Assembly: GCA_016935755.1 (NCBI GenBank)
Contig: JAFGQI010000093.1
Location: forward strand, 1 to 64,000
Length of the DNA stretch: 64,000 nucleotides
Source of the DNA: Anaerolineales bacterium
GTDB lineage: Bacteria; Chloroflexota; Anaerolineae; Anaerolineales; UBA4823
Reading direction: 5' to 3'
The first letter of the stretch is position 1. Every line of letters starts with the position of its first letter. The notes below the pieces were generated by a model. That model saw only the letters and a program-made list of their open reading frames with translations, did no database searches and was not told the origin of the DNA. Below are positions 1 through 64,000 of this stretch, in pieces. Made by a program: the position numbers and the translations under genes.

Positions 1-28
1 AGGTACGCAACTTGATCGGTTTTCGCAT
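1..28 (-). CDS. possible start of a further minus-strand gene (cut by window edge)
   Basis: On the minus strand an ATG at 28-26 opens a frame reading MRKPIKLRT to the window edge. An AGGAGAAAG Shine-Dalgarno-like stretch lies a few bases upstream, just after the stop codon of the beta-helix gene. Nine codons are too few to name a product. The call rests only on the ribosome binding site and the close spacing to the preceding stop codon; it could also be a chance ATG. Confidence 0.25.
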
Positions 29-32
29 CTCT

Positions 33-55
33 TTCTCCTGGTTACTCCAGGAGAA
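33..55 (-). promoter_or_regulatory. hairpin that covers a Shine-Dalgarno sequence
   Basis: TTCTCCTGG at 33-41 and CCAGGAGAA at 47-55 form a perfect 9-bp stem with a 5-base loop. Read on the minus strand, the second arm contains the AGGAGAA that would be the ribosome binding site of the frame starting at 28. The stop codon of the upstream gene (58-56) touches the stem. A ribosome ending there would be expected to open the hairpin, so translational coupling is plausible. No T-run follows, so this is not a typical terminator. Confidence 0.45.
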
Positions 56-1903
56 TTATAACTGATACTCTAGGCGAGAGAACCACTTAGCATCACCACC
101 CCAGTTATAAATACCTCCTCCATAATAGTAGCGGTATTCAGCCCCATCGGCATTGCCGTTTCGAATGCTAAATCCATCCAGGATGGCCGTATTATCGGTA
201 TAGCTGGCATCCACTACATGATAGCTGTTATCGCTGATATCAGCAAGAATACCGATATCTCCGCTGAGGGTAACCGGGTAAGATTCCCAGTTGCGGGCTT
301 TAAATGTGCCATCTCCTCCGCCAGTCGGGAACCCACCATAGATTTCCACCCCGCTGAGCAGTTGGAATGTGTTAACACGCGCCCCTCCAGGCTTGTAAGT
401 TCCCTGAGCCACCCATACTTTAGTAGCGCCGCTTTGCGCCCAATATAGGGCAGACTGCAAATCAATAAAAGCATCCACCCAGCTCGTGCCATCATCTGCT
501 CCACCAGCGTTGAGGTCTACATAAATCGTAGCAGGAGGCTTCTCAAATGCGCCGATATCAATGATCGGCGATAAACCAGCCCCACTGTCGACAATTGTGC
601 TATCATCAACAAAGCGTGGGTTGCCCATCCGATCATTGACGACAACCACCGGTACAGCGCTGTTGTCGCCAGCATCGACCGTAGGCGCAGTGCGTCTGGG
701 CCGCAGATCGCCATAATTGTCATCCGATGTTGCCCAGATAGCGTCTAAACCAGGATCAGGAGCGCCGATAAACTGTGGATCGCTGGTGAGCAGGTTGGTG
801 CAGGCAACCCCACTGGGGCAGCCGCCTTCTACCAGGCAGTAGTCGGCAGTTGGGGAAGCGGTGTTCACACCGATTTGTGGAGCAGTGCCACCTGAAGTAT
901 TTCCCCAGAAAATAGTATTCTCCAACAGGACATCGCTAAGATTATTCTGCATACCTCCCCCCATCAGACCAGCATAGTTGCTGGCAAAAATCATATTTGC
1001 CATGGTGGGCAGGCTGTCATCATTGTACAGACCGCCACCTCGCGCCGAAGCCTGATTGCCGCTAAAAATAACATTTACCAGGGTTGTATCGGAATCAAAG
1101 TTGTATACCCCACCTCCACTATGCGCTGTATTACCCCAAAAGGACACCCCTACAAGGGTAGCCTGGCTGTTACGGGCATATAGTCCCCCACCATTACTGA
1201 TGGCTGTGTTCCGTTCAAATATAACATTTTCCAGCGTTGCCCCGCTGCCATCCAGATCAGCCATGCCTCCACCATGTTTGGCGTGATTATTCCTGAAGAT
1301 CACATTCCGGATGGTCAGCTGCCCGGATAAATTATATAAGCCTGCACCGCAACCAGAACCGGGGCAGGTATCGGTCAGATGCTGTCCATCGCTGATGATA
1401 AACCCATCCAGCAAGGCAAGATCATCCGTTCCGCTGCCTGTAACCACATGGTAACAGTTGTCAGTTGAGAGACCAGATATTCCAACATCACCACTTAATA
1501 TCGTTGGATATAAATTCCAATCACGCAACGAAAAAGCACTACCCCCGCTGGGAAACCCTCCATACAGGCTGACTTCACTCAACAATTGAAATGTGTCACT
1601 GGCAAGAGTTCCAGGCATATAGCTGCCCTGTGCCACCCAGATTTGGTCTCCAGGAGAAGCAACCGCCAGGGCTGCCTGCAGATCAATATAAGCATTTGCC
1701 CATGAACTGCCATTATTCAAGCCGGCTGCAGTGTAATCGACATAAATGGGTGGTGGGGCTGTATCACCGGTGCTCAACGGGACAGCAAGTACTGCCAAAA
1801 TGAAGATGATGCGTAAGTTAAATGAAAACCCGAAAGGTAAAAGTGAAGAGCCTTTCGGGTTGCAAGTAAGACCTTTCAGAGCAAGCAGCTTTTTTAGAAG
1901 CAT
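56..1903 (-). CDS. secreted right-handed beta-helix repeat protein, second domain truncated
   Basis: This 615-residue protein starts at an ATG with a good AGGAG site 8 bases upstream and has a hydrophobic export segment at about residues 30-45. Residues 50-450 form one complete unit: a leading block of the type YVD..A.G...G.SW..A..DLQ.AL, then a parallel beta-helix with repeated GGG(L/M/V)Y turns and N.IF.GN strands, and a closing segment ending in DIGAFE. From about residue 458 the same leading block restarts, but the chain stops at residue 615 just as the second helix begins (GGGIYNWGG). The unrelated tail KWFSRLEYQL suggests a frameshift or deletion there. Such proteins are usually extracellular and may bind or process polysaccharides; no catalytic residues can be assigned. 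Confidence 0.75.
   Translation of the reverse strand: MLLKKLLALKGLTCNPKGSSLLPFGFSFNLRIIFILAVLAVPLSTGDTAPPPIYVDYTAAGLNNGSSWANAYIDLQAALAVASPGDQIWVAQGSYMPGTLASDTFQLLSEVSLYGGFPSGGSAFSLRDWNLYPTILSGDVGISGLSTDNCYHVVTGSGTDDLALLDGFIISDGQHLTDTCPGSGCGAGLYNLSGQLTIRNVIFRNNHAKHGGGMADLDGSGATLENVIFERNTAISNGGGLYARNSQATLVGVSFWGNTAHSGGGVYNFDSDTTLVNVIFSGNQASARGGGLYNDDSLPTMANMIFASNYAGLMGGGMQNNLSDVLLENTIFWGNTSGGTAPQIGVNTASPTADYCLVEGGCPSGVACTNLLTSDPQFIGAPDPGLDAIWATSDDNYGDLRPRRTAPTVDAGDNSAVPVVVVNDRMGNPRFVDDSTIVDSGAGLSPIIDIGAFEKPPATIYVDLNAGGADDGTSWVDAFIDLQSALYWAQSGATKVWVAQGTYKPGGARVNTFQLLSGVEIYGGFPTGGGDGTFKARNWESYPVTLSGDIGILADISDNSYHVVDASYTDNTAILDGFSIRNGNADGAEYRYYYGGGIYNWGGDAKWFSRLEYQL
1827..1861 (-). promoter_or_regulatory. 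terminator-like hairpin inside the signal-peptide codons
   Basis: AACCCGAAAGG at 1827-1837 pairs perfectly with CCTTTCGGGTT at 1851-1861 (11 bp, 13-base loop). On the minus strand the stem is followed by TTCATTT, which resembles an intrinsic terminator. It covers codons 15-26 of the beta-helix gene, right after translation starts, so it could act as an attenuator, or the stem may be a coincidence of coding sequence. Confidence 0.4.
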
Positions 1904-2211
1904 GGTACACTCCTTTCAGGAAATCATCGATTAATAACTGTTTAATTTAATAGCCCCATTTTACCATCCCACGGCAAAATTAAGAAATTATCATCTAATC
2001 TGGAACTTCTGCTTTTAGGTTTTATATCAGGTTTGCAGGCCAGATAGAACTCAAACCCGGACAAATAAAAAAGTTTCAGCCAAGTGAATTGTTCTTGATC
2101 CCTGGCGCTCATTATCCTTTCCCATGAAATAGCGATAATTCAACCTCTGTTATTAAGCCTTAACCACACACCATCCTCTCTCGAACCGTTCGCTGAACTG
2201 CTTTATCCTCT
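1904..2211. other. intergenic region between divergent genes
   Basis: AT-rich stretch between the beta-helix gene and glgA. It must hold the minus-strand promoter of the beta-helix gene, but no clear -35/-10 pair stands out. I found no open frame with a ribosome binding site, no RNA gene and no strong inverted repeat in it. Confidence 0.5.
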
Positions 2212-2229
2212 CCCCGATCGGGGTATAAT
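2212..2229 (+). promoter_or_regulatory. glgA -10 box preceded by a palindrome
   Basis: The 12-base palindrome CCCCGATCGGGG (2212-2223) directly abuts TATAAT (2224-2229). The glgA ATG follows 10 bases after the -10 box, so the transcript would have a leader of only a few bases; no Shine-Dalgarno sequence is present. The palindrome sits where RNA polymerase contacts the spacer and could be an operator. No good -35 box is visible. Confidence 0.5.
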
Positions 2230-2239
2230 TCCAAAAGTT

Positions 2240-3730
2240 ATGGAACCCCATTACAAAATTGCCCACATCGCCTCAGAATGCGTTCCGTACATCAAGACGG
2301 GGGGATTGGCCGACATGGTCGGTGCGCTGCCGAAAGCTTTGAAGAAACTCGGGCACGAAGTCATCGTCATCCTGCCGATGTATGCCATGATCGACTACAG
2401 CCGGCACCATCTGCAGCCGACCCTCGGCCCGCTGGGCGTGTGGATGGGCAATACAGAAGAATGGTGCGCTGTCCACACCGCGCAGATGGGTGAAGTGCCG
2501 GTATATTTTATCGAAGCGCATCAGTATTTCGCCCGCCCCGGTCTGTATCACGATGCCGATTTCAACGATTACCTGGATAACCCTCGCCGGTTCGGCTTTT
2601 TCACCCGCGCCGCTCTGCAGCTCTGCCATGACCTGGGCTTCGCAGCCGATGTGATCCACTGTCATGACTGGCAGTCGGCGCTGGCGCCAGCCTATCTAAA
2701 AATATGGCACTGGGATGATCTACTGCTGGGGCAGACCGCCAGCCTGCTCACAATCCATAATCTGGCCTACCAGGGCGTCTACAGCAGCGCTCATTACGAT
2801 TACCTCGGCCTGCAGTGGGGCAACTTCACCCCCGATAAATTTGAAGATCATGGGCGGATTAATTTTCTGAAAGGCGGCATCCAGTACGCCGACATGGTCA
2901 ATACCGTCAGCCCTACTTATGCACTGGAGACGCGCACGCCCGAGATGAGCTACGGTCTGTCGCCTTTCCTGAATGGCAAGGGGGGAAATTTCACCGGCAT
3001 CTTGAACGGTGCAGATTATGATACCTGGGATCCATCTGTGGATGCGTACATCCCGGCGCGCTTCTCATCCCGTGATCTGCGCGGGAAAGCGATCTGCAAG
3101 CGGGAACTGCAGCGGCGCTTCTTGTTGGAAGAAGCGGCAGACACTCCGGTGATCGGGGTGGTCAGCAGGTTGGTATCGCAGAAGGGGTTAGATTTGCTTG
3201 CCCAGGCGTTGGAGAACGCCCTGCAAAATATGCAGATCCAGTTCGTCATTCTCGGATCAGGCGATAAACGCCTGGAGGCTTTCTATGGCGACCTTCCTGG
3301 GCGATATCCAGGCCGCGTTGGCAGTTATCTAGGCTACAATGACGAGCTGTCGCACTGGATCGAGGCAGGCAGCGATTTCTTTATCATGCCCTCAATCTAT
3401 GAGCCCTGCGGGTTGAATCAGATGTATTCGCTACGCTACGGCACGCTGCCCATTGTCCGGGCCACCGGAGGCCTGGAAGACACAGTTCAGCAGTACGATG
3501 AACGCACCGGCAGCGGAACAGGCTTCAAGTTCAAGGATGCCACGCCCGGCGCAATTTTTGATACGATCGGCTGGGCGATCAGCACGTATTACGATCGCCC
3601 CTACCATATCTATCAGATGATCCAGGCAGCGATGGAGCAGGATTTCTCCTGGGAGCGCAACGCCAAAGCGTATATAGACGCATATAAGAAAGCCATCGCC
3701 AGCCATCAGACGTCAGCAGCCTCTGGATAA
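2240..3730 (+). CDS. glgA: glycogen synthase (ADP-glucose type)
   Basis: A 496-residue GT5-family glucosyltransferase that extends alpha-1,4-glucan chains from a nucleotide-activated glucose. The N-terminal KTGGL motif (residues 19-23) that binds the sugar nucleotide is intact, HCHDWQ and the LTIHNLAYQG segment follow, and the C-terminal half has SRLVSQKG, then MPSIYEPCGLNQMYSLRYG and ATGGLEDTV, the usual acceptor and donor site motifs. Length fits the bacterial family. The start is the ATG 10 bases after a TATAAT and has no ribosome binding site, which suggests near-leaderless translation. With the GH31 glucosidase and galactokinase in the window it points to storage and turnover of alpha-glucans, but no other glg gene is adjacent. 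Confidence 0.93.
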   Translation: MEPHYKIAHIASECVPYIKTGGLADMVGALPKALKKLGHEVIVILPMYAMIDYSRHHLQPTLGPLGVWMGNTEEWCAVHTAQMGEVPVYFIEAHQYFARPGLYHDADFNDYLDNPRRFGFFTRAALQLCHDLGFAADVIHCHDWQSALAPAYLKIWHWDDLLLGQTASLLTIHNLAYQGVYSSAHYDYLGLQWGNFTPDKFEDHGRINFLKGGIQYADMVNTVSPTYALETRTPEMSYGLSPFLNGKGGNFTGILNGADYDTWDPSVDAYIPARFSSRDLRGKAICKRELQRRFLLEEAADTPVIGVVSRLVSQKGLDLLAQALENALQNMQIQFVILGSGDKRLEAFYGDLPGRYPGRVGSYLGYNDELSHWIEAGSDFFIMPSIYEPCGLNQMYSLRYGTLPIVRATGGLEDTVQQYDERTGSGTGFKFKDATPGAIFDTIGWAISTYYDRPYHIYQMIQAAMEQDFSWERNAKAYIDAYKKAIASHQTSAASG

Positions 3731-3765
3731 ACACAACCTCTGGCGCACCATCCCCGGGATTAAGT

Positions 3766-3790
3766 TACAATTGTTCATCTAACGAAGGAG
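3766..3790 (+). promoter_or_regulatory. promoter -10 and ribosome binding site of the PP-loop pseudogene
   Basis: GTTACAAT with -10 TACAAT at 3766-3771 is followed by AAGGAG at 3785-3790 and the ATG at 3796. The matching region of the downstream paralogue has the same layout (GGGTTACAAT ending at 5640, GGAGCGGCA, ATG at 5657), so the duplication included the promoter. Confidence 0.5.
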
Positions 3791-3795
3791 CGCCA

Positions 3796-4981
3796 ATGAC
3801 CGGCATCCATCTCTGGCCCGAGAAAGTGAGTCACCAAGATGGGAAAATCAATACGGGTTTTTACCTGGAGGAAGCCAGCGGCAGCCGGGAACATGTCTGG
3901 TATCAGATTCCCGCTGAACAGGCGGCAGCGCTGACATCATCTGCCGATCCATTTGTGCTTGGCGCCCTCTTTAGCGCCATGCGGGCGGGCAAAGACCTGA
4001 TCGTTCACGGCGAAGTCTCCCCCTCCCTGCTCAGAAACCTGGACGAATTTCAACAAGTCTGGTCGGTGTGCAAGCCACATTGCTACACCCACATCGATGT
4101 CATCCCAGATCAAGAGCGCGAGCAGCCCCGCCATCCAGACGAGGCCGCAATTACTGCATTTTCTGGCGGCGTCGATTCTTGCTTCACTGCCTGGCGCCAT
4201 CGCACCGGGCAGGCAGGCAGAGGGCAGCGCAACCTGCAGGCTGCGCTGATGGTGCATGGCTTCGATATCTCCCTGCGGTTGAAAGAGGAATTCCAGCGTT
4301 CATCCGTGCGAGCAAAAAAAGCTGCTGGACAGCCTGAATATTTTGTACATTCCCATGGCAAGCAATCTTTAAAAACATGGTGCTGACTGGGTGGATGAGC
4401 ACGGCTGCGGGATCGCTTCCTGCCTGTCCTTATTGCAGGGGCGCTATTCCAGCGGATTGATCGCCAGCACCTTTTCCTATGGCAGGCTAACCATTCCCTG
4501 GGGCGTCAGCCCACTGACCGACCATCTGCTCTCCAGCCAGGCGTTTGATATCGTCCATGACGGCGCATCGGTATTGCGCTCTGATAAAGTGCGCTGGCTG
4601 GCTGAATGGCCCGAAGCCCTTCAGCTGCTGCGGGTGTGCCTGGTGGGAGCAGAGAAAGATCGAAACTGCTGCCGCTGCGAAAAATGCATCCGCACCATCC
4701 TGAGCTTCCGCGCCTGGGGCATACCCAAACCAGAGTGTTTTGAGTTCGACGCAAGCAACAGACAAATCATCGGGTTGAAATACTTCCACGAGCCCCTGTT
4801 TTACGGCTATGCTGCCATTATCAAAGCCGCGCGCCAGAATGGTCAAACGGGCAGCTGGATCCGGGCAGTCCAGATTTCGATGGGGATCAACCGGCTGCGG
4901 CAGGTGGTGAAGAGCCTGCTGGCTCGAGTGAATCAGGGCGCTGCAAAGCATAATAAACATTCTCCCCCTCTTCGCGAGTAA
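3796..4981 (+). pseudogene. broken copy of the PP-loop ATPase gene
   Basis: This is a disrupted paralogue of the intact gene at 5657-6817; by eye the proteins match at roughly three residues in four along their length. The first part keeps the ATP-pyrophosphatase P-loop SGGVDS and the second part the CCRCEKC cluster. Two lesions separate them. A run of seven A at 4314-4320 carries one base too many, because five A after the GCA codon would restore RAKKLLDSL, matching RVKNMLDSL in the paralogue. In the restored frame a TAA at 4370-4372 replaces the lysine codon of NLKK. The second fragment resumes with MDEHGCGIASC near 4391. Two independent lesions make a real pseudogene more likely than a sequencing error. 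Its 3' end overlaps the GNAT gene on the other strand by about 95 bases. Confidence 0.85.
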
Positions 4982-5558
4982 TGTACCAGCCGCGCCGCTC
5001 GTACAGCCTCCTGGCGGCAAGATAGCTTGCTTTCGTGTACAGGTTGAGCGTACGCGCCCCCAGTCCCCAGGCGGTCTGCTCAAAAGTACCCATACACAAA
5101 TTACCCAAGCCCTTCTTCTGAGCAGGCGCACTGACGCCCATAAAAGCTGCTGTGATCACTTTCTCCGCCTGGCGAGGCAGCTTCCTCCCTCCCTCGCGCA
5201 GGTCTTTCCAGAATGAGCGCCACAAGATCACGCCATCCCGGCGTGAGAATAAACCTGGATGAGACAGAAATCCCCACAAAGCCTGAGCATAAGCATAGCG
5301 GGAGACCTGCTGGCGGAAATAGCGGTAGCCGCCAAATAAGCCAAAGACATAGCCGACAATAGCCTGATCGCTCTGAGCAACGAAGGCGAGCTGCGGATAG
5401 CTGACAACCGCCCAATGAAACATCCTACGGATAAAACCCTTGCCCAGGAAAGTCCAGGGGGCATCCGGAAATAAATCGCAGTGAATCGCGGCTGCCTGGT
5501 CAAGATCAGATAGCTGCATCGGGCGGATTTTCGTGGAAGTGGAATCGGGCTGCATCAT
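4887..5558 (-). CDS. GNAT-family N-acetyltransferase
   Basis: A 223-residue protein with the GNAT fold. Beta-strand 1 is IRPMQLSDLDQAAAIH, the central segment AFVAQSDQAIVGYVFG is typical of strands 3-4, the acetyl-CoA loop is represented by VSAPAQKKGLGNLCM (residues about 140-155), and LNLYTKASYLAARRLYERRGW is the usual end of the domain. It would transfer an acetyl group from acetyl-CoA to an unknown amine. It lies convergent between the two PP-loop copies, so it was either carried inside the duplicated segment or inserted between the copies. It starts at a double ATG behind AGGAAAA. Confidence 0.82.
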   Translation of the reverse strand: MMQPDSTSTKIRPMQLSDLDQAAAIHCDLFPDAPWTFLGKGFIRRMFHWAVVSYPQLAFVAQSDQAIVGYVFGLFGGYRYFRQQVSRYAYAQALWGFLSHPGLFSRRDGVILWRSFWKDLREGGRKLPRQAEKVITAAFMGVSAPAQKKGLGNLCMGTFEQTAWGLGARTLNLYTKASYLAARRLYERRGWYITREEGENVYYALQRPDSLEPAGSSPPAAAG

Positions 5559-5634
5559 TATTTTCCTAACAGAGAATAAATATAAGCGCTATGGCTGTGC
5601 TGCCCATTATAACCAGGATTGGGTTACAATAGAT

Positions 5635-5640
5635 AAAACG
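5635..5640 (+). promoter_or_regulatory. -10 box of the intact PP-loop gene
   Basis: GGGTTACAAT ends at 5640, 16 bases before the ATG at 5657, with a TTGGAGCGG ribosome binding site between. No -35 match is obvious. Confidence 0.45.
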
Positions 5641-5656
5641 CACCGTTGGAGCGGCA

Positions 5657-6817
5657 ATGCCTGATATCCACCTTTGGCCCGTTGAAGCTGCCAGGCAAGA
5701 CCAGAAAATCACTCTGGGTTTCGAGCTAGAAATCCCCGGCAGCGATCGTGATCGCATCTGGTATGAACTGCCCGCCGAGCACAACGCAGCACTCACGATG
5801 AGCTGCGATCCATTCGTGTTGGGCTCTCTATTCACCGCCATGAGAAATGGCATGAATTTAATCGTGCATGGTCAGGTTTCCCCCACCCTGCTGCGCAACC
5901 TGGATGAATTTCAGCAGGTCTGGACAGTGTGCAAACCAGAAAGCTACACGCACATCAACATCACTGCAGATGAAGAGCGAGAACTCCCGCGCCCGGTCAA
6001 TGAGACAGCCATCGCAGCATTTTCGGGAGGGGTTGATTCGTGTTTTACTGCCTGGCGGCACCACTCGGGTCAGGCGGGCAGATCACAGCGCAATCTGCGG
6101 GCGGCAGTGATGGTGCACGGTTTCGATATCACCCTGCGCAAGAAAGAAGATTTCGAACGCTCAGTTCTCCGGGTAAAAAATATGCTGGATAGCCTGGGCA
6201 TCCTGTTCATCCCAATGGCCACAAATCTGAAGAAACAGGGTGTAGATTGGGAGGATGAGCACGGCTGCAGCATCGCTTCCTGCCTGGCTTTGTTCCAGGG
6301 AGAATATTCTACCGGGCTGATCGCCAGCACGGACGCCTATCCCAAGTTAACCATCCCCTGGGGATCAAGCCCACTGACCGATCACCTGCTCTCCAGCCAG
6401 GCTTTCGAAATCGTCCATGATGGCGCGGCTTATTTCCGCAGCGATAAGGTGCGCTGGATTGCCGAGTGGCCTGAAGCGCTCCAAAATCTGCGTGTTTGCC
6501 TGGTGGGTGCAGAAAAAGACCGCAACTGCTGCCGCTGTGAAAAATGCACCCGCACTATTCTGAGCTTTCGGGCCTGGGGGCTGGCAAAGCCAGCCTGTTT
6601 TGAAAAAGATGTTAGCAACAGCCAGATTATTGGGCTGAAATATTTTCACCCCACATTGTTGAATGAATACGCCGCGATCTTGCGCACAGCTCGTCAGAAC
6701 GGACAAACTGGAAGCTGGATGCGCGCCTTACAGCTTTCGATGATTCTAAACCGGCTGCGGCTGCCAGCGCAGAAAGCATTGCAGCTGATAGGATTGAAGA
6801 AGCCAGTCCATCGATAG
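5657..6817 (+). CDS. PP-loop (adenine nucleotide alpha-hydrolase) ATPase of unknown substrate
   Basis: A 386-residue cytosolic protein. An N-terminal alpha/beta part (1-115) leads to the ATP-pyrophosphatase motif SGGVDS at residues 123-128, the signature of enzymes that adenylate a carbonyl or carboxyl group (for example QueC, ThiI, asparagine synthetase). MVHGFDI at about 152-158 is the usual second strand. Near the C-terminus, CCRCEKC (291-297) followed by TRT looks like a metal-binding or sulfur-handling cluster. Another Cys/His group, DEHGCSIASC, lies at about 200-209. I recognise the superfamily but not the reaction; a nucleotide, sulfur-transfer or amide-forming role would all fit. A diverged broken copy lies upstream. 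Confidence 0.72.
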   Translation: MPDIHLWPVEAARQDQKITLGFELEIPGSDRDRIWYELPAEHNAALTMSCDPFVLGSLFTAMRNGMNLIVHGQVSPTLLRNLDEFQQVWTVCKPESYTHINITADEERELPRPVNETAIAAFSGGVDSCFTAWRHHSGQAGRSQRNLRAAVMVHGFDITLRKKEDFERSVLRVKNMLDSLGILFIPMATNLKKQGVDWEDEHGCSIASCLALFQGEYSTGLIASTDAYPKLTIPWGSSPLTDHLLSSQAFEIVHDGAAYFRSDKVRWIAEWPEALQNLRVCLVGAEKDRNCCRCEKCTRTILSFRAWGLAKPACFEKDVSNSQIIGLKYFHPTLLNEYAAILRTARQNGQTGSWMRALQLSMILNRLRLPAQKALQLIGLKKPVHR

Positions 6818-6835
6818 TAAGCCCCTAGAACAGAC

Positions 6836-7579
6836 TCATTTCTCCTTCACAAGACCGGTGAAAATCGCCAGATTCGTCAGGGCGAACATACCTGTAAATA
6901 TCCCCCACAAAATTCTGCCTTTCATAAAAGCCTTAAAGCTTTGATAGGCCATCAGACCGCTGAGCGGCCCATTTATCAGCTGAACAGTCCGATCTGCTTG
7001 TTCAACAGAACAGCCAGCTTCAACCAGTGACCACTTCAAGACCGGGCCACCATCAATGCCAGGCATAGGCAGCAGTGACATGACACCCAGGAAGGTATTT
7101 ACATCCACAGCCAGATCGGCCACCTCGTGCGCCAGACTATCTGGCCGAGTCTGGCGGCGAAAAATTTTAGCGATCAGCATAACCAGCACATTGAAAACTG
7201 GCCCACCCAGGGCGCGCGCAATATGCTCGCGCGGTTTCACCGATAAGTCATTGATCTCCCAATAATTCAACAGCGGCATTCCCCAGGCAACTCGCACGGC
7301 ATCGGTGGGTTTGCCGATCAGGCGCGCCGCGGCGACATGCGCCAGGTTATGGCACCATTCCGAGCCCAGCACCACTGGCATAGTCAACGCGCCCACTCCC
7401 AGGCGCTGCAGCCAGGAGCGCTCTGGTTTTTTCCGCCCGGCGTAGAAAGCCATCACCAGCCACGTCACCAGTTGGGCAACCGGCAGCCAGGTCTTCCCCA
7501 AAGCGGTCACTGGCGTGCCGAAGACATGCCCAACCGTTAACACCTCATGTTCAGGTTTTAGCGCCAATGGATTCCTCAT
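6836..7579 (-). CDS. M50-like membrane protein with altered zinc motif
   Basis: A 247-residue membrane protein with segments near residues 38-50, 70-85, 135-150 and 215-240. The order of motifs resembles M50 site-2 proteases, but the HExxH motif reads HNLAH, so the catalytic glutamate is asparagine. The second motif of the family is kept as LPMPGIDGG with an aspartate. It may have lost protease activity while keeping a metal site, or work in another way. The start has GGAGG 6 bases upstream and a TATAAT shared with the divergent HAD gene. It converges on the PP-loop gene with an 18-base gap. Confidence 0.6.
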   Translation of the reverse strand: MRNPLALKPEHEVLTVGHVFGTPVTALGKTWLPVAQLVTWLVMAFYAGRKKPERSWLQRLGVGALTMPVVLGSEWCHNLAHVAAARLIGKPTDAVRVAWGMPLLNYWEINDLSVKPREHIARALGGPVFNVLVMLIAKIFRRQTRPDSLAHEVADLAVDVNTFLGVMSLLPMPGIDGGPVLKWSLVEAGCSVEQADRTVQLINGPLSGLMAYQSFKAFMKGRILWGIFTGMFALTNLAIFTGLVKEK

Positions 7580-7597
7580 CTGCTGCCTCCACTACTG

Positions 7598-7605
7598 ATT
7601 ATAAT
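7598..7605. promoter_or_regulatory. self-complementary -10 element shared by divergent genes
   Basis: ATTATAAT is its own reverse complement, so it presents TATAAT to both strands. It is in the 62-base gap between the M50-like gene (start 7579, minus) and the HAD gene (start 7642, plus). On the minus side a GGAGG and ATG follow within 18 bases. No strong -35 boxes are seen in either direction. Confidence 0.55.
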
Positions 7606-7641
7606 TAAGGTGGTTACAACATTCTAACAGATAAGGTACAC

Positions 7642-8409
7642 ATGACCAACGCATATCATGGCATCATTTTCGATATCGACGGGGTGCTTGAATTCCATGG
7701 CAGGGCATATCCGGGGGCAGCCGAGACGCTTGAGTGGCTGAGGCAGCGTGGGGTTGCCATTCGCCTGCTGAGCAATTCAACCCTGAAGAGCCGCCAGTCC
7801 GCCGCAGAAAGGCTGCAGCAGAAGGGCTTGAAGGTTTATGCAGAGGAGGTTATCACCGCCTCCTATGCCACCGCGGAATATCTGCGAGAAATTCGCCCCG
7901 GCTCCAGCTGGATCATGCTGGATGGCGCCGGTTTGAAGGAGTTCGCTGAGTTTCCTCAAAATGAAGCTGATCCGGAAATCATTGTAGTTGGTGACAACCG
8001 CAGCTGCTTCGACTTCGACACGCTGAATAAAGCCCTGCGCCTGCTCAAGAAAGGCGCCAGACTGATCGGTATGACAGCAGAACTGATTGATTACAGCATG
8101 GGAGATTGGGAATTGAATGTCGGCTCTTGGGTGCAAATGCTGGAGCGCGCTTCCGGCGTCCAGGCGACTTACATCGGTAAACCGGCTCCGTATGGCTTCG
8201 AACTGGCGCTGCGTTCGATGGGGCTGCCGCGCGATCGGGTGCTGATGGTGGGCGACCAGCTTGGCACAGACATCAAAGGCGCCAATGCGGTCGGCATGAG
8301 ATCAGCCCTGGTGCGCACCGGGGAATACGAACTGCGCCCGCGCACAGAGCAGGCGCAGCCGGATTATGTGATCGATTCGGTTACAGACCTGAAGAAAATC
8401 CTGGGATAA
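7642..8409 (+). CDS. HAD-superfamily phosphatase, NagD-like (class IIA)
   Basis: A 255-residue cytosolic hydrolase. Motif I is FDIDGV with the nucleophile and acid/base aspartates at residues 11 and 13, motif II is LLSNST (about 42-47), and motif III/IV is KPAPYGFELAL followed by MVGDQLGTDIKGA. The large C2 cap between motifs II and III is typical of the NagD/4-nitrophenylphosphatase group, which removes phosphate from small sugar or nucleotide phosphates. The substrate cannot be read from the sequence. It converges with mutS2 after a 29-base gap without a visible terminator. Confidence 0.85.
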   Translation: MTNAYHGIIFDIDGVLEFHGRAYPGAAETLEWLRQRGVAIRLLSNSTLKSRQSAAERLQQKGLKVYAEEVITASYATAEYLREIRPGSSWIMLDGAGLKEFAEFPQNEADPEIIVVGDNRSCFDFDTLNKALRLLKKGARLIGMTAELIDYSMGDWELNVGSWVQMLERASGVQATYIGKPAPYGFELALRSMGLPRDRVLMVGDQLGTDIKGANAVGMRSALVRTGEYELRPRTEQAQPDYVIDSVTDLKKILG

Positions 8410-8438
8410 CCTGGGGCTTTTACCTTCCCTGGCTGCTT

Positions 8439-10973
8439 TTACAGTTTCACCACGGTCACACCTTCGCCGCCCTCTTTTTCAGAGCCAGCCTCAAAGGAGC
8501 GCACCTGTGCATGTCCAGAGAGCGCCTGGCGCACGACTTCACGCAGTTTACCCGAACCCTTGCCATGAATGATGCGCGCAAAAGGCAGCCCCGCCAGGGT
8601 CGCCGCATCCAGGTAGCGCTCCAGAGCCTCCAGGGCTTCATCGGCGCGCTGGCCGCGCAGATCCAGCTCAATCCCCGGTGACACAGGCAGGGATATTTCT
8701 CTTCGCTCGGGCGGATTAACCGCAACAGTGCTGGCGGCATTTTTTCGCTTCCGACCAGGAAGTGTTTCTGGCTCTTCTATCTGCTCTTCTTCATCGCCCA
8801 AACGCTGAAGGTCTTCTTTCTGAGCGCGCACGCGCAGGATGCCCACCTGTACTTCGGCTTCATCACCTGACAAAGATGTTACCACACCCTGCATATTCAA
8901 CCTGCGCAGACATACTTTCTCGCCCACCTGAAGCGGGCCCGAGCGAGTGGAACTGCTGCTGGGCTGGGACCTTTTCTTCTTGCTAACTGCCCGGCGAACC
9001 ACCGGCTGCTCCACGGCTTCCTGCAGTTCCTCCAGCTTTTCTTCGACTGGCTGCAGAGCAGAAACAGGCTGGCGAAGACGGGCGATCTGGCGGCGCGCTT
9101 CGGCGATCTCGACCTGTAAATCCGCCAGTTGGGCTGCCGCTTCCTGGCGCGCCTGTTCCAGGACAATCGAGCGCTCTTCTTCGATCGTTTCCAGGCGGCG
9201 GGACAGCTGTTGGCTCAGCTGGTCGGCTTCTTTATGAGATTTCTCCACAGCCGCGCGCGCCTGGTGGGCAATCTCTCGCTGGCGGTGAATCTCGCGCAGC
9301 AGTGAATCGGCGCGCAGTTCATCCGGGCTGACATCCCGCCGGGCGTCTTCGATGATCTCCAGCGGCAAACCCAGACGCTGAGCAATAGACAGGGCATTCG
9401 ATTGGCCGGGTAAACCAATCGTCAGACGATAAGTGGGTCGCAGCGTTTCCAGGTCGAATTCCACACATGCGTTGACCACACCGGGAGTGGCGTGAGCGTA
9501 GGCTTTCAGCTCGGGATGGTGGGTAGTCACCAGGGTGGTGACGCTGCGCGCTAGCAGATGATCCAGCAGCGCTCGCGCCAGGGCGGCTCCTTCCTGCGGG
9601 TCAGTGCCAGCGCCTAGTTCGTCCAGAATAACCAGCGAACGGCGATCGGCCTGCGACAGGATGCGGATAATATTGGTGATATGACCGGAAAAAGTGGAGA
9701 GCGACTGCTCGATGGACTGCTCGTCGCCAATATCCGCATAGACGGTTTCAAACACACTGATCTCCGAGCCAGATTTCGCCGGGATGTGCAGGCCAGACTG
9801 TGCCATCAGCACAAGCAAACCAATCGTCTTGAGGGTGACCGTCTTACCCCCCGTGTTGGGGCCGGTGACCACCATGGCATAGGTTTGCTGGTCTAATTCG
9901 ACATCGATTGGCACTACTGTCATCGCTTCGAGCAGTGGATGACGGGCCTGGCTCAAACGAATAACGGTGCCAGGATGGAGGACTTGAGGATTTTCCGCCT
10001 TCTGAGGCCCTTCGCCCTCGGCTGGTGGGTTCTGCCGCCCTTTACGGTGCTTCTGCCTGGGCTCAAAAACCTGGTTGTTCTCGGGAATCTCATACAAGAC
10101 CGGCTCGCTCGCTTTCAAATCCTCAGCAAAGCGGGCACGCGCCAGAGTCAGATCCAGTTCAGCGATGACTTCGACCACATGCGTGATTTCAAAGGCATAG
10201 GATCCAATCGTTTGCGATAGCTCTGCCAGGATGCGCCGTTCTTCATCCCGCTCAGCAAGCTGCAGTTCGCGATACTGGTTGTTCAACTCCACCACCGCCA
10301 GCGGTTCGACGAATAAGGTAGCGCCAGACGAGGATTGATCATGGATAATCGAACGAATGCGCCCCTTGAACTCTGAGCGTAAAGGCAGGACATAACGCCC
10401 GTCACGAGTGGTGATGATTGTCTCCTGCAGATAGGGCGTATTCTTTGGATCGCTGATCATGCGCTGCATTTTCGAAAGCAAGCGGTCATGCACGATGCGC
10501 AGATCATGGCGGATATTCGCCAGTTTTGCCGAGGCGGAATCCAGGATTTCGCTGTGATCAGAAATAGTCCTGCCGATGGCGTCAATTACGCCCGGCGCCT
10601 GGGGGATGCGGGCAACGATGTCGCATAAATGGGGAAAGCGATCCGCCAGCCGTTCAAAGGTGCGTTCCAGGTTGCGCGCCGAAACGAGGGTATATTTAAT
10701 ATCGAGCAGTTCCTGCGGGGTCAGCACCCCGCCATGCTGAGCAAGATCCACCGGGCCGCGCACATCGCGCGCTCCACCGATGGTCAGGTCAGAGTGTGTG
10801 ACATAAAGCTGCACCGCCTCGCTGGTCTCCTGCAGGCGTTGGCGGGCAATAAAAATATCCCCGGTTGGACGGAGGTTGCGCGCCATCTCTTTTGAAGCAT
10901 CGAAGGCGCAGTAGCTTGCCAGCCGCTCTAATATTTTCGGGTATTCTAGAAGTTGTAAGGTCTTCTCATCCAT
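8439..10973 (-). CDS. mutS2: MutS2 ATPase/endonuclease
   Basis: An 844-residue homologue of MutS2, which acts on branched DNA and on stalled, collided ribosomes rather than in classical mismatch repair. The core and clamp helices (1-300) lack the mismatch-recognition domain of MutS. The ATPase has Walker A GPNTGGKT at 371-378, followed by VILDELGAGTDPQEGAALA (Walker B and signature) and TTHHPELKAYA. A long coiled coil runs from about 540 to 650, a KOW-like segment near 690-730, and the last 80 residues form a Smr nuclease domain with LDLRG and HGKGSGKLR. An insert rich in Lys/Arg/Glu near 305-330 is unusual. The start ATG has only a weak GTGAG upstream; a hairpin leader precedes it. Confidence 0.95.
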   Translation of the reverse strand: MDEKTLQLLEYPKILERLASYCAFDASKEMARNLRPTGDIFIARQRLQETSEAVQLYVTHSDLTIGGARDVRGPVDLAQHGGVLTPQELLDIKYTLVSARNLERTFERLADRFPHLCDIVARIPQAPGVIDAIGRTISDHSEILDSASAKLANIRHDLRIVHDRLLSKMQRMISDPKNTPYLQETIITTRDGRYVLPLRSEFKGRIRSIIHDQSSSGATLFVEPLAVVELNNQYRELQLAERDEERRILAELSQTIGSYAFEITHVVEVIAELDLTLARARFAEDLKASEPVLYEIPENNQVFEPRQKHRKGRQNPPAEGEGPQKAENPQVLHPGTVIRLSQARHPLLEAMTVVPIDVELDQQTYAMVVTGPNTGGKTVTLKTIGLLVLMAQSGLHIPAKSGSEISVFETVYADIGDEQSIEQSLSTFSGHITNIIRILSQADRRSLVILDELGAGTDPQEGAALARALLDHLLARSVTTLVTTHHPELKAYAHATPGVVNACVEFDLETLRPTYRLTIGLPGQSNALSIAQRLGLPLEIIEDARRDVSPDELRADSLLREIHRQREIAHQARAAVEKSHKEADQLSQQLSRRLETIEEERSIVLEQARQEAAAQLADLQVEIAEARRQIARLRQPVSALQPVEEKLEELQEAVEQPVVRRAVSKKKRSQPSSSSTRSGPLQVGEKVCLRRLNMQGVVTSLSGDEAEVQVGILRVRAQKEDLQRLGDEEEQIEEPETLPGRKRKNAASTVAVNPPERREISLPVSPGIELDLRGQRADEALEALERYLDAATLAGLPFARIIHGKGSGKLREVVRQALSGHAQVRSFEAGSEKEGGEGVTVVKL

Positions 10974-10988
10974 CTCACTTGACTCTTC

Positions 10989-11053
10989 CGCCCTGGCCAG
11001 GCTCGACCAGGGCGCTCCACCGAAAAAGGATTATACCAGCTTTAGGTTATAAT
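10989..11053. promoter_or_regulatory. back-to-back promoters of mutS2 and the CPBP gene, with leader hairpin
   Basis: On the minus strand GGTATAAT (11037-11030) is the likely -10 of mutS2; the transcript would begin near 11023 and carry a hairpin in its leader, CGCCCTGG (10989-10996) pairing with CCAGGGCG (11007-11014). On the plus strand TATAAT at 11048-11053 would serve the CPBP gene, leaving a leader of about 35 bases. The two -10 boxes are only 10 bases apart, so the promoters must compete. Confidence 0.5.
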
Positions 11054-11094
11054 ACGTTTACCTCCCATAAATCCTATGTGCGACGACAAATTTC

Positions 11095-12054
11095 ATGGAT
11101 ACCAACGAACAACAAATCCCTCAATCAATACCTCCAGAAGAAGCGATCACTGTCCCACCTGCCCCTAAACCGCGTCGTTCCCTGATCAAACGAGTTTTTG
11201 TCTCTCCGGATGAACCCAGGCTGCGTGCTTTCTGGCGCCTGGCTATTCAGTTTATCTTGATGAGCATGATCCTGCTGCTTTTGGGTTTAGCCTTGGGCTG
11301 GGCAAGCACCCAGGGCATCAACATTCCGGTCCCCAGCATCGCGTCTGGCCAGCTTCTGTCCCTGGTCAGCATCACCCTGTCCATTTTTTTGGCGCGCCGC
11401 CTGGTTGATCGTCGTTCGTTCACCAGCCTGGGACTTAAGTTAGACCGACATGCACTCTGGGATCTCCTGGCTGGCATTGGCATCGCCGGTTTAATGATGG
11501 CGCTGATCTACCTGCTCCACTTTATCATGGGCTGGGCTTCGTTCGCAGGTTATGCCTGGGAGACAGCCTCCCTCCCCAACCTGGCAATAAATTTTACCGG
11601 CCTGATCCTTCTTTTCATCATTGTTGGCTGGCAAGAAGAATTATCCAGCCGCGGCTACCTGCTCCAGAACCTAGCGGATGGATTGAATCTCCCCTGGGGG
11701 GTGATGCTCTCATCCTTTCTTTTTTCGCTGCTGCACCTGGCAAATCCCAACGCAAGTTGGATGTCCGTCCTGGGCATCCTGGCGGCCGGGCTCTTCCTGG
11801 CTTCCGGATATATCACCACCCGCCAGCTGTGGCTGCCGATTGGACTGCATATCGGCTGGAATCTCTTTGAGGGCCCAGTTTTCGGTTTCCCGGTCAGCGG
11901 CTTGACCTTCCCCAGCCTGATCATCACCCAGGTGCAAGGCCCCGAATGGATCACCGGGGGCGCCTTCGGGCCAGAAGCGGGTCTGATCCTGCTGCCAGGG
12001 ATTGCCCTGGGCGTCACACTGATCTATCTATACACCCGCAATCGGTTAAAATAA
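11095..12054 (+). CDS. CPBP-family intramembrane protease (Abi/Rce1-like)
   Basis: A 319-residue membrane protein with a Pro-rich cytosolic N-terminus (1-45) and about eight hydrophobic segments. The family motifs are present: EELSSR at 181-186 (the EExxxR glutamates), a histidine in SLLHLANPNA (about residue 214) and GLHIGWNLFEG with the last His/Asn pair. Members cleave membrane proteins or prenylated peptides, or act in self-immunity; no target can be deduced. The galK start follows 17 bases after the stop codon, so the two probably share a transcript. Confidence 0.85.
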   Translation: MDTNEQQIPQSIPPEEAITVPPAPKPRRSLIKRVFVSPDEPRLRAFWRLAIQFILMSMILLLLGLALGWASTQGINIPVPSIASGQLLSLVSITLSIFLARRLVDRRSFTSLGLKLDRHALWDLLAGIGIAGLMMALIYLLHFIMGWASFAGYAWETASLPNLAINFTGLILLFIIVGWQEELSSRGYLLQNLADGLNLPWGVMLSSFLFSLLHLANPNASWMSVLGILAAGLFLASGYITTRQLWLPIGLHIGWNLFEGPVFGFPVSGLTFPSLIITQVQGPEWITGGAFGPEAGLILLPGIALGVTLIYLYTRNRLK

Positions 12055-12071
12055 CCCCGACAGGTAGAGAT

Positions 12072-13247
12072 ATGAATGTCCTCATCGCCTTCCAACAATG
12101 TTTTAACGAGCAGCCCACACGGCTCGGGCGCGCGCCTGGACGGGTGAACCTGTTGGGAGAGCATGTCGACTACAACGATGGTCTGGTCTTGCCTGCAGCC
12201 ATCGACCGCGCCGTGAACCTGGCGGCTGCTCCCAACGCAGACCAGATCATTACCCTGCATGCACTGGATCTGCAGCAGCAAGCCAGCTTCAGCCTGGATG
12301 CGTTGGAGAAAAAGATCGACCTGAACGGCGACCCGCTGCCAGAATGGGCGCTGTATCCCGCGGGAGTTGCCTGGGCGCTGCAGGAAGCCAGGCTGCCCAT
12401 CAACGGAATGCGAGTGGCCTTCTCTTCCGATGTGCCTATTGGCGCTGGGCTGAGTTCCTCAGCAGCCGTAGAAGTGGGATTTGGGATGCTTTGGCAGTCC
12501 ATGAGCGCCTGGAAGATCCCCGCTTTGCAAATGGCCCAGCTCTGCCAGCGCGCCGAAAATGCCTATGTGGGGGTTTCCTGCGGGCTGATGGACCAGTTTG
12601 CCAGCGCCTGTGGTGTAGAGGGGCATGCCCTCTTGTTCGACACGCGCAGCCTGAAATGGGAACCCGCGCCCCTGCCAGAAGGCACCGCCATCGTCATCGC
12701 CGACTCGGGGGTCAGGCGCAGCCTGACGCATTCAGGCTACAACGAACGCCGCGCTTCTTGCGAGGAAGCTGTTCGCTTGCTGCAGCAGTATCTGCCCAAT
12801 ATTCGCGCCTTGCGCGATGTGCAGACGACCGAATTCGCCGCCTACGCCCCCTACCTGCCCGAAGTAACCCGCAAACGCGCTGAGCATATCGTCAAAGAAA
12901 TCCACCGGGTCGAATCAGCTGTGAGCGCCTTGCGCCGCAATGACCGGCAGGCCTTTGGCGCTCTGATGTATGCCTGTCACAACAGCCTGCGCAACCTTTA
13001 TGAGGTCAGCACGCCTGAATTGGACACCCTGGTCAGCATCGCCCGCAAGCTGCCGGGGGCAATCGGAGCCAGGCTGACCGGCGCAGGGTTTGGAGGCTGC
13101 ACAGTCAATTTAGTCGAGGCCGAACATGCCGATGAATTTATGCAGGGGCTGCAAGAAAATTATGCTAGAGAAGTCGGACGACAGGCGCAGGCATACCTGT
13201 GCAAGGCCAGCCAGGGTGCTCAGGCTGTCATACTATCATCAGGATGA
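12072..13247 (+). CDS. galK: galactokinase
   Basis: A 391-residue GHMP-family kinase that phosphorylates galactose at C1, the first step of the Leloir pathway. All three family motifs are present: the galactose-binding GRVNLLGEHVDY at residues 23-34, the phosphate loop PIGAGLSSSAAVE at 122-134, and the C-terminal RLTGAGFGGCTVNLV. The frame is open further upstream, but the ATG at 12072 has AGGTAGAGA just before it and begins at the usual family N-terminus. No galT or galE is adjacent. Confidence 0.94.
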   Translation: MNVLIAFQQCFNEQPTRLGRAPGRVNLLGEHVDYNDGLVLPAAIDRAVNLAAAPNADQIITLHALDLQQQASFSLDALEKKIDLNGDPLPEWALYPAGVAWALQEARLPINGMRVAFSSDVPIGAGLSSSAAVEVGFGMLWQSMSAWKIPALQMAQLCQRAENAYVGVSCGLMDQFASACGVEGHALLFDTRSLKWEPAPLPEGTAIVIADSGVRRSLTHSGYNERRASCEEAVRLLQQYLPNIRALRDVQTTEFAAYAPYLPEVTRKRAEHIVKEIHRVESAVSALRRNDRQAFGALMYACHNSLRNLYEVSTPELDTLVSIARKLPGAIGARLTGAGFGGCTVNLVEAEHADEFMQGLQENYAREVGRQAQAYLCKASQGAQAVILSSG

Positions 13248-13285
13248 TCGTGGGGCTATCCAGTTAGACAAACATCCGGGGTCTG

Positions 13286-15346
13286 ATGAAGCAAAATCCT
13301 GCTACCTCGCTGGCATATAAACTAAACCCTGCTTTATCAGAACTGCATGGGGTTGAACAGGCCAGCTTCCTGTTCAATATGTACACCTTCATCTGGACGC
13401 TGCCCTTAGCCATTCTGAGCGTTATCTGGTTGGTGGCGGCGACTGATCTGCAGGTCTTGCTTCAATCCGCATGGCTGCTAATAATACTATTCCTGACCGC
13501 GCTGCTTTTCCAAAATTATCCATTCGAACTGATGTTTGAACTCCGACCTGGTGTTGTCGCCACCACCGGAGGCTCATTGACAGCTATCGTAGATTTGTCG
13601 GCGGCCTTCATATTCGGGCCCACAGCCTGCTGGATTATCTTCCTGGCGCCGGTGATCAGCAAGCTGAACAAGCTGCGCAAAGAAACCAATCCCAACAACC
13701 GCTGGGGCCACACCACCGAACTGGTCACTTCCATCGCCAATGGCATCCTGGCTGCACTGATTGGATTATGGGTTTACGAGAAGCTGGGAGGCAGTTATCC
13801 GCTGGCAGCGCTCAGCCCCCAATACCTGATCCCCGGGGTGGCTGCCTTGCTGGTCAACTGGCTGCTGCCATACGTTGTCATGGCTCCGCTGATCATCTAC
13901 ATGACGCGCTCGCCGGATATGATCGGCCAGGGCAGCAGCACTTCTGCCTCAGGGCTGCTCTCCTTCGTACTAATCAGTTCGACCCTGCCCAATCTGGCTC
14001 TACCCTTCACAATCTTGGGCTCGATTTTATTCAGTTCTGATGGCCCTGGCATCTACCTGTTCTTTCTTGCTGGAGCGCTGTTGGCCTGCATCCTGGCCAG
14101 CCGCTTGACAGAGAATGTCCGCCTGCGCACGCAGCGCGCCCGCGAACTGGCAGTGCTGGAAGAGCTGGGGCGAGCGATCTTGAACGCTCCGCCAGCGCTC
14201 TCTACCTTGCCCGCTCTCTTAAGCAAATTTATCCCCCAAATGTTTTCCATTGGGCGCGCCCTGATATGGCTGAAGCCAGACGATGTTTTATACCGGACTG
14301 AATCAGGCTATTTCCCAACCGATGAACAGATAAAACAGAAAATTCTCCAGTTTAAATTGGATGATGATCGCTGGATCGGCCCGCCACTGGAAGATGACCC
14401 TCAGCGACAGGCTTTAACCATACCCATCAAGAGTGAAGCCGGGGATGTGCTGGGCGGGATATATTTGAGCATTCGTGCTGAAACCGGAAGCGTTCAAAAC
14501 TACCTGCCTGCGCTGCAATCATTGGCAAGCCAGGTCGCTTCGGCAATTAACCGAATTGAAACCCATCAACAGGCGATTACCCAGGAGCGCATGGCGAAGG
14601 AACTTGAGCTAGCCGGGCGCATTCAGGAGGAGTTTTTACCCGAGATGGTTCCATCCCTGGTTGGATATGAGATTTCTGCTTCGCTGACCCCGGCCCGCGA
14701 GACCTCCGGCGACTTTTACGATTTCATCCCCCTACCGGGAGGCAACCTGGGGATCATCATCGCCGATGTCGCCGATAAGGGCACTGGCGCGGCGCTCTTC
14801 ATGGCGCTCAGCCGGACGCTGATGCGCACCTATGCCTTCGAACATCCCGATCAACCCGACCAGGTGCTGCACCTGGCAAACCAGCGCATCCTGAACGACA
14901 CCCGCAGCAGTCAATTTGTGACCACCTTTTACGGCGTGCTCAACCCTGACCGGCACACCTTGACTTACGCCAATGCCGGACACAACCCGCCTTACTTGCT
15001 ATCCCCGGATCGCCCCGGAGAGATCGAAAGCCTGATCCATACAGGTATGCCCCTGGGCGTGCTCGAGGAGGCCATTTGGGAATGCAAACAAGTTTCCATA
15101 CGCCCGGGCGATACCATCATTATGTATACCGACGGGGTGACCGAGGCGCACAACTTGAATCAAGAGATGTTCGAAAGTCAAAAACTGCTGGAAGTATGCC
15201 AGGCAGAGTTGGCCCAACCCACCCAGGTAATGCATGACCGGATTCTGGAGGCGGTGCAGAACTTCAAAGGCGAGGCGCCGCAGTTCGATGATATTACGCT
15301 GGTGATCTTCCAGCGAGTTCCACCTGACCCAGAATTAACCCATTAA
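13286..15346 (+). CDS. membrane-bound SpoIIE/RsbU-type serine phosphatase with GAF-like sensor
   Basis: A 686-residue protein. Residues 30-290 hold about eight transmembrane helices. A short coiled region (290-310) leads to a GAF-like domain (about 310-430), then a PP2C SpoIIE domain (about 455-680) with TSGDFYDFIPLPGGNLGIII, ADVADKGTGAA and GDTIIMYTDGVTEA, in which the metal-binding aspartates are kept. Such proteins dephosphorylate anti-sigma-factor antagonists in partner-switching stress pathways. No anti-sigma or antagonist gene is nearby. It follows galK by 38 bases and its stop overlaps that of ychF by four bases on the other strand. Confidence 0.87.
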   Translation: MKQNPATSLAYKLNPALSELHGVEQASFLFNMYTFIWTLPLAILSVIWLVAATDLQVLLQSAWLLIILFLTALLFQNYPFELMFELRPGVVATTGGSLTAIVDLSAAFIFGPTACWIIFLAPVISKLNKLRKETNPNNRWGHTTELVTSIANGILAALIGLWVYEKLGGSYPLAALSPQYLIPGVAALLVNWLLPYVVMAPLIIYMTRSPDMIGQGSSTSASGLLSFVLISSTLPNLALPFTILGSILFSSDGPGIYLFFLAGALLACILASRLTENVRLRTQRARELAVLEELGRAILNAPPALSTLPALLSKFIPQMFSIGRALIWLKPDDVLYRTESGYFPTDEQIKQKILQFKLDDDRWIGPPLEDDPQRQALTIPIKSEAGDVLGGIYLSIRAETGSVQNYLPALQSLASQVASAINRIETHQQAITQERMAKELELAGRIQEEFLPEMVPSLVGYEISASLTPARETSGDFYDFIPLPGGNLGIIIADVADKGTGAALFMALSRTLMRTYAFEHPDQPDQVLHLANQRILNDTRSSQFVTTFYGVLNPDRHTLTYANAGHNPPYLLSPDRPGEIESLIHTGMPLGVLEEAIWECKQVSIRPGDTIIMYTDGVTEAHNLNQEMFESQKLLEVCQAELAQPTQVMHDRILEAVQNFKGEAPQFDDITLVIFQRVPPDPELTH

Positions 15347-16461
15347 ACATTAAACCGGAAATAGATCACATCTCCATCCTGGACGATGTACTCCTTGCCT
15401 TCCAGGCGCATGTGCCCGGCTGCCTTGGCCGCCGCGCTGCTGCCACACCTGGCAAACTCTGGGAAGGGGATTACCTCAGCACGGATGAAACCACGTTCGA
15501 AATCGGTATGGATGGCCCCGGCTGCCCTTGGGGCGGTGGCGCCGCGTGGGATATTCCAGGCGCGGGCTTCATTTTCGTTGAAGGTGAAAAAGCTGATCAG
15601 CTTGAGTAAATCAAAACTCTTGCGGATCACCTGCTCCAGACCGCTTTCTTCAATCCCCGAAAGCGCCAGGTACTCGCGGCGTTCCTCGGGGCTCATATCT
15701 TGCATGTCCTGCTCAAGCTGAGAGCAAAGCACCACCACCTGAGCCCCCTTACGAGCAGCGTATTCCTGCAAAGCCTGGACGTAAGGGTGATTTTCCGCCA
15801 GATCACACTCCGCCACATTAGCCACATAGATAACCGGCTTGCCGGTCAGGAAGCGCATCTCATGGTTTAATTCGGACATTAATTCACGTTCTACAGGATC
15901 ATCTGAACTCCAGGTGCGGAAGCTGGAGGCAGGCAGCCCCTGCCCCAGGTGGTCCTTCAATGCCTCGCACAAATCCATCATAGGCTGCAGCTTTTTATCG
16001 CCCTTGACCGCCGAAACCAGACGCTCAATCTTGCGCTCAAGCTGCTGCAGGTCCGCCAGAGCCAGCTCGACCTCGACAATTTCTATGTCCAGCACGGGAT
16101 AGGGCTTCTCGCGGATATGCACCACATTCGGATCTTCAAAACAGCGCACGATATGCAGAATGGCCGCGGTCTCACGGATCTGCGCCAGAAACTTGTTGCC
16201 CAGGCCTTCGCCTTTATGCGCATCCTGCACCAGTCCGGCAATATCCACAAATTCCAGGGTGGCATGGATGGCAGTGGGGACTTTGACCAGCTCAGCCAGC
16301 CGGTCCAGGCGCGAGTCTGGCAGGGGAACCACTGCCCGGTTGGGCTGGATGGTGCAGAAGGGGTAGTTTGCCACCACCGCATTCTGCGCCCCGGTCAGGG
16401 CGTTGAATGTGGTGCTTTTGCCAACATTCGGCAAACCGACAATCCCAATACTGAGAGACAT
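15343..16461 (-). CDS. ychF: OBG-family GTPase/ATPase YchF
   Basis: A 372-residue ribosome-associated nucleotide hydrolase. The G1 loop GLPNVGKS is at residues 9-16, and the G3 region FVDIAGLVQDAHKGEGLGNKFL and the G4-like VIYVANVAECDL match YchF, which prefers ATP to GTP. A coiled-coil region (about 130-220) and a C-terminal TGS domain with AWNIPRGATAPRAAGAIHTD complete it. An in-frame GTG lies four codons upstream, but the GGAGG there is the ribosome binding site of the ATG at 16461, which begins MSLSIGIVGLP as in the family. Confidence 0.94.
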   Translation of the reverse strand: MSLSIGIVGLPNVGKSTTFNALTGAQNAVVANYPFCTIQPNRAVVPLPDSRLDRLAELVKVPTAIHATLEFVDIAGLVQDAHKGEGLGNKFLAQIRETAAILHIVRCFEDPNVVHIREKPYPVLDIEIVEVELALADLQQLERKIERLVSAVKGDKKLQPMMDLCEALKDHLGQGLPASSFRTWSSDDPVERELMSELNHEMRFLTGKPVIYVANVAECDLAENHPYVQALQEYAARKGAQVVVLCSQLEQDMQDMSPEERREYLALSGIEESGLEQVIRKSFDLLKLISFFTFNENEARAWNIPRGATAPRAAGAIHTDFERGFIRAEVIPFPEFARCGSSAAAKAAGHMRLEGKEYIVQDGDVIYFRFNV

Positions 16462-16503
16462 ACGGGCCTCCACAAACGAGCAAGATGCGCGCGAGGTAAT
16501 TAT

Positions 16504-16511
16504 ATTATAAT
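16504..16511. promoter_or_regulatory. self-complementary -10 element between ychF and the PP2C gene
   Basis: A second ATTATAAT palindrome, again in a divergent gap (ychF start 16461, minus; PP2C start 16588, plus). It offers TATAAT to both strands. The distance to the PP2C ATG is 76 bases, so that gene may have an additional promoter closer in, for example around CATATTATG at 16536-16544. Confidence 0.45.
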
Positions 16512-16587
16512 TAACCAGCCCGATAGGATCATCCCATATTATGGTTTACTCGCCTTGTTCGCCAGATCGTAAAGTGAGGCAAAAGTC

Positions 16588-17895
16588 ATGACCGCTCCTG
16601 AATCGCTCAGTTTACAGGCCGCTGGATACAGCCAGCCCGGAACTATCCCCGGTCGCGCTGACCGCTACTTCACCGGCCGCCTGGCGACAGGCGCAGGGAT
16701 GGACCTCCACCTGGCAATCGTGGTAGATGGCAGCGGGGCAGGTGGATTGGCTGAACAAATCACAAAACTGGCTATCGATACTTTGTTGGAATATCTCAAG
16801 ACCTCCAAATCGAACAGCGTGGTCGAAATCTTAGGACGCGCCTACGAAGTAGCCAACCGTCGTATCTACGAAACCGCCCAACAGAATCAAAACAAAGGTC
16901 AGGTCGCCTGCTCCATGGCGGTGGCAGCAGTTTCGGGCAGCCGGTTGTATGTGGCGAATGTTGGCAGCTGCCGGGTCTACCTGGTGCGCCAGGGGCAGAT
17001 CAGCCAGCTGACCATCGATCATACCTGGGCTAACGCACGCTTGAGAGAGGGGGTTCTCTCCCGTGATGAGATCCTGCGCAGCCCGGATGCCGGGAAGGTC
17101 ACCCGGCTGCTGGGGTTGGGGCGCGTCGTCCAGGTGGATCTGGGCCTGTACCTGCGCGGCGGAGCAGAAACCCCCGCTCAGGCTGCCCAGGCGCAAGGTC
17201 TTCCCCTCGGGGGGCAGGATGTGGTGGTAGTCTGTTCCGATGGTCTCACTCATACAGCTGCTGGGGGACCGGCTTCTGCAGCGACGCTGGAAAGCATCCT
17301 GCGAAACACTCACAACCAGCATGCTAACATGGCTGCCCGGCAGATGATCGAAGAAGCCTCCAGCCACAAGACACAAGATTCAGCCACTGCGGCAGTGCTG
17401 GAAATGCCCGGGCATATGCTCGGCGCTCCAGCCCAACCCCCGGCAGGTCGACCCCGCCCCGGCTCCGCTTCGCCAACTTCCGGCAAAACGCGCTCACGAA
17501 TAGCGGGCATTTTAGCCCTGCTGTTCAGCGCGGTGTTTTTAATCGCCCTGGCTGGGCTGTTTGTCATCTTTGTTCTGCCCAACCTGCTCCCGGGGCGCTC
17601 CACACCCACGGCAACCCAGGCCCCTGCCACACAAGCGCCCGCCAGCGCCACCCTGGAACCAGTGCAGCCCAGCCAGACCCTGCTGCCTACAAAGAAGCCT
17701 ACCGATACCCTGGTACCCAGCCCGACGGACACAGCCGCGCCTTCCGCAACTATTACCCCTGAGACACCCAGCCCCACGCCAACCCGGACGCTGACCCCCA
17801 CCTACACCAAGGAAAAACCTTCAGTTGAACTGACTGAACTGATGCCAACGATAGAAATACCAGAAGAACCACCTCCTCCCTATCCATATCCATAA
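16588..17895 (+). CDS. membrane-anchored PP2C-family Ser/Thr phosphatase
   Basis: A 435-residue protein. Residues 1-285 form a PP2C phosphatase domain: AIVVDGSGAGG stands for the usual VADGMGG with the metal-binding Asp, MAVAAVSGSRLYVANVGSCRVYL is the core strand pair, VVVVCSDGLT carries the second metal Asp, and QDSATAAVLEM the last. A single transmembrane helix follows at about 310-335, then an extracytoplasmic tail of about 100 residues rich in Thr, Pro and Ser. Such enzymes normally oppose Hanks-type Ser/Thr kinases; no kinase gene is in the window. The Pro/Thr tail suggests an attachment across the cell wall. Confidence 0.85.
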   Translation: MTAPESLSLQAAGYSQPGTIPGRADRYFTGRLATGAGMDLHLAIVVDGSGAGGLAEQITKLAIDTLLEYLKTSKSNSVVEILGRAYEVANRRIYETAQQNQNKGQVACSMAVAAVSGSRLYVANVGSCRVYLVRQGQISQLTIDHTWANARLREGVLSRDEILRSPDAGKVTRLLGLGRVVQVDLGLYLRGGAETPAQAAQAQGLPLGGQDVVVVCSDGLTHTAAGGPASAATLESILRNTHNQHANMAARQMIEEASSHKTQDSATAAVLEMPGHMLGAPAQPPAGRPRPGSASPTSGKTRSRIAGILALLFSAVFLIALAGLFVIFVLPNLLPGRSTPTATQAPATQAPASATLEPVQPSQTLLPTKKPTDTLVPSPTDTAAPSATITPETPSPTPTRTLTPTYTKEKPSVELTELMPTIEIPEEPPPPYPYP

Positions 17896-17911
17896 GAAAA
17901 ACTTATACCTG

Positions 17912-20263
17912 ATGAATATTCTGCGTAAAGCCTTACTCTCTGCGAAAACGATTGGCCTGAAAAACAGCCTGCTCGCCATCCAAAATGCCCGCCGACGCGA
18001 CCAGCTCGAAGCCCGCTACCCGTTGATCGAACCGGAGGCCAACCCCCAGTCGCCAGGGAGTCTGGTCAGCGCCCAGGCGATCCCTGCTGGAGGCAGCTTC
18101 CAGTTTACCCATCTGCCTCTGGAGGTGCGTTTCCTGCAGCCGGATTTCCTGTTCATCGCCTGGGGAGGCGCGCAGATGCTGCCTTCTTATGCGGTGGTGC
18201 AGGCTGATTGGCCTGACATAGAGTCAGATCTGCAGCAGACCGAGGATGGCTGGTGGCTGCACAGCGGAGCGCTCGCGCTGCATATTTCTACAATGGGCGA
18301 ATTGCGCCTGTACAACCCCCAGGGCGACTTGCTGCGCCATGACGCCCCCCCCATTCAGCAAGGTGCAGCCTGGTCGCAGCGCACACCCCTGCCCGCCGAG
18401 GCCCACATATATGGGCTGGGGGAGCGTTCTCACCAACTGAACCTGCGCCCGGGAACTTATCGCTTCTGGAACTCCGAGGCAGGCGGCACGTATGGCCTCG
18501 GGGCTGACCCCTTATACATCTGCATGCCGCTCTACCTGTGCCTGCAAGAAACTGCCTGCTATCTGGTCTTTTATGACAATGTCTACGACGCAACTCTGCA
18601 TCTAGATCAGCAGGCCGAGATGCAGTTTACAGGCGGCCCTCTGCGCAGCTATATTGCGGTTGGATCCCCTGAGGCCCTGCTGGAAAAGCTGACCGCGCTG
18701 ACCGGCCGGGCGCCACTGCCGCCCAGATGGGCTTTCGGTTACGCCCAATCAAAATGGGGCTACCGCACAGAAGCCGAGATGCGCCGCATCTATCAAGGCT
18801 TTCGCCAGAACAGCCTGCCCATCAGCGTGCTGTACCTGGACGGCGACCATATGCGCGGCTACCGCACCCTGACCCCCGATGATGAGCGCTACCCGACCCT
18901 GGCGCGCTTTTCTCAGGAGCTGGCGGAAGAGGATATCCACCTGGTCGCCAGCACCAATCCAGCCATCAAAGTGGAAAAGGGCTTTGACCTGTACGAGCAG
19001 GGTCTGAAAGAGGATGCCTACTGTAAAACACCCGCCGGGCAGGTCACCGAGGGGGTAGTATGGCCTGGCTGGGCGGCTTTCACTGATTTCACCAACCCGC
19101 GCGTGCGCCAGTGGTGGGGGCAGCAGTACGCCCGCTCCCTGCTGCGGGGCGTGGACGGCTTCTGGCATGACATGAACGAGCCATCCAATTTCACCGCCTG
19201 GGGCGAGCTGACCCTGCCTCTCTGCACCCAGCACGACCTGGAAGGCCGCGGCGGCGACCATCGCGAGGCGCACAATATTTACGGCATGCAGATGAACCGG
19301 GCCGGATACGAGGGCCTGCGCCAGCTGCGACCCGACCGCCGGCCGTTCATTCTGTCCCGCTCGGGCTGGGTGGGCATGCAGCGCTACAGCTGGGCCTGGA
19401 CAGGCGATGTGGAGACCTCCTGGGACATGCTGCGTCAGACTCTGGCCTGCGTCATCGGGCTGGGCCTCTCGGGCGTCCCCTACTGCGGTCCCGATATCGG
19501 CGGGTTCAGCGGCGCACCCTCACCAGAACTATACCTGCGCTGGTTCCAGCTGGCCTCCTTCCTGCCATTTTTCCGCACCCACTGCGCGATTTACCTGCCG
19601 AACCGCGAGCCCTGGGAGTTCGGCGAGCATCTGCCCACTCTGCGGGGCCTCCTGCAGCAGCGCTACCGGCTGATGCCCTACTGGTACACCCTGGCCTGGC
19701 AGACCACACAGAAAGGCTGCCCGCCGGTCAGGCCACTGTTTTGGGATGAACCGCAAAATGCCGAGCTTTGGGATGTGGGGGATGCTTTCCTGCTGGGAGA
19801 CGCACTCCTGATCGCGCCAATCATGGATGAAGGCGCGCTCAGCCGTTCCCTGCGGCTGCCCGCAGGCAGCTGGTACGAAATGAGCTCAGACCGGCTCCAT
19901 GAAGGCCATAAATCCATTGACCTTCAAGCGCCGCTGGCGGAAATACCTGTCCTGGTGCGGGCGGGCAGCATCCTGCCTATGCTGGAAGGGAGGAGCATAA
20001 GGCTGCACATTTATGCACCCGTTAATCGCCAGGAGGGACGCGGATTGCTGTACAGCGACCAGGGAGAAGGGTATGGATCCCATCGCCTGGATATGTTCAG
20101 CCTCCAGCCTGTTGATGACATGCATTGGGAATTCAGCTGGAACTCGGCCGGCGAATACGCCTGGCCCTACCCAGAAACCCACCTGGTTCTGCATGGTTTT
20201 GGGAAAGGCCCAGCCACAACCGTCCCGGTCCAGCCAGGGCAGGCGCTGCAGCTTGTCGGGTAA
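17912..20263 (+). CDS. glycoside hydrolase family 31 (alpha-glucosidase type)
   Basis: A 783-residue retaining alpha-glycosidase. After an N-terminal beta-sandwich (about 60-260) comes the barrel: YAQSKWGYRTEAEM, VLYLDGDHM, the nucleophile Asp420 in WHDMNEPSNF, and the acid/base Asp499 in WTGDVETSW; PYCGPDIGGFSG and RTHC follow as in the family. The C-terminal sandwich with LRLPAGSWYE and IPVLVRAGSILPM is complete. No signal peptide is seen, so it probably acts on malto-oligosaccharides or glycogen breakdown products in the cytosol. It begins 16 bases after the PP2C gene and the next gene starts 9 bases after it. Confidence 0.93.
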   Translation: MNILRKALLSAKTIGLKNSLLAIQNARRRDQLEARYPLIEPEANPQSPGSLVSAQAIPAGGSFQFTHLPLEVRFLQPDFLFIAWGGAQMLPSYAVVQADWPDIESDLQQTEDGWWLHSGALALHISTMGELRLYNPQGDLLRHDAPPIQQGAAWSQRTPLPAEAHIYGLGERSHQLNLRPGTYRFWNSEAGGTYGLGADPLYICMPLYLCLQETACYLVFYDNVYDATLHLDQQAEMQFTGGPLRSYIAVGSPEALLEKLTALTGRAPLPPRWAFGYAQSKWGYRTEAEMRRIYQGFRQNSLPISVLYLDGDHMRGYRTLTPDDERYPTLARFSQELAEEDIHLVASTNPAIKVEKGFDLYEQGLKEDAYCKTPAGQVTEGVVWPGWAAFTDFTNPRVRQWWGQQYARSLLRGVDGFWHDMNEPSNFTAWGELTLPLCTQHDLEGRGGDHREAHNIYGMQMNRAGYEGLRQLRPDRRPFILSRSGWVGMQRYSWAWTGDVETSWDMLRQTLACVIGLGLSGVPYCGPDIGGFSGAPSPELYLRWFQLASFLPFFRTHCAIYLPNREPWEFGEHLPTLRGLLQQRYRLMPYWYTLAWQTTQKGCPPVRPLFWDEPQNAELWDVGDAFLLGDALLIAPIMDEGALSRSLRLPAGSWYEMSSDRLHEGHKSIDLQAPLAEIPVLVRAGSILPMLEGRSIRLHIYAPVNRQEGRGLLYSDQGEGYGSHRLDMFSLQPVDDMHWEFSWNSAGEYAWPYPETHLVLHGFGKGPATTVPVQPGQALQLVG

Positions 20264-20272
20264 ATAACTCTG

Positions 20273-21292
20273 ATGAACTCAGTAGAGAGATTACATGCTC
20301 GCCTGCAAGGTGGAGTGGTGGATCGGCCCCCAAACCTGGATATTTTTATGACTTTTGCCGCTCACCACATTCGCCAACCCCTGGCGCGCTATTATCAAGA
20401 TCACCGCGTGCTGGTGGAGGCAAATCTTGCGATCATGGAAGATTTCCACATAGACATCGTGCAGGCTATTTCTGACCCCTACCGGGAAGCCGCGGATTTT
20501 GGCCTGCAGGTGGAGTTCCCGCCAGATGACCTGCCTGTCAGCCGGGTGCCTCTGCTGGCTGAACCCGAGGATTTGAAGAAGCTGCACTCCCCTGCCCCCG
20601 GTCAGGGCAGGCGCATGTCCGACCGGCTGGAAGCCATCCGGCTTTTCCGTCAGGAGGTGGGAGGCAGTGTGCCCATCATGGGCTGGGTTGAGGGCGCTCT
20701 GGCGGAGGCCGCAGATTTACGCGGCGTGCTCAATTTGATGCGCGACCTGATCCAGCGCCCGGCCTGGGTAGATGAATTATTGGAAATCTGCGCCCAGGTC
20801 GAAATTGACTTCGCCCGCCTGCAGGTGCAGGCCGGGGCGGATATGATCGGGCTGGGAGATGCCATCGCCTCGCAAATCTCGCCCAAGATGTACCGCCGCT
20901 TCGCCCTGCCATACGAGCAGCGCATCTTTGCCGCCGTGAGGGAGATGGGCGCCATCGGGCGGCTGCATATCTGCGGCGACACCAGCCATATTGTTCCAGA
21001 TATGGTCGAAAGCGGCGCAGCCATTATCGATCTGGACTGGATGGTGGATATGGGCGCGGCTGCGGCCCAGTATGGCCAGCGAGTCTCTTTCTTGGGCAAT
21101 TTCAACCCTGTAGCCGTCATGCTGCATGGTACACCAGATCTGGTTTATCAGGCGACCAGGGACTGCATGATCGCCGGCGGAAAGCGCTCAATCAGCGCAG
21201 CAGGCTGTGAGATTCCTGATGGTACACCGCATGCCAACCTGCACGCCCAGGCCCGAGCCTTAGTGGATAGTAAAGAAACGGGAGGTCGTTGA
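20273..21292 (+). CDS. uroporphyrinogen decarboxylase-fold protein (methyltransferase type)
   Basis: A 339-residue protein with the URO-D fold: VVDRPPNLDIFMTFA near the N-terminus, PIMGWVEGALAEAADLRG in the middle, ADMIGLGDAIASQISPKMYRRFALP and LHICGDTSHIVPDMVESGA, then NFNPVAVMLHGTP and GCEIPDGTPHANLHA. The HICGDT and GCEIP segments, with His/Cys residues that can hold zinc, resemble the corrinoid or coenzyme M methyltransferase branch (MtaA/MtbA-like) rather than haem-pathway HemE. There are no haem genes nearby and no corrinoid protein, so the methyl donor and acceptor are unknown. Start codon without a ribosome binding site, 9 bases after the GH31 gene. Confidence 0.8.
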   Translation: MNSVERLHARLQGGVVDRPPNLDIFMTFAAHHIRQPLARYYQDHRVLVEANLAIMEDFHIDIVQAISDPYREAADFGLQVEFPPDDLPVSRVPLLAEPEDLKKLHSPAPGQGRRMSDRLEAIRLFRQEVGGSVPIMGWVEGALAEAADLRGVLNLMRDLIQRPAWVDELLEICAQVEIDFARLQVQAGADMIGLGDAIASQISPKMYRRFALPYEQRIFAAVREMGAIGRLHICGDTSHIVPDMVESGAAIIDLDWMVDMGAAAAQYGQRVSFLGNFNPVAVMLHGTPDLVYQATRDCMIAGGKRSISAAGCEIPDGTPHANLHAQARALVDSKETGGR

Positions 21293-21294
21293 TC

Positions 21295-22878
21295 ATGGCA
21301 GGGAAGAAAAAACCCCCTCAGGGGCCGGCTGAGACGCCCCCACTTTTCACGGCGAGTGAACCCCCGGCGCTGCTAAACACCCCGGGAGTCACCCCAGAAT
21401 TCGCCAAAGCGTTATTTGAGGCAGCAGCCGATTACTACCGCGCCGCACCCTGGAGAAAACTGGCCGATATCCAGCCCCTGCAGGCTTCTGTAATCCCCAG
21501 CGGACAGCAGATCTATATCCAGCTGATGGGCAACGCCGGATTGGAATATGGACTGATCTTTTATGATCGTCTGGAAGACCTGGAGAACTCTTACCGGATT
21601 ACCAACAATCCTTTGCTCCAGCTCCCAGCTACGGGTTTACACTCCTTATCATTTGAGCAACCGACCAACCTGCCGGCGGCTGACCGCGCTGCTGCTAAGA
21701 AGTACAAATGGCCGGTCGCCAGTTCAACCGCCTATCCCTTCCCGGCAGTGTATCTGATGGATGACCTGCAGCGCCCGGACAGGGCCGAATTGATCCGCAT
21801 AGAAGCCCTGCTGCGCGCCATACCTCATTTCGTCAATGGTCATCTGTTCCCCGATCCAGCCTATACTCCCCGCAGTGATGATGATCCGCTGGAAGATTAC
21901 CTACCTGCCGAAGCTATTTTGAACGTCCAGACCTTTGATGGGGCGATTGAAGTCCAACTGCGCTACCCCGTCGCAATAACCGATCTCGTTCGCTCCCGTT
22001 GGGAGACCCTGGATGAAGAAGATGATGAGTGGAATGAAGAAGGCCTATATTTCAATTATTCTGACCTGGATGATGATGATTTTGAAGAAGAGGAATATGA
22101 ACCGGCTCCCCATGAGCGTGTAGAGGAGGCAGATTCTGCCCTGCAAAAGGCTCAGCGCTTGATGGATGAAGCAGAAGAAGAGGATCATTGGGAAGTGCGC
22201 CTCCGGCTGGCGCACCGCGCCCTGGAATTCTCCCCGGATTGCGTGGAAGCTTATCTCTTGCTGGCAGAAGAGGATGATCTCGAACCAGAAGAAATTAGCG
22301 CGTTGTACCAGAAAGCCGTCCTGGCAGGCGAACGCACGCTGGGCAAAACGAATATTGCCCAATGGGCGGGGAGGTTATGGAGGAAGCGGCGAGCACGACC
22401 CTATTTATTCGCTTTGCAGGGATTGGCCGAGAGCCTGGCAGAACAGGGGGAAGCTGAACGGGCGCAGGAGCTTTATTATGAAATCTTGCGGCTCAATACC
22501 GAAGATCATCAGGGGATTCGCTACAGCCTGTTAGATTTACTGATGGAAAAACAAAACCACCCGGCTGCCCAGGAACTGCTCGATCGCTTTGCGGGCGACC
22601 CGGCCGCAGCCTGGTCTTATTCACAGGCTTTGCTGGCATTCCGCCTGGAGGGAAATTCCCCTGCGGCGATCGCAGCTCTGCAGGCTGCCCTGCAAGCCAA
22701 TCCATTTGTACCAGCCTACCTGGTGGGCCGAAAGCCCATGCCGACTGAACCGCCACTGGATTTGTACTATGGCAATGAAAATGAAGCTATCCATTACACC
22801 ATAGATCATTTTCGCAGCTGGTGGCAAACCCCAGGGGCAGTTGAATGGCTCAAGAAAAACACCTCCGGATCATTATGA
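21295..22878 (+). CDS. acidic TPR-like repeat protein of unknown function
   Basis: A 527-residue cytosolic protein I do not recognise as a named family. Residues 20-230 form a globular domain. An extremely acidic stretch (about 240-270, dominated by Asp and Glu) follows, then alpha-helical repeats of TPR type (about 275-480: LRLAHRALEFSPDCVEAYLLLA, QGLAESLAEQGEAERAQELY). The TPR part suggests protein-protein interaction. The start chosen is the ATG at 21295, 8 bases after a perfect GGAGGT; a TTG two codons earlier would overlap the previous gene. It is the last gene of the run that begins at 16588. Confidence 0.65.
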   Translation: MAGKKKPPQGPAETPPLFTASEPPALLNTPGVTPEFAKALFEAAADYYRAAPWRKLADIQPLQASVIPSGQQIYIQLMGNAGLEYGLIFYDRLEDLENSYRITNNPLLQLPATGLHSLSFEQPTNLPAADRAAAKKYKWPVASSTAYPFPAVYLMDDLQRPDRAELIRIEALLRAIPHFVNGHLFPDPAYTPRSDDDPLEDYLPAEAILNVQTFDGAIEVQLRYPVAITDLVRSRWETLDEEDDEWNEEGLYFNYSDLDDDDFEEEEYEPAPHERVEEADSALQKAQRLMDEAEEEDHWEVRLRLAHRALEFSPDCVEAYLLLAEEDDLEPEEISALYQKAVLAGERTLGKTNIAQWAGRLWRKRRARPYLFALQGLAESLAEQGEAERAQELYYEILRLNTEDHQGIRYSLLDLLMEKQNHPAAQELLDRFAGDPAAAWSYSQALLAFRLEGNSPAAIAALQAALQANPFVPAYLVGRKPMPTEPPLDLYYGNENEAIHYTIDHFRSWWQTPGAVEWLKKNTSGSL

Positions 22879-22884
22879 TTCAGG

Positions 22885-22929
22885 TATAATCGATATATGA
22901 TCTTCGAAGCCTATCACCCACCCCGTTAA
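22885..22929 (+). promoter_or_regulatory. promoter with leaderless 10-codon leader ORF upstream of the MFS gene
   Basis: GGTATAAT ends at 22890. Six bases later an ATG (22897) opens a frame of ten codons, MIFEAYHPPR, stopping at 22929. The spacing would put the transcription start on or next to this ATG. It lies about 120 bases before the real transporter start, so it may be a leader peptide or only marks the start of a non-coding leader. Confidence 0.4.
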
Positions 22930-22961
22930 GCCCCCGCTGCTTCCCGACAAGCACGCGCTCC

Positions 22962-23011
22962 GCCTTCGGCAAGGATCGAAATCCTGGCCTCTGCTTCCTG
23001 CTGCAGGAAGC
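22962..23011 (+). ncRNA. structured 5' leader of the MFS gene (three hairpins)
   Basis: Three consecutive perfect stems occur in 50 bases: GCC-TTC-GGC (22962-22970), AGGAT-CGAA-ATCCT (22972-22985), and the near-palindrome GCTTCCTGC-T-GCAGGAAGC (22993-23011). They lie between the GGTATAAT promoter and the transporter ribosome binding site (GAAGGAG), which is itself partly complementary to TTCTTTCC just upstream. This fits a regulatory leader or riboswitch-like element; I cannot match it to a known class. Confidence 0.35.
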
Positions 23012-23049
23012 GCAAGTCTGGTAAAGATTCTTTCCGAAGGAGAATTTCC

Positions 23050-24267
23050 ATGGCAAAACAACATACTGCACGCGCAAGCATGGGCGTGCGGCTGATTGGG
23101 AGCGCTATCCCATTGACACTGTTATTCTTACTGATCGAGTTCTTTGACGAGCTGCACTATGGCATCCAGGGTGCGGTGATGCCATCCCTGCGCGATGAAC
23201 TATCGTTAACCTATGGACAAATTGGCATCTTGCTGGGCCTGCCTGGCATCCTCAATACCTTCATCGAGCCTGTGCTGATGCTGCTGGGCGATACCGCCTG
23301 GCGTAAACGCCTGATCGTCGGAGGGGGCATCTTCATTATCCTGGCAGTCTTGATGATCGGCTCAGCCCAATCCTTCCCCGCCATGCTGGTTGCTTTTATA
23401 ATCGCCTTCCCTGCCAGCGGCGCGTTCGTATCTCTATCCCAGGCTACCCTGGTGGATTTGAACCCCGGTCGCCAGTCGCATATGATGGCGCGCTGGGCGG
23501 CTGCAGGTTCGCTGGCAAACCTAATCGGCCCGCTGCTGGTGGCAGGCGGGTTTGCCCTGGGGTTTGGTTGGCGCTGGCCTTATTTCGGCCTGGCTTTGAT
23601 CGCCCTGGGCTTGATCCTGATCGTTATTTCCCGGCCCTTCCCAAAGATCCAGGCTGCGCCAGGGGAAACCCCTGATCGCGGCGGATTGGATTTCCGCTCC
23701 TTGCTATCCAACCTATGGCAGGGACTGAGAAATGTCCGGGTTCTGCGCTGGCTGGTATTGCTGGAGCTTGCCGACCTGATGTTGGATGTATTTACCGGCT
23801 ATGCAGCCCTTTATTTCGCCGATGTGGTTGGGTTTACCCCCGCCCAGGTCGGTCTGATAGTCACTGTGATGATGGCTGCCAGCCTGGCTGCCGACCTTCT
23901 GCTTATCCCCCTGCTGGAGCGCGTCCCTGGGCGCAGAGTGGTGCGGACGGCGGCGGCTTTATCCATCCCGGTGTATGCAGCCTTTTTGCTGGCTCCCTGG
24001 CCAGTGGTAAAAATTATCTTGCTGGTGGGGGTCAAGTTCACTGTCCTGGGCTGGTACCCGGTGCTGGATGGCGAGCTGTTCGCCAGCATGCCAGGGCGTT
24101 CCGGCACTGCCAAGGCAGTCTCATCCCTGGCCGGGTTGTTAGGAGGCGGTTTGATCTGGCTAATCGGTTGGGCCGCGGAGCAGGCCGGGCTGCCTTTTGC
24201 CATGTGGCTGCTGATGCTCGGCCCCGTTTCGCTGCTGCTGTGGATGCCCAAGGCGAAATCGGATTGA
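23050..24267 (+). CDS. major facilitator superfamily transporter
   Basis: A 405-residue integral membrane protein with about twelve hydrophobic segments and the 6+6 MFS arrangement; a cytosolic loop containing KIQAAPGETPDRGGLDFRS separates the halves. The first segment is followed by FFDELHYGIQGAVMPSLRDELSLTYGQIGILL, the typical helix 1-2 layout. Substrate unknown. It has a good AAGGAG site 8 bases before its ATG and a leader of about 150 bases with several stems, which suggests control by leader folding. Confidence 0.87.
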   Translation: MAKQHTARASMGVRLIGSAIPLTLLFLLIEFFDELHYGIQGAVMPSLRDELSLTYGQIGILLGLPGILNTFIEPVLMLLGDTAWRKRLIVGGGIFIILAVLMIGSAQSFPAMLVAFIIAFPASGAFVSLSQATLVDLNPGRQSHMMARWAAAGSLANLIGPLLVAGGFALGFGWRWPYFGLALIALGLILIVISRPFPKIQAAPGETPDRGGLDFRSLLSNLWQGLRNVRVLRWLVLLELADLMLDVFTGYAALYFADVVGFTPAQVGLIVTVMMAASLAADLLLIPLLERVPGRRVVRTAAALSIPVYAAFLLAPWPVVKIILLVGVKFTVLGWYPVLDGELFASMPGRSGTAKAVSSLAGLLGGGLIWLIGWAAEQAGLPFAMWLLMLGPVSLLLWMPKAKSD

Positions 24268-24294
24268 ACCACCGGCGCATTTTTCGGCTATAAT
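24264..24294 (+). promoter_or_regulatory. promoter with transcription start at the ATG (leaderless)
   Basis: TTGAAC (24264-24269) and TATAAT (24289-24294) are 19 bases apart. The ATG at 24301 begins 7 bases after the last base of the -10 box, where transcription normally starts, and no Shine-Dalgarno sequence exists. Confidence 0.55.
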
Positions 24295-24300
24295 CCAGCT

Positions 24301-25053
24301 ATGCCTGTGATCATCCTGCCTGAGTGGACCCCGGGAACGATTGCCCTGTATATTCTATTAGCTATCGTCACCCTCTCGATTGGCATCCTGGATGCCCTGG
24401 GGCTCTCTAAGATCGCCTACAGCAAATTTCGCTCCAGCCAGGGAATGGACAGCCGCCTGGGGATGTTTATCGTCTACGCGCTGCCCGCTGCGGTGGGATA
24501 TTTCTTCGCCGCCCGCTACCTGGATAAAGCCACACCAATTCAATGGATGTTGTTCCTGACCATCGAGGCACACTTCGTAAAACGCTGCCTGGAAGTGCTG
24601 TTCATCCACCGCTATTCAGGAGAAATAGAAGTTAGAAGCGTGTATGCCATCGCTATCTTCTATTGCTTCATTACCGGATACGCCGCTTACCTGCACAATC
24701 AGACGATTGCCCAGGTGGACGCGCTGTTTGAATTGGGAATTGGGCTTTTCGTGGCTGGCGAACTGATCAATTTTTGGCATCACAAGCTGCTGGCAGACCT
24801 GCGTAAAGGCAATACTAAGTACCGCATCCCCCAGGGAGGCTTGTTCGCTCTCGTCTCCTGCCCGCACTACCTGGGTGAACTGACCGCCTGGCTGGGGCTG
24901 GCCCTGATGTCGCGGCATCTGTTTTTGGCGATTGTATTCATCGGCATGACCATTTACCTGGTCGAACGCGCTCTAAGGACGCAAACCTGGTATCACAGGC
25001 AATTTCCCAATTACCCAAAATCTCGTAAAGCAATCCTGCCCTTCTTGTTGTAG
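24301..25053 (+). CDS. steroid 5-alpha-reductase-family membrane protein
   Basis: A 250-residue protein with about six membrane segments. The C-terminal part holds the family signature: FWHHKLLADLRK, YRIPQGGLFALVSCPHYLGE (residues about 176-198) and a final LRTQTWYHRQFPNYPKSRKAILPFLL, as in 3-oxo-5-alpha-steroid 4-dehydrogenases and polyprenol reductases, which use NADPH to reduce an enone double bond. In bacteria the substrate is usually unknown; a polyprenol or other isoprenoid lipid is the simplest guess. Its mRNA is predicted to be leaderless. Confidence 0.82.
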   Translation: MPVIILPEWTPGTIALYILLAIVTLSIGILDALGLSKIAYSKFRSSQGMDSRLGMFIVYALPAAVGYFFAARYLDKATPIQWMLFLTIEAHFVKRCLEVLFIHRYSGEIEVRSVYAIAIFYCFITGYAAYLHNQTIAQVDALFELGIGLFVAGELINFWHHKLLADLRKGNTKYRIPQGGLFALVSCPHYLGELTAWLGLALMSRHLFLAIVFIGMTIYLVERALRTQTWYHRQFPNYPKSRKAILPFLL

Positions 25054-25088
25054 CAGAACCCATCACCAATCCATAAGGAGGTAATTTT

Positions 25089-25961
25089 ATGCAAGACCTG
25101 ACCGAACCCATCCTTGAACTCATCCGCCTGACATCCACTGACCTGCCCCCAGATGTGGAGACTGCCATCCGAGCAGCCGTTGAGCAGGAGCAGCCTGGCT
25201 CTGCCGCCCGCGGCGCCCTGGAGACGATTTTGACAAATGTTGAACTGTCCCGACAGAATTCAACCCCCATCTGCCAGGATACAGGCACACCCATCTTTTA
25301 TGTGCATTTTCCCGCCGGTTGGAGCATTCGCCAGCTTCGCCAGCAGATCGAGGCAGCGGTTGTGCAGGCGACCAAAAAATCTTATCTGCGTCCCAACTCA
25401 GTCAACTCGCTGACCGATAAAAATACCGGCAACAATTTGGGCGACAGCCATTTTCCTACGGTGCACTTCGAGGAAGTCGAAGGCGAAACCCTGACCATCG
25501 ATCTGATGCTCAAGGGTGGGGGCTGCGAGAATGTGGGCGCTCAATACTCCCTGCCTAACACTGCCCTTGGCGCTGGCCGTGACCTGGCGGGAGTGCGAAA
25601 AGTCGTGCTGGACGCGGTTCATAAAGCCCAGGGCCAGGGCTGCGCCCCGGGTATCCTGGGAGTGGCGATCGGCGGCGACCGCGGCTCGTCCTATCTGGGG
25701 TCCAAGGAAACCCTGCTCCAGCGCCTGGATGAGGCCAATTCCGACCCGCGGCTGGCCGCGCTGGAACAGCGCCTGACCGAAGAAGCCAACCAGCTCGGCA
25801 TTGGGCCAATGGGCTTTGGCGGCAAGACCACCGTGCTGGGCACAAAAATTACCAGCCTGCACCGTCTCCCTGCCAGCTTCTTTGTGACCATCTCATATAT
25901 GTGCTGGGCTTACCGCCGCCGCCGTATGACCTGGGCGGATGGCGCAGCCAGCTACGCCTGA
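25089..25961 (+). CDS. class I fumarate hydratase, alpha subunit
   Basis: A 290-residue iron-sulfur hydro-lyase subunit that, with the next gene, interconverts fumarate and malate (or tartrate and oxaloacetate in the TtdAB branch). Key segments are TPICQDTGTPIFYVH, RPNSVNSLTDKNTGNNLGD, GGGCENVG and GQGCAPGILGVAIGGDRGSSY. Cys62, Cys185 and Cys272 (in YMCWAYRR) fit the three ligands of the [4Fe-4S] cluster. A strong AAGGAGG precedes the ATG. This oxygen-sensitive enzyme type suits an anaerobe. The last 15 residues are Arg-rich and unlike the usual end, but no frameshift is needed to explain them. Confidence 0.92.
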   Translation: MQDLTEPILELIRLTSTDLPPDVETAIRAAVEQEQPGSAARGALETILTNVELSRQNSTPICQDTGTPIFYVHFPAGWSIRQLRQQIEAAVVQATKKSYLRPNSVNSLTDKNTGNNLGDSHFPTVHFEEVEGETLTIDLMLKGGGCENVGAQYSLPNTALGAGRDLAGVRKVVLDAVHKAQGQGCAPGILGVAIGGDRGSSYLGSKETLLQRLDEANSDPRLAALEQRLTEEANQLGIGPMGFGGKTTVLGTKITSLHRLPASFFVTISYMCWAYRRRRMTWADGAASYA

Positions 25962-26013
25962 GGTCGGCGCATATCCTGACACATGTTCAACAATCAGATG
26001 AAAGAAGGGTGCT

Positions 26014-26637
26014 ATGCTTAGTGTACAACTTCCCCTCACTCCTGAAATCGTGCGCAGTCTCAAGGTTGGCGATCCTGTGGCGCTCTCTGGCGTGATGATC
26101 ACCGGTCGAGATACTGTGCATAAATGGATGATCGATACTTTTATCCGAAAAACCCGCCCGCCGCAGGGCGACGATATGGAGGTCTATCAGGCGATCAAAC
26201 CCCTGCTGGAAGGCAGCTTGATCTACCACTGCGGGCCGGTGGTCGCCGGGCTGGATACGAAGGAATATCGCTTTGTGGCTGCTGGACCCACCACCAGCAT
26301 CCGAGAGGAGCCCTATCAGGGCGAGGTGATGCGCCATTTTAACCTGCGCGGGGTGATTGGCAAGGGCGGCATGGGGCCAAAAACATTGGCTGCCTGCCAG
26401 GAAGTGCCTGGCCTGTATCTGCATGCCATCGGCGGCGCGGCATCTTTGATCGCACAGACAGTCACCCGAGTAGCAGGGGTGTATAAGCTCGATTTCGGCG
26501 TGCCCGAAGCCATGTGGGTGATCGAGGTGAAAGATTTCCCGGTGGTGGTGACGATGGATTCTCATGGCAACAGCCTGCATGCGGATGTCGAGGGGCAATC
26601 CAAAGTCGTGCTGCAGGAGCTGCTGGCGAAAGCCTGA
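26014..26637 (+). CDS. class I fumarate hydratase, beta subunit
   Basis: A 207-residue partner of the preceding subunit. It shows LKVGDPVALSGVMITGRDTVHK, YHCGPVV, AAGPTTSIREE, GVIGKGGMG and KDFPVVVTMDSHGNSLH, all typical of FumB/TtdB beta subunits, which carry the substrate-binding swivelling domain. GAAGAAGGG precedes the ATG. The gap to the alpha gene is 52 bases and the M28 peptidase gene starts one base after its stop codon, so all three are probably co-transcribed. Confidence 0.92.
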   Translation: MLSVQLPLTPEIVRSLKVGDPVALSGVMITGRDTVHKWMIDTFIRKTRPPQGDDMEVYQAIKPLLEGSLIYHCGPVVAGLDTKEYRFVAAGPTTSIREEPYQGEVMRHFNLRGVIGKGGMGPKTLAACQEVPGLYLHAIGGAASLIAQTVTRVAGVYKLDFGVPEAMWVIEVKDFPVVVTMDSHGNSLHADVEGQSKVVLQELLAKA

Positions 26638-26638
26638 G

Positions 26639-27838
26639 ATGGCTGAATCGAACGACCCGCTCTCTGCGGCAGAGCTGCTCAGACATGTAGCCGCCCTGGC
26701 GGATGACATCGGTCCCCGCCCGGCAGGCCATGCCGCCGAGCAGCAGGCGCGCCAATACATTCACGGGGTTCTCACCAGGTTGGGGATCCAGCAAATAGAA
26801 GAAATGCCCCTGCGCGCATTCGACACCTGGGGCTACAGCCTGTTTGCTCCCCTGGCGATCTCCTTGATGGGGAACGCCCTGGGCTGCTCAAGCCGGAAGG
26901 GCAAGCTCCTGGGTGGGCTGCTAGGGCTTGCCAGCGCTTACGCACTCTGGCGCACAACCTCCGCCTATCGCCAACCGTTAGAGCGCCTATACCCCAGCCG
27001 GACAACCGCCAACCTGGTGGCGCGCCTGCCCGCCCGCGGCCAGCCTCGCCAGACCATTGTCCTGGTCGGGCATATGGACAGCAACAAACACCGTCCCGCC
27101 TTTGCTCCCGAAGCCAAGCACAGCCTGCGCACCAAAGTTACCCTGGGCGCTCTGCTGCCCCTGGTGAACGGCCTGGCTCAGATTTGGGGAGCGGCAGGAG
27201 GGGGAAGACCCGCTTCCATTGCCCAGACCCTGAGCCTGATCGGGATAGCGGCGCAAATTCCACAAATCATCCATGAAGAACGGGAAGGCTATATCGATGG
27301 CGCCAATGATAACGCCAGCGCGGCAGCCTGCCTGCTGGGTCTGGCGGCTTACCTGCACCAAAATCCAATAGAAAACACCGAAATCTGGCTGGCGTTCACG
27401 GCGGCGGAAGAACCGGGCTGCCTGGGGATGCACCGTTTATTAGATGTATATGGGGATAGATTGCGCCTGGCCTGGTTCATAGACTTCGAAATGGTGGGGA
27501 CAGAACAGATAGCCTATGTTACCCGCCACACCAGTTTGTCTCTGCTGGGCGCTTACCGGCCTGATGCAGAGTCGCTCGCTCTGGCGATCCTCACAGCCGA
27601 AGAGAATCCCCACCTGGGGGTTATTGGCCGCGAAATGGTGATCACGGAGGAAGTAGGCAGCCTGCGCAGGCGCGGCTTTCGCGGCCTGTGTCTGGCAGGC
27701 GTCGGTCCCGATGGATGGCTGGCTAACTGGCACCAATACAGCGACACAACGAAGAACATCATTCCAGCCGGGCTGGAGCGCGCCGCCCGCTTTGCATTGG
27801 CGATGATCGAGAAAATTAATAAAAAAGGGAGCGCCTGA
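26639..27838 (+). CDS. M28-family zinc aminopeptidase with membrane segment
   Basis: A 399-residue peptidase. Zinc ligands of the M28 family are visible: His145 and Asp147 in VGHMDSN, Asp224 in DGANDNASA, Glu257/Glu258 in TAAEEPGC, an acidic residue in WFIDFEMVG and a histidine in NWHQYSD near residue 375. Two hydrophobic stretches at about 68-82 and 90-104 would anchor it in the membrane, and another lies at 165-185. It probably trims peptides. The frame is open upstream, inside the fumarase gene, but the ATG at 26639 matches the family and follows the fumarase stop codon directly. Confidence 0.87.
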   Translation: MAESNDPLSAAELLRHVAALADDIGPRPAGHAAEQQARQYIHGVLTRLGIQQIEEMPLRAFDTWGYSLFAPLAISLMGNALGCSSRKGKLLGGLLGLASAYALWRTTSAYRQPLERLYPSRTTANLVARLPARGQPRQTIVLVGHMDSNKHRPAFAPEAKHSLRTKVTLGALLPLVNGLAQIWGAAGGGRPASIAQTLSLIGIAAQIPQIIHEEREGYIDGANDNASAAACLLGLAAYLHQNPIENTEIWLAFTAAEEPGCLGMHRLLDVYGDRLRLAWFIDFEMVGTEQIAYVTRHTSLSLLGAYRPDAESLALAILTAEENPHLGVIGREMVITEEVGSLRRRGFRGLCLAGVGPDGWLANWHQYSDTTKNIIPAGLERAARFALAMIEKINKKGSA

Positions 27839-27860
27839 ACGCTCCCTTTTTTTTTATTTT
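27821..27860. terminator. bidirectional intrinsic terminator
   Basis: GGGAGCG (27827-27833) pairs with CGCTCCC (27840-27846) around a 6-base loop, with an A-run before and a long T-run after, so it works in both directions. The stop codon of the M28 gene is in its loop. It ends both the fumarase-M28 unit and the minus-strand cohesin gene. Confidence 0.92.
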
Positions 27861-27873
27861 ACACCGAAGAACT

Positions 27874-29577
27874 TTACCGGCATACTTCCAGGCTGACGTC
27901 ATCCACATACAGAGCTGAGACGCCGCCATAGCCATCATTGTACGTTCCAAAGTGCAGATAGATCCAATCACCCGCGAACTGCAGCAGGTTGAACTCGCTG
28001 AACTGCCACTTCTGGGCATCGCGCAGCCGCCAGATCAATGTGCGTAGGACATTCCCATAGTAGTCTACGACAAGAACATACTGCACATCTCCAGATAGAA
28101 TACCAGTCTCATCAAACGGGTCGAGAAATTCGGGCATCTTCGGGATGACGTTGCTGGCCAGATATGGGTCGCCAATGGGATATGTATAGAAGGTCAGGTA
28201 GGCAACGTACGCATTGGCTGGGATATAGACCAGCTGCCGTGTGCTGGAATAGCTGAAGCGGTTGTGGTACGGATTGACAATCCCCGTGCGGGCTGACCAG
28301 TCGCCGGTATTCGCCTGAGCCGTTGAATAGGCCGCGGTGTATTCGGTGGCCGGGAACTCCCAGTAGCCATTCCCCTCGAAGCCAGGGTTGCCAATGATAT
28401 TGGCGCAGGCAGAAGTGGATGTTCCAACAAAATCGACCCCACAGGATACCGCCGGTACATCTATCGTCCGGTTTACCGGGCTGAAGGAGTACCCTGCCAG
28501 GGAAGGCGTGATCACATACTGACCAGCTGGCAGCTGATCGATCACATAGTTGCCCGAGATATTGGTTGTAGCGCAGCGGCCTGTATTCGAGCAGACCAGG
28601 ACGCCCACCAGCGGACTGCCATAGTTATCCACCACCTGCCCGCAGACGGTATATGTCACTGCCGGCGGCGGATTTTTGATAATTAATGGCAGATGGGAGA
28701 TATTGTTGAGCGCGGTTACCATGAACACCAGGGTGTTCGAAGTCTGATATGTGGGGGCAGGGCCTATTACATAGACATTGATCGGTCCTGGGGTAACAAC
28801 ATAGCCGGCAGATACGGAAGCATTGAGCTGCGTAGTGCTGATATACGTGGTGGGCAAGTCTACCGCGCCAAAGTGCACCACCGCCCCAGGGGAGAACCCC
28901 AGGCCAAACACAGACAAAGTAAAACCAGGACTTCCTGCCATGACCGAGTTGGGATCCAGACTGGCGAGGGAGATGCCCGAGGAGATCAGAACCGAGCCAT
29001 TGGTGGTGGTGCCTGGCACACTCTGCCCTGCCGTGGTACCAAAAGAAGTGGGCGGACTGGAGGCAGAGAAGTTAACGCTGGCAACCGTGCCATTGGGGGC
29101 ATTGAGAGTGGTCAGCTTAATAGTAGCCAGGTTGCCATTCGGCAATGTCTCCAGGGGTGCAATCGGATCCAGGATGAAACAATCGATTTCGCCGTCCGTA
29201 TCGGTTAAGTCCGGGCTGCACGAACCAAGAAAAGCGCCCGGCAGGTCAAACGTAATCGACATGGGGGTATGAACATCAAACCCCAGCCAGGTTTCATCAA
29301 AATCCAAAGAAAAAACGATGCTGGAGATATTGTTCCCATTAGCAGTGAACTGGATCGGAACCGTCACCGTGCTGTTCGGCAGAGCCAGGATGTTCGATTG
29401 AATGGTCAGGGATGGACCCAGGCTGAGCGCATCAGGATTCACAGGAGCGCCGCTGCCAACCGATCCAGGCAAGCCTTGTGGCTCGGGCTCTGCTGGCGCA
29501 GCCAGCGCCGCCCCTGCGGACGGACCAAGAGCCATGAGCAAAGCCAGGATTAGGATAAACACACGATACATGCGCAT
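27874..29577 (-). CDS. secreted cohesin/TIG/carboxypeptidase-regulatory-like protein
   Basis: A 567-residue exported protein with a signal peptide (1-27, ending ALA). Modules in order: a cohesin-like domain (about 55-200, SSIVFSLDFDETWLGFDV and LPNGNLATIKL), an IPT/TIG immunoglobulin-like fold (about 203-290), a carboxypeptidase regulatory-like domain (about 308-385, CGQVVDNYGSPLVGVLV and SGNYVIDQLPAGQYVI) and a C-terminal module (about 391-567) beginning NPGFEG and ending FGTYNDGYGGVSALYVDDVSLEVC. The last module recurs three times in the protein at 47114-49180. It is probably a surface adhesin or scaffold. No catalytic domain is seen. GAGGTC precedes the start. Confidence 0.85.
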   Translation of the reverse strand: MRMYRVFILILALLMALGPSAGAALAAPAEPEPQGLPGSVGSGAPVNPDALSLGPSLTIQSNILALPNSTVTVPIQFTANGNNISSIVFSLDFDETWLGFDVHTPMSITFDLPGAFLGSCSPDLTDTDGEIDCFILDPIAPLETLPNGNLATIKLTTLNAPNGTVASVNFSASSPPTSFGTTAGQSVPGTTTNGSVLISSGISLASLDPNSVMAGSPGFTLSVFGLGFSPGAVVHFGAVDLPTTYISTTQLNASVSAGYVVTPGPINVYVIGPAPTYQTSNTLVFMVTALNNISHLPLIIKNPPPAVTYTVCGQVVDNYGSPLVGVLVCSNTGRCATTNISGNYVIDQLPAGQYVITPSLAGYSFSPVNRTIDVPAVSCGVDFVGTSTSACANIIGNPGFEGNGYWEFPATEYTAAYSTAQANTGDWSARTGIVNPYHNRFSYSSTRQLVYIPANAYVAYLTFYTYPIGDPYLASNVIPKMPEFLDPFDETGILSGDVQYVLVVDYYGNVLRTLIWRLRDAQKWQFSEFNLLQFAGDWIYLHFGTYNDGYGGVSALYVDDVSLEVCR

Positions 29578-29618
29578 AAGAGGTCTCCTTTTCGACGGCG
29601 CCAGATATTATCCCAGGT

Positions 29619-29665
29619 GGCAGGCCCCGGTCTATTGAGCGTTTTTGCTAAAACCAGGGCCTGCC
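29619..29665. terminator. hairpin between the two cohesin genes
   Basis: GGCAGGCCC (29619-29627) pairs with GGGCCTGCC (29657-29665), and the stem extends by GGT/ACC past one mismatch. No T-run follows on the minus strand, so it may be a weak or factor-dependent terminator of the large upstream gene. A GGATAAT (-10 for the next gene) follows at 29612-29607. Confidence 0.45.
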
Positions 29666-29681
29666 TTACAAGAACAACCGG

Positions 29682-32600
29682 TTATTTCACTGCCAATGGC
29701 AAGAAGATGCGCTCCAGGAGCGAGCTGATCCACACCGAGCCATCCATCAGGCTGCCAGGCAGGGTCTGTCCGTCGATGCTGCCAAAGGAAGCCAGCGGAT
29801 CTGGCGAGGCTTTGACTGCAGCCAGGAAGCTGCCTGTTGGGCTGCCAGTCCGGAAAGTGATCGAGAGCAGATCGCCATTCGGCAGCTGCGCCTGGGGATC
29901 CAGCAGGTTGAACACCACAAAGTCCAACTCGCCATCCAGGTCATTGGCGTCGAAGCTGGTAGCGACTGAAAAGCCAGCCGGCAGATTCGGAACAACTGCA
30001 TCCGGCACGCCGTCACCATTTGCATCCGTCAGATCAAAGCTGAGCCAGTCTTGATCGTAGTCCACTGAGAAGACCAGGCTGTTCACCTGGGCGCCCTGCA
30101 GTGTGACCGGCAGGGTAATCTGGCTGTCAGGAGCTGCCAGTTCAAAGGCCGGTAAGCCCATTGCCACTGCGCCGCTGCTCACCAGTTCAGTCGATTCGCG
30201 TAAGGACAGCAGCGGCGGGATGATGCCCGTGCAGCCAGCAGTCTGCCCATCACGGATGACCCACACGGTGCAGGAGATATCACCAGCATCCACGACGAAA
30301 TCCTGGTTGGGGTTGCACCCAACCGGGCTGCCTGGGAAAGTGCCGCCCGGCACCAGGTCTGGAGCAGTGCCATCACCGTCGAAGATCTCCAGCACCACCG
30401 CGCTCAGATCGCCAGCGTCCACGGCGCCATCTCCATTGCAGTCGCCCAGCAAACCAGCCTGGATGGCGACAAAACCATCGATCGAGACGCCGCGCACCGA
30501 CTGACCATAGCTGGCAAAGGAGGGCCGCGGGTTGGCCGAGAAGCCGACCCTGGCGCTGTTGGTCGAACCAGGCACTGCCTGGCAGGTGGCCTTGACGCGG
30601 AACTTAATCGTGGCAATCACGCCATCCACCAGGTATCCATAGGGTGGGCTGGGATCGTAGATGTTGAAATCAATTTCGTTATCGGTTTGCGCCCCGTCAT
30701 AGGTGTAAGCGCCAAAGAACCCGACGGGCAAACCGAATACAACCGCGTTGGGGATGGTAGGATCGAAGGTCAGGCAGGTCTGATCAAAATCGATCGAGAA
30801 AGCCAGGGCGTCGATATTGTGCAGGTTGCGGTAAAAATTCACCGGCATCGAAACGATTTCGCTGGGCGTGCCCGGCACATTGCCCGGGATGCGCAGGAAG
30901 ACCGGGATGCCGCGGCTGCTGTCGTAGGCGAACACATCCCAGGTGCTGTTGGTATCGTTGGTCACCAGGTTGGAAGCCAGCGAGGAGAAGACCACGTGCC
31001 GCCGGTCTGCTGCGCCTGAGGCGATGACTGGCGCCAGGGAGAGGTCATAAGCCTCGCCGCGATCGGTGCCCAGCGAGATGCGCTGAACCATGCCGACATC
31101 GAAAGCGCCAGACATCGAGATTGCCCGGTCGTACAGGAAGATATCTCTGCGGGCGTTAACATCCTGCAGGAATACATCCAGGTTGGTCGAGTCTGAAGCA
31201 AAGGCGATATAGCGCCCATCGGCAGAGATCGAAGGCGAGTAGGAGTCGCCGTTGATGGCTGGCTCGCTGAAGAAGTTCACGGAAATCAGGGTAATCGTCG
31301 CTGGCAGGACATCCCGATCATAGACGAAGATATCTGAGTAGACCGGGCTGTCAGCGATCAATGGATCCAGACCAGTTGCCCGCGAGGTGAATACCACATG
31401 CAGCCCATCAGCTGAGATGAATGGATCATAGGAGTCCAGGGCTCCAGTGCCTGAAACCGAGGTCAGCACAGTAAGCAATGGATCCAGGTTAAGCGTAATG
31501 GCATCAACCGCCCAATCCACGATGATCACATCCGAGAGGATACCATTGGCATCCGGCAGGCCGTGGTTGGTCGCCAGGGTAGCAAAAGCCACCGAATGCC
31601 CATCCGCGCTTAAGGTGGGAGATAGTGAAGCTCCGTCGAATTCAGTAAAGGGTACACCGGGTACAGCCGAGACGCGGTAGGTGCGGTTGGTGGTCATATC
31701 CCGGATAAAAATATCCGCCAGGTTATTGGTATCCGCAATCGGGCTGATCAGGTTGGCGGCAATGGAGCGGAAAGCCACATAGCGACCATTGCCAGCGATG
31801 AAGGGATGGTCGGCGTCGCCGGTGCTGTCGCCGTTGACCGTTTTATCGACCACCGAGATGCGGGTGGGCGGCCCGCCGGTATCTCGATCCCAGACGAAGA
31901 CGTCGCGTGCGCCGTTGTTATCACTCCCGGGCGGCAGCAGATTGTTGGCATCGGAAGAGTACGCCACATAGCGGCCATCAGAGGTGATGGACACCTGGAA
32001 GGAGTCGCCGTTGGCAGCCCCTCCAAGGTAGTCGTTGCTCACCTTGACCGTACTGACTGCATCAGGCTCATCATACAGCCCGTCATTATCGGTGTCACGA
32101 TCACGCAGGAAGACATCCCGCTTGCCATTGGTATCGCCATTGACCAGAGTCGAGGCTGCGGAAGAGAAAGCCACATAGCGGCCACTGGCAGAGGGGGCAA
32201 CACTGTAAGCCTCCAACTGCGGGACATTTACGACCGCACCAGAGGCATTATTGCCCTGGGTGCCCGAAGTGTGCAGGGAGACTCGCGTCAAGGCGCCGCC
32301 GCGGCATTCTGGGAAGCTGAACCAGCCAATGGCTGTGCGCCATTCGGTGCCCGCGGATTGATCGTCATAGTACATGTTGGTGTACCAGAACACACACTGG
32401 TCGAGCGGGTCAACGCTCATCTGGCTCTGGCGCCCCCAGGGGCCATCCATGTAGGTGTCTATATCATACTGCGAGCCGTTGTAGGGCGGGAAAACGAAGA
32501 GCGGCGGGGTGGGGTCATACACCTGGAAGATCTGCTCGCCCTGGGCAAGGGTCCCGGAGGGATCTTCTTTCAAGCGCCCGGCGTAGCGGATATCCGGATT

Positions 32601-33932
32601 GAGCACCGAACTGGAGGTGCTGTAGCCAATCGCCATATTACCCGTACGGTCCACCGCCATGCTTCCCAGCCAGCGATACTGTCCATCTGTGGGCGTATAG
32701 GTGCCGGTCTGGTAGAAATAAGGCGTCCCACCGGCAAACTGCATTTCGTGCCAGCGGATGCCGGTGACTGCATTGCTTCGCAAGGTGTGGTTAAACCACA
32801 GGGAAGGAACGCCATCAACAACCCGGTACTGCATGGGCGTCATAATGCGCTCGCCATGCGCATCCACCTGCTCCGAATATGCCGGAGGCACTCTCAACTG
32901 TGGGACAATATAACCGTTAGCCCACTTATTAGAGGTGTCCGTAAACAAAGTCAGGTCAGGCTGCTGGGCGGCGGTGCCGAAAGTCGAACTGCTCGGCTCG
33001 AACCAGTTAGCGGTAAACTTCCACAAGTGGAAGCGGCCTGGCTCAATCGAAGCAAAGTAGTTCGGCGTGCCAGTGGCGGGCGGATTGCCCAGCAGGTTGG
33101 TCGGCACCAGGTGGTTGTAAGCCATCGCCACGCTCAGGTAGAAGGGGATATAGCGCCAGCCAGTCGTTACGCCATTGATCAGGTCAGAGCGATTGAGCGC
33201 CCAAACCTTGGCGCCAGCCGGGCTGCGGTTCATGCCGCTGTTGTAAACATCATACAAGTCCACCGACAGGTAATAGCCATCCGGCCACAGGCCCAGCTTG
33301 GGCGAGTCGGGGTAGTAATGCGGCACACCTTCGTTGGTCACCAGGGAGTAGTAGTTCCAATAGGTGGAGTTGAAGTAAGCTGCCGGCGTCATCGGCGGCA
33401 GCATTTCCTTGGAAACCGCAACACAGAGGTAATAAGGTCCATTATCCACATCTGTATAAGCCACATCCACCACCACGTAGCGCCAGGCCAGGTGATCATA
33501 AATCACATAGGGCTGACCATGGTGTAGATTGTTGCCGGGAAAGCAGGCGCTGGTAGCCGGAGCGGTAGCCCAGAAATTATCGAAACTCTGCATATCGATC
33601 AGGGTGCCATTCTTGCGATAGATGGCGACCATTTTGTTGGTTGCCTGCAGGAAGTGGGTATGCCCGGGCGCACCCGAGGTATCCGGCACCGCGCCGATCA
33701 CGGAGGCGTTGTTGATGTCCGGCACAGCCGGATAAACGTCAATGTCGCCACCATTGTCAGGGCGTTGGATCCCAGGGAAGACATCGATGGGCGGCGGCAT
33801 TAAACTGGCTGTCACCGCCTGGGGCGCAGCCTGCTCTTTCGCCTGGGCAGCCGGCAGCGCCGGCGCGCCCGCCATAGCCAGGAGCAGTACACCCACAAAA
33901 ATCAGGTTAATCAGGCGCAAGCTGTTTTTCAT
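29682..33932 (-). CDS. large secreted protein with PD40 propeller, two cohesin-like domains and a dockerin
   Basis: A 1416-residue exported protein (signal peptide about 1-30, ending AAQA). Residues 50-550 form a domain with many Tyr/Trp residues. About 555-1000 is a series of TolB/PD40 propeller blades of the type SDGRYVAYSS...D.N..RDVF..DRD. A first cohesin-like domain (about 1010-1147) precedes a dockerin-like pair of F-hands (about 1160-1240: DCNGDGAVDAGDLSAVV and NQDFVVDAGDISCTVW), then a second cohesin-like domain (about 1250-1400) and the short end RIFLPLAVK. Cohesin and dockerin in one chain suggest self-assembly or binding of the neighbouring cohesin protein. A GTG five codons upstream is rejected because the GGAGG there serves the ATG at 33932. 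Confidence 0.85.
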   Translation of the reverse strand: MKNSLRLINLIFVGVLLLAMAGAPALPAAQAKEQAAPQAVTASLMPPPIDVFPGIQRPDNGGDIDVYPAVPDINNASVIGAVPDTSGAPGHTHFLQATNKMVAIYRKNGTLIDMQSFDNFWATAPATSACFPGNNLHHGQPYVIYDHLAWRYVVVDVAYTDVDNGPYYLCVAVSKEMLPPMTPAAYFNSTYWNYYSLVTNEGVPHYYPDSPKLGLWPDGYYLSVDLYDVYNSGMNRSPAGAKVWALNRSDLINGVTTGWRYIPFYLSVAMAYNHLVPTNLLGNPPATGTPNYFASIEPGRFHLWKFTANWFEPSSSTFGTAAQQPDLTLFTDTSNKWANGYIVPQLRVPPAYSEQVDAHGERIMTPMQYRVVDGVPSLWFNHTLRSNAVTGIRWHEMQFAGGTPYFYQTGTYTPTDGQYRWLGSMAVDRTGNMAIGYSTSSSVLNPDIRYAGRLKEDPSGTLAQGEQIFQVYDPTPPLFVFPPYNGSQYDIDTYMDGPWGRQSQMSVDPLDQCVFWYTNMYYDDQSAGTEWRTAIGWFSFPECRGGALTRVSLHTSGTQGNNASGAVVNVPQLEAYSVAPSASGRYVAFSSAASTLVNGDTNGKRDVFLRDRDTDNDGLYDEPDAVSTVKVSNDYLGGAANGDSFQVSITSDGRYVAYSSDANNLLPPGSDNNGARDVFVWDRDTGGPPTRISVVDKTVNGDSTGDADHPFIAGNGRYVAFRSIAANLISPIADTNNLADIFIRDMTTNRTYRVSAVPGVPFTEFDGASLSPTLSADGHSVAFATLATNHGLPDANGILSDVIIVDWAVDAITLNLDPLLTVLTSVSGTGALDSYDPFISADGLHVVFTSRATGLDPLIADSPVYSDIFVYDRDVLPATITLISVNFFSEPAINGDSYSPSISADGRYIAFASDSTNLDVFLQDVNARRDIFLYDRAISMSGAFDVGMVQRISLGTDRGEAYDLSLAPVIASGAADRRHVVFSSLASNLVTNDTNSTWDVFAYDSSRGIPVFLRIPGNVPGTPSEIVSMPVNFYRNLHNIDALAFSIDFDQTCLTFDPTIPNAVVFGLPVGFFGAYTYDGAQTDNEIDFNIYDPSPPYGYLVDGVIATIKFRVKATCQAVPGSTNSARVGFSANPRPSFASYGQSVRGVSIDGFVAIQAGLLGDCNGDGAVDAGDLSAVVLEIFDGDGTAPDLVPGGTFPGSPVGCNPNQDFVVDAGDISCTVWVIRDGQTAGCTGIIPPLLSLRESTELVSSGAVAMGLPAFELAAPDSQITLPVTLQGAQVNSLVFSVDYDQDWLSFDLTDANGDGVPDAVVPNLPAGFSVATSFDANDLDGELDFVVFNLLDPQAQLPNGDLLSITFRTGSPTGSFLAAVKASPDPLASFGSIDGQTLPGSLMDGSVWISSLLERIFLPLAVK

Positions 33933-34185
33933 AAGATTTTCCTCCACGTATCATTAACAAAATCCTGAGGCTGGACATCCCCCGAGCCTGCTGCGAAAAT
34001 GCACACAAACCATGAAGACTCCAGCCCAAGCGCGGGCCGCCAGGGGGACAACCCAGGATAGACGCAAGTTTGATTGCATTCTAAGTCAAGGCGGATAAAT
34101 AGGCAGTAAAATTAAGCTAAATTAAAACCTTCAATCTTGAGGCCTACCGATGTAAATATTTATCTGAGGGGCTTGATTCATTAGC

Positions 34186-35298
34186 TCAGGGGGCAATCCT
34201 GACGGAAATCGTATACTTTCCGATGCCTGTATCACGATGATGGCGCAGCCGCAAGTAGTAGGTTCCTGGATTTAGATGCCGGGTAAGGCGAGGATTCAAC
34301 CCCGGACCGCTGTCATCATCGCTGGCGATCTGAACCGTGCGGTCATTCGGTCCATATAAACCCATGACCAGATCCGTACGCCCACCGGTTTCGATCACAT
34401 AATTATTTGTCTGAGCTATCACCAGGCGAAACCAATCCTCCTCAGCGGCAAGACTGATATTGGCCTCAATCGGATCTGCGCCGATGGTCAAATCCTGTAT
34501 CGGGATCGTGTCGAAGGGATACATTGAGCCAATAAAGGCCATATCGGTAGCAGAAAGGACCATATTCAAGCCCACTTCAAAGACACCATCGGTCAGTTCT
34601 TTCGGGATCGGGTAAAGCATGATCGAAGCAGGGTCGAATTCAGAAAATTGAGTCTGGTCAGAACTATATTTCTGGAAGATATTTACATCCACCTTGGCTG
34701 GCGGCCAGTTGTTGGGTGGGCCGCCATAAACCCGGTAAACCTCCGGTTTGTTCCAGGGAATATCGTTGGATGGGCTTTGATGTTCATGGATGCAGCCCAG
34801 GGCATGTCCAAACTCATGCAGCACGACCCGGCTGTACTCGCTGTTGGCTGTGTTGGGGTGCAGCCATCCCAGGTTCATCGTAGGTTGATCCTTTGAAATA
34901 CTGAGCGCCTGGTTGCCCAGGTATGACCATGAACCCACACCAGCCTGAAAAGCAATGCGAATCTCCGCATCTGGATCATCTCCAAAAACGAAGTGGATAT
35001 TGGCATGCTGCTCCCATTGATGGGCATACTGCTCCACCTTGTTTCGCACAACCGGCTCACCTTCCATGAAGCTTACCCGCAGCGTACGCCCCACCTCCCA
35101 GCGTGTACCGGTTAACAGCGCCAGTTCTTGCGGTGGGGGCAAAGCAGCCATCCCAGTAGACATGCTGCTGTCCATCCGTACCAGGGGAATGTTGGCTGGG
35201 TTCTCCGCCATAGAGCGCGCAGCCAGCCGCTCCCTATCAGCCGGTTCGAGAATACGGTCAAAGCAAATTCTAAGCAGCTTTCTTCTCTTTCGGGACAT
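34186..35298 (-). CDS. zinc metallopeptidase (astacin/matrixin-like) with PPC domain
   Basis: A 370-residue metzincin. The zinc site is HEFGHALGCIHEH (about residues 163-175) and the Met-turn is SIMLYP. Upstream, RTLRVSFMEGEP and IRIAFQAGVGSWSYLG are the usual entry strands of the fold. The last 110 residues are a pre-peptidase C-terminal-like beta-sandwich (LAAEEDWFRLVIAQ...YYLRLRHH). No signal peptide is visible: the N-terminus MSRKRRKLLRICFDRIL is basic and not hydrophobic, so export may be non-classical or the enzyme may stay inside. A strong AAAGGAGGA lies 6 bases before the ATG. It is divergent from the SARP regulator. Confidence 0.82.
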   Translation of the reverse strand: MSRKRRKLLRICFDRILEPADRERLAARSMAENPANIPLVRMDSSMSTGMAALPPPQELALLTGTRWEVGRTLRVSFMEGEPVVRNKVEQYAHQWEQHANIHFVFGDDPDAEIRIAFQAGVGSWSYLGNQALSISKDQPTMNLGWLHPNTANSEYSRVVLHEFGHALGCIHEHQSPSNDIPWNKPEVYRVYGGPPNNWPPAKVDVNIFQKYSSDQTQFSEFDPASIMLYPIPKELTDGVFEVGLNMVLSATDMAFIGSMYPFDTIPIQDLTIGADPIEANISLAAEEDWFRLVIAQTNNYVIETGGRTDLVMGLYGPNDRTVQIASDDDSGPGLNPRLTRHLNPGTYYLRLRHHRDTGIGKYTISVRIAP

Positions 35299-35384
35299 GG
35301 CAGTTCCTCCTTTATCGCAGTTCTATTATAGATAATCTCGCTCTAAAAATCAACCGCTTGCGAATCAAAACTGGCTGATCGTAG

Positions 35385-35390
35385 TAGAAT
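35385..35390 (+). promoter_or_regulatory. -10 box of the SARP regulator gene
   Basis: TAGAAT at 35385-35390 is 13 bases before the ATG at 35404, which predicts a leader of about six bases without a ribosome binding site. No -35 match is clear. Confidence 0.35.
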
Positions 35391-35403
35391 ACAGGCAACC
35401 CTC

Positions 35404-38400
35404 ATGCATGCCCTGTTCCTGCTTGGCCCCCCTCGGATCGAACGCGAGGGTCAGACTTTAGACCTGACCCGCCGGAAAGCTACCGCCTTATTTGCCTACC
35501 TGGCAGTAACCGGGAAAAGTCAACGCCGAGAGACCTTAGCCGCTCTGTTTTGGCCAGAGGCAGATTCCTTTCACTCAAGATCTGCTCTACGGAGGGTGAT
35601 CTCTGACATAAACCAGGCCTTAGGGGAGGGCTGGGCAAACCCCGGCGAGATCAGCCTTTCGGCCAACCTGAACCTGTGGATCGATGTGAACGAGTTTAGG
35701 GAACGAGCGGCTGCCCGGCTGGCTCATGAACACCCTCCCGAACAAGCCTGTCCGCTCTGCCTGCCGCAGCTGGTCGAAGCAGCCCGCCTCTATCGTGACC
35801 ACTTTATGGCAGGGTTCAGCCTGCCCGATAGCCCAGCATTCGATGAATGGCAGTTCTATGAAAGCGAGGGGCTGCAGCGGGAGTTGGCTGGCGTGCTCCA
35901 TGCGCTGATCAGTTTCTATCTCAACCCGCCAGCAGGCTCGAACCCATCTTATCAAGCAGCCTTACCCTACGCACGCCGATGGGCCTCTTTGGACCCACTG
36001 AATGAGATCCCGCAAGGGTATCTTATGCAGCTCTATGCTCGTTCGGGTCAATCCAGCGCAGCTTTACGGCAATATCGACAATATGCACGCCTGCTGGAAA
36101 AGGAGATCGGCGCGCAGCCAGATCCGTCCCTGGCGGTGCTTTACGATCAGATTCGCCGCGGTGTTTGGGCGCCCAGACCTCTCTATCAGACAAGCACCCA
36201 GACAGGCATCCGCCCATCAACGGCAGCGACAGACTGGCAGATTGTTGATCATCAGGCATCGCCAGCCCTAGAAAATAGCATCCAACCAGCCGTGGGGAAT
36301 GATTCGAGTCAGGCAGATTCTCTCCAGGTAGAAGATGAAATCCGTCTGATCACAACCTTGTTTGTTGGGCTGAGCAATCAGGCCTCCCAGATCTGGCAGG
36401 CTAATCCAAGCCAGATGGCAGAGGCAGCCCGGCGGCTGGTAAGGCTGGCCAGACCTGTGGCGGCTCGTTATGAAGGCCATGCGGATCATTTCATCGGGCA
36501 GGGCTTTTTTATTAGCTTCGGCGTTCTGCAATCGCATGAAGATGACGCCGAGCGGGCGCTGCGCGCAGCTCTAGAGATTAAAAACGCGGCCAGAATTGCA
36601 GGATTAGGCGTCTCTCTGGGCGTAAGCACCGGGCAGGTATATTTTTCCCACAGACGAGATGATCTGGTTCAGCCAGAAGAATCTGAACTGCCCGGCATGC
36701 TGGTCGGGCCAACCCTCAACCTGGCCGCGCGCCTGCAGAACCTGGCTTCCATCTACCAGATCCTGGTCAGCCCGGTGACATACAACCTGACGCGTGGCGC
36801 GTTTGAATTCGCCGAATTGTATCCGGAAACGCTGTCTCCATCTGGCAATGCGAATCATCTAGATAACCTGGAGGTGCTCAGCCTGCGCACGGCCATCGGA
36901 AAAGACGCCCAGACTATTTACCAGCTGCTGGGATCATTAGACATCCCGGAGAAAGCTCGCGGCATTGAAGGTCTATCGGCGCGGTTAATTGGCCGCGAGG
37001 ATGAAATGAGCAAGCTGAGAGAGGCATTGACCCTGGTATTGAATGGCAGAGGCTTGATGATCTCCCTGGTAGGCGAAGCCGGTATCGGGAAATCTAGACT
37101 GATCGCGGAACTCAAGCAGAACGCCATCAGCATGTGGGAACAAGGGACGCTGATGCTCTGGTTGGAAAGCCGCTGCCAGGAATGGCGCATGTCCACCAGC
37201 TATTGGCCTTTTATCGATCTGTTTTCCGATCTCCTGTATTTCTTCTCTTCCGAAGGGCTCGATCGAGCGGGTTCGCTGGCTGCTCTATTGGAAGATATGG
37301 AAGAAAGAGGCGATCTGGACAGCCAACGGGTCGAAGATATGGGGGCCTTGCTGGGCAACCTGCTTTCGATCCGTTTTGGCAACTCCTGGGATGAACGCCT
37401 GAAAAATGCCTCTCCTGAGCAGGTGCGCCACCAGACCTGCCAGGCAATCTATGACTTTTTAACCGCCCTCGCCCGACAGCAGCCCCTGGTGCTCGTGTTT
37501 GAAGACCTGCATTGGGCTGATGACCCTTCCATCGATTTACTGTCCATGTTGATGGAGGCGCTGGCTGAACATCCGATTATGCTGCTCTGCCTGTACCGGT
37601 CGCAGCGCGGTCATAAAGGCGAACGGTTGGAAAATATTGCTGAACAGAAAATTTCTGAATTCTACGAGGAAATTCGCCTGCGAGAGCTGCATCCAGACCA
37701 GAGCCTGCGCCTGGCACGCGCTTTGTTGGGCGAGGCCCCCTGCCCCCCCGAAGTCAATGAAATGATCTTGAAACGATCCTGGGGCAATCCTTTTTTTGTT
37801 GAGGAGGCTTTGCGGGCCTTAATCGATCAAGGCATTCTGCACCGCAAGAATGGGCAGTGGGAAATCAATGCCCACACCGAGGCGTTGAGCATTCCCGAAA
37901 GTGTGCAAAGCGTGATCCAAGGCCGGGTTGACCGTCTGGATGGCGATTTGAAAATTACCCTGCGCAGTGCATCCGTGATTGGCAGGAATTTCTCCACCCG
38001 GATTCTCTCTCAAATTGTGCCGCCCGAATTAGACCTGGAGCGCGCCTTATGGGCCTTGGAGGAAGCAGCCCTGATCTACCGTCTGAGGGTTTTGCCAGAA
38101 GTAGAATATACCTTCAAGCATATCCTCACCCGAGATGCGGTCTATCAGACGATAGCCCTCCGCCAGCGAGCCGATCTGCATCTGCGTGTCGCGACCGCGA
38201 TCGAAAACCGCTACCAATTGAATGAACCAGAACCGTCCCTGCTCATGGATGAAACCAGAGAGGTTATTGAGCAGCTAGCATTCCATTATCAGCGCAGCCC
38301 ATTGGACGAAAAAGCAATTGAATATTTGCTCAAGGCCGGTGAAAAAGCCCGATTAGGCTACCATAACCCCGAGGCAATTGCTTACTTCCAGCAAGCCCTA

Positions 38401-40338
38401 CACCGGTGGGGTGAAACGTACTCAGAAGATGGCTCAATTATCTCCGAGACTCACGCCTCTACCGCTGTCAGCAGCAGCCCCGCAGAGTGCCGCAGCCGCC
38501 TGTTTTGGAAGCTTGCCGCCCTGACCGGTTTGGGCCAGATTTACCACGGAATAGGGGATGAAATCCAGGCGGAGAAGTATTTACTGCAGGCGATTGCAAT
38601 CGGGCAGGCGGTAGAGTTGGAGACGGCCGCTCTGGTACGCCTGTATTACTGGCTGGGAGAAGCCCTGCACTGGCAGCGCCGCTACACCGAACAAATCCAT
38701 CTGGGCCAGGTGGGGCGTTCTTTGCTAAGCGAAGAAGAGGCCGAATCGTTGGAAGCTGCTTTGATGAACCAGATTATTGCCATCGGCTACCTGGGCCGCG
38801 GGGAACAACCAGCTTTCCAGAAATACACCGAAACCACCGCTAGCTTCATTCAGCGGCTTCCATATTCGGAAGAACTGCGTCCGGCCTATATGCACATCGC
38901 CCTGAACCTGTACAACCAACGCGAGGTTGACCAGGCAAGCCAATGGCTGCGGGTTCTTCAACAGCTCGCCCAGGAGCATCATGATCTGCGCGCCCTGGCT
39001 GAAGTGTATGATTATCAGTGGGGCTACCAGTTCAGCAGCGGCGATCTGCGCCAGGGCATCGAAGACTGCCAACAAGTGCTGGGACTATATGAGCGAATTG
39101 GCGATAATTTTCGTTCCTGGCGCTGCCAGCGCGATCTGGCCTGGGGCTGCCTGATGCTGGGCGACCTGGACGCGGCCAATCAACATGCGGAATTATCTAA
39201 CCAGCTTGCTAATAAGATCAGCGGACCGGTCTTCCAGGCAGAAGCGTCACTGATTGCCGGGCTTGTTTGGATGTGCCAGGGAGAGCGGCCAAAAGCCAGG
39301 CAGGCTTTTGAAAAAGCTCAAACCCCATTACGAGCCGGCGATTGGTCCTGGACGGAATGGATCGCCAGCTACTGCCTGGGGCGTGTATACCTGGCAAGTG
39401 AAAATTACCCAGAAGCCAAAGCCCAGTTTCAGCTTGCGCTGCACCACTACGTTCCGTTTCACGTCCCCCTGGGCTGGTGGTTCAACCGCTGGCCTGTTTT
39501 TGCCTGCCTGCTGAGCGGATTGGAGGAGGCATGTATCTGCCTGAAAGAGAGCGAAGATGGCGCATATTTTCAGAAACAATGCACCGAGCACAATGAACGT
39601 TCCAGGCACCTAGATAACCCCCTTGTGCCAGCTCAATGGCAGCTGCAGCAAGCCAGTGGATCTCTTGATCAAGGCAATCATGCACAACCTCCTACATTTG
39701 AGGACAGCTTTTGCCACGGTCTGCAGCCGGGTTGGGAATGGATCGATCCTGCCGGGGATGGCTCTTACCAAATAGATCATCAGTTGGAGATCTGTGCAGC
39801 CAATGGGCGTGATCTCTGGCACCTGAACCTGAGCGCGCCAAGACTATTGCGCCCGGCGGCGAGAGAGTTCAAGATACAAACCCTGTGCCTTCCCGCCAGT
39901 TTATCAAGAACCCAGCTTGACCAGCCTGCGCCATCCCTTTCGATGGGTGGTCTTCTGCTCTGGCACGATGATCAAAACTTCCTGCGGCTGGTGCTTGGGC
40001 TGCGCGGGGAAAATGATCTGACTTTTGAGGGCTGTGTGGAAAATGGCAACATCCTGATCGGGCGCGGCTTGATACCTACAAATTGCAGCGAGGTTAAGGG
40101 CTTCCTGTTGCGCCTCGAAAGCAAATGCGACCTGGTATCGGCCTATTGTGCTCTGACGCCCGAGCCTGGCAGCAGCCAGCCAGACTGGTATCTGGTGGGA
40201 CAGATCGCCTTCCCAACCAGAGGGAATTTGATGGCCGGCCTGCACGCCGCCGGCTGGATAGATCGTACCATCCATCACGGCGCCTATCCGGCTGGAGCCA
40301 GGATGCGGTTTAAGCACTTCAAACTGTGGAATAAATAA
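35404..40338 (+). CDS. SARP-type regulator with degenerate cyclase, ATPase, TPR and C-terminal lectin-like domain
   Basis: A 1644-residue cytosolic protein. Residues 1-95 are an OmpR/SARP winged helix (LDLTRRKATALFAYLAV), about 120-265 the bacterial transcriptional activation domain. About 312-475 is a class III nucleotide-cyclase fold in which both metal-binding aspartates are missing (FVGL for FxDI, GQGFFISF for GDG), so catalysis is unlikely. About 519-930 is a STAND-type ATPase with Walker A GEAGIGKSR near 557 and Walker B LVFEDLHWADD near 695. TPR-like helices run from about 965 to 1385. The last 215 residues (about 1430-1644) are a beta-rich concanavalin/DUF1349-like domain (GGLLLWHDDQNFLRLVLGL). 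It probably activates transcription after binding a ligand; target genes unknown. Confidence 0.85.
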   Translation: MHALFLLGPPRIEREGQTLDLTRRKATALFAYLAVTGKSQRRETLAALFWPEADSFHSRSALRRVISDINQALGEGWANPGEISLSANLNLWIDVNEFRERAAARLAHEHPPEQACPLCLPQLVEAARLYRDHFMAGFSLPDSPAFDEWQFYESEGLQRELAGVLHALISFYLNPPAGSNPSYQAALPYARRWASLDPLNEIPQGYLMQLYARSGQSSAALRQYRQYARLLEKEIGAQPDPSLAVLYDQIRRGVWAPRPLYQTSTQTGIRPSTAATDWQIVDHQASPALENSIQPAVGNDSSQADSLQVEDEIRLITTLFVGLSNQASQIWQANPSQMAEAARRLVRLARPVAARYEGHADHFIGQGFFISFGVLQSHEDDAERALRAALEIKNAARIAGLGVSLGVSTGQVYFSHRRDDLVQPEESELPGMLVGPTLNLAARLQNLASIYQILVSPVTYNLTRGAFEFAELYPETLSPSGNANHLDNLEVLSLRTAIGKDAQTIYQLLGSLDIPEKARGIEGLSARLIGREDEMSKLREALTLVLNGRGLMISLVGEAGIGKSRLIAELKQNAISMWEQGTLMLWLESRCQEWRMSTSYWPFIDLFSDLLYFFSSEGLDRAGSLAALLEDMEERGDLDSQRVEDMGALLGNLLSIRFGNSWDERLKNASPEQVRHQTCQAIYDFLTALARQQPLVLVFEDLHWADDPSIDLLSMLMEALAEHPIMLLCLYRSQRGHKGERLENIAEQKISEFYEEIRLRELHPDQSLRLARALLGEAPCPPEVNEMILKRSWGNPFFVEEALRALIDQGILHRKNGQWEINAHTEALSIPESVQSVIQGRVDRLDGDLKITLRSASVIGRNFSTRILSQIVPPELDLERALWALEEAALIYRLRVLPEVEYTFKHILTRDAVYQTIALRQRADLHLRVATAIENRYQLNEPEPSLLMDETREVIEQLAFHYQRSPLDEKAIEYLLKAGEKARLGYHNPEAIAYFQQALHRWGETYSEDGSIISETHASTAVSSSPAECRSRLFWKLAALTGLGQIYHGIGDEIQAEKYLLQAIAIGQAVELETAALVRLYYWLGEALHWQRRYTEQIHLGQVGRSLLSEEEAESLEAALMNQIIAIGYLGRGEQPAFQKYTETTASFIQRLPYSEELRPAYMHIALNLYNQREVDQASQWLRVLQQLAQEHHDLRALAEVYDYQWGYQFSSGDLRQGIEDCQQVLGLYERIGDNFRSWRCQRDLAWGCLMLGDLDAANQHAELSNQLANKISGPVFQAEASLIAGLVWMCQGERPKARQAFEKAQTPLRAGDWSWTEWIASYCLGRVYLASENYPEAKAQFQLALHHYVPFHVPLGWWFNRWPVFACLLSGLEEACICLKESEDGAYFQKQCTEHNERSRHLDNPLVPAQWQLQQASGSLDQGNHAQPPTFEDSFCHGLQPGWEWIDPAGDGSYQIDHQLEICAANGRDLWHLNLSAPRLLRPAAREFKIQTLCLPASLSRTQLDQPAPSLSMGGLLLWHDDQNFLRLVLGLRGENDLTFEGCVENGNILIGRGLIPTNCSEVKGFLLRLESKCDLVSAYCALTPEPGSSQPDWYLVGQIAFPTRGNLMAGLHAAGWIDRTIHHGAYPAGARMRFKHFKLWNK

Positions 40339-40372
40339 AACCTCCAGGGATCAGCCAAACCCTGGAGGTTTT
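40337..40372. terminator. bidirectional intrinsic terminator
   Basis: AAAACCTCCAGGG (40337-40349) pairs perfectly with CCCTGGAGGTTTT (40360-40372), a 13-bp stem with A and T runs on its ends. It terminates the regulator gene on the plus strand and the LysM gene on the minus strand. Confidence 0.9.
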
Positions 40373-40389
40373 ATTGTGATCAGGATTTA

Positions 40390-41040
40390 CTAACGAGCGT
40401 TCTTGGTGCAGTTGAGCACCGTCGGGATTATATTGAAGAACGGGTTCTCATAATCAACGCAGGACAACGCATCCGTCCAGGCATTCTTCAGGCACAATCG
40501 CATAAAGCGCGCCTCTGGAACGACAGCCGGGACACGCAGCCAATTTTCATAGAAGCCGGTCTTGTTGGTGCGAAATCGACCAATACGGTAATCTATGAAT
40601 TGATCTGGATACGCCGCTACGTTGACATAGTAGACAATGTACTTGGGGAAGTTTTCCACCTTGATATAAACAGAATTGATCCCCGCGGCAACGGTTAGGA
40701 CTGGTTGGGTGGTTTTTGTTCCAGTAGTCGTATCGGTGGTAGTCGAGGTTGGACCAGCAGGTTTATTTCCTCCAGGTATGCACAACACCATGCCCACCGT
40801 CAGGACATACGGTTCTTTCAGGTCATTTCTTTCAGCAATTAAGCGCCAGTCATAGTTATACATCTGGCCGATGCCGATCAGCGATTCCCCAGACTGCACC
40901 TTATGCTTGAATTTGCATGGTTCGGCAGCTACTACAACTCGCTGGGGTACCAGGGCGACGAGCACGGCCATTACCAATAGAATGCTGACCACCCTGTACA
41001 GCAAGCGGCTGATTTGGTTCCTATCGATCAGTTGCTTCAT
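40390..41040 (-). CDS. LysM-domain secreted protein
   Basis: A 216-residue protein with an N-terminal membrane or signal segment (about 14-38, ending VVAAE). A LysM domain follows at about 44-88 (HKVQSGESLIGIGQMYNYDW, LTVGMVLCIPGG), which binds peptidoglycan or related glycans. After a Thr/Pro-rich linker (90-110) comes a C-terminal domain of about 100 residues with four cysteines (positions near 183, 194 and at the end) that I do not recognise. Its place is the cell surface. AAGGAG precedes the ATG by 9 bases. Confidence 0.8.
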   Translation of the reverse strand: MKQLIDRNQISRLLYRVVSILLVMAVLVALVPQRVVVAAEPCKFKHKVQSGESLIGIGQMYNYDWRLIAERNDLKEPYVLTVGMVLCIPGGNKPAGPTSTTTDTTTGTKTTQPVLTVAAGINSVYIKVENFPKYIVYYVNVAAYPDQFIDYRIGRFRTNKTGFYENWLRVPAVVPEARFMRLCLKNAWTDALSCVDYENPFFNIIPTVLNCTKNAR

Positions 41041-41185
41041 TTGCTAAACTCCTTGTTTTGTTTTCTCCGGGCAGCCCATTCCTGGTGATCAACTAACAAC
41101 CAGCAATGAGAGGTCTGGTTTGAACGGGTTAAGTATAGCACTTTTTTTCTCAATTTTCCTTAAAGAAACGTGCGGGAGCCTGGGT

Positions 41186-41191
41186 TACAAT
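41186..41191 (+). promoter_or_regulatory. -10 box of the histidine phosphatase gene
   Basis: GGGTTACAAT (TACAAT at 41186-41191) precedes the ATG at 41225; a GGAAAAGAG ribosome binding site lies between. The same GGGTTACAAT string is found before the PP-loop gene. Confidence 0.45.
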
Positions 41192-41224
41192 ATATCCTGA
41201 CAAACCTCCACTGGAAAAGAGACC

Positions 41225-42016
41225 ATGCAATTTTATTTTATCCGCCACGCACAATCGCAAAATAATTTACTATATGATCTAACCGGGAGCGGAACAGGGC
41301 GCAGCCAGGACCCTGAGCTGACCGATACAGGCAGCCAACAGGCTCAGTACCTGGCTGATTTCATCCGGGACGCCGGACCTGGCGCCCCCGCCGATATATC
41401 CGACCCCCAAAACACCATGGGCTTTGGTCTGACGCACCTGTACACCAGCCTGATGATCCGCTCAGTTTCCACCGGCATCATCATTGCCCAGGAGACAGGG
41501 TTGCCCCTCCTGGGCTGGAGGGACCTGCATGAAGGTGGGGGGGTTTACCTGCATGATGAGGAGACTGGCGAACCGGTCGGGCTGCCCGGGAATAACCGCA
41601 CCTATTTCAACACATATTATCCAACCCTGGTTTTAGAAGATGATATCGATGAATTGGGCTGGTGGAACCGGCCTTTCGAGACTCGTCCAGAGCGGCGAGA
41701 ACGCGCCCGCCGGGTCATCCGACAGCTGCTCGCCCAACACGGCAGCACAAATCACCGCGTGGCGGTTATCAGCCACGGCGGATTTTTCAACCACCTGATG
41801 GCTGTCTTGGTCGGTTTATCCGAGCGGGCTGATCTGTCACCCTCCCTGGCTTCTACCCAGGCGCTGGCGGCAGAAAATGTGATTCTGAGCGCCGAACGGG
41901 AGGTCTGGTTCACCATGAACAACACAGCCATCGCGCGCATCGATATTACGCCTGAAGAGAACCGCCTGATCTATTTGAACCGGCTGGATTTTCTACCCCC
42001 GGAACTAATCACCTGA
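41225..42016 (+). CDS. histidine phosphatase superfamily protein (phosphoglycerate mutase-like)
   Basis: A 263-residue cytosolic phosphatase. The catalytic RHA (FIRHAQSQNN, His8) at the N-terminus and the second histidine in VAVISHGGFFNHLM are present, as is LTDTGSQQAQYLADFI. An acidic stretch around residues 138-146 and the arginine-rich helix RPERRERARRVIRQLL lie between. These enzymes remove phosphate from small molecules through a phosphohistidine; the substrate is not evident. It converges with the adenosine deaminase gene after a 9-base gap. Confidence 0.85.
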   Translation: MQFYFIRHAQSQNNLLYDLTGSGTGRSQDPELTDTGSQQAQYLADFIRDAGPGAPADISDPQNTMGFGLTHLYTSLMIRSVSTGIIIAQETGLPLLGWRDLHEGGGVYLHDEETGEPVGLPGNNRTYFNTYYPTLVLEDDIDELGWWNRPFETRPERRERARRVIRQLLAQHGSTNHRVAVISHGGFFNHLMAVLVGLSERADLSPSLASTQALAAENVILSAEREVWFTMNNTAIARIDITPEENRLIYLNRLDFLPPELIT

Positions 42017-42025
42017 CCCGTGAAG

Positions 42026-43051
42026 CTAGGTCTGAGGGATTTTATCAGAAAGCAATTTCTGTTTCAGCTCCTGAGAGAGAAAAGCCACTTCGAGAGCATT
42101 TCGCTGCGCCTGGCGGATCTGCTGGGGCGATAAACCCGCGGCTGGCGCCGCGATGCGATATTCATAAGCCAGATCAATACCGCTGATACCAGGGTCGTCG
42201 GTGTTAATCGTTGCCAGCAGACCATGCTCAAGGAAGCTGCGCAGGGGATGGCTTGGGTAGTCGGCGACTGTGCTGGTCTGCACGTTGCTGGTCAGATTGC
42301 ATTCAATGCCGACGCGGTGTTCAACCATGTGGGTCATCAGGGCAGGATCATGCAGCGCGGCCACGGCATGTCCGATCCGGCTGGCGCCTAATTCACGAAG
42401 CGCCTGCCAGATGCTGCTGGCCCCGGCGCTTTCGCCCGCATGCACAGTGACCTGCCAGCCAGCCTGACGAGCGCGGCGAAAATGCTGCACAAATAATTCT
42501 CCAGGAAAATGCGCCTCATCTCCGGCCAGATCGAGAGCCACCAGCTGCTCTTTCTGCGAGAGCAGCGCCTGCAGTTCTTTCCAGGCCGCCTCTGGGCCAT
42601 AAGTCCGGCTGATGATTCCGATCAAACCGGCAGGCATGGAAAAATCACGACTGCCAGCTTGCACGCCGTTACACACCGCTTCGGTCACACCGACAGGATC
42701 CAGAGAGTGCGCTTCAGCCATGAATACCGGGCTGAAACGCAGCTCGACGTAATCTAACCCTTGCAGGTGGGCATCTTCGACATTCTCGTATGCTACCCGG
42801 CGGCAGGCGTCATAATCCACCAATACCTGGGTCATCCAGTGAAATTTGCTGATAAACGCCATCACGCCAGGTTGGGGTTCAGTAACCTGAACATGAGGCC
42901 GTAAACCTTCCACATCCCAGGCTGGCAGCGGCAGATGGTGAATTTGACCCAGGTCAAGGATCGTCTCCAGGCGCAGACTGCCGTCAAGGTGGCGGTGAAG
43001 ATCAATCAAAGGCAGATGGGGATCAGGGAATACCATAGATGCATCCTTCAT
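42026..43051 (-). CDS. add: adenosine deaminase
   Basis: A metal-dependent amidohydrolase that deaminates adenosine. It shows LIDLHRHLDGSL (metal-binding HxH), VTVHAGESAGASSIW with the third His and catalytic Glu, RIGHAVA, and TINTDDPGISGIDLAYEY with the metal Asp. The start is uncertain. An upstream ATG (43066) would give 346 residues, but TACAAT (43063-43058) overlaps that codon and puts the transcription start at the ATG at 43051 (341 residues), with the same 6-base spacing as the leaderless gene at 24301. A third ATG is at 43036. The function is purine salvage. Confidence 0.9.
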   Translation of the reverse strand: MKDASMVFPDPHLPLIDLHRHLDGSLRLETILDLGQIHHLPLPAWDVEGLRPHVQVTEPQPGVMAFISKFHWMTQVLVDYDACRRVAYENVEDAHLQGLDYVELRFSPVFMAEAHSLDPVGVTEAVCNGVQAGSRDFSMPAGLIGIISRTYGPEAAWKELQALLSQKEQLVALDLAGDEAHFPGELFVQHFRRARQAGWQVTVHAGESAGASSIWQALRELGASRIGHAVAALHDPALMTHMVEHRVGIECNLTSNVQTSTVADYPSHPLRSFLEHGLLATINTDDPGISGIDLAYEYRIAAPAAGLSPQQIRQAQRNALEVAFLSQELKQKLLSDKIPQT

Positions 43052-43100
43052 GGGAAGATTGTACATGATTTCAGCCTGAATCGTAAAGCCATTTAACTAA

Positions 43101-43129
43101 TTGACACCAGCACCTGCCCCAGGTATACT
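43101..43129 (+). promoter_or_regulatory. near-consensus promoter with start at the ATG (leaderless)
   Basis: TTGACA (43101-43106), a 17-base spacer and TATACT (43124-43129), preceded by GG. The ATG at 43138 comes 8 bases after the -10 box, so transcription should begin one or two bases before it or on it. It is the best promoter in the window. Confidence 0.8.
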
Positions 43130-43137
43130 GGCACACT

Positions 43138-44109
43138 ATGCACCACAAGCATCAAAACACACCTCCCCACAGCCACCTGAATGATCTTAACAGACAGGCT
43201 TCGGCGCGTTTGGCATTATCCTTGGGTTTGACCCTGGCATTCTTGGTGGTTGAATTTATCGCCGGTCTGTGGGCCAACAGCCTGGCGCTTCTAACGGACG
43301 CGGTTCACAACCTGACCGATGTACTGGCGCTGGGATTGAGCTGGTACGCCATGCGCCTGACACTGCAGCCGCCCAATGCAAATAAAACCTTCGGCTACCA
43401 TCGCGCCGGCATCCTGGCGGCTTTTATCAACTCATCCACCCTGGTGGTGATCTCATTGGGCATTTTTTACGAGGCTTATCAGCGGCTGACCAGTCCGCCA
43501 GAGGTAAAATCTGGGATATTGATTGGCGTTGGGCTGCTTGCTTTTTTTGTCAACCTGGGCACTGCCTGGCTGGTGAAACAAGGCAGCGAACACGATCTCA
43601 ATATGCGCAGCGCCTTCATCCATCTGATGGGAGATGTGTTCTCCACGATCGGCGCAGTGATCGCCGGGGTCATCATCTGGTTTACCGGATGGAACTGGCT
43701 CGACCCACTGGTGAGCGCCTTGATTGGTGTTTTGATTTTATGGAACGCCTGGATTATCCTGCGCGAAACCGCCGATATCTTGCTCGAAGGCGCTCCACTG
43801 GATGTTGATATGGCACATATGGTCAAAGATATCCTGCAGGTACCCCGTGTGCTGGGAATGCACGATCTGCATGTTTGGAGCATCACCCGCAGCCTGCGCG
43901 CCTTGTCGGCGCACATCTTGACAGATGATCTATCCATGCGTCAGGGGGTCGAAATCCAACGGCAGATCAACGAACTGCTTCATCATAAATACCACATCGA
44001 TCACGCCACGCTGCAGCTGGAATGCGAAGGATGCGAACCTGACGGATTATTTTGTGATTTGAACGGGAAAAGCGAATCAAAAGAAGCGCAAAACGTGTTG
44101 GATGATTAA
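43138..44109 (+). CDS. cation diffusion facilitator (CzcD/ZitB-like metal exporter)
   Basis: A 323-residue proton-driven metal exporter with six transmembrane helices. The His-rich N-terminus (MHHKHQNTPPHSH) probably gathers metal; the helix 2 site is LLTDAVHNLTDVLALGLSW with the HxxxD metal-binding pair, and helix 5 has HLMGDVFSTIGAVIAGV. The C-terminal cytosolic domain contains HDLHVWSITRSLRALSAHI and ends Cys-rich (ECEGCEPDGLFC). Zinc is the likely substrate, cobalt or cadmium possible. Its stop overlaps that of the minus-strand neighbour by four bases. Confidence 0.9.
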   Translation: MHHKHQNTPPHSHLNDLNRQASARLALSLGLTLAFLVVEFIAGLWANSLALLTDAVHNLTDVLALGLSWYAMRLTLQPPNANKTFGYHRAGILAAFINSSTLVVISLGIFYEAYQRLTSPPEVKSGILIGVGLLAFFVNLGTAWLVKQGSEHDLNMRSAFIHLMGDVFSTIGAVIAGVIIWFTGWNWLDPLVSALIGVLILWNAWIILRETADILLEGAPLDVDMAHMVKDILQVPRVLGMHDLHVWSITRSLRALSAHILTDDLSMRQGVEIQRQINELLHHKYHIDHATLQLECEGCEPDGLFCDLNGKSESKEAQNVLDD

Positions 44110-45014
44110 GCCTGAGGCATAGGGCGTTCATCCTTGAAGCGCATACTTGAATCAGGGGTGATCCCCGCGCCATACCGTTGGGCATAAAGCTGGGTCAGCT
44201 TAGCGCCATACAGCACAATCGAGGCGGAATAATAGACCCAGATCAGGAAGACAATCGCTGATCCTGCCGCACCATAAAATGAAGCCAGACCGCTGCGCCC
44301 CAAATATAAACCGATGATAAAGTTCCCTAACCAGAAAAGGAATGTGGTGATAATCGCTCCCAGCCAGGTATCTCTCCAACGAATACCAGCCTGAGGTAAA
44401 TATTTATACGCTGCGGCAAAGATTAGAATAAGCAAAACAGGCGATAGTAAAAGTTGGAGCAATGAGTAAGAGCGTACCAGGCTCAAGGATTGTCCAGGGG
44501 TTAACCGATTTGATAGAGCCGCCAGCACAGCATATAAGAGCAGGTTGAATATCAGGAAGAATACAACCACAAAAACGTAGACGCCTGACAAGAGGCGGGA
44601 TTCGATGATGTAGAGCAGACTGCGATGAAACGGCAAGGTTTTGGGTACCAATCCCCACATTACATTAAACGAAGCGCGCAGCCGGAAGAACAACGCTGAT
44701 GCGCCATATAGTAAAAGAATAATGCCGACTCCTGTAGCAATGCGGTTGCTGGTGGAGTTATGATGATTACGGATGATTTCCAGGACAAACCTGGCTGCTT
44801 CGGCCCCCATATTATGCGACACAAAATATAGGATCTGAGCCTCCACTGTCGTCTGGCTGAACAGTTGGGAGGCGATGACAACAGAGATGATCAACATTGG
44901 AGCGATAGAAAATAAAGCGAAATACGCCAGCGCCGCGGCATGCACTGGCGCATCCCCGAGGCTCCACCCTATCCCTGCATCACGGATTAAAGTCAGAAGA
45001 GAGCGCAGTTTCAT
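44106..45014 (-). CDS. YihY/BrkB-family membrane protein
   Basis: A 302-residue membrane protein with about six helices. The family pattern is clear: HAAALAYFALFSIAPMLIISVVIA near the N-terminus, FLIWVYYSASIVLYGAKLTQLYA near the end, and the glycine-rich STVSNR-type loops between. The family was once thought to be RNase BN; its role (envelope or transport) is unknown. TATAAT (45033-45028, minus) overlaps an ATG at 45029, so the next in-frame ATG at 45014 (MKLRSLL) is the more likely start. Confidence 0.83.
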   Translation of the reverse strand: MKLRSLLTLIRDAGIGWSLGDAPVHAAALAYFALFSIAPMLIISVVIASQLFSQTTVEAQILYFVSHNMGAEAARFVLEIIRNHHNSTSNRIATGVGIILLLYGASALFFRLRASFNVMWGLVPKTLPFHRSLLYIIESRLLSGVYVFVVVFFLIFNLLLYAVLAALSNRLTPGQSLSLVRSYSLLQLLLSPVLLILIFAAAYKYLPQAGIRWRDTWLGAIITTFLFWLGNFIIGLYLGRSGLASFYGAAGSAIVFLIWVYYSASIVLYGAKLTQLYAQRYGAGITPDSSMRFKDERPMPQA

Positions 45015-45121
45015 GATACCAGGCAACATTATACTGGCAAATCACGAAATATGCTCATTGAGCGTGCCAATCTTATGACTTAGAACTGCGCTGCGAATAA
45101 ATCACAGCACAGAATTGATCG

Positions 45122-45943
45122 TTAGAACTCAGTTTTTTCAAAACGCCACAAAGCTACCGCCACAAAGATCACAATGCAGACCAGCGCAAACCAGACTGGA
45201 CCGGGTGAAAATGGGGTCGCCACCAATATGCCTGGGGCTACCGCTTGCGGCGCCGGGTCGCCCAGGGAGATCGCCAGAGACCAAGGCAACACATTTGCCA
45301 GGAAAGGCGCCGCGCTGAGTATATACTGCTGCCCAAAGGCAAACGCCATCGGGATAGCAATCACTGCAGCGCGGTTGTTGAAAACAGCGCCCAACATTAA
45401 GGACAAGGTCAGGTAAAAGAGCTGGTTCAAACCCAGGACGGACAGGCCTCCCAGCAGGCGCAGAGGTGAAATCCACACTCCGGTGGCCACCGAAATATGA
45501 ATATATGCTACCAGACCCGGGATTAACACCATCGTCAGAAGCACGCCAATGGAATTGGGAATGAATTTGGAAATCACGAAAGCCTTGCGATCGACTGGTT
45601 TGGACAGGATCCAGGCCGCAGTGCCAGTTTCTTTCTCACCCACCAGCACATCCTGCATGATGATGATGGTCGCTATCTGGGGGAACAAGCCTCCAAAAAC
45701 ACAATAAAGCGTGTAGGCTTCATCATATGGCATTTGCCCCCGCCAAACCATCCCCGCTAAGATAAAATTAAAGATAGCCGTCCAGATGACTGCCATCCAC
45801 AGCCACATGTTCGTGCCAAACCAGCGCCTGAATTCGGAGCGGTGCAGGTTGCCTAGGCCGCGCTGCCAGCCTTTCTCCTGGACGAGTTGGAAGGCGCTAT
45901 TCCCGACAGGTTGCGTTATATGGGGGACTGTCTGTTGGCTCAT
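45122..45943 (-). CDS. ABC-2 type transporter permease
   Basis: A 273-residue protein with about six membrane helices, typical of ABC-2 exporter permeases: WLWMAVIWTAIFNFILAGMV, IIIMQDVLVGEKETGTAAWI and LSKPVDRKAFVISKF form the conserved first half (residues about 45-140). The N-terminal 40 residues are cytosolic. It overlaps the ATP-binding gene upstream by four bases, so the two are translationally coupled subunits of one exporter. The substrate (lipid, antibiotic or peptide) cannot be told. Confidence 0.87.
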   Translation of the reverse strand: MSQQTVPHITQPVGNSAFQLVQEKGWQRGLGNLHRSEFRRWFGTNMWLWMAVIWTAIFNFILAGMVWRGQMPYDEAYTLYCVFGGLFPQIATIIIMQDVLVGEKETGTAAWILSKPVDRKAFVISKFIPNSIGVLLTMVLIPGLVAYIHISVATGVWISPLRLLGGLSVLGLNQLFYLTLSLMLGAVFNNRAAVIAIPMAFAFGQQYILSAAPFLANVLPWSLAISLGDPAPQAVAPGILVATPFSPGPVWFALVCIVIFVAVALWRFEKTEF

Positions 45944-46926
45944 TTGCTCTTTCCTCCAGCGGCCTTGTCATTTGAGGATTTCTCCCCTTCAACGATACCT
46001 ACAAATATTTCTTCAAGATCATAGGCTTTGTGACGGAACTCTGTGACCATCAGGTTTTCATCAGAAAGCAGCAAGCGCAGGATCTGGCTCTCAGCGGCAG
46101 CTTCATCGCTCACGCTCAGTGTCCAGATCGTTTCATCTAAATGGGAACGTGCCTTGATTTCTTTCACCCAGACTTGATTAACAACCCGGCCATGAGCGCG
46201 TTCTGCATCCCCCTTGAAGGATATTGTATAGGTGATGCCCCCGCTGCCGGCAAGCAGTTCTTCGATTTGCCCATATGCCACCAGCTCGCCATGGTTCAGG
46301 ATTGCAACCGTATCGCTGACCCGCTGGACATCATCTAGGATATGCGTCGAATAGAAGATGGTGGTGTGTTTTCTCAATCGCTCCATCACTTCGAGAACAT
46401 CGCGGCGGCCCAATGGATCTAATGATGCGGCGGGTTCGTCCAGGATCAGCAAATCAGGATAATTCACCTGCGCCTGTGCAATGCCCAAACGCTGGCGCTC
46501 GCCGCCCGAAAATCCCTTGATCGGGCGATCCGCTTTATCCTCCAGACCGACCAGATCCAGCATCTCAGCCACACGTTCCTGGATAGCTGAATCTGGGCCT
46601 TTGAAGAAAAATCGTGCCGTAAAGTCCAACGTCTGGCGGGCGGTCATGTATTCATAGTAATGAGGCTCTTGAGGCAGGTAGCCGATCCGGCTGCGAATTT
46701 CAACACTATTGCGAATAATATCCAGCCCGAAAACCGTCGCGCTGCCGGCTGTGGGGCTGATCAACCCCAATAAGAGCTTGATGGTGGTGGTTTTGCCGGC
46801 TCCGTTGGGGCCAAGAAAACCAAATATCGAATTTTTACTGACGGTTAAGTCGAGGGGCTTGAGCGCCTGGACTGCACCAAAAGTCTTGCCCAGGCCGGAT
46901 GTCTGGATGACAACAGTTTCGAGCAT
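45940..46926 (-). CDS. ABC-2 type transporter ATP-binding protein
   Basis: A 328-residue ABC ATPase. Walker A is GPNGAGKTT (about 42-50), the Q-loop is YLPQEPHYYEYMTA, the signature is FSGGERQRLGIAQA and Walker B LLILDEPAASLDP, with the switch histidine in STHILDD. The C-terminal 100 residues are the extra domain common in ABC-2 exporters. A TTG four codons upstream is in frame, but GGAGGA there is the ribosome binding site of the ATG at 46926, which begins MLETVVIQTSGL. Confidence 0.92.
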   Translation of the reverse strand: MLETVVIQTSGLGKTFGAVQALKPLDLTVSKNSIFGFLGPNGAGKTTTIKLLLGLISPTAGSATVFGLDIIRNSVEIRSRIGYLPQEPHYYEYMTARQTLDFTARFFFKGPDSAIQERVAEMLDLVGLEDKADRPIKGFSGGERQRLGIAQAQVNYPDLLILDEPAASLDPLGRRDVLEVMERLRKHTTIFYSTHILDDVQRVSDTVAILNHGELVAYGQIEELLAGSGGITYTISFKGDAERAHGRVVNQVWVKEIKARSHLDETIWTLSVSDEAAAESQILRLLLSDENLMVTEFRHKAYDLEEIFVGIVEGEKSSNDKAAGGKSK

Positions 46927-47045
46927 GTTTTCCTCCAAGACGAAAAATGAATTCAGAAGTAAAAACCAGACGAGAATTCTATCATATTTCCCCTGCAGCC
47001 ATGCAGATTTCTATCCCGGGGAGTATCCTGACATCGAAATAAACT

Positions 47046-47076
47046 GCCAGGTGTCAGATCCACTCTGACACCTGGC
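47046..47076. terminator. strong hairpin between the ABC operon and the module protein gene
   Basis: GCCAGGTGTCAGA (47046-47058) pairs perfectly with TCTGACACCTGGC (47064-47076): 13 bp with a 5-base loop. On the minus strand AGTTTATTT follows, a weak T-rich tail, so it is the likely terminator of the gene at 47114-49180. Confidence 0.6.
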
Positions 47077-47113
47077 ATGTTCTAAACTATTTTTCTATCT
47101 GGGCTCTGCTCAG

Positions 47114-49180
47114 TCAGGGGCAAACCCACAACGAGACATCATCCACATACATGGCGGTCACGCCGCTGTAGCCGTTGTTGTAGGTGCCGAACTGCAAGTT
47201 GATCGTCGAGCCAGCGTATGGACGCAGATCAAACGAATAGTAATGCCAGTACTGTTCGTTGCTGCGCCGCCAGATCAAAGTATCAATCCAGTTGTAGGCT
47301 GCATCCAGGATCAGCAGGTACTGCACATCCCCAGCAGAGGCCTCCTGAGACCATTCCGCCGAGGTGGGGCTCTCCGACATCGGCACGGCGGCATAGGCCT
47401 CCCCGCTGAGCGAATAGATCCAGAAGCTCAGATTGGCTGAACTCAGGCTGGCAGGTAGGGTCACCGTCTGGCGGACATCGGAATAGCTGTACCTGTTTTG
47501 CGACTGGTAATAGATCCCTGTGCGCATGGAGCGAGCTCCATTGTGCTTGAAGAAAGTGGAATACCCAGCCGAAAATGCAGTCAGAGGGGCATACCAGGCG
47601 CTGTTGTTTTCAAAACCACCGTTGCTCACCTTTTCTGTGCAGCCGGGGGGTGGAGGTGGGGGCGGAGTGCTGGTGCAGGTGTCGACATAGATTTCATCCA
47701 CATACATGGCGGTCCTGCCGCCATACCCATCATTATATGTGCCAAACTGGATGCGGATCGATTGGCCGCGATAAGCGATCAGGTTATATTCCCGATACAA
47801 CCAACCCGCTGAATTTTTGTTCGTCCAGGAGGCCAGGTATTCACGAATCACCTGAGTGTAGGGGTTCAAAATCAGAAAATACTGAGAATCAGCTGCCAGA
47901 TCAGACTCCCCCCATACGGAGCCCACCTCTGGCATGATGGCTTCTTCACTCAATGCGGCGGGTTCTTGCGATTGCGGCCAAAGGCGTACCCTCAGCACAG
48001 CGCTGGTGGCATCCGAGGGGATGGTGATGGTCTGCCAGGCATCTGAATAACTATAGACATTCGCCATGCTGTAGAGCGGGATGCCGGTGCGCATCGAGCG
48101 AGAACCCACGTAGCTGTAATCATAGGAATAACCCGCCGGGTAAGGTGTAGTCGGGATGCCCCAGTTGCCGTTGTATTCAAAACCGCTGTTGAGAATCTGG
48201 TTCACACAGGCTGGAGGCGGGGGAGGTGGAGGAGGCGGGCTGCTGGTGCAAACTTCCAGCGAAACATCATCCACGTACATGGCGGTCACCCCGCCAGCGC
48301 CATCGTTATAGGTGCCAAACTGCAGCTTGATGGATTGTCCCCTCCACTTGGTGAGATCGAAAGAGTAGTAGGTCCAAACCTGGCTGTTGGAACGCACCCA
48401 CATCAAAGTTTCCAGCAGATCGTTGCTGGTATTGAGCACCAGCACATACTGGGCGTCGAAAGCGGCTGCTTCATCCGGAGAGGCCTGTTCCAACTGTGGA
48501 CCAACCGGTTCTGGTGGCAGCGCCGAGGTCACAACTTCTCCACTCCTGGGGTTCAGCCAGGCGCGCAGGGTGATGCTGGTGGCGCCAACGGGCAGATTGA
48601 GGATCTGGCTGCGGGCGGAGGAATAGCTGTAGACGTTATCTCCCGGGTTCAGGATGCCTGTACGCACCGAACGCGCTCCGCTGTGCCATAAAGCCGTGGA
48701 GTAGGCAGCGATGGCGTCAGAGCTGGGGAAGTTCCACCAGGTGTTGGCCTCAAAACCGCCGTTCGTCACGTAGTCGCTACAAGCTGCCAGAGCTACAAAA
48801 TCCTGACCACTGAGGCTGCCTTCTACCTGAATTTCGCTTACCGATGGCGTGAACACATAGCCGCTCTTCTCCGGAGCCAGGGCATGCTGGCCTTCTGGCA
48901 GAGCGATGGTGTAATTCCCATTGTCATCGGTGGTGGTGGTGTTGCCCGCGTCATCCGTGATCACTGCGCCGGGCAAAGGATTGGCGCTGGCGTCAGTCAC
49001 CTGCCCCGACACCAGATAGGCTTCCGGCGCCTGAGATAGGAAAGGCAGGTAGAGCCAGGGCGTCATCCCAGCAGGCAGTTGTCCATCTGGGCCAGGATCT
49101 GGCAGCGTGCCAGCCAGCGCAGAGGTGGTGAAGGTTAACAGGATAACCACAAAAAGTATTGGGCGAATCAAACGAGTCAT
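47114..49180 (-). CDS. secreted protein with three copies of a 170-residue module
   Basis: A 688-residue exported protein (signal peptide 1-23, ending ALA). A carboxypeptidase regulatory-like domain (about 55-130, GQVTDASANPLPGAVI, DDNGNYTIALPEGQH) is followed by three repeats of one module (about 133-310, 325-500 and 515-688), joined by linkers of seven to nine prolines. Each repeat opens with (N/S)GGFE or NSGFE plus a Trp, has SMRTGI or SVRTGI, a VYSYS(D/S) strand, a long strand pair with QY(L/F)LIL, and closes with QFGTYN.G.(G/S)..AMYVD. The layout resembles jelly-roll carbohydrate-binding modules. No enzyme domain is present. AAAGGAGAACACC precedes the ATG. The same module ends the protein at 27874-29577. 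Confidence 0.8.
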   Translation of the reverse strand: MTRLIRPILFVVILLTFTTSALAGTLPDPGPDGQLPAGMTPWLYLPFLSQAPEAYLVSGQVTDASANPLPGAVITDDAGNTTTTDDNGNYTIALPEGQHALAPEKSGYVFTPSVSEIQVEGSLSGQDFVALAACSDYVTNGGFEANTWWNFPSSDAIAAYSTALWHSGARSVRTGILNPGDNVYSYSSARSQILNLPVGATSITLRAWLNPRSGEVVTSALPPEPVGPQLEQASPDEAAAFDAQYVLVLNTSNDLLETLMWVRSNSQVWTYYSFDLTKWRGQSIKLQFGTYNDGAGGVTAMYVDDVSLEVCTSSPPPPPPPPPACVNQILNSGFEYNGNWGIPTTPYPAGYSYDYSYVGSRSMRTGIPLYSMANVYSYSDAWQTITIPSDATSAVLRVRLWPQSQEPAALSEEAIMPEVGSVWGESDLAADSQYFLILNPYTQVIREYLASWTNKNSAGWLYREYNLIAYRGQSIRIQFGTYNDGYGGRTAMYVDEIYVDTCTSTPPPPPPPGCTEKVSNGGFENNSAWYAPLTAFSAGYSTFFKHNGARSMRTGIYYQSQNRYSYSDVRQTVTLPASLSSANLSFWIYSLSGEAYAAVPMSESPTSAEWSQEASAGDVQYLLILDAAYNWIDTLIWRRSNEQYWHYYSFDLRPYAGSTINLQFGTYNNGYSGVTAMYVDDVSLWVCP

Positions 49181-49350
49181 AGGTGTTCTCCTTTCTATGC
49201 TCTAGGGCGATTCTACGCGGTATGCGCAGCGAATGTAGTAAAAGGTTTGTTAAATATAAACAGCACTGCTTCACCATCCCTCTTGACGTGCTATCAAGCC
49301 AAATGGTTCCCAGGAGACCACCTCAACCTCTAACATGCGCAACAGGCGCG

Positions 49351-49390
49351 CTGCGTCCCTGACAAAGGATATCTCATGCCAGGGACGCAG
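49351..49390. terminator. hairpin after the aldehyde oxidoreductase gene
   Basis: CTGCGTCCCTG (49351-49361) pairs with CAGGGACGCAG (49380-49390), an 11-bp stem with an 18-base loop, four bases from the stop codon of the minus-strand AOR gene. No T-run follows, so termination could be factor-dependent. It marks the end of the catabolic cluster. Confidence 0.5.
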
Positions 49391-49393
49391 GAT

Positions 49394-51298
49394 TTACAAA
49401 TCCGCTACCCACTCAATGCCCACTTCCGCCAGGGAGGCGCGGGTGGGCACTCCATCCGGAGTCCAGCCAAGGATTTGGTAGTATAGATCCAAGGCTGCAT
49501 CTATCTCAGTCTGAGTCAGTGCTACGCCAGCTGTAGGCCCGGTACCTGCCAGAGGCTGGAAGAATTTCTTTGGCAAGCGATCGTCCTTGCGCGTGAAGCC
49601 TTCACGCGCGTTGAAGGCGCGCATAAGATTCAGCCGTCGCTGCCCGACTTTCATCAGTTCGAACAGGCTGACAGGCCAGCCAGTGACAGCGCGCACCAGT
49701 TCCACGATCTCGGTTGGGCCGTAGAGCGTCCAGGCCGGCCCCCAGACAAACTGGCATAACTCCAGGGTATCCAACATACTGTAGAAGATATGCGTATAAG
49801 CCGCAAAACGGATTTTCTCTGGCCCAAGCGATCCTGGCGGCTGAACCTCTTTCAAATCCAACTCAGCCAGCCGCTCCAGGTAAAGTGGTGCGGCAATCCC
49901 ATCCTCGTACATCCAGTCATGCTCGCTGGATTGGTGGTCGGCGCCGAAGGGGTTGACCGCATAGATCAGGCCCAGGGAGCGCTTGGCCTGCGGCATGTGC
50001 GCCGGGGCCTCTTCTCCCTTCACCGCAATCAGGCAATCCTGCGCGGCAGCCCCCCAGACCGCCGCGGCGCGCACAGAGCCCTGGGAGAGCACAGATCCCA
50101 ACGGGCCAGTGTTCTTGACGATCTGATCGAGGACGGCAAGCATTGCCTCTACATTACCAAAGCGCAGTTCCAGCCCCCCAGTTTGCTGCAGGCCGATGAT
50201 ACCCTTCTCATAGCACTCCATGGCAAAAGCGATCGTCGCTCCACAGGATATTGTATCGACGCCGTACATGTTGCAGATCTGGTTGGCCAGCGAAACTGCA
50301 GCCAGATCCTGTATGCCGCAGTATGAGCCAAAGGTTGCCAGGGTTTCATATTCAGGCCCGCCATACAGCGGATCAACCTGATAAGGCCCCTCTTTTACCT
50401 CAACCACACGTTTGCAGCGCACCACGCAGGCATAGCAAGTGTCACGTTCTTTCATGATTGTTTCGCTCATCCGCTCGCCGCTGAGTTCTTCGCACCCTTC
50501 AAACTGGGCTTCGGAATAGTTGCGGGTTGGCAGAGAACCGAAACTGTTCTGCGGCATCACTACGCTGGGGGTGCCAAGTGTCCCCAGACCATCCATATCT
50601 GGATTTTCAGGCATCAACTTTGGCCCCTTACGATTCAAAGCGGTCAGGGCCTGTGGATCGGCTATCTGGGGTTTTTGCCTGCCGCGCACTACGACTGCTT
50701 TCAGGTTCTTGCTAGCCATCACCAGACCCATACCGGTGCGCCCATTGTTTCGATTGGACATATTCACCAGGCTGGCAAAACGTACGTCATTTTCTGCACC
50801 TGGGCCATACTGGAGCACCTCAATCTTTTCATCCCCCAATTCTTGCTTCAGCATGGCCTCCACCTCGCCGGTGACTTTTCCCATCAGGTGGGCTGCATCG
50901 TGCAAAGCAGGCACACCATCGATGATGGTCAGATAAACTGGACGCTCAGACCGGCCCTTGATGACCAGGCCATCAAAACCAGCAAACTTCAATTCGGCAG
51001 GGAAGAAGCCGCCGCACTGCGAGTCGCCGATGCCGCCGCTCATGGGGGATTTTGCATTGGCATTGAGCCGGCTTTGTCCCGAGATGGACGCGCCTGTAAT
51101 CACGCTGATCATCAAGGTGAGCACATTCTCGGGGGCCAGGGGATCTACTCCGGCAGGCATATCGCGCAGGATGTAGAACAAGCCCATAGCACTGCCGCCC
51201 ATGTACTTGCGGTAAAAAGATTCTGACGGCTGCTCTGTGTTTAACTGACCATGAGTCAGATCAACATGTAGAATTTTCCCATTGTAACCATTCGGCAT
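49394..51298 (-). CDS. aor: tungsten-type aldehyde:ferredoxin oxidoreductase
   Basis: A 634-residue enzyme that oxidises aldehydes to acids and passes electrons to ferredoxin; it uses a tungsten-bispyranopterin cofactor. The N-terminus GYNGKILHVDLT and NRNNGRTGMGLVMASKNLKA are family signatures. The [4Fe-4S] ligands fit Cys288, Cys291 and Cys295 (CYACVVRC) and Cys515 (LELCQF). GPEYETLATFGSYCGI and NPFGADHQSSEHDWM are also typical. It is the last gene of the catabolic run, 42 bases after a symporter gene, and could oxidise an aldehyde made by the aminotransferases. GGAGGT is placed best for the second of two adjacent ATGs. Confidence 0.93.
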   Translation of the reverse strand: MPNGYNGKILHVDLTHGQLNTEQPSESFYRKYMGGSAMGLFYILRDMPAGVDPLAPENVLTLMISVITGASISGQSRLNANAKSPMSGGIGDSQCGGFFPAELKFAGFDGLVIKGRSERPVYLTIIDGVPALHDAAHLMGKVTGEVEAMLKQELGDEKIEVLQYGPGAENDVRFASLVNMSNRNNGRTGMGLVMASKNLKAVVVRGRQKPQIADPQALTALNRKGPKLMPENPDMDGLGTLGTPSVVMPQNSFGSLPTRNYSEAQFEGCEELSGERMSETIMKERDTCYACVVRCKRVVEVKEGPYQVDPLYGGPEYETLATFGSYCGIQDLAAVSLANQICNMYGVDTISCGATIAFAMECYEKGIIGLQQTGGLELRFGNVEAMLAVLDQIVKNTGPLGSVLSQGSVRAAAVWGAAAQDCLIAVKGEEAPAHMPQAKRSLGLIYAVNPFGADHQSSEHDWMYEDGIAAPLYLERLAELDLKEVQPPGSLGPEKIRFAAYTHIFYSMLDTLELCQFVWGPAWTLYGPTEIVELVRAVTGWPVSLFELMKVGQRRLNLMRAFNAREGFTRKDDRLPKKFFQPLAGTGPTAGVALTQTEIDAALDLYYQILGWTPDGVPTRASLAEVGIEWVADL

Positions 51299-51339
51299 CA
51301 TCTACCTCCAAATCCGACAAATAGTTCTCCCGACATCAA

Positions 51340-52908
51340 TCACTCGCTGAGATCGCCAAAGCCAAAGGGCCGGTGAAAATCGACCACTTTACCATTGATA
51401 TCGGTCAGTTCCTTTGGCTTATCGAATTTCTGGGTGAGCAAAGAAACCACGATGAAGAACACCACCGAGGTGATAAACGCGGGTGTTGAGGCGATATAAA
51501 TGGCATCCCAGGTGGCGCATTCTACATCTTCTGCACAGGCTACATATGTCTGCGGATAGAAGACAAAAGTAAGGATCAGCCAGGAGATGACCCCTGAGAA
51601 GAAGGAAGCCAGAGCGCCGGTATGGTTGGCCTTCTTCCAATACATACCGATGATATATGGCGCGGCCATGCCGACCAATATCGAGGTGTTGCTGAGCACG
51701 GCCAGTTTGTAAATTGTCGTTGCGAACATGGCAATCAGCAAACTTATCGCTCCACTCACCAGCAAGCTGAGCCGCGTCATCAGCAGTTGAGTCTTATCCG
51801 AGATGTCTGGCTTGAAGACCTTGATGATATTTTCAGTGAACATGGTCGCGCCCGCCAGCATGGAGCTGTCGGAGGTGCTCATCAAGGCAGAAGCCAGAGC
51901 AGCCACAAAGACCGCAGCCAACACGGGCGGCAGGAACTTGAGCGCCATGGTGATGAGGATAAACTCAGTCTCTTCCATGGGCAGATCTGGGCCGATCGCG
52001 CCATAAGCAGCCATGCCAATGAGCGGCGAGAGCACGCCAAAGGACAGGTAGAGCAGCGCGGCCAGGTAGGTAGCTTTGACCGCAGTTGACTCATTCTTTG
52101 AGGCGCAAGTTCGCTGCAGGTAATCCTGGGCCGGAATGGCACCCAGGCCGAGAGATATCCAGGCCGCGATGTAGTAGAACCATCCTGGCGAACCAGTGTA
52201 ACCCAGATAGCCCTCATCCTTGATTGGCCAGAGGGCAAATGGCTCAGACACATACTGCGAGCCAGCCAGGCCGAAGAACTCCTTGATCCCGCCAACATTT
52301 GTGACAATGGCAGTAACGATCATGATCAAGCCAAAGCTAGTCAGGAACATCTGCATGAAGTCCAGGGCGGTATCCGCCCATAGACCGCCTGCCATGGTGT
52401 ACAAGGTGACGATGACTGCCACCAGGATCATGCCTGTGGATAGAGGCCAGCCCAGCAAAGCCTGCAGGATGCTGCCCCCAGCTACGATTTGCGCCGCGGT
52501 CCAGCCAAAATAGGTAATAATTTGAGTCACTGTGCCGATCACCGACATGGCTGTGCCATAGCGGTGCTGGAAGAAATCCATAATGGTCACATATTGGGCG
52601 CGCCGCGCAATACGAACAATGAATACGCCAGCCACCACCAGGCACATCGTTGCGCCAAACGGGTCGAACACCACCCCCTGGAACCCGTATTGGTACGCCG
52701 TAGCGCTGGAACCCATCAGGGTTTCTGCTGCGAACCAGGTAGCCATGATAGAGGGCGCTGCCATCCAAAGCGGCAGACGGCGGCCCGCCAAGACATAGTC
52801 CACATTGGTCTCAACCTTTCTGGAGGCCCAATAGCCTATGATCAGGCGGATGATCAAAATGATCACGATCCCGGCAATGATCATACCCGAATATTCATAA
52901 CCTTCCAT
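51340..52908 (-). CDS. sodium/solute symporter (SSS family), first copy
   Basis: A 522-residue transporter with about 13 membrane helices and the SSS-family core: VDYVLAGRRLPLWMAAPSIMATWFAAETLMG near the N-terminus, AGGLWADTALDFMQM and LASALMSTSDSSMLAGATMFTENI in the middle, the last likely forming the sodium site with its Ser/Thr residues. It is closely related to the symporter at 55678-57315; the N-terminal 100 residues are nearly the same. Sodium-driven uptake of an amino compound would fit the aminotransferase genes around it. AAAGGAGGAAGATA precedes the ATG. Confidence 0.9.
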   Translation of the reverse strand: MEGYEYSGMIIAGIVIILIIRLIIGYWASRKVETNVDYVLAGRRLPLWMAAPSIMATWFAAETLMGSSATAYQYGFQGVVFDPFGATMCLVVAGVFIVRIARRAQYVTIMDFFQHRYGTAMSVIGTVTQIITYFGWTAAQIVAGGSILQALLGWPLSTGMILVAVIVTLYTMAGGLWADTALDFMQMFLTSFGLIMIVTAIVTNVGGIKEFFGLAGSQYVSEPFALWPIKDEGYLGYTGSPGWFYYIAAWISLGLGAIPAQDYLQRTCASKNESTAVKATYLAALLYLSFGVLSPLIGMAAYGAIGPDLPMEETEFILITMALKFLPPVLAAVFVAALASALMSTSDSSMLAGATMFTENIIKVFKPDISDKTQLLMTRLSLLVSGAISLLIAMFATTIYKLAVLSNTSILVGMAAPYIIGMYWKKANHTGALASFFSGVISWLILTFVFYPQTYVACAEDVECATWDAIYIASTPAFITSVVFFIVVSLLTQKFDKPKELTDINGKVVDFHRPFGFGDLSE

Positions 52909-52980
52909 CTTATCTTCCTCCTTTTTCTTTTGTAATGGGTTATATGATCACTGAAAGAATTAAAATGATATTTTTGAGGG

Positions 52981-54186
52981 TTACATCTCCTTAATCCCAT
53001 ATGGGAATCCATAATCAGCCATCCTTTCCATGAATGGGACTGGATCAAACGCCTCCGGGCCAAGCACACCCACTGCTTTCCAGAGACCGTGCTGCAGCAG
53101 ATCCCAGCCGATCACAGCGTTAAAGGCTGTCTGCGCCACCACTGACTGGCAGCCCCAGGTCTGCATACACTCTTCATTATCGGCAACCTGGTAAATATAA
53201 ACCTGGCGCGGTTTCCCATCCTTCTTACCCTTGATCCAGGTGCCGGCGCAGGTTTTACCGAACATGCGATCGCCCAGGTGGGCCGGGTCTGGCAGGCAAG
53301 CTGCCACCACGTCGCGCGGGGCAACCATGACATCCTTGACCTTGATCGGCTCTTTGTTATCCAGGCCAAGCATATGCAGGGTCTTAAGCACACCGATGAA
53401 CTGGTCGCCCAGGCCGTATTTGAAGGTCACGCGTTTGCATTTCACCCAACGCGGCACGAGCAGTACCTCTTCATGCTCCACATTGACCACCTCAACTTTA
53501 CCAATGCCCTCAGGAAATTCAAAGATTTCAGGTTCGGAAAATGGCTCGGTAGTGAACCAGCCTTTGGCTGCTTCCCAGATTACAGGTGGATTCAGACATT
53601 CCTCGATCGTGGTCCAGATGGAAAAGTTGGGGGCAAACTCATAGCCGCGCACTTCGATGTTGGCGCCATCCCGGATGCCGATCTCCTCAATCTCATCGAA
53701 CAGATAATCCTGAGCGTAACGGGCGAACACATCCGCCATGCCTGGCTCGACTCCCAGGCCGAGCAATGCCAGCAAGCCCTTCTTCTCCCACTGGACCGCG
53801 CGTTCGAACTGGTAATCGCCCAGCTTGACGCCGCAGACCTGGTAAGGCTGCTCGGGATGCGGCTCCGACAGGGTCATGGCCATATCCATATAGGTGCAGC
53901 CGTAGGAATAAGCCGCCTCGAAGATAGGCACATTGAAGGATGGATCGCAAGCGTTCATAATCAGATCGACATGATACTTGCGCGCCAGCTCTTCGATCTT
54001 CTGTTGATCCCCGGCGTCCACCCATTCAATCGGAAAACGCTCCGGCTGCCCCAGCTTAGCCTGCACTTCCTGGCAGCGGGCGAGGTTATAATCAGCCAAC
54101 ACAACCAGTTCAACCCAGGGACGTGGTTTGGCTATCGCCGCGATCGCCTCGCCAACACCCCCCACTCCGACAAGTAATACTTTCAT
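52981..54186 (-). CDS. saccharopine dehydrogenase-like oxidoreductase
   Basis: A 401-residue Rossmann-fold protein. The nucleotide-binding motif GVGGVGEAIA is at residues 7-16, followed by the acidic turn VVLADYN and NACDPSFNVPIFEAAYSYGCTYMDMA, the usual sequence of this family. Known relatives are saccharopine dehydrogenase and carboxynorspermidine synthase, which join or split an amino acid and an aldehyde through an imine. GLGVEPGMADVFARYA is the substrate-domain entry. In this cluster it could make or cut such a C-N linked compound, but the substrate is not known. AAAAGGAGAAAAC precedes the ATG. Confidence 0.82.
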   Translation of the reverse strand: MKVLLVGVGGVGEAIAAIAKPRPWVELVVLADYNLARCQEVQAKLGQPERFPIEWVDAGDQQKIEELARKYHVDLIMNACDPSFNVPIFEAAYSYGCTYMDMAMTLSEPHPEQPYQVCGVKLGDYQFERAVQWEKKGLLALLGLGVEPGMADVFARYAQDYLFDEIEEIGIRDGANIEVRGYEFAPNFSIWTTIEECLNPPVIWEAAKGWFTTEPFSEPEIFEFPEGIGKVEVVNVEHEEVLLVPRWVKCKRVTFKYGLGDQFIGVLKTLHMLGLDNKEPIKVKDVMVAPRDVVAACLPDPAHLGDRMFGKTCAGTWIKGKKDGKPRQVYIYQVADNEECMQTWGCQSVVAQTAFNAVIGWDLLQHGLWKAVGVLGPEAFDPVPFMERMADYGFPYGIKEM

Positions 54187-54211
54187 ACGTTTTCTCCTTT
54201 TTTTACCTGGC

Positions 54212-54266
54212 TGAATGGGAGTTGAGGATCTTCAAAACCTGGTGGTGATTTCTCAACTCCCATTCA
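54212..54266 (-). promoter_or_regulatory. 15-bp intercistronic hairpin
   Basis: TGAATGGGAGTTGAG (54212-54226) pairs perfectly with CTCAACTCCCATTCA (54252-54266) over a 25-base loop. It lies between the putrescine aminotransferase-like gene and the next gene of the same strand. On the minus strand an A-rich stretch with the next ribosome binding site follows, not a T-run, so an mRNA-stability or processing element is more likely than a terminator. Confidence 0.55.
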
Positions 54267-54274
54267 ATTTGTGC

Positions 54275-55633
54275 CTACAGTGTTTTAGATATTTCAGCCA
54301 ACGTATCAGACAGCCGGTCGAGCACAGCGCTGAGCTGCTCAATTGTAATTACCAACGGCGGCTCGATGCGAATGGTTTGGGCGCTGGTCAGGGTGCCGGC
54401 AACCAATACCCCGCGCTTGAACAGTCCTGCGGCAACTTTATAACCCACCTCAGGATTGTGGAAATGCATGCCGATCAGCAAGCCTTTCCCCGTGATACCA
54501 TAAAACATTTGAGGGTATTGGGCAACCAGTTCTTTTAGCTTCGGGATCATGAACTCGCCCTTAGCAGCAGCCTGCTCCCACAGACGATCACGCAAGGTCA
54601 CATTGATGGCTGCAATCGCCGCACTGCATGCCAGCGCTCCGCCTCCGGTCGTGGTCGTGTGGATGAAGGGGTTGGGGAACATCATGCACTGCCAGATCTC
54701 CTCCGTAGAGCAGAAGGCGCTGACTGGCATGACCCCGCCGCCCAGCGATTTTGCCACCGAGAGGATATCCGGCACCACATCCCAATGGTCTACTCCCCAC
54801 AGCTTCCCCGTGCGGCCCAGGCCCGTCTGCACTTCGTCGGCAATCAGCAGTACGCCGTAATGCCTGGTCATCTCTCGCAGGCGCGGCCAGAAGTCATCCG
54901 GCGGCACGATCCCACCCGCTTCACCCTGGATCGGCTCAAAAAGACAGGCCGCGATATCTATGCCCACCTTTTGACATATCTCCAGCTGGCGCTCTACTGC
55001 GTCCGCATCGCCAAAAGGCACATGGTAAACCGGCCCGCCATACATCATGCCCACCGGCTGGCGGTAATCCGATTTGCCCAACATCGACAGCGAGCCCATC
55101 GTCTTGCCGTGGAAAGCCTTAACCGCCACGATAAAGCCGCTCTTGCGGGTGTACATCTTGGCGAGCTTGATCGCGCCTTCAATACACTCTGTGCCGCTGG
55201 CGGCAAAGAAGCTGTATTTGATATCGCCAGGGGTGATTTCAGCCATCAAACGCGCCAGAACGCCGCGCAGCGGGTCGATCAATTCCTGGCTGGGCATGGG
55301 AGTGCGTCCAAGCTGTGATCGCACAGCGGCGACCACATCCGGATGTCCCCAGCCCAGGTCCATCATGCCATATCCGCCCAGGCAGTCGATATACTCACGT
55401 CCCAGCACGTCCCGGAAAATCGCCCCTGAGCCAGTCCATTCAGTAGCCGCCCAGTCGCCCGCCTCGGTGACCGACTTGCGGTAATCCAGCCAGCCTCGGT
55501 TGAAGTGCTCGGCAAAGTTGTACTTGCTTTCCTCGCAGATCCACTTTCCCTCGTCTTCTGGCACTTCAGATTTCTTGATGATCTCCAGCCAGCGTTGAGA
55601 ATACGCCAGGGCTTCAGATAGATTTTTCTGCAT
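54275..55633 (-). CDS. class III aminotransferase, putrescine aminotransferase-like
   Basis: A 452-residue PLP enzyme. It matches the putrescine/cadaverine aminotransferase branch: an N-terminal extension before FRDVLGREYIDCLGGYGM, FFAASGTECIEGAIKLAK, VAVKAFHGKTMGSLS, EPIQGEAGGIVPPDDFW, DEVQTGLGRTG and the PLP lysine in SVAKSLGGG. PatA moves the terminal amino group of putrescine to 2-oxoglutarate and gives 4-aminobutanal. The exact amine here (putrescine, cadaverine or an omega-amino acid) is inferred only from likeness. It is flanked by the two symporters and the saccharopine-dehydrogenase-like gene. AAAGGAGAG precedes the ATG. Confidence 0.88.
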   Translation of the reverse strand: MQKNLSEALAYSQRWLEIIKKSEVPEDEGKWICEESKYNFAEHFNRGWLDYRKSVTEAGDWAATEWTGSGAIFRDVLGREYIDCLGGYGMMDLGWGHPDVVAAVRSQLGRTPMPSQELIDPLRGVLARLMAEITPGDIKYSFFAASGTECIEGAIKLAKMYTRKSGFIVAVKAFHGKTMGSLSMLGKSDYRQPVGMMYGGPVYHVPFGDADAVERQLEICQKVGIDIAACLFEPIQGEAGGIVPPDDFWPRLREMTRHYGVLLIADEVQTGLGRTGKLWGVDHWDVVPDILSVAKSLGGGVMPVSAFCSTEEIWQCMMFPNPFIHTTTTGGGALACSAAIAAINVTLRDRLWEQAAAKGEFMIPKLKELVAQYPQMFYGITGKGLLIGMHFHNPEVGYKVAAGLFKRGVLVAGTLTSAQTIRIEPPLVITIEQLSAVLDRLSDTLAEISKTL

Positions 55634-55677
55634 ATGAACTCTCCTTTGTCACATCATGATCCAATCAGAGAATGACG

Positions 55678-57315
55678 CTAATCGTCAAATTCTTCAGGCC
55701 GCAGCTTGCGAATTGCATCCCGCAGCGGCATCCAGCCAATATTATGGAAGGGATTGGTGTCGAATTCTTCCCCGTCAATATTGGTGATCGGTTTCGGGGG
55801 GTCTTTCTTTTGGGTAGCCAGAGAAACAAACACCATCAACAGCATCGAACAGACAAATGCGGGGAAGGAGGAAACATAGACTGCATCCCAGAAAGCGCAG
55901 TTAGCATCGCCTTCGCAAACCACAATGGTCGGATCTCCTAACATCCCAAATTGATAGGCTACATAAATTCCGATGGCCCAAACCAGAAATCCCCCCAGGT
56001 AAGCTGCCACAGCCCCATACTGGTTGGATTTCTTCCAGTACATGCCCAAGGCAAAGGGAGCAAACAGCCCAACCAGGAGCAGAGACCAGGCCAGGACACC
56101 TAACTCATAGATCGTCGCGGCTGTCATAGCAATCAGGATCGCCAGGAAACCGATGATACCCACCCAGATGCGCGTCGAGCGCACCTTCTGCTTTTCATTC
56201 ATCTTGTATCCTAACATGGGCAACAGATTTTCTGTCACCACCGCCGCGCCAGCCAGCAAAGCGCTATCTGAGGTGCTCATCAGCGCTGAAGATAAAGCCG
56301 CCAGGAAGATAGCGGTAAGAACGGGCGGCAGGTAGTTCAAAGCGGCATTCACCAGCACCCCTTCCATTTGAGCGTCCACCAGGCCTGGGTTCAGCTTGAA
56401 CATCATGATGCCGATCAAGGGAGACATAATCCCAAAGAACCCGTACAAAGCGCCAGCCATATAGCTGCCCCAAACTGCCGTAGCCTCGTTGCGAGCCGCC
56501 ATTGAGCGCTGAAACAGGTCCTGGGTGGGCACGCTGCCCAGACCAATTGCCATCCAGGCAGCCATCCAGTACATCCAGCCCATCCCCCCAAGATAACCTA
56601 AATACCCCGTGCCGCCTGCATCGGGGGTGATGGTGAAGGGTTGTGGATTGTAAAGCGTTTCTTGGATGGAGGTCAAACCCGACCAACCTCCCACTGCCTT
56701 CAGTACAAACAAGAAAATCAGGGTGACGCCGCCAGCGGTGAAGAACATCTGCATAAAGTCGAGCAGTGTATCCGCTAACATACCACCTAACATGGTATAA
56801 CAGGTGACCACAATAGCCACCACAATCATGCCGACCTCGAGCGGGATATTTGGGAAGAGGGCATGTACAATTGTGCCGGCTGCTACCAACTGTGCTCCTG
56901 TCCAAACAAAATAGGTGATCAGCTGGATAACCGACGATAAAATCGTCATCGCCTTACCAAAACGACGCTCAAAAAAGTCAACCAGGGTGAGGTAGCGCGC
57001 CCGGCGCATCAGGCGAGTAAAGAAGAAACCCGTCACGAACAGGCACACGGTTGCACCAAAGGGGTCGAAAAGCACACCCTGAAAGCCGTATTGGTATGCC
57101 GTGGCAGAAGCGCCCATCATGGTCTCCGCGGCGAACCAGGTAGCCATGATGGATGCGCCCGCCATGTAGATCGGCAGACGTCTTCCAGCAACGATATAGT
57201 CGGCTGCATTCTTCACCCGGCGTGAGGCCCAGATACCGACCGCAATCCGGATCGAAAAGAAGATAGCTATGCCAATTACCACCAACCATACATATCGATA
57301 ACCTTCAAGATCCAT
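55678..57315 (-). CDS. sodium/solute symporter (SSS family), second copy
   Basis: A 545-residue transporter, a close paralogue of the one at 51340-52908, with the same core: ADYIVAGRRLPIYMAGASIMATWFAAETMMG, LGGMLADTLLDFMQMFFT and LSSALMSTSDSALLAGAAVVTENL. The C-terminal tail after the last helix is longer and ends EEFDD. Two related symporters in one cluster suggest two related substrates, or a high- and a low-affinity carrier. CAGGAGAG precedes the ATG. It follows the semialdehyde dehydrogenase gene by 63 bases. Confidence 0.9.
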   Translation of the reverse strand: MDLEGYRYVWLVVIGIAIFFSIRIAVGIWASRRVKNAADYIVAGRRLPIYMAGASIMATWFAAETMMGASATAYQYGFQGVLFDPFGATVCLFVTGFFFTRLMRRARYLTLVDFFERRFGKAMTILSSVIQLITYFVWTGAQLVAAGTIVHALFPNIPLEVGMIVVAIVVTCYTMLGGMLADTLLDFMQMFFTAGGVTLIFLFVLKAVGGWSGLTSIQETLYNPQPFTITPDAGGTGYLGYLGGMGWMYWMAAWMAIGLGSVPTQDLFQRSMAARNEATAVWGSYMAGALYGFFGIMSPLIGIMMFKLNPGLVDAQMEGVLVNAALNYLPPVLTAIFLAALSSALMSTSDSALLAGAAVVTENLLPMLGYKMNEKQKVRSTRIWVGIIGFLAILIAMTAATIYELGVLAWSLLLVGLFAPFALGMYWKKSNQYGAVAAYLGGFLVWAIGIYVAYQFGMLGDPTIVVCEGDANCAFWDAVYVSSFPAFVCSMLLMVFVSLATQKKDPPKPITNIDGEEFDTNPFHNIGWMPLRDAIRKLRPEEFDD

Positions 57316-57378
57316 GGTACTCTCCTGAGTCTTTAGGATAGCTGGCGTCGGGCAGCATTCTTACTGCAGAACACCAGC

Positions 57379-58854
57379 CTAAAATTTACGCGTCCATTCT
57401 TTAGGCCAACGTTCGACCACCACTTTCTTTTGGGTGAAGAAATCCACCGCGTCCATGCTCTGCCCATGCAGATCGCCGAAGAAACTCTCCTTCCAACCGC
57501 TGAAGGGAAAAAAGGCCATCGGCGCGGCAACCCCGATGTTGATGCCGATATTGCCCGCCTCGGCTTCATAGCGGAAGCGGCGCGCAGCCGTTCCGCTGGA
57601 GGTGAACAGGCTGGCCTGGTTGCCATAGTCTGCACTGTTCACCAGGGAAATTGCATCCTCAATTGTGTTGACATGCATCAGCCCCAATACCGGGCCGAAG
57701 ATCTCCGTGCGCGCCGTCTGGCTGCCAGGTTTTAAATCCGAGATAATCGTGGGGCGTACAAAACAGCCCGCTTCGTAGCCGGGAATCTGAGCCCCGCGAC
57801 CATCCACCAACACATTGAAGCCTTCTTCAGCGCCAGTTTGGATCGCCCCTTCGATGCGGTGCTGGCTCTGCCGGGTGATGACCGGCCCCATCTGCACCCC
57901 AGCATCCAATCCATACCCCACCACTCGGCTGACGGCCGCATCGCAGATGCCCTCCGTAAATGGATGACGTGCTTCTGCCACGGTAATCACCAGGGAGGTA
58001 GCCAGGCAGCGCTGCCCTGCACAGCCAAAGGCGCTATCGGCAGTGATACGAACCGCCATATCCAGGTCAGCATCTGGCAGAACAATGACCGGGTTCTTGG
58101 CGCCTCCCTGGGCCTGGATGCGCTTCCCATTCGCGGCTCCACGAGAATAGATATAACGGGCTACCGGGGTCGAGCCGACAAAGCTGATGGCTCGAACAGC
58201 AGGATGATCCAGCAGTGCGTCGACCGCCTCCTTAGCCCCATTGACCAGGTTGAGCACGCCCTTTGGCAGCCCAATCTGCTCTACCAGGTGGAAGATCTTC
58301 TGCATGCTCAGGGATACTTTCTCGGACGGCTTGACCACATAAGTATTGCCGCAAGCCACAGCATAGGGCAGGAACCAGAAAGGAATCATGCCGGGGAAAT
58401 TGAATGGGCAGATCACCGCACAAACGCCCACCGGCTGACGGAGCATGATTTCATCGATGCCCGGAGCAATGTCTTCAGAAATCACACCCTGCATCATGAG
58501 CGGTATCCCACAGGCTACTTCCACGTTCTCAATCGCCCGGCGCATCTCTGCCCTTGACTCTTCGTAAGTTTTGCCGCATTCCATGGTGATCGTACGCGAG
58601 ATGTCCTCGATATTGGCTTCCAGCTGATGCTTCAGCTTGAACAGGTATTGGATGCGTTCTGGCGGAGGTGTACGCCGCCAGGCGGGATAGGCATCCGCAG
58701 CAGCCTGTACCGCTGTATCTACCTCCGCCTTGGATGAAAGCGGTGTGCGGCCTAAGACTTCTGCAGTAGCAGGGTTGATCACTTCAACGAATTCGGTGGC
58801 TTGTGAGACAATCCACTGGTTGTTGACGTAGTTGAGTATGTTGTTTTCAGTCAT
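57379..58854 (-). CDS. CoA-acylating (methyl)malonate-semialdehyde dehydrogenase
   Basis: A 491-residue aldehyde dehydrogenase-fold enzyme. [23 protein letters not shown] and [19 protein letters not shown] match the MmsA branch, the catalytic cysteine is Cys283 in GQRCLATS, and QGGAKNP replaces the glutamate base of ordinary aldehyde dehydrogenases. That change is the mark of the CoA-acylating type, in which CoA attacks the thioester. The enzyme turns malonate or methylmalonate semialdehyde into acetyl- or propionyl-CoA with CO2 and NADH. An open frame extends 19 codons upstream, but the ATG at 58854 has GGAGCAG before it and begins at the family N-terminus. Confidence 0.9.
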
Positions 58855-58919
58855 ATCTGCTCCATTTCTAGGCCAGCGCAGATCGTCCGTGGGGATGGAG
58901 GCTCGCTGCACTGTCTGGG

Positions 58920-60242
58920 TTATTCCCTGGCTTGCCGGTCGGTGATTGCCAGGGCTTGCTCGATGATTGCCAGGCCTTCGTCAATCTGATCCTGGGTGAT
59001 GCACAAAGGCGGTACAACGAAGAGGATATTATGGAAATTAAAAGTGAACAAATTATTGTCGCGCAAGAATTTGGCCACTTCGGTTAATGGATCGATCGGC
59101 TGCTTAGTTTGCTTGCTGTTAACAATTTCCAGGGCAGAAAACAGACCAATATAGCGCACGTCGCCCACGGAGGCATGACGGGTTTTGATCTGCTCCAGAC
59201 GCTGGCCCAGATACTCGCCCAGCCGGTCAGCATTTTCGATCAGCCCATCTTCTTCATACACTGCCAGTGTAGCCACCGCAGCCGCGCAAGCCAATGGATG
59301 ACCGCTGTAAGTCAGCCCACACCACAGCATCTTGTCATCAAAGTATTTGGCCATCCGATCGGAGACAATCACAGCTCCCAGCGGCACGTAACCGGAAGTC
59401 AGCCCCTTGGCTGTGGTGATCATATCGGGGATCACATTCCAGTTATCCACCGCAAACCATCGGCCAGTCCGGCCCCAACCGCTCATCACTTCATCCGATA
59501 CCAAGAGAATGCCATATTTATCGCAAATCTCTCGCACGCGCGGCCAGTAATCATCCGGAGGCACAATCAGCCCATTCGAACCGGTCACACCTTCCATGAA
59601 AATCGCTGCAATTTGGTCAGGGCCTTCATAGTAGATGAGTTCTTCGATGTGCTGGATGCACTCCCGGTGGCAGGTTTCACGTGTCCAACCGAATGGGCAG
59701 CGGTAGCAGTAGGGATCAAGGAAATGCACCACCCCGGGCATAGCCGGCTCAACCGGCAGGCGGCGATAATCTCCCGTCAGGGCGATGGCGCCATGCGTGG
59801 CACCGTGATAGGAACGGTAGCGCGCCATGATCTTAAACCGCTTGGTATAGGCCCGCGCCATCTTAATCGCGTTTTCATTAGCCTCTGCGCCGCCCAGGCA
59901 GAAAAAGGTTTTGTTCAAATCACCCGGAGCGACTTCAGCGATTTTCTTGCCCAGCAAGCCGCGCGGCTCGGTCGCCATGCCGGGATGGGCATAGCACAGT
60001 TGAGCCGCCTGATCCTGGATTGCCCGGACCACCTTTGGATTCTGGTGGCCAATGTTCAGATTCATCAACTGGGAAGAGAAATCGATGTAGCGCTTACCAT
60101 CCACATCCCAGAAGTAAATCCCTTCGGCGCGCGCGATTGGGATCGGGTTGGCAGACGCCTGCACAGACCAGGAGAAGAAAGTGTACTCCCGATTTAAGGC
60201 GACCATTTCTTGGGCTGTCATAGCCTTTTTTTGTTCTACCAC
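58920..60242 (-). CDS. class III aminotransferase (omega-amino acid:pyruvate type)
   Basis: A 440-residue PLP enzyme. It shows [68 protein letters not shown] and the PLP lysine in [16 protein letters not shown] Cys-rich insertion ([17 protein letters not shown]) is like that of taurine- and beta-alanine-type aminotransferases. Together with the neighbouring CoA-acylating dehydrogenase this suggests transamination of beta-alanine or 3-aminoisobutyrate to the semialdehyde. The start is GTG with a perfect AGGAGG five bases upstream; the nearest ATG is seven codons later. Confidence 0.87.
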
Positions 60243-60290
60243 ATATGCCTCCTATATAGCCTTAGAATAAAAACGCCCATGAGATGCACC

Positions 60291-61595
60291 TTATCTCTTG
60301 ACCGTGCGGATCACTTCACGCATCACATTGAGTGTTTCAGCGATAATTTCATCGGTATGAGCGTAGCACAAGAACCAGGGCTCGCGCGGGTCATGATCTG
60401 GCATCACACCGCGTTCAATTGCCGCCTCGATCAGGCGCAGGTAGTACTCTTTTTCGCTGTTATCCCAGCTGCGCTGGTCGGTGATCTTTTCCGCTCCTAT
60501 CGCAAACGAGAACATCGCCGGATAGCCGTTCATGACCACAGGAATGCCTGCTTCTGAAAACAACTGCTGGATGCCATCCATCAAACGCTGACCGCGTTCT
60601 GTGATGGTCTTCAGAATTGGTCTCTCCTGGAGCAGGGTCAGCGTAGCATATGCGCCGGCTACACCAGGTTTATTGTTGTTGTAGGTGCCCCCTTGCGATA
60701 CGCCGCGCCCGATATTCTCCATAATCACCCGCTTACCGCCAAAAGCCGCCAACGGATAACCATTTCCAATCGCCTTAGCGTAGGTAGCCATGTCCGGATC
60801 CAGGTTGTAATACTCTTGCGCGCCACCGTTAGCAATGCGGAATCCGGTTTTCACTTCATCCAGGATAAAGACGATGCCATATTCTGTGCATTTCTGGCGG
60901 ATAAGTTCTAAGAAACCAGGCGCGGGCAAGATGGCGCCGCAGTTGCCCATGCACGGCTCGGCAATGATTGCGGCCACCTGGTGGCCAAGGCTGCGTAATG
61001 TTTTCTCCAGGATTTCAAAGTTGTTAAAGGGTAAAGTGATGATCAATTCATTCAATGCGCGCGGAATCCCTGATCCCGAAGGCACCGGAATTGGGTTGCG
61101 ATAGCTGCCGTAGGCTTCGACAGGCGCATACGTCGACCATAAGGTGTAATCCTGGAACCCATGATACATGCCCTCAAATTTGATGACTTTTTCCCGGCCT
61201 GTGTAAGCCCGCGCTACACGCAGTGCATGCATGGTGGCTTCTGTGCCAGAGCAGGCAAGGCGAGCCATCTCCACTCCGGGGCACATGGCGACAATCTTCT
61301 CCATCACTGCAATTTCCAGTTCACTGGTCATGGCGCACAGCAGGCCATTGTCAATCTCTCTCTTGACAATGGCGTCCACCTCATCGTCTGCGTGTCCAAG
61401 AATGATCGGGCCAAATGCCAGGCGGTAGTCAATGAAGCGGTTGCCGTCCGCATCCCATAGATAAGCCCCTTTCGCTTTTGACACATACGGGGTAATGTCA
61501 TCCCCCCAAAAGCGAAAATTTGAATTCACCCCCAACGGCATGACCGCCTGGGCTCTCCGCTGAAGCTGCCTGTTCTTCTCAAATGGAATATGCAT
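60291..61595 (-). CDS. glutamate-1-semialdehyde aminomutase-like class III aminotransferase
   Basis: A 434-residue PLP enzyme of the HemL-like branch: WGDDITPYVSKAKGAYLWDADGN, ACSGTEATMHALRVARAYTGR, KFEGMYHGFQDY, AEPCMGNCGAILPAPGFLE, LDEVKTGFR and the PLP lysine in ATYAKAIGNGYPLAAFGG. No other haem-biosynthesis gene is near and it lies in an amino-catabolic run, so it more likely moves an amino group within, or from, an amino acid than makes aminolevulinate. The ATG at 61595 has GAAGGAG five bases upstream and starts the family N-terminus; a frame open 17 codons further up has no support. Confidence 0.83.
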   Translation of the reverse strand: MHIPFEKNRQLQRRAQAVMPLGVNSNFRFWGDDITPYVSKAKGAYLWDADGNRFIDYRLAFGPIILGHADDEVDAIVKREIDNGLLCAMTSELEIAVMEKIVAMCPGVEMARLACSGTEATMHALRVARAYTGREKVIKFEGMYHGFQDYTLWSTYAPVEAYGSYRNPIPVPSGSGIPRALNELIITLPFNNFEILEKTLRSLGHQVAAIIAEPCMGNCGAILPAPGFLELIRQKCTEYGIVFILDEVKTGFRIANGGAQEYYNLDPDMATYAKAIGNGYPLAAFGGKRVIMENIGRGVSQGGTYNNNKPGVAGAYATLTLLQERPILKTITERGQRLMDGIQQLFSEAGIPVVMNGYPAMFSFAIGAEKITDQRSWDNSEKEYYLRLIEAAIERGVMPDHDPREPWFLCYAHTDEIIAETLNVMREVIRTVKR

Positions 61596-61656
61596 AGTGC
61601 TCCTTCCTCTGGAATAGACAAAAAGACGCAGCCTGCTGCGTCTCATGAGTAGAATT

Positions 61657-62154
61657 TCAAGTTTCTTTAGTTTCGCTTGAAATGCTTAGATTCCCCGGTA
61701 TCTGCCACTGATGCGTGTCCTTCAAAACCAGAGGAACAATCGATGTGGTCGTTTTACGAACACCTGGGGTCTTCCCAATCACCTCGGTCACAAAGCGATA
61801 AATTTCCTCGGTGGTTTTTCCAACTACCTGGACGCTTACATCGGTCTCTCCAATCGAGCAAGCTACATAGGTGATGCATTCATATTCAGTCATCTTTTGG
61901 GCTACTTCCAGGATGGAATCCGACTCAACTTCCAGCCAGACATCTGCCACGATGGTATAGCCAAGCAGCTTGGGATTGATTACCGAAGTGATTGAGATCA
62001 ACCCCTCGGCGATCATGCGGTCAATCCGATAACCGACCATGCGCTGAGACACAGCCCCAATTCGCCGGGCAATCTCAGCGCAGGACATGCGACCATCTTC
62101 GTTTAGGAGATTAACAATCTGGGCGTCGATATTGTCTATTTGATACATATTCAT
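61657..62154 (-). CDS. Lrp/AsnC-family transcriptional regulator
   Basis: A 165-residue regulator. The winged helix-turn-helix is at residues 7-58 (IDNIDAQIVNLLNEDGRMSCAEIARRIG, then RMVGYRIDRMIAEGLI), and a RAM effector-binding fold follows at about 65-145. Such proteins sense amino acids and control their transport and breakdown. It stands first in the minus-strand run of amino-compound genes, 61 bases before the aminomutase-like gene, so it is the probable regulator of that run and of itself. The frame starts MNMYQ, without a clear ribosome binding site. Confidence 0.92.
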   Translation of the reverse strand: MNMYQIDNIDAQIVNLLNEDGRMSCAEIARRIGAVSQRMVGYRIDRMIAEGLISITSVINPKLLGYTIVADVWLEVESDSILEVAQKMTEYECITYVACSIGETDVSVQVVGKTTEEIYRFVTEVIGKTPGVRKTTTSIVPLVLKDTHQWQIPGNLSISSETKET

Positions 62155-62191
62155 GCACCATCATTACCAAAATCGACAAAAAGATGCCTTT

Positions 62192-62234
62192 ATCTTACCT
62201 AATTTCACAAAGGCGTGTCAAGTGACATTTGTCA
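62192..62234 (-). promoter_or_regulatory. promoter and candidate operator of the Lrp gene
   Basis: On the minus strand TTGACA (62221-62216), an 18-base spacer and TAAGAT (62197-62192) form a good promoter. Immediately upstream of the -35 box the inverted repeat TGACA-TT-TGTCA (62223-62234) is a candidate binding site for the regulator itself or another factor. Confidence 0.6.
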
Positions 62235-62275
62235 TAATCCCCCAAAATGAATGAAATTGCAGCAGAAGCGATAAG

Positions 62276-63616
62276 CTATGCGCAGCAGATTTCGCTCACC
62301 ACCTGCCATAAGGCCGGCAAGCCAGATCTGAAGAAAGACACTGGCAGGCGTTCATCATGAGCGTGAGCCATTTTTGTTAATGAGATCTCTGGAGGCAATA
62401 TCCCTGGTGTAAAACCATACACCTTAATCCCTGCGCGTTGGTATAGACTGGCGTCTGTAGCTCCTGGCATCAGCAGTGGAAAGGTAATGCCCTCTCCATC
62501 CATCTGCTTCAACGCTTTTTCCATCAGCCGGTACAAAGGTGTATCCACGGGAAATTCTGCGCCTGTAGAAGTTGTGAGCGGCTCCAGTTTTACCTGGCGC
62601 CCCATCACCGCTGATAGCTCTCGGATCACATCCTCCGGCTTTTGGCCTGGCAGCAATCGGCAATCCAGATGAACCGATGCTTCAGACGGGATCACGTTTG
62701 ATTTACTGCCAGCTTGCAGCACGGTTGGGCTGACCGAGTTGCTCAGCCAGGCGATGAATAATGGTCTCTGTTCAACGGGCAGCATACGCAGCAGCACCCC
62801 TGCTAGCGCGGGTGAACGCATCAGCCCCAGCACCACACCCAGGGGGAAACCAAGGTTTTCAGCCAACGAATCTAACATGCGTCGAACCGTGGGAGTCAGG
62901 TGAATGGGCAGGTGACCAGCGCGGCGCAGCCGCTCCAGGGCTTTCGCCAGATGCAGCACAGCATTATCTTCGTGCGGCATGGAGCCATGCCCTGGCTGTC
63001 CAAAGGTCGAGGCTCGCAACCAACAGACACTCTTCTCAGCCACCTGAATGGGATAGACACGCTTCTTCCCCATGTAGGCGGTCAACCCACCCGATTCGGT
63101 CAGGCCGTATTCGGCTGCAATCAAATCGCGATGCTGTTCTACCAGGAACTGAGAGCCATGTTCAAAGCCAGCTTCCTCATCAGCAATTGCCGCCAGGATC
63201 AAGTCTCGTTTTAATGGCAGCCCCTGCTGGCGAGCCTGGATAAAGACCGACATATACATAGAAAGAAAGCCCTTCATGTCGGCAGTGCCGCGCCCCCAGA
63301 CACAGCCATCCACCACCTCTCCACCGAAAGGATCGTGAGTCCAAAATTTCGGTTCCACCGGCACCACATCGACATGCCCACTTAACAGCAATGGCGGCTG
63401 AGAGCCATCTCCACGCAGGCGCGCCACCAGGTTCGCCCGTCCTGGCGCAGATTCCAGAATCACCATGTCACCAGCAGGAATACCCTCCCGCGCAAGCAAA
63501 TCTCTGATCCAGATCACCGCCGGCAGTTCATTCCCAGGAGGGTTGGTGGTATCTATGCGGATCAGCTGCACCAGATTTTCAATCGTTTTTTCAGTCAGGA
63601 AATCAAAATTAATCAT
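62276..63616 (-). CDS. M20-family metallopeptidase (ArgE/DapE-like)
   Basis: A 446-residue amidohydrolase. Zinc ligands and base are in SGHVDVVPV, WGRGTADMKG, AIADEEAGFEHG and, near the end, MAHAHDERLPV; GQPGHGSMPHED marks the lid domain (about 190-315). Relatives cleave N-acyl amino acids or short peptides such as N-acetylornithine, succinyl-diaminopimelate or carnosine. An acyl amino acid or beta-alanyl peptide would fit the amino-catabolic genes downstream, but the promoter before the Lrp gene separates the two units. Promoter TTGTAG-17-TATACT is upstream. Confidence 0.88.
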   Translation of the reverse strand: MINFDFLTEKTIENLVQLIRIDTTNPPGNELPAVIWIRDLLAREGIPAGDMVILESAPGRANLVARLRGDGSQPPLLLSGHVDVVPVEPKFWTHDPFGGEVVDGCVWGRGTADMKGFLSMYMSVFIQARQQGLPLKRDLILAAIADEEAGFEHGSQFLVEQHRDLIAAEYGLTESGGLTAYMGKKRVYPIQVAEKSVCWLRASTFGQPGHGSMPHEDNAVLHLAKALERLRRAGHLPIHLTPTVRRMLDSLAENLGFPLGVVLGLMRSPALAGVLLRMLPVEQRPLFIAWLSNSVSPTVLQAGSKSNVIPSEASVHLDCRLLPGQKPEDVIRELSAVMGRQVKLEPLTTSTGAEFPVDTPLYRLMEKALKQMDGEGITFPLLMPGATDASLYQRAGIKVYGFTPGILPPEISLTKMAHAHDERLPVSFFRSGLPALWQVVSEICCA

Positions 63617-63654
63617 TGCTTATTCCATCCTTTCAGATCAGGTTTACCATCACA

Positions 63655-63695
63655 AGTATACCGTTTCGGCGGCCAATCTACAATGTTGGTATAAT
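63655..63695. promoter_or_regulatory. divergent promoters of the M20 and Crp/Fnr genes
   Basis: Minus strand: TTGTAG (63683-63678), 17-base spacer, TATACT (63660-63655), preceded by GG, for the M20 gene. Plus strand: TTGGTATAAT, -10 at 63690-63695, an extended -10 (TGn) type, for the Crp/Fnr gene, whose ATG begins 8 bases after the box. The two promoters overlap. Confidence 0.65.
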
Positions 63696-63702
63696 CCATA
63701 GC

Positions 63703-64000
63703 ATGTATGATCTTGATTCCCTGCTCCAGCGGCTGAAAAAAGTGCGCCACTTCCAGGACTTGCCAGAAGCAGATCTAAAAACGATCATCAATTCCGGGCA
63801 GATTCTGCGTTTTTCAGCCAACAGTGTGCTTTTCCATGAGGGCGAACCATGCGCTGGTCTTTTTGTGCTGTTCTCAGGCCGGCTGCGCATGTGTAAAATG
63901 GGTCCTCAGGGCCAGGAATTTATCCTGGCGTTGATCCAGCCAGTGATCATGGTCAACGAAGTGTCTGTCCTGGACGGCGGACCCAACCCATTGACCGCCA
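63703..64000 (+). CDS. Crp/Fnr-family regulator (N-terminal part, cut by window end)
   Basis: The frame is open to the window edge and encodes at least 99 residues beginning MYDLDSLLQRLKKV. It is a cyclic-nucleotide-binding-type beta-roll: DLPEADLKTIINSGQILRFS, VLFHEGEPCAGLFVLFSGRLRM, and a glycine-rich turn. The HTH half lies outside the window. The cAMP-binding RxS motif is not reached, and no N-terminal Cys cluster of the Fnr type is visible. Expected to be a transcription factor responding to a small ligand or redox state. Its mRNA should be leaderless. Confidence 0.85.
   Translation, partial: MYDLDSLLQRLKKVRHFQDLPEADLKTIINSGQILRFSANSVLFHEGEPCAGLFVLFSGRLRMCKMGPQGQEFILALIQPVIMVNEVSVLDGGPNPLTA

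Follow-up and report, generated by a model that had tools for sequence, protein, structure and literature searches.

The window, a 64,000-nucleotide stretch of DNA from an Anaerolineales genome, contains nine intact open reading frames on its minus strand, running from 62154 to 49394 with intergenic gaps of at most 88 bp. In gene order, these encode an Lrp/AsnC-family regulator (61657..62154), a HemL-like class III aminotransferase of the NCBIfam GntE type (60291..61595), an omega-amino acid aminotransferase (wAT, 58920..60242), an aldehyde dehydrogenase of the CoA-acylating (methyl)malonate-semialdehyde dehydrogenase (MMSDH) type (ALDH, 57379..58854), an SSF sodium/solute symporter (SSS1, 55678..57315), a PatA/YgjG-type putrescine aminotransferase (PAT, 54275..55633), a dehydrogenase resembling carboxyspermidine dehydrogenase (CASDH), with a "saccharopine dehydrogenase" fold (SDH, 52981..54186), a second SSF symporter (SSS2, 51340..52908) and an aldehyde:ferredoxin oxidoreductase (AOR, 49394..51301). 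With corrected starts, the successive gaps are 61 bp (Lrp-GntE), 48 bp (GntE-wAT), 65 bp (wAT-ALDH), 63 bp (ALDH-SSS1), 44 bp (SSS1-PAT), 88 bp (PAT-SDH), 72 bp (SDH-SSS2) and 38 bp (SSS2-AOR). Families were assigned using profile cut-offs (NCBIfam, TIGR and PF) and the closest solved structures, and the results agree with the initial annotation, which had described nine closely spaced, single-strand genes of these families. An M20 peptidase gene (62276-63616) lies 121 bp upstream, but it is not conserved with the cluster and was rejected as a member.

The Lrp/AsnC protein (PF13404 and PF01037 over cut-off) is the probable local regulator of the cluster, and its gene also comes first in the conserved order of relatives. 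A promoter-like site might, very tentatively, be placed at 62221-62192, 38 bp upstream of this gene. Between the Lrp and HemL-like genes is a terminator-like hairpin (61623..61644, minus strand; a 9-pair stem, then TTTTT), which may make one transcript for all nine genes doubtful. No comparable stem with a T run occurs in the 16 relatives compared, so the hairpin is specific to the window. The long-ORF start printed for the HemL-like gene (61646) falls at the foot of this hairpin, and the start is probably the ATG at 61595 (MHIPFEKN), behind AGGAAGGAGC, judging from the Shine-Dalgarno sequence and the relatives. Similarly, the ALDH probably starts at the ATG at 58854 (MTENNILNY), behind GGAG, rather than at the GTG of the printed ORF (58911).

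The HemL-like protein scores 634 bits against the GntE-type profile NF041362 (cut-off 525) and 383 bits against the hemL profile TIGR00713, below its cut-off of 527. True glutamate-semialdehyde aminomutase activity, which the initial annotation said would remove this enzyme from the pathway, is unsupported: neither the window genome nor the relatives G112, G160, G297 and G046, all of which carry the HemL-like gene, have a hemA over cut-off, so we do not consider it a heme enzyme here. A separate true HemL is present in two relatives, and one genome (G255) has a true HemL yet no hemA over cut-off. The remaining cluster proteins gave no match to other guanitoxin gene families.

The wAT (NF004718, 558 bits vs 472) has taurine:2-oxoglutarate aminotransferase as its closest solved relative (6jix, 402 bits; next best 291). 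The ALDH exceeds the cut-off of TIGR01722 (533.4 bits vs 448.5), and its closest solved structures are all MMSDHs. Alignment to 5tjr, 4zz7 and 9q0d confirms that the usual general-base Glu is missing, as first noted from the sequence and as in the solved MMSDHs, while the catalytic Cys is present. The same alignment shows that both arginines assigned to the substrate carboxylate in the B. subtilis enzyme are kept. The ALDH resembles the malonate/methylmalonate-semialdehyde dehydrogenases IolA/MmsA in family score and active site, but its genomic neighbours concern polyamine transport and the transamination of amines, and not inositol or valine.

PAT scores 590.8 bits against NF008570, below the cut-off of 612, with the next family at 487 and others at 285 or less. 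Its only structure matches below 1e-70 are to E. coli PatA (442 bits), and in Desulfocucumis the PAT homologues encoded beside SDH pass the cut-off (620 and 674 bits). The symporters (both PF00474) are 49% identical to each other and may take up a polyamine or amine. SSS1 occurs in 3 of 16 sister-family genomes. The nearest relatives also have it, and most of them lack PotABCD at the locus. Several relatives carry SSS2, too, in its position behind SDH.

The AOR exceeds the cut-offs for PF02730 (AFOR_N) and PF01314 (AFOR_C), and its closest solved structure is Pyrococcus AOR (1aor, 349 bits), a full-length match in which the [4Fe-4S] cysteines (CYACVVRC and ELC) align. It is tungsten-type by family and is predicted to hold W or Mo and to oxidise aldehydes. 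Unlike the Pyrococcus enzyme, it sits within a putative amine pathway, and some relatives without AOR have NAD-dependent aminobutyraldehyde dehydrogenases instead. These hold the AOR slot in G064 and L126, and a Spirochaetaceae MAG (L124) likewise has one (673-690 bits across the three, vs 615).

SDH gave an AlphaFold model (pLDDT 92) whose top 14 structural matches are CASDH chains or the CASDH-like 4INA and 4RL6 (E-values down to 9e-44, TM 0.85-0.92), and it is closest to CASDH by sequence as well. TM values are lower for lysine dehydrogenase (0.73), saccharopine dehydrogenases (approximately 0.7) and homospermidine synthase 6Y87 (approximately 0.70). Calling this protein saccharopine-dehydrogenase-like was thus right as to fold, but it is better described as a divergent relative of CASDH in which residues of the cofactor site and pocket have changed. 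The catalytic His238-Glu239-Glu240, for which the CASDH reference was His228-Glu230 of the B. fragilis enzyme, is present at all 113 loci (the scan behind 80 of these partly selected for the motif) and is also invariant in an 18-sequence alignment. Saccharopine and lysine dehydrogenases lack this triad (PMC10413350), and its presence, together with the fold ranking, contradicts an identity as saccharopine or lysine 6-dehydrogenase.

A plain CASDH acting in spermidine synthesis was rejected too, because the cofactor-site, Arg and nspC tests all failed. B. fragilis CASDH has Ser34-Arg35-Thr36 at its NADPH site and no NADH activity, whereas SDH has A31-Asp32-Tyr33-Asn34, with D or E in 112/112 aligned sequences; an acidic residue, Asp32, where CASDH has its NADP-binding Ser34-Arg35 region predicts a preference for NAD over NADP. 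The Arg of the NPEIN(L/I)RE motif (Arg187), found in all four solved CASDHs (8DEB, 4RL6, 4INA and 8H4Z), is Glu195 in all SDH sequences. Glu183 and Ser144 of CASDH are likewise replaced (by Trp191 and Ala151), and there is an insertion near residues 104-120, but Glu188 is kept as Glu196. The partner carboxyspermidine decarboxylase gene, nspC, was over cut-off in none of 30 carrier genomes. We infer that SDH may cleave polyamines oxidatively to amino-aldehydes.

Conservation was assessed in 16 sister-family genomes and in named Anaerolineales MAGs. The genes for ALDH, PAT, PotA, PotD and SDH are in a common order in all 16, and AOR is in the conserved cluster in 11. The order also recurs in many of the MAGs, and most cluster genes have approximately 70-85% protein identity in the other genomes with the same order, so the arrangement is far beyond chance and the cluster is a genuine functional unit. 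The single-pathway reading first proposed for these genes is upheld by this check of the neighbourhood.

All 16 sister-family genomes also have a PotABCD polyamine transporter between the PAT and SDH genes, with PotA (TIGR01187) over cut-off and PotB, PotC and PotD as best matches. When PotD is aligned with known polyamine binders, the aromatic and acidic pocket residues (those of E. coli PotD) are kept or conservatively changed, except Gln327. No PotD homologue was matched in the window genome (87.5% complete; a search run without a positive control), so what ties this genome itself to polyamines is PAT, SDH and its relatives.

PotABCD in relatives and the aminobutyraldehyde dehydrogenases that replace AOR make polyamine catabolism via amino-aldehydes, in a probably anaerobic Anaerolineales bacterium, the best reading of the cluster, and we consider it probable. 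The initial annotation had offered polyamines or beta-amino acids as substrates: the transporter, PotD pocket and aminobutyraldehyde dehydrogenases clearly favour polyamines, with beta-alanine better placed as an intermediate in spermidine breakdown than as a competing substrate. The sodium symporters would take up a polyamine, replacing or working beside the PotABCD of relatives. SDH, running in the NAD-reducing direction, would oxidise the secondary amine of spermidine to give putrescine and 3-aminopropanal, and PAT would transaminate putrescine to 4-aminobutanal. AOR would then convert the amino-aldehydes to beta-alanine and GABA, passing electrons to ferredoxin. Beta-alanine would become malonate semialdehyde (by wAT) and then acetyl-CoA and CO2 (by the ALDH), while GABA may pass to a GABA-transaminase-like enzyme and another AOR; the genes for these two are downstream in the relatives' cluster and on a separate contig in the window genome. 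This route gives no step to the HemL-like enzyme. The sequences themselves establish the identity of the genes, their shared order, the Pot and aminobutyraldehyde dehydrogenase substitutions in relatives and the altered active-site residues, whereas all reactions, most of all spermidine cleavage by SDH, and the direction of flow are inferred.

This scheme resembles the E. coli PatA/PatD and GABA transaminase route in its PatA-type aminotransferase and aldehyde-oxidising step, and, in relatives, in its GABA-transaminase-like enzyme and Pot-type uptake. It differs in using AOR where E. coli has an NAD aldehyde dehydrogenase and in adding SDH, the HemL-like enzyme and the CoA-acylating ALDH, as well as sodium symporters in the window genome. 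Its oddities are the tungsten-type aldehyde-consuming enzyme and a remodelled polyamine-synthesis relative that probably cuts polyamines. Described bacterial polyamine routes are gamma-glutamylation, aminotransferase, spermidine dehydrogenase, direct oxidation and acetylation, a summary which names neither AOR nor a CASDH-like step (PMC5403932). Consistent with the initial statement that no described pathway has exactly this gene set, our search of an open-access library turned up none, nor anything relevant on an AOR-putrescine pathway or polyamine catabolism in Anaerolineae.

Alternatively, the HemL-like, wAT, ALDH and Lrp genes could form a core that degrades beta-amino or taurine-like omega-amino acids for growth, with the polyamine genes being a neighbouring pathway that shares its beta-alanine end. 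The taurine-type relationship of wAT and the true MMSDH-family membership of the ALDH suit this idea, as does G064, where this block is set apart from the PAT-Pot-SDH block. However, GntE, wAT and ALDH share strand and order with PAT-Pot-SDH in 14/16 sister genomes (in the remaining two, genes are missing close to contig ends), and sulfonate- or pyrimidine-specific genes are absent from the cluster, so we regard it as unlikely.

Homospermidine synthesis, in which SDH would reductively couple PAT-derived 4-aminobutanal with putrescine without a carboxylated intermediate, is in our view quite improbable. The CASDH fold and triad would allow it, the Arg loss and Glu195 gain suit a carboxylate-free substrate, and SDH stands alone in many Streptomyces. 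Bacterial homospermidine synthase (6Y87) belongs to the same superfamily and acts on diamines via NAD-bound oxidation and Schiff bases, but it is structurally less like SDH than CASDH is. The predicted NAD preference suits oxidation more than synthesis, importers accompany SDH and aldehyde-oxidising enzymes come after it. Furthermore, of 7 sister genomes tested, 6 have speD/speE at other loci and therefore do not depend on SDH for making spermidine. Lysine or cadaverine catabolism, with SDH as a saccharopine or lysine 6-dehydrogenase and the aminotransferases acting on C5 amines, fits the family annotation of SDH and the acceptance of cadaverine by PatA-type enzymes, but it is very hard to reconcile with the fold ranking (CASDH TM approximately 0.9) and the invariant His-Glu-Glu.

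Polyamines are a carbon and nitrogen source in sediments and digesters. For the Anaerolineales, which are widespread and uncultured, polyamine catabolism would be a definite way of feeding, with energy conserved in the form of reduced ferredoxin. If SDH does cleave polyamines and feed a tungsten enzyme, polyamine carbon would pass to reduced ferredoxin and acetyl-CoA in anaerobes. It would also provide a testable function for a large family annotated only as saccharopine dehydrogenase, with cultivable carriers in Streptomyces, Anoxynatronum and Desulfocucumis. In GTDB genomes, the family signature (WTTIEECL...VEHEEV) identifies over 570 candidate loci, spread over Chloroflexota, Spirochaetota, Bacillota and Actinomycetota. 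We tentatively suggest, as a possibility short of an even chance, that these are undescribed NAD-dependent polyamine-cleaving dehydrogenases, derived from CASDH by a cofactor and pocket-charge switch and feeding a tungsten enzyme in anaerobes. In Streptomyces and in other Chloroflexota, SDH is also found alone, with neither PAT nor AOR, and so serves a further function beyond this pathway. The Streptomyces genes are mostly single, beside a divergent TetR-like gene, and show no polyamine context except in L137. Anoxynatronum has SDH together with ferredoxin, AOR, symporters and agmatinase.

Judged from its sequence and the open-access literature searched, the cluster probably represents a previously undescribed variation on bacterial polyamine breakdown. 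The nine genes named in the initial annotation are all intact ORFs on the minus strand, running from 62154 down to 49394, and family searches bear out their assignments. They comprise Lrp, an Lrp/AsnC regulator; GntE, a HemL-like aminotransferase (634 bits against an NCBIfam GntE cut-off of 525, and 383 against 527 for hemL); wAT, an omega-aminotransferase of the PRK06062 subfamily (above cut-off); ALDH, a CoA-acylating MMSDH-type dehydrogenase (533 against 448); SSS1 and SSS2, two SSF symporters; PAT, a PatA-type putrescine aminotransferase (591 against 612); SDH, a protein of saccharopine-dehydrogenase fold whose sole NCBIfam hit, to the carboxynorspermidine synthase family, scores 198 bits and so falls well under the cut-off of 800; and AOR, an aldehyde:ferredoxin oxidoreductase.

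The ORF-finder starts of GntE and ALDH are probably too long. For GntE, the ORF start at 61646 lies at the base of a hairpin with a 9-pair stem and a TTTTT run behind it, and the ATG at 61595 has a good Shine-Dalgarno sequence upstream and is where homologues in relatives start. ALDH probably starts at the ATG at 58854. With these revised starts, intergenic gaps are 38 to 88 bp throughout, and several cluster genes have clear Shine-Dalgarno sequences. This terminator-like hairpin and its T run (61623-61644, minus strand) separate the Lrp stop codon from the probable start of GntE and were not found in the 16 relatives compared. In the window genome, transcription of Lrp may therefore be partly uncoupled from that of the other genes, and the hairpin could be an attenuator or terminator specific to this genome. 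Directly downstream of the cluster (47114-49180, minus strand), a gene that is no part of it in relatives encodes a secreted-looking 688-aa protein with three similar domains and proline-rich linkers between them.

Conservation of the neighbourhood in related genomes had been proposed as a test of the single-pathway reading, and the order is kept in 16 sister-family genomes and in named MAGs. With SDH as the query, we found it in 32 of 301 Chloroflexota genomes, including these 16, where the order is Lrp-GntE-wAT-ALDH-(SSS1)-PAT-PotABCD-(Lrp2)-SDH-(SSS2)-AOR-wAT2-(GntE2)-AOR2. ALDH, PAT, PotA, PotD and SDH are on the same strand in 16/16, followed by wAT (15/16), GntE (14/16), AOR (11/16), the GABA-transaminase-like aminotransferase wAT2 (11/16), a second AOR (9/16), SSS1 (3/16) and SSS2 (3/16), with several of the absences falling at contig ends. 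The named MAGs closest to the window (L092, L093 and L096; SDH identity 85-87%) have its gene arrangement, with two symporters and without PotABC, and L157 (SDH 82% identical) has PotABCD and no symporter. Some named loci come from the same assemblies as other sampled loci (e.g., L097 is L041 and L106 is L042) and are therefore not independent. At one locus (L039 10.3-17.1 kb, genome G160), the otherwise conserved cluster is interrupted between SDH and AOR by genes for HsdM, HsdS and HsdR, a type I restriction-modification system.

The initial annotation's single-pathway reading is supported, and its candidate substrates (polyamines or beta-amino acids) can be narrowed to polyamines, a substrate class on which four signs agree: PotABCD, PAT, replacement of AOR, and recurring partners. 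The polyamine transporter PotABCD is located inside the cluster in relatives, and alignment shows that its PotD keeps nearly all of the polyamine-binding residues of E. coli PotD. Structures of E. coli putrescine aminotransferase are the only ones that PAT matches below 1e-70, and the SDH locus of Desulfocucumis carries two homologues of PAT that score above the putrescine aminotransferase family cut-off. Where AOR is missing, the slot after SDH holds aminobutyraldehyde dehydrogenases in genome G064 (L053 10.9-15.8 kb) and L126 (11.0-12.5 kb), as it also does in a Spirochaetaceae MAG (L124 3.0-4.4 kb), the set scoring 673-690 bits against a cut-off of 615. The exchange of a ferredoxin-linked enzyme for a non-homologous, NAD-linked one is the strongest indication that AOR in the cluster oxidises amino-aldehydes.

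The same partners recur beyond Chloroflexota. Anoxynatronum buryatiense carries, in a single stretch (L134 0.2-12.3 kb), a sigma-54 regulator, SDH, a ferredoxin, AOR, an SSF symporter, an agmatinase-type hydrolase and a second SSF symporter; as a cultured strain with the SDH-AOR gene set, it offers a tractable host. Desulfocucumis palustris combines a homologue of SDH (53%) with PotABCD and PAT and has, in addition, AOR with a ferredoxin and a second PAT, and Streptomyces smaragdinus has SDH, PotABC-like genes and two aminobutyraldehyde dehydrogenases.

Across relatives, PotABCD and the symporters share a neighbourhood and partly replace one another, which suggests that the amines moved by the SSF symporters are identical or related to those taken up through PotABCD. 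A search run without a positive control found no PotD homologue in the window genome, a MAG-quality assembly (completeness 87.5%, contamination 7.45%). In L093, a close relative with symporters and no PotABC nearby, a stand-alone gene for a PotD-like binding protein lies between SSS2 and AOR (12898-13965, plus strand).

The nearest solved relatives of SDH, both by sequence and by comparison of its AlphaFold model (pLDDT 92) with the PDB, are four carboxyspermidine dehydrogenases (CASDHs; TM about 0.9), with lysine 6-dehydrogenase (0.73), saccharopine dehydrogenases (about 0.7) and homospermidine synthase (0.70) all well behind. The reference for residue comparison was B. fragilis CASDH, whose structure is published (PMC10413350). 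Its catalytic His228-Glu229-Glu230 is kept in SDH as His238-Glu239-Glu240 and its Glu188 as Glu196, but the NADP-binding Ser34-Arg35-Thr36 becomes Asp32-Tyr33-Asn34, and each of the 112 sequences that span the cofactor site has an acidic residue (D or E) there. Arg187 and Glu183, found in all four solved CASDHs, are replaced by Glu195 (113/113) and Trp191 (112/113), and CASDH Ser144 by Ala in the window SDH; conservation is partly selected in the 80 genome_contigs loci, which were found by patterns including Trp191-Glu196 or His238-Glu240, and Glu195, Glu196 and His238-Glu240 are invariant also among sequences found without patterns. An acidic residue ending the second Rossmann strand normally indicates NAD over NADP, and NAD is usual for catabolic dehydrogenases. 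B. fragilis CASDH does not use NADH (PMC10413350).

Given these cofactor and pocket changes, the lack of any carboxynorspermidine decarboxylase above cut-off in 30 SDH-carrier genomes, and ordinary speD and speE elsewhere in 6/7 sister genomes tested, we conclude that SDH is probably not a working CASDH for spermidine synthesis. SDH would most likely oxidise a polyamine secondary amine that lacks the carboxylate, and its family may represent a so far undescribed type of enzyme. Since Streptomyces and some other Chloroflexota carry SDH on its own, it must also have an AOR-independent use. In Streptomyces, Microbispora and Nonomuraea (L136-L170), it is a single gene (60-63% identity), adjoined by a divergent TetR-like regulator gene at 25/32 loci.

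A heme-synthesis role for GntE can be dismissed because hemA over cut-off was not found in five GntE-carrier genomes, the window genome included, and two other carriers encode a true HemL in addition to GntE. Within this order, heme synthesis looks patchy: hemA over cut-off was not found in G000, G112, G160, G297, G046 or G255, several of which are 97-99% complete, and G255 has a strong HemL. GntE (60291-61595, minus strand) is above the NCBIfam cut-off for guanitoxin transaminase, a label derived from cyanobacterial guanitoxin synthesis. Other members of that pathway were not found among the cluster proteins, so automatic annotation would put a misleading toxin-synthesis name on a widespread Chloroflexota enzyme.

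In the flow we propose, SDH would convert spermidine to putrescine and 3-aminopropanal, PAT would convert putrescine to 4-aminobutanal (with good family support), and AOR would oxidise the amino-aldehydes to beta-alanine and GABA, as its replacement in relatives suggests. It is plausible that wAT, whose nearest solved relative is taurine:2-oxoglutarate aminotransferase, would then convert beta-alanine to malonate semialdehyde, from which ALDH would form acetyl-CoA (again with good family support). In the window genome, wAT2 and AOR2 lie together on another small contig and are 63% and 65% identical to their G005 counterparts.
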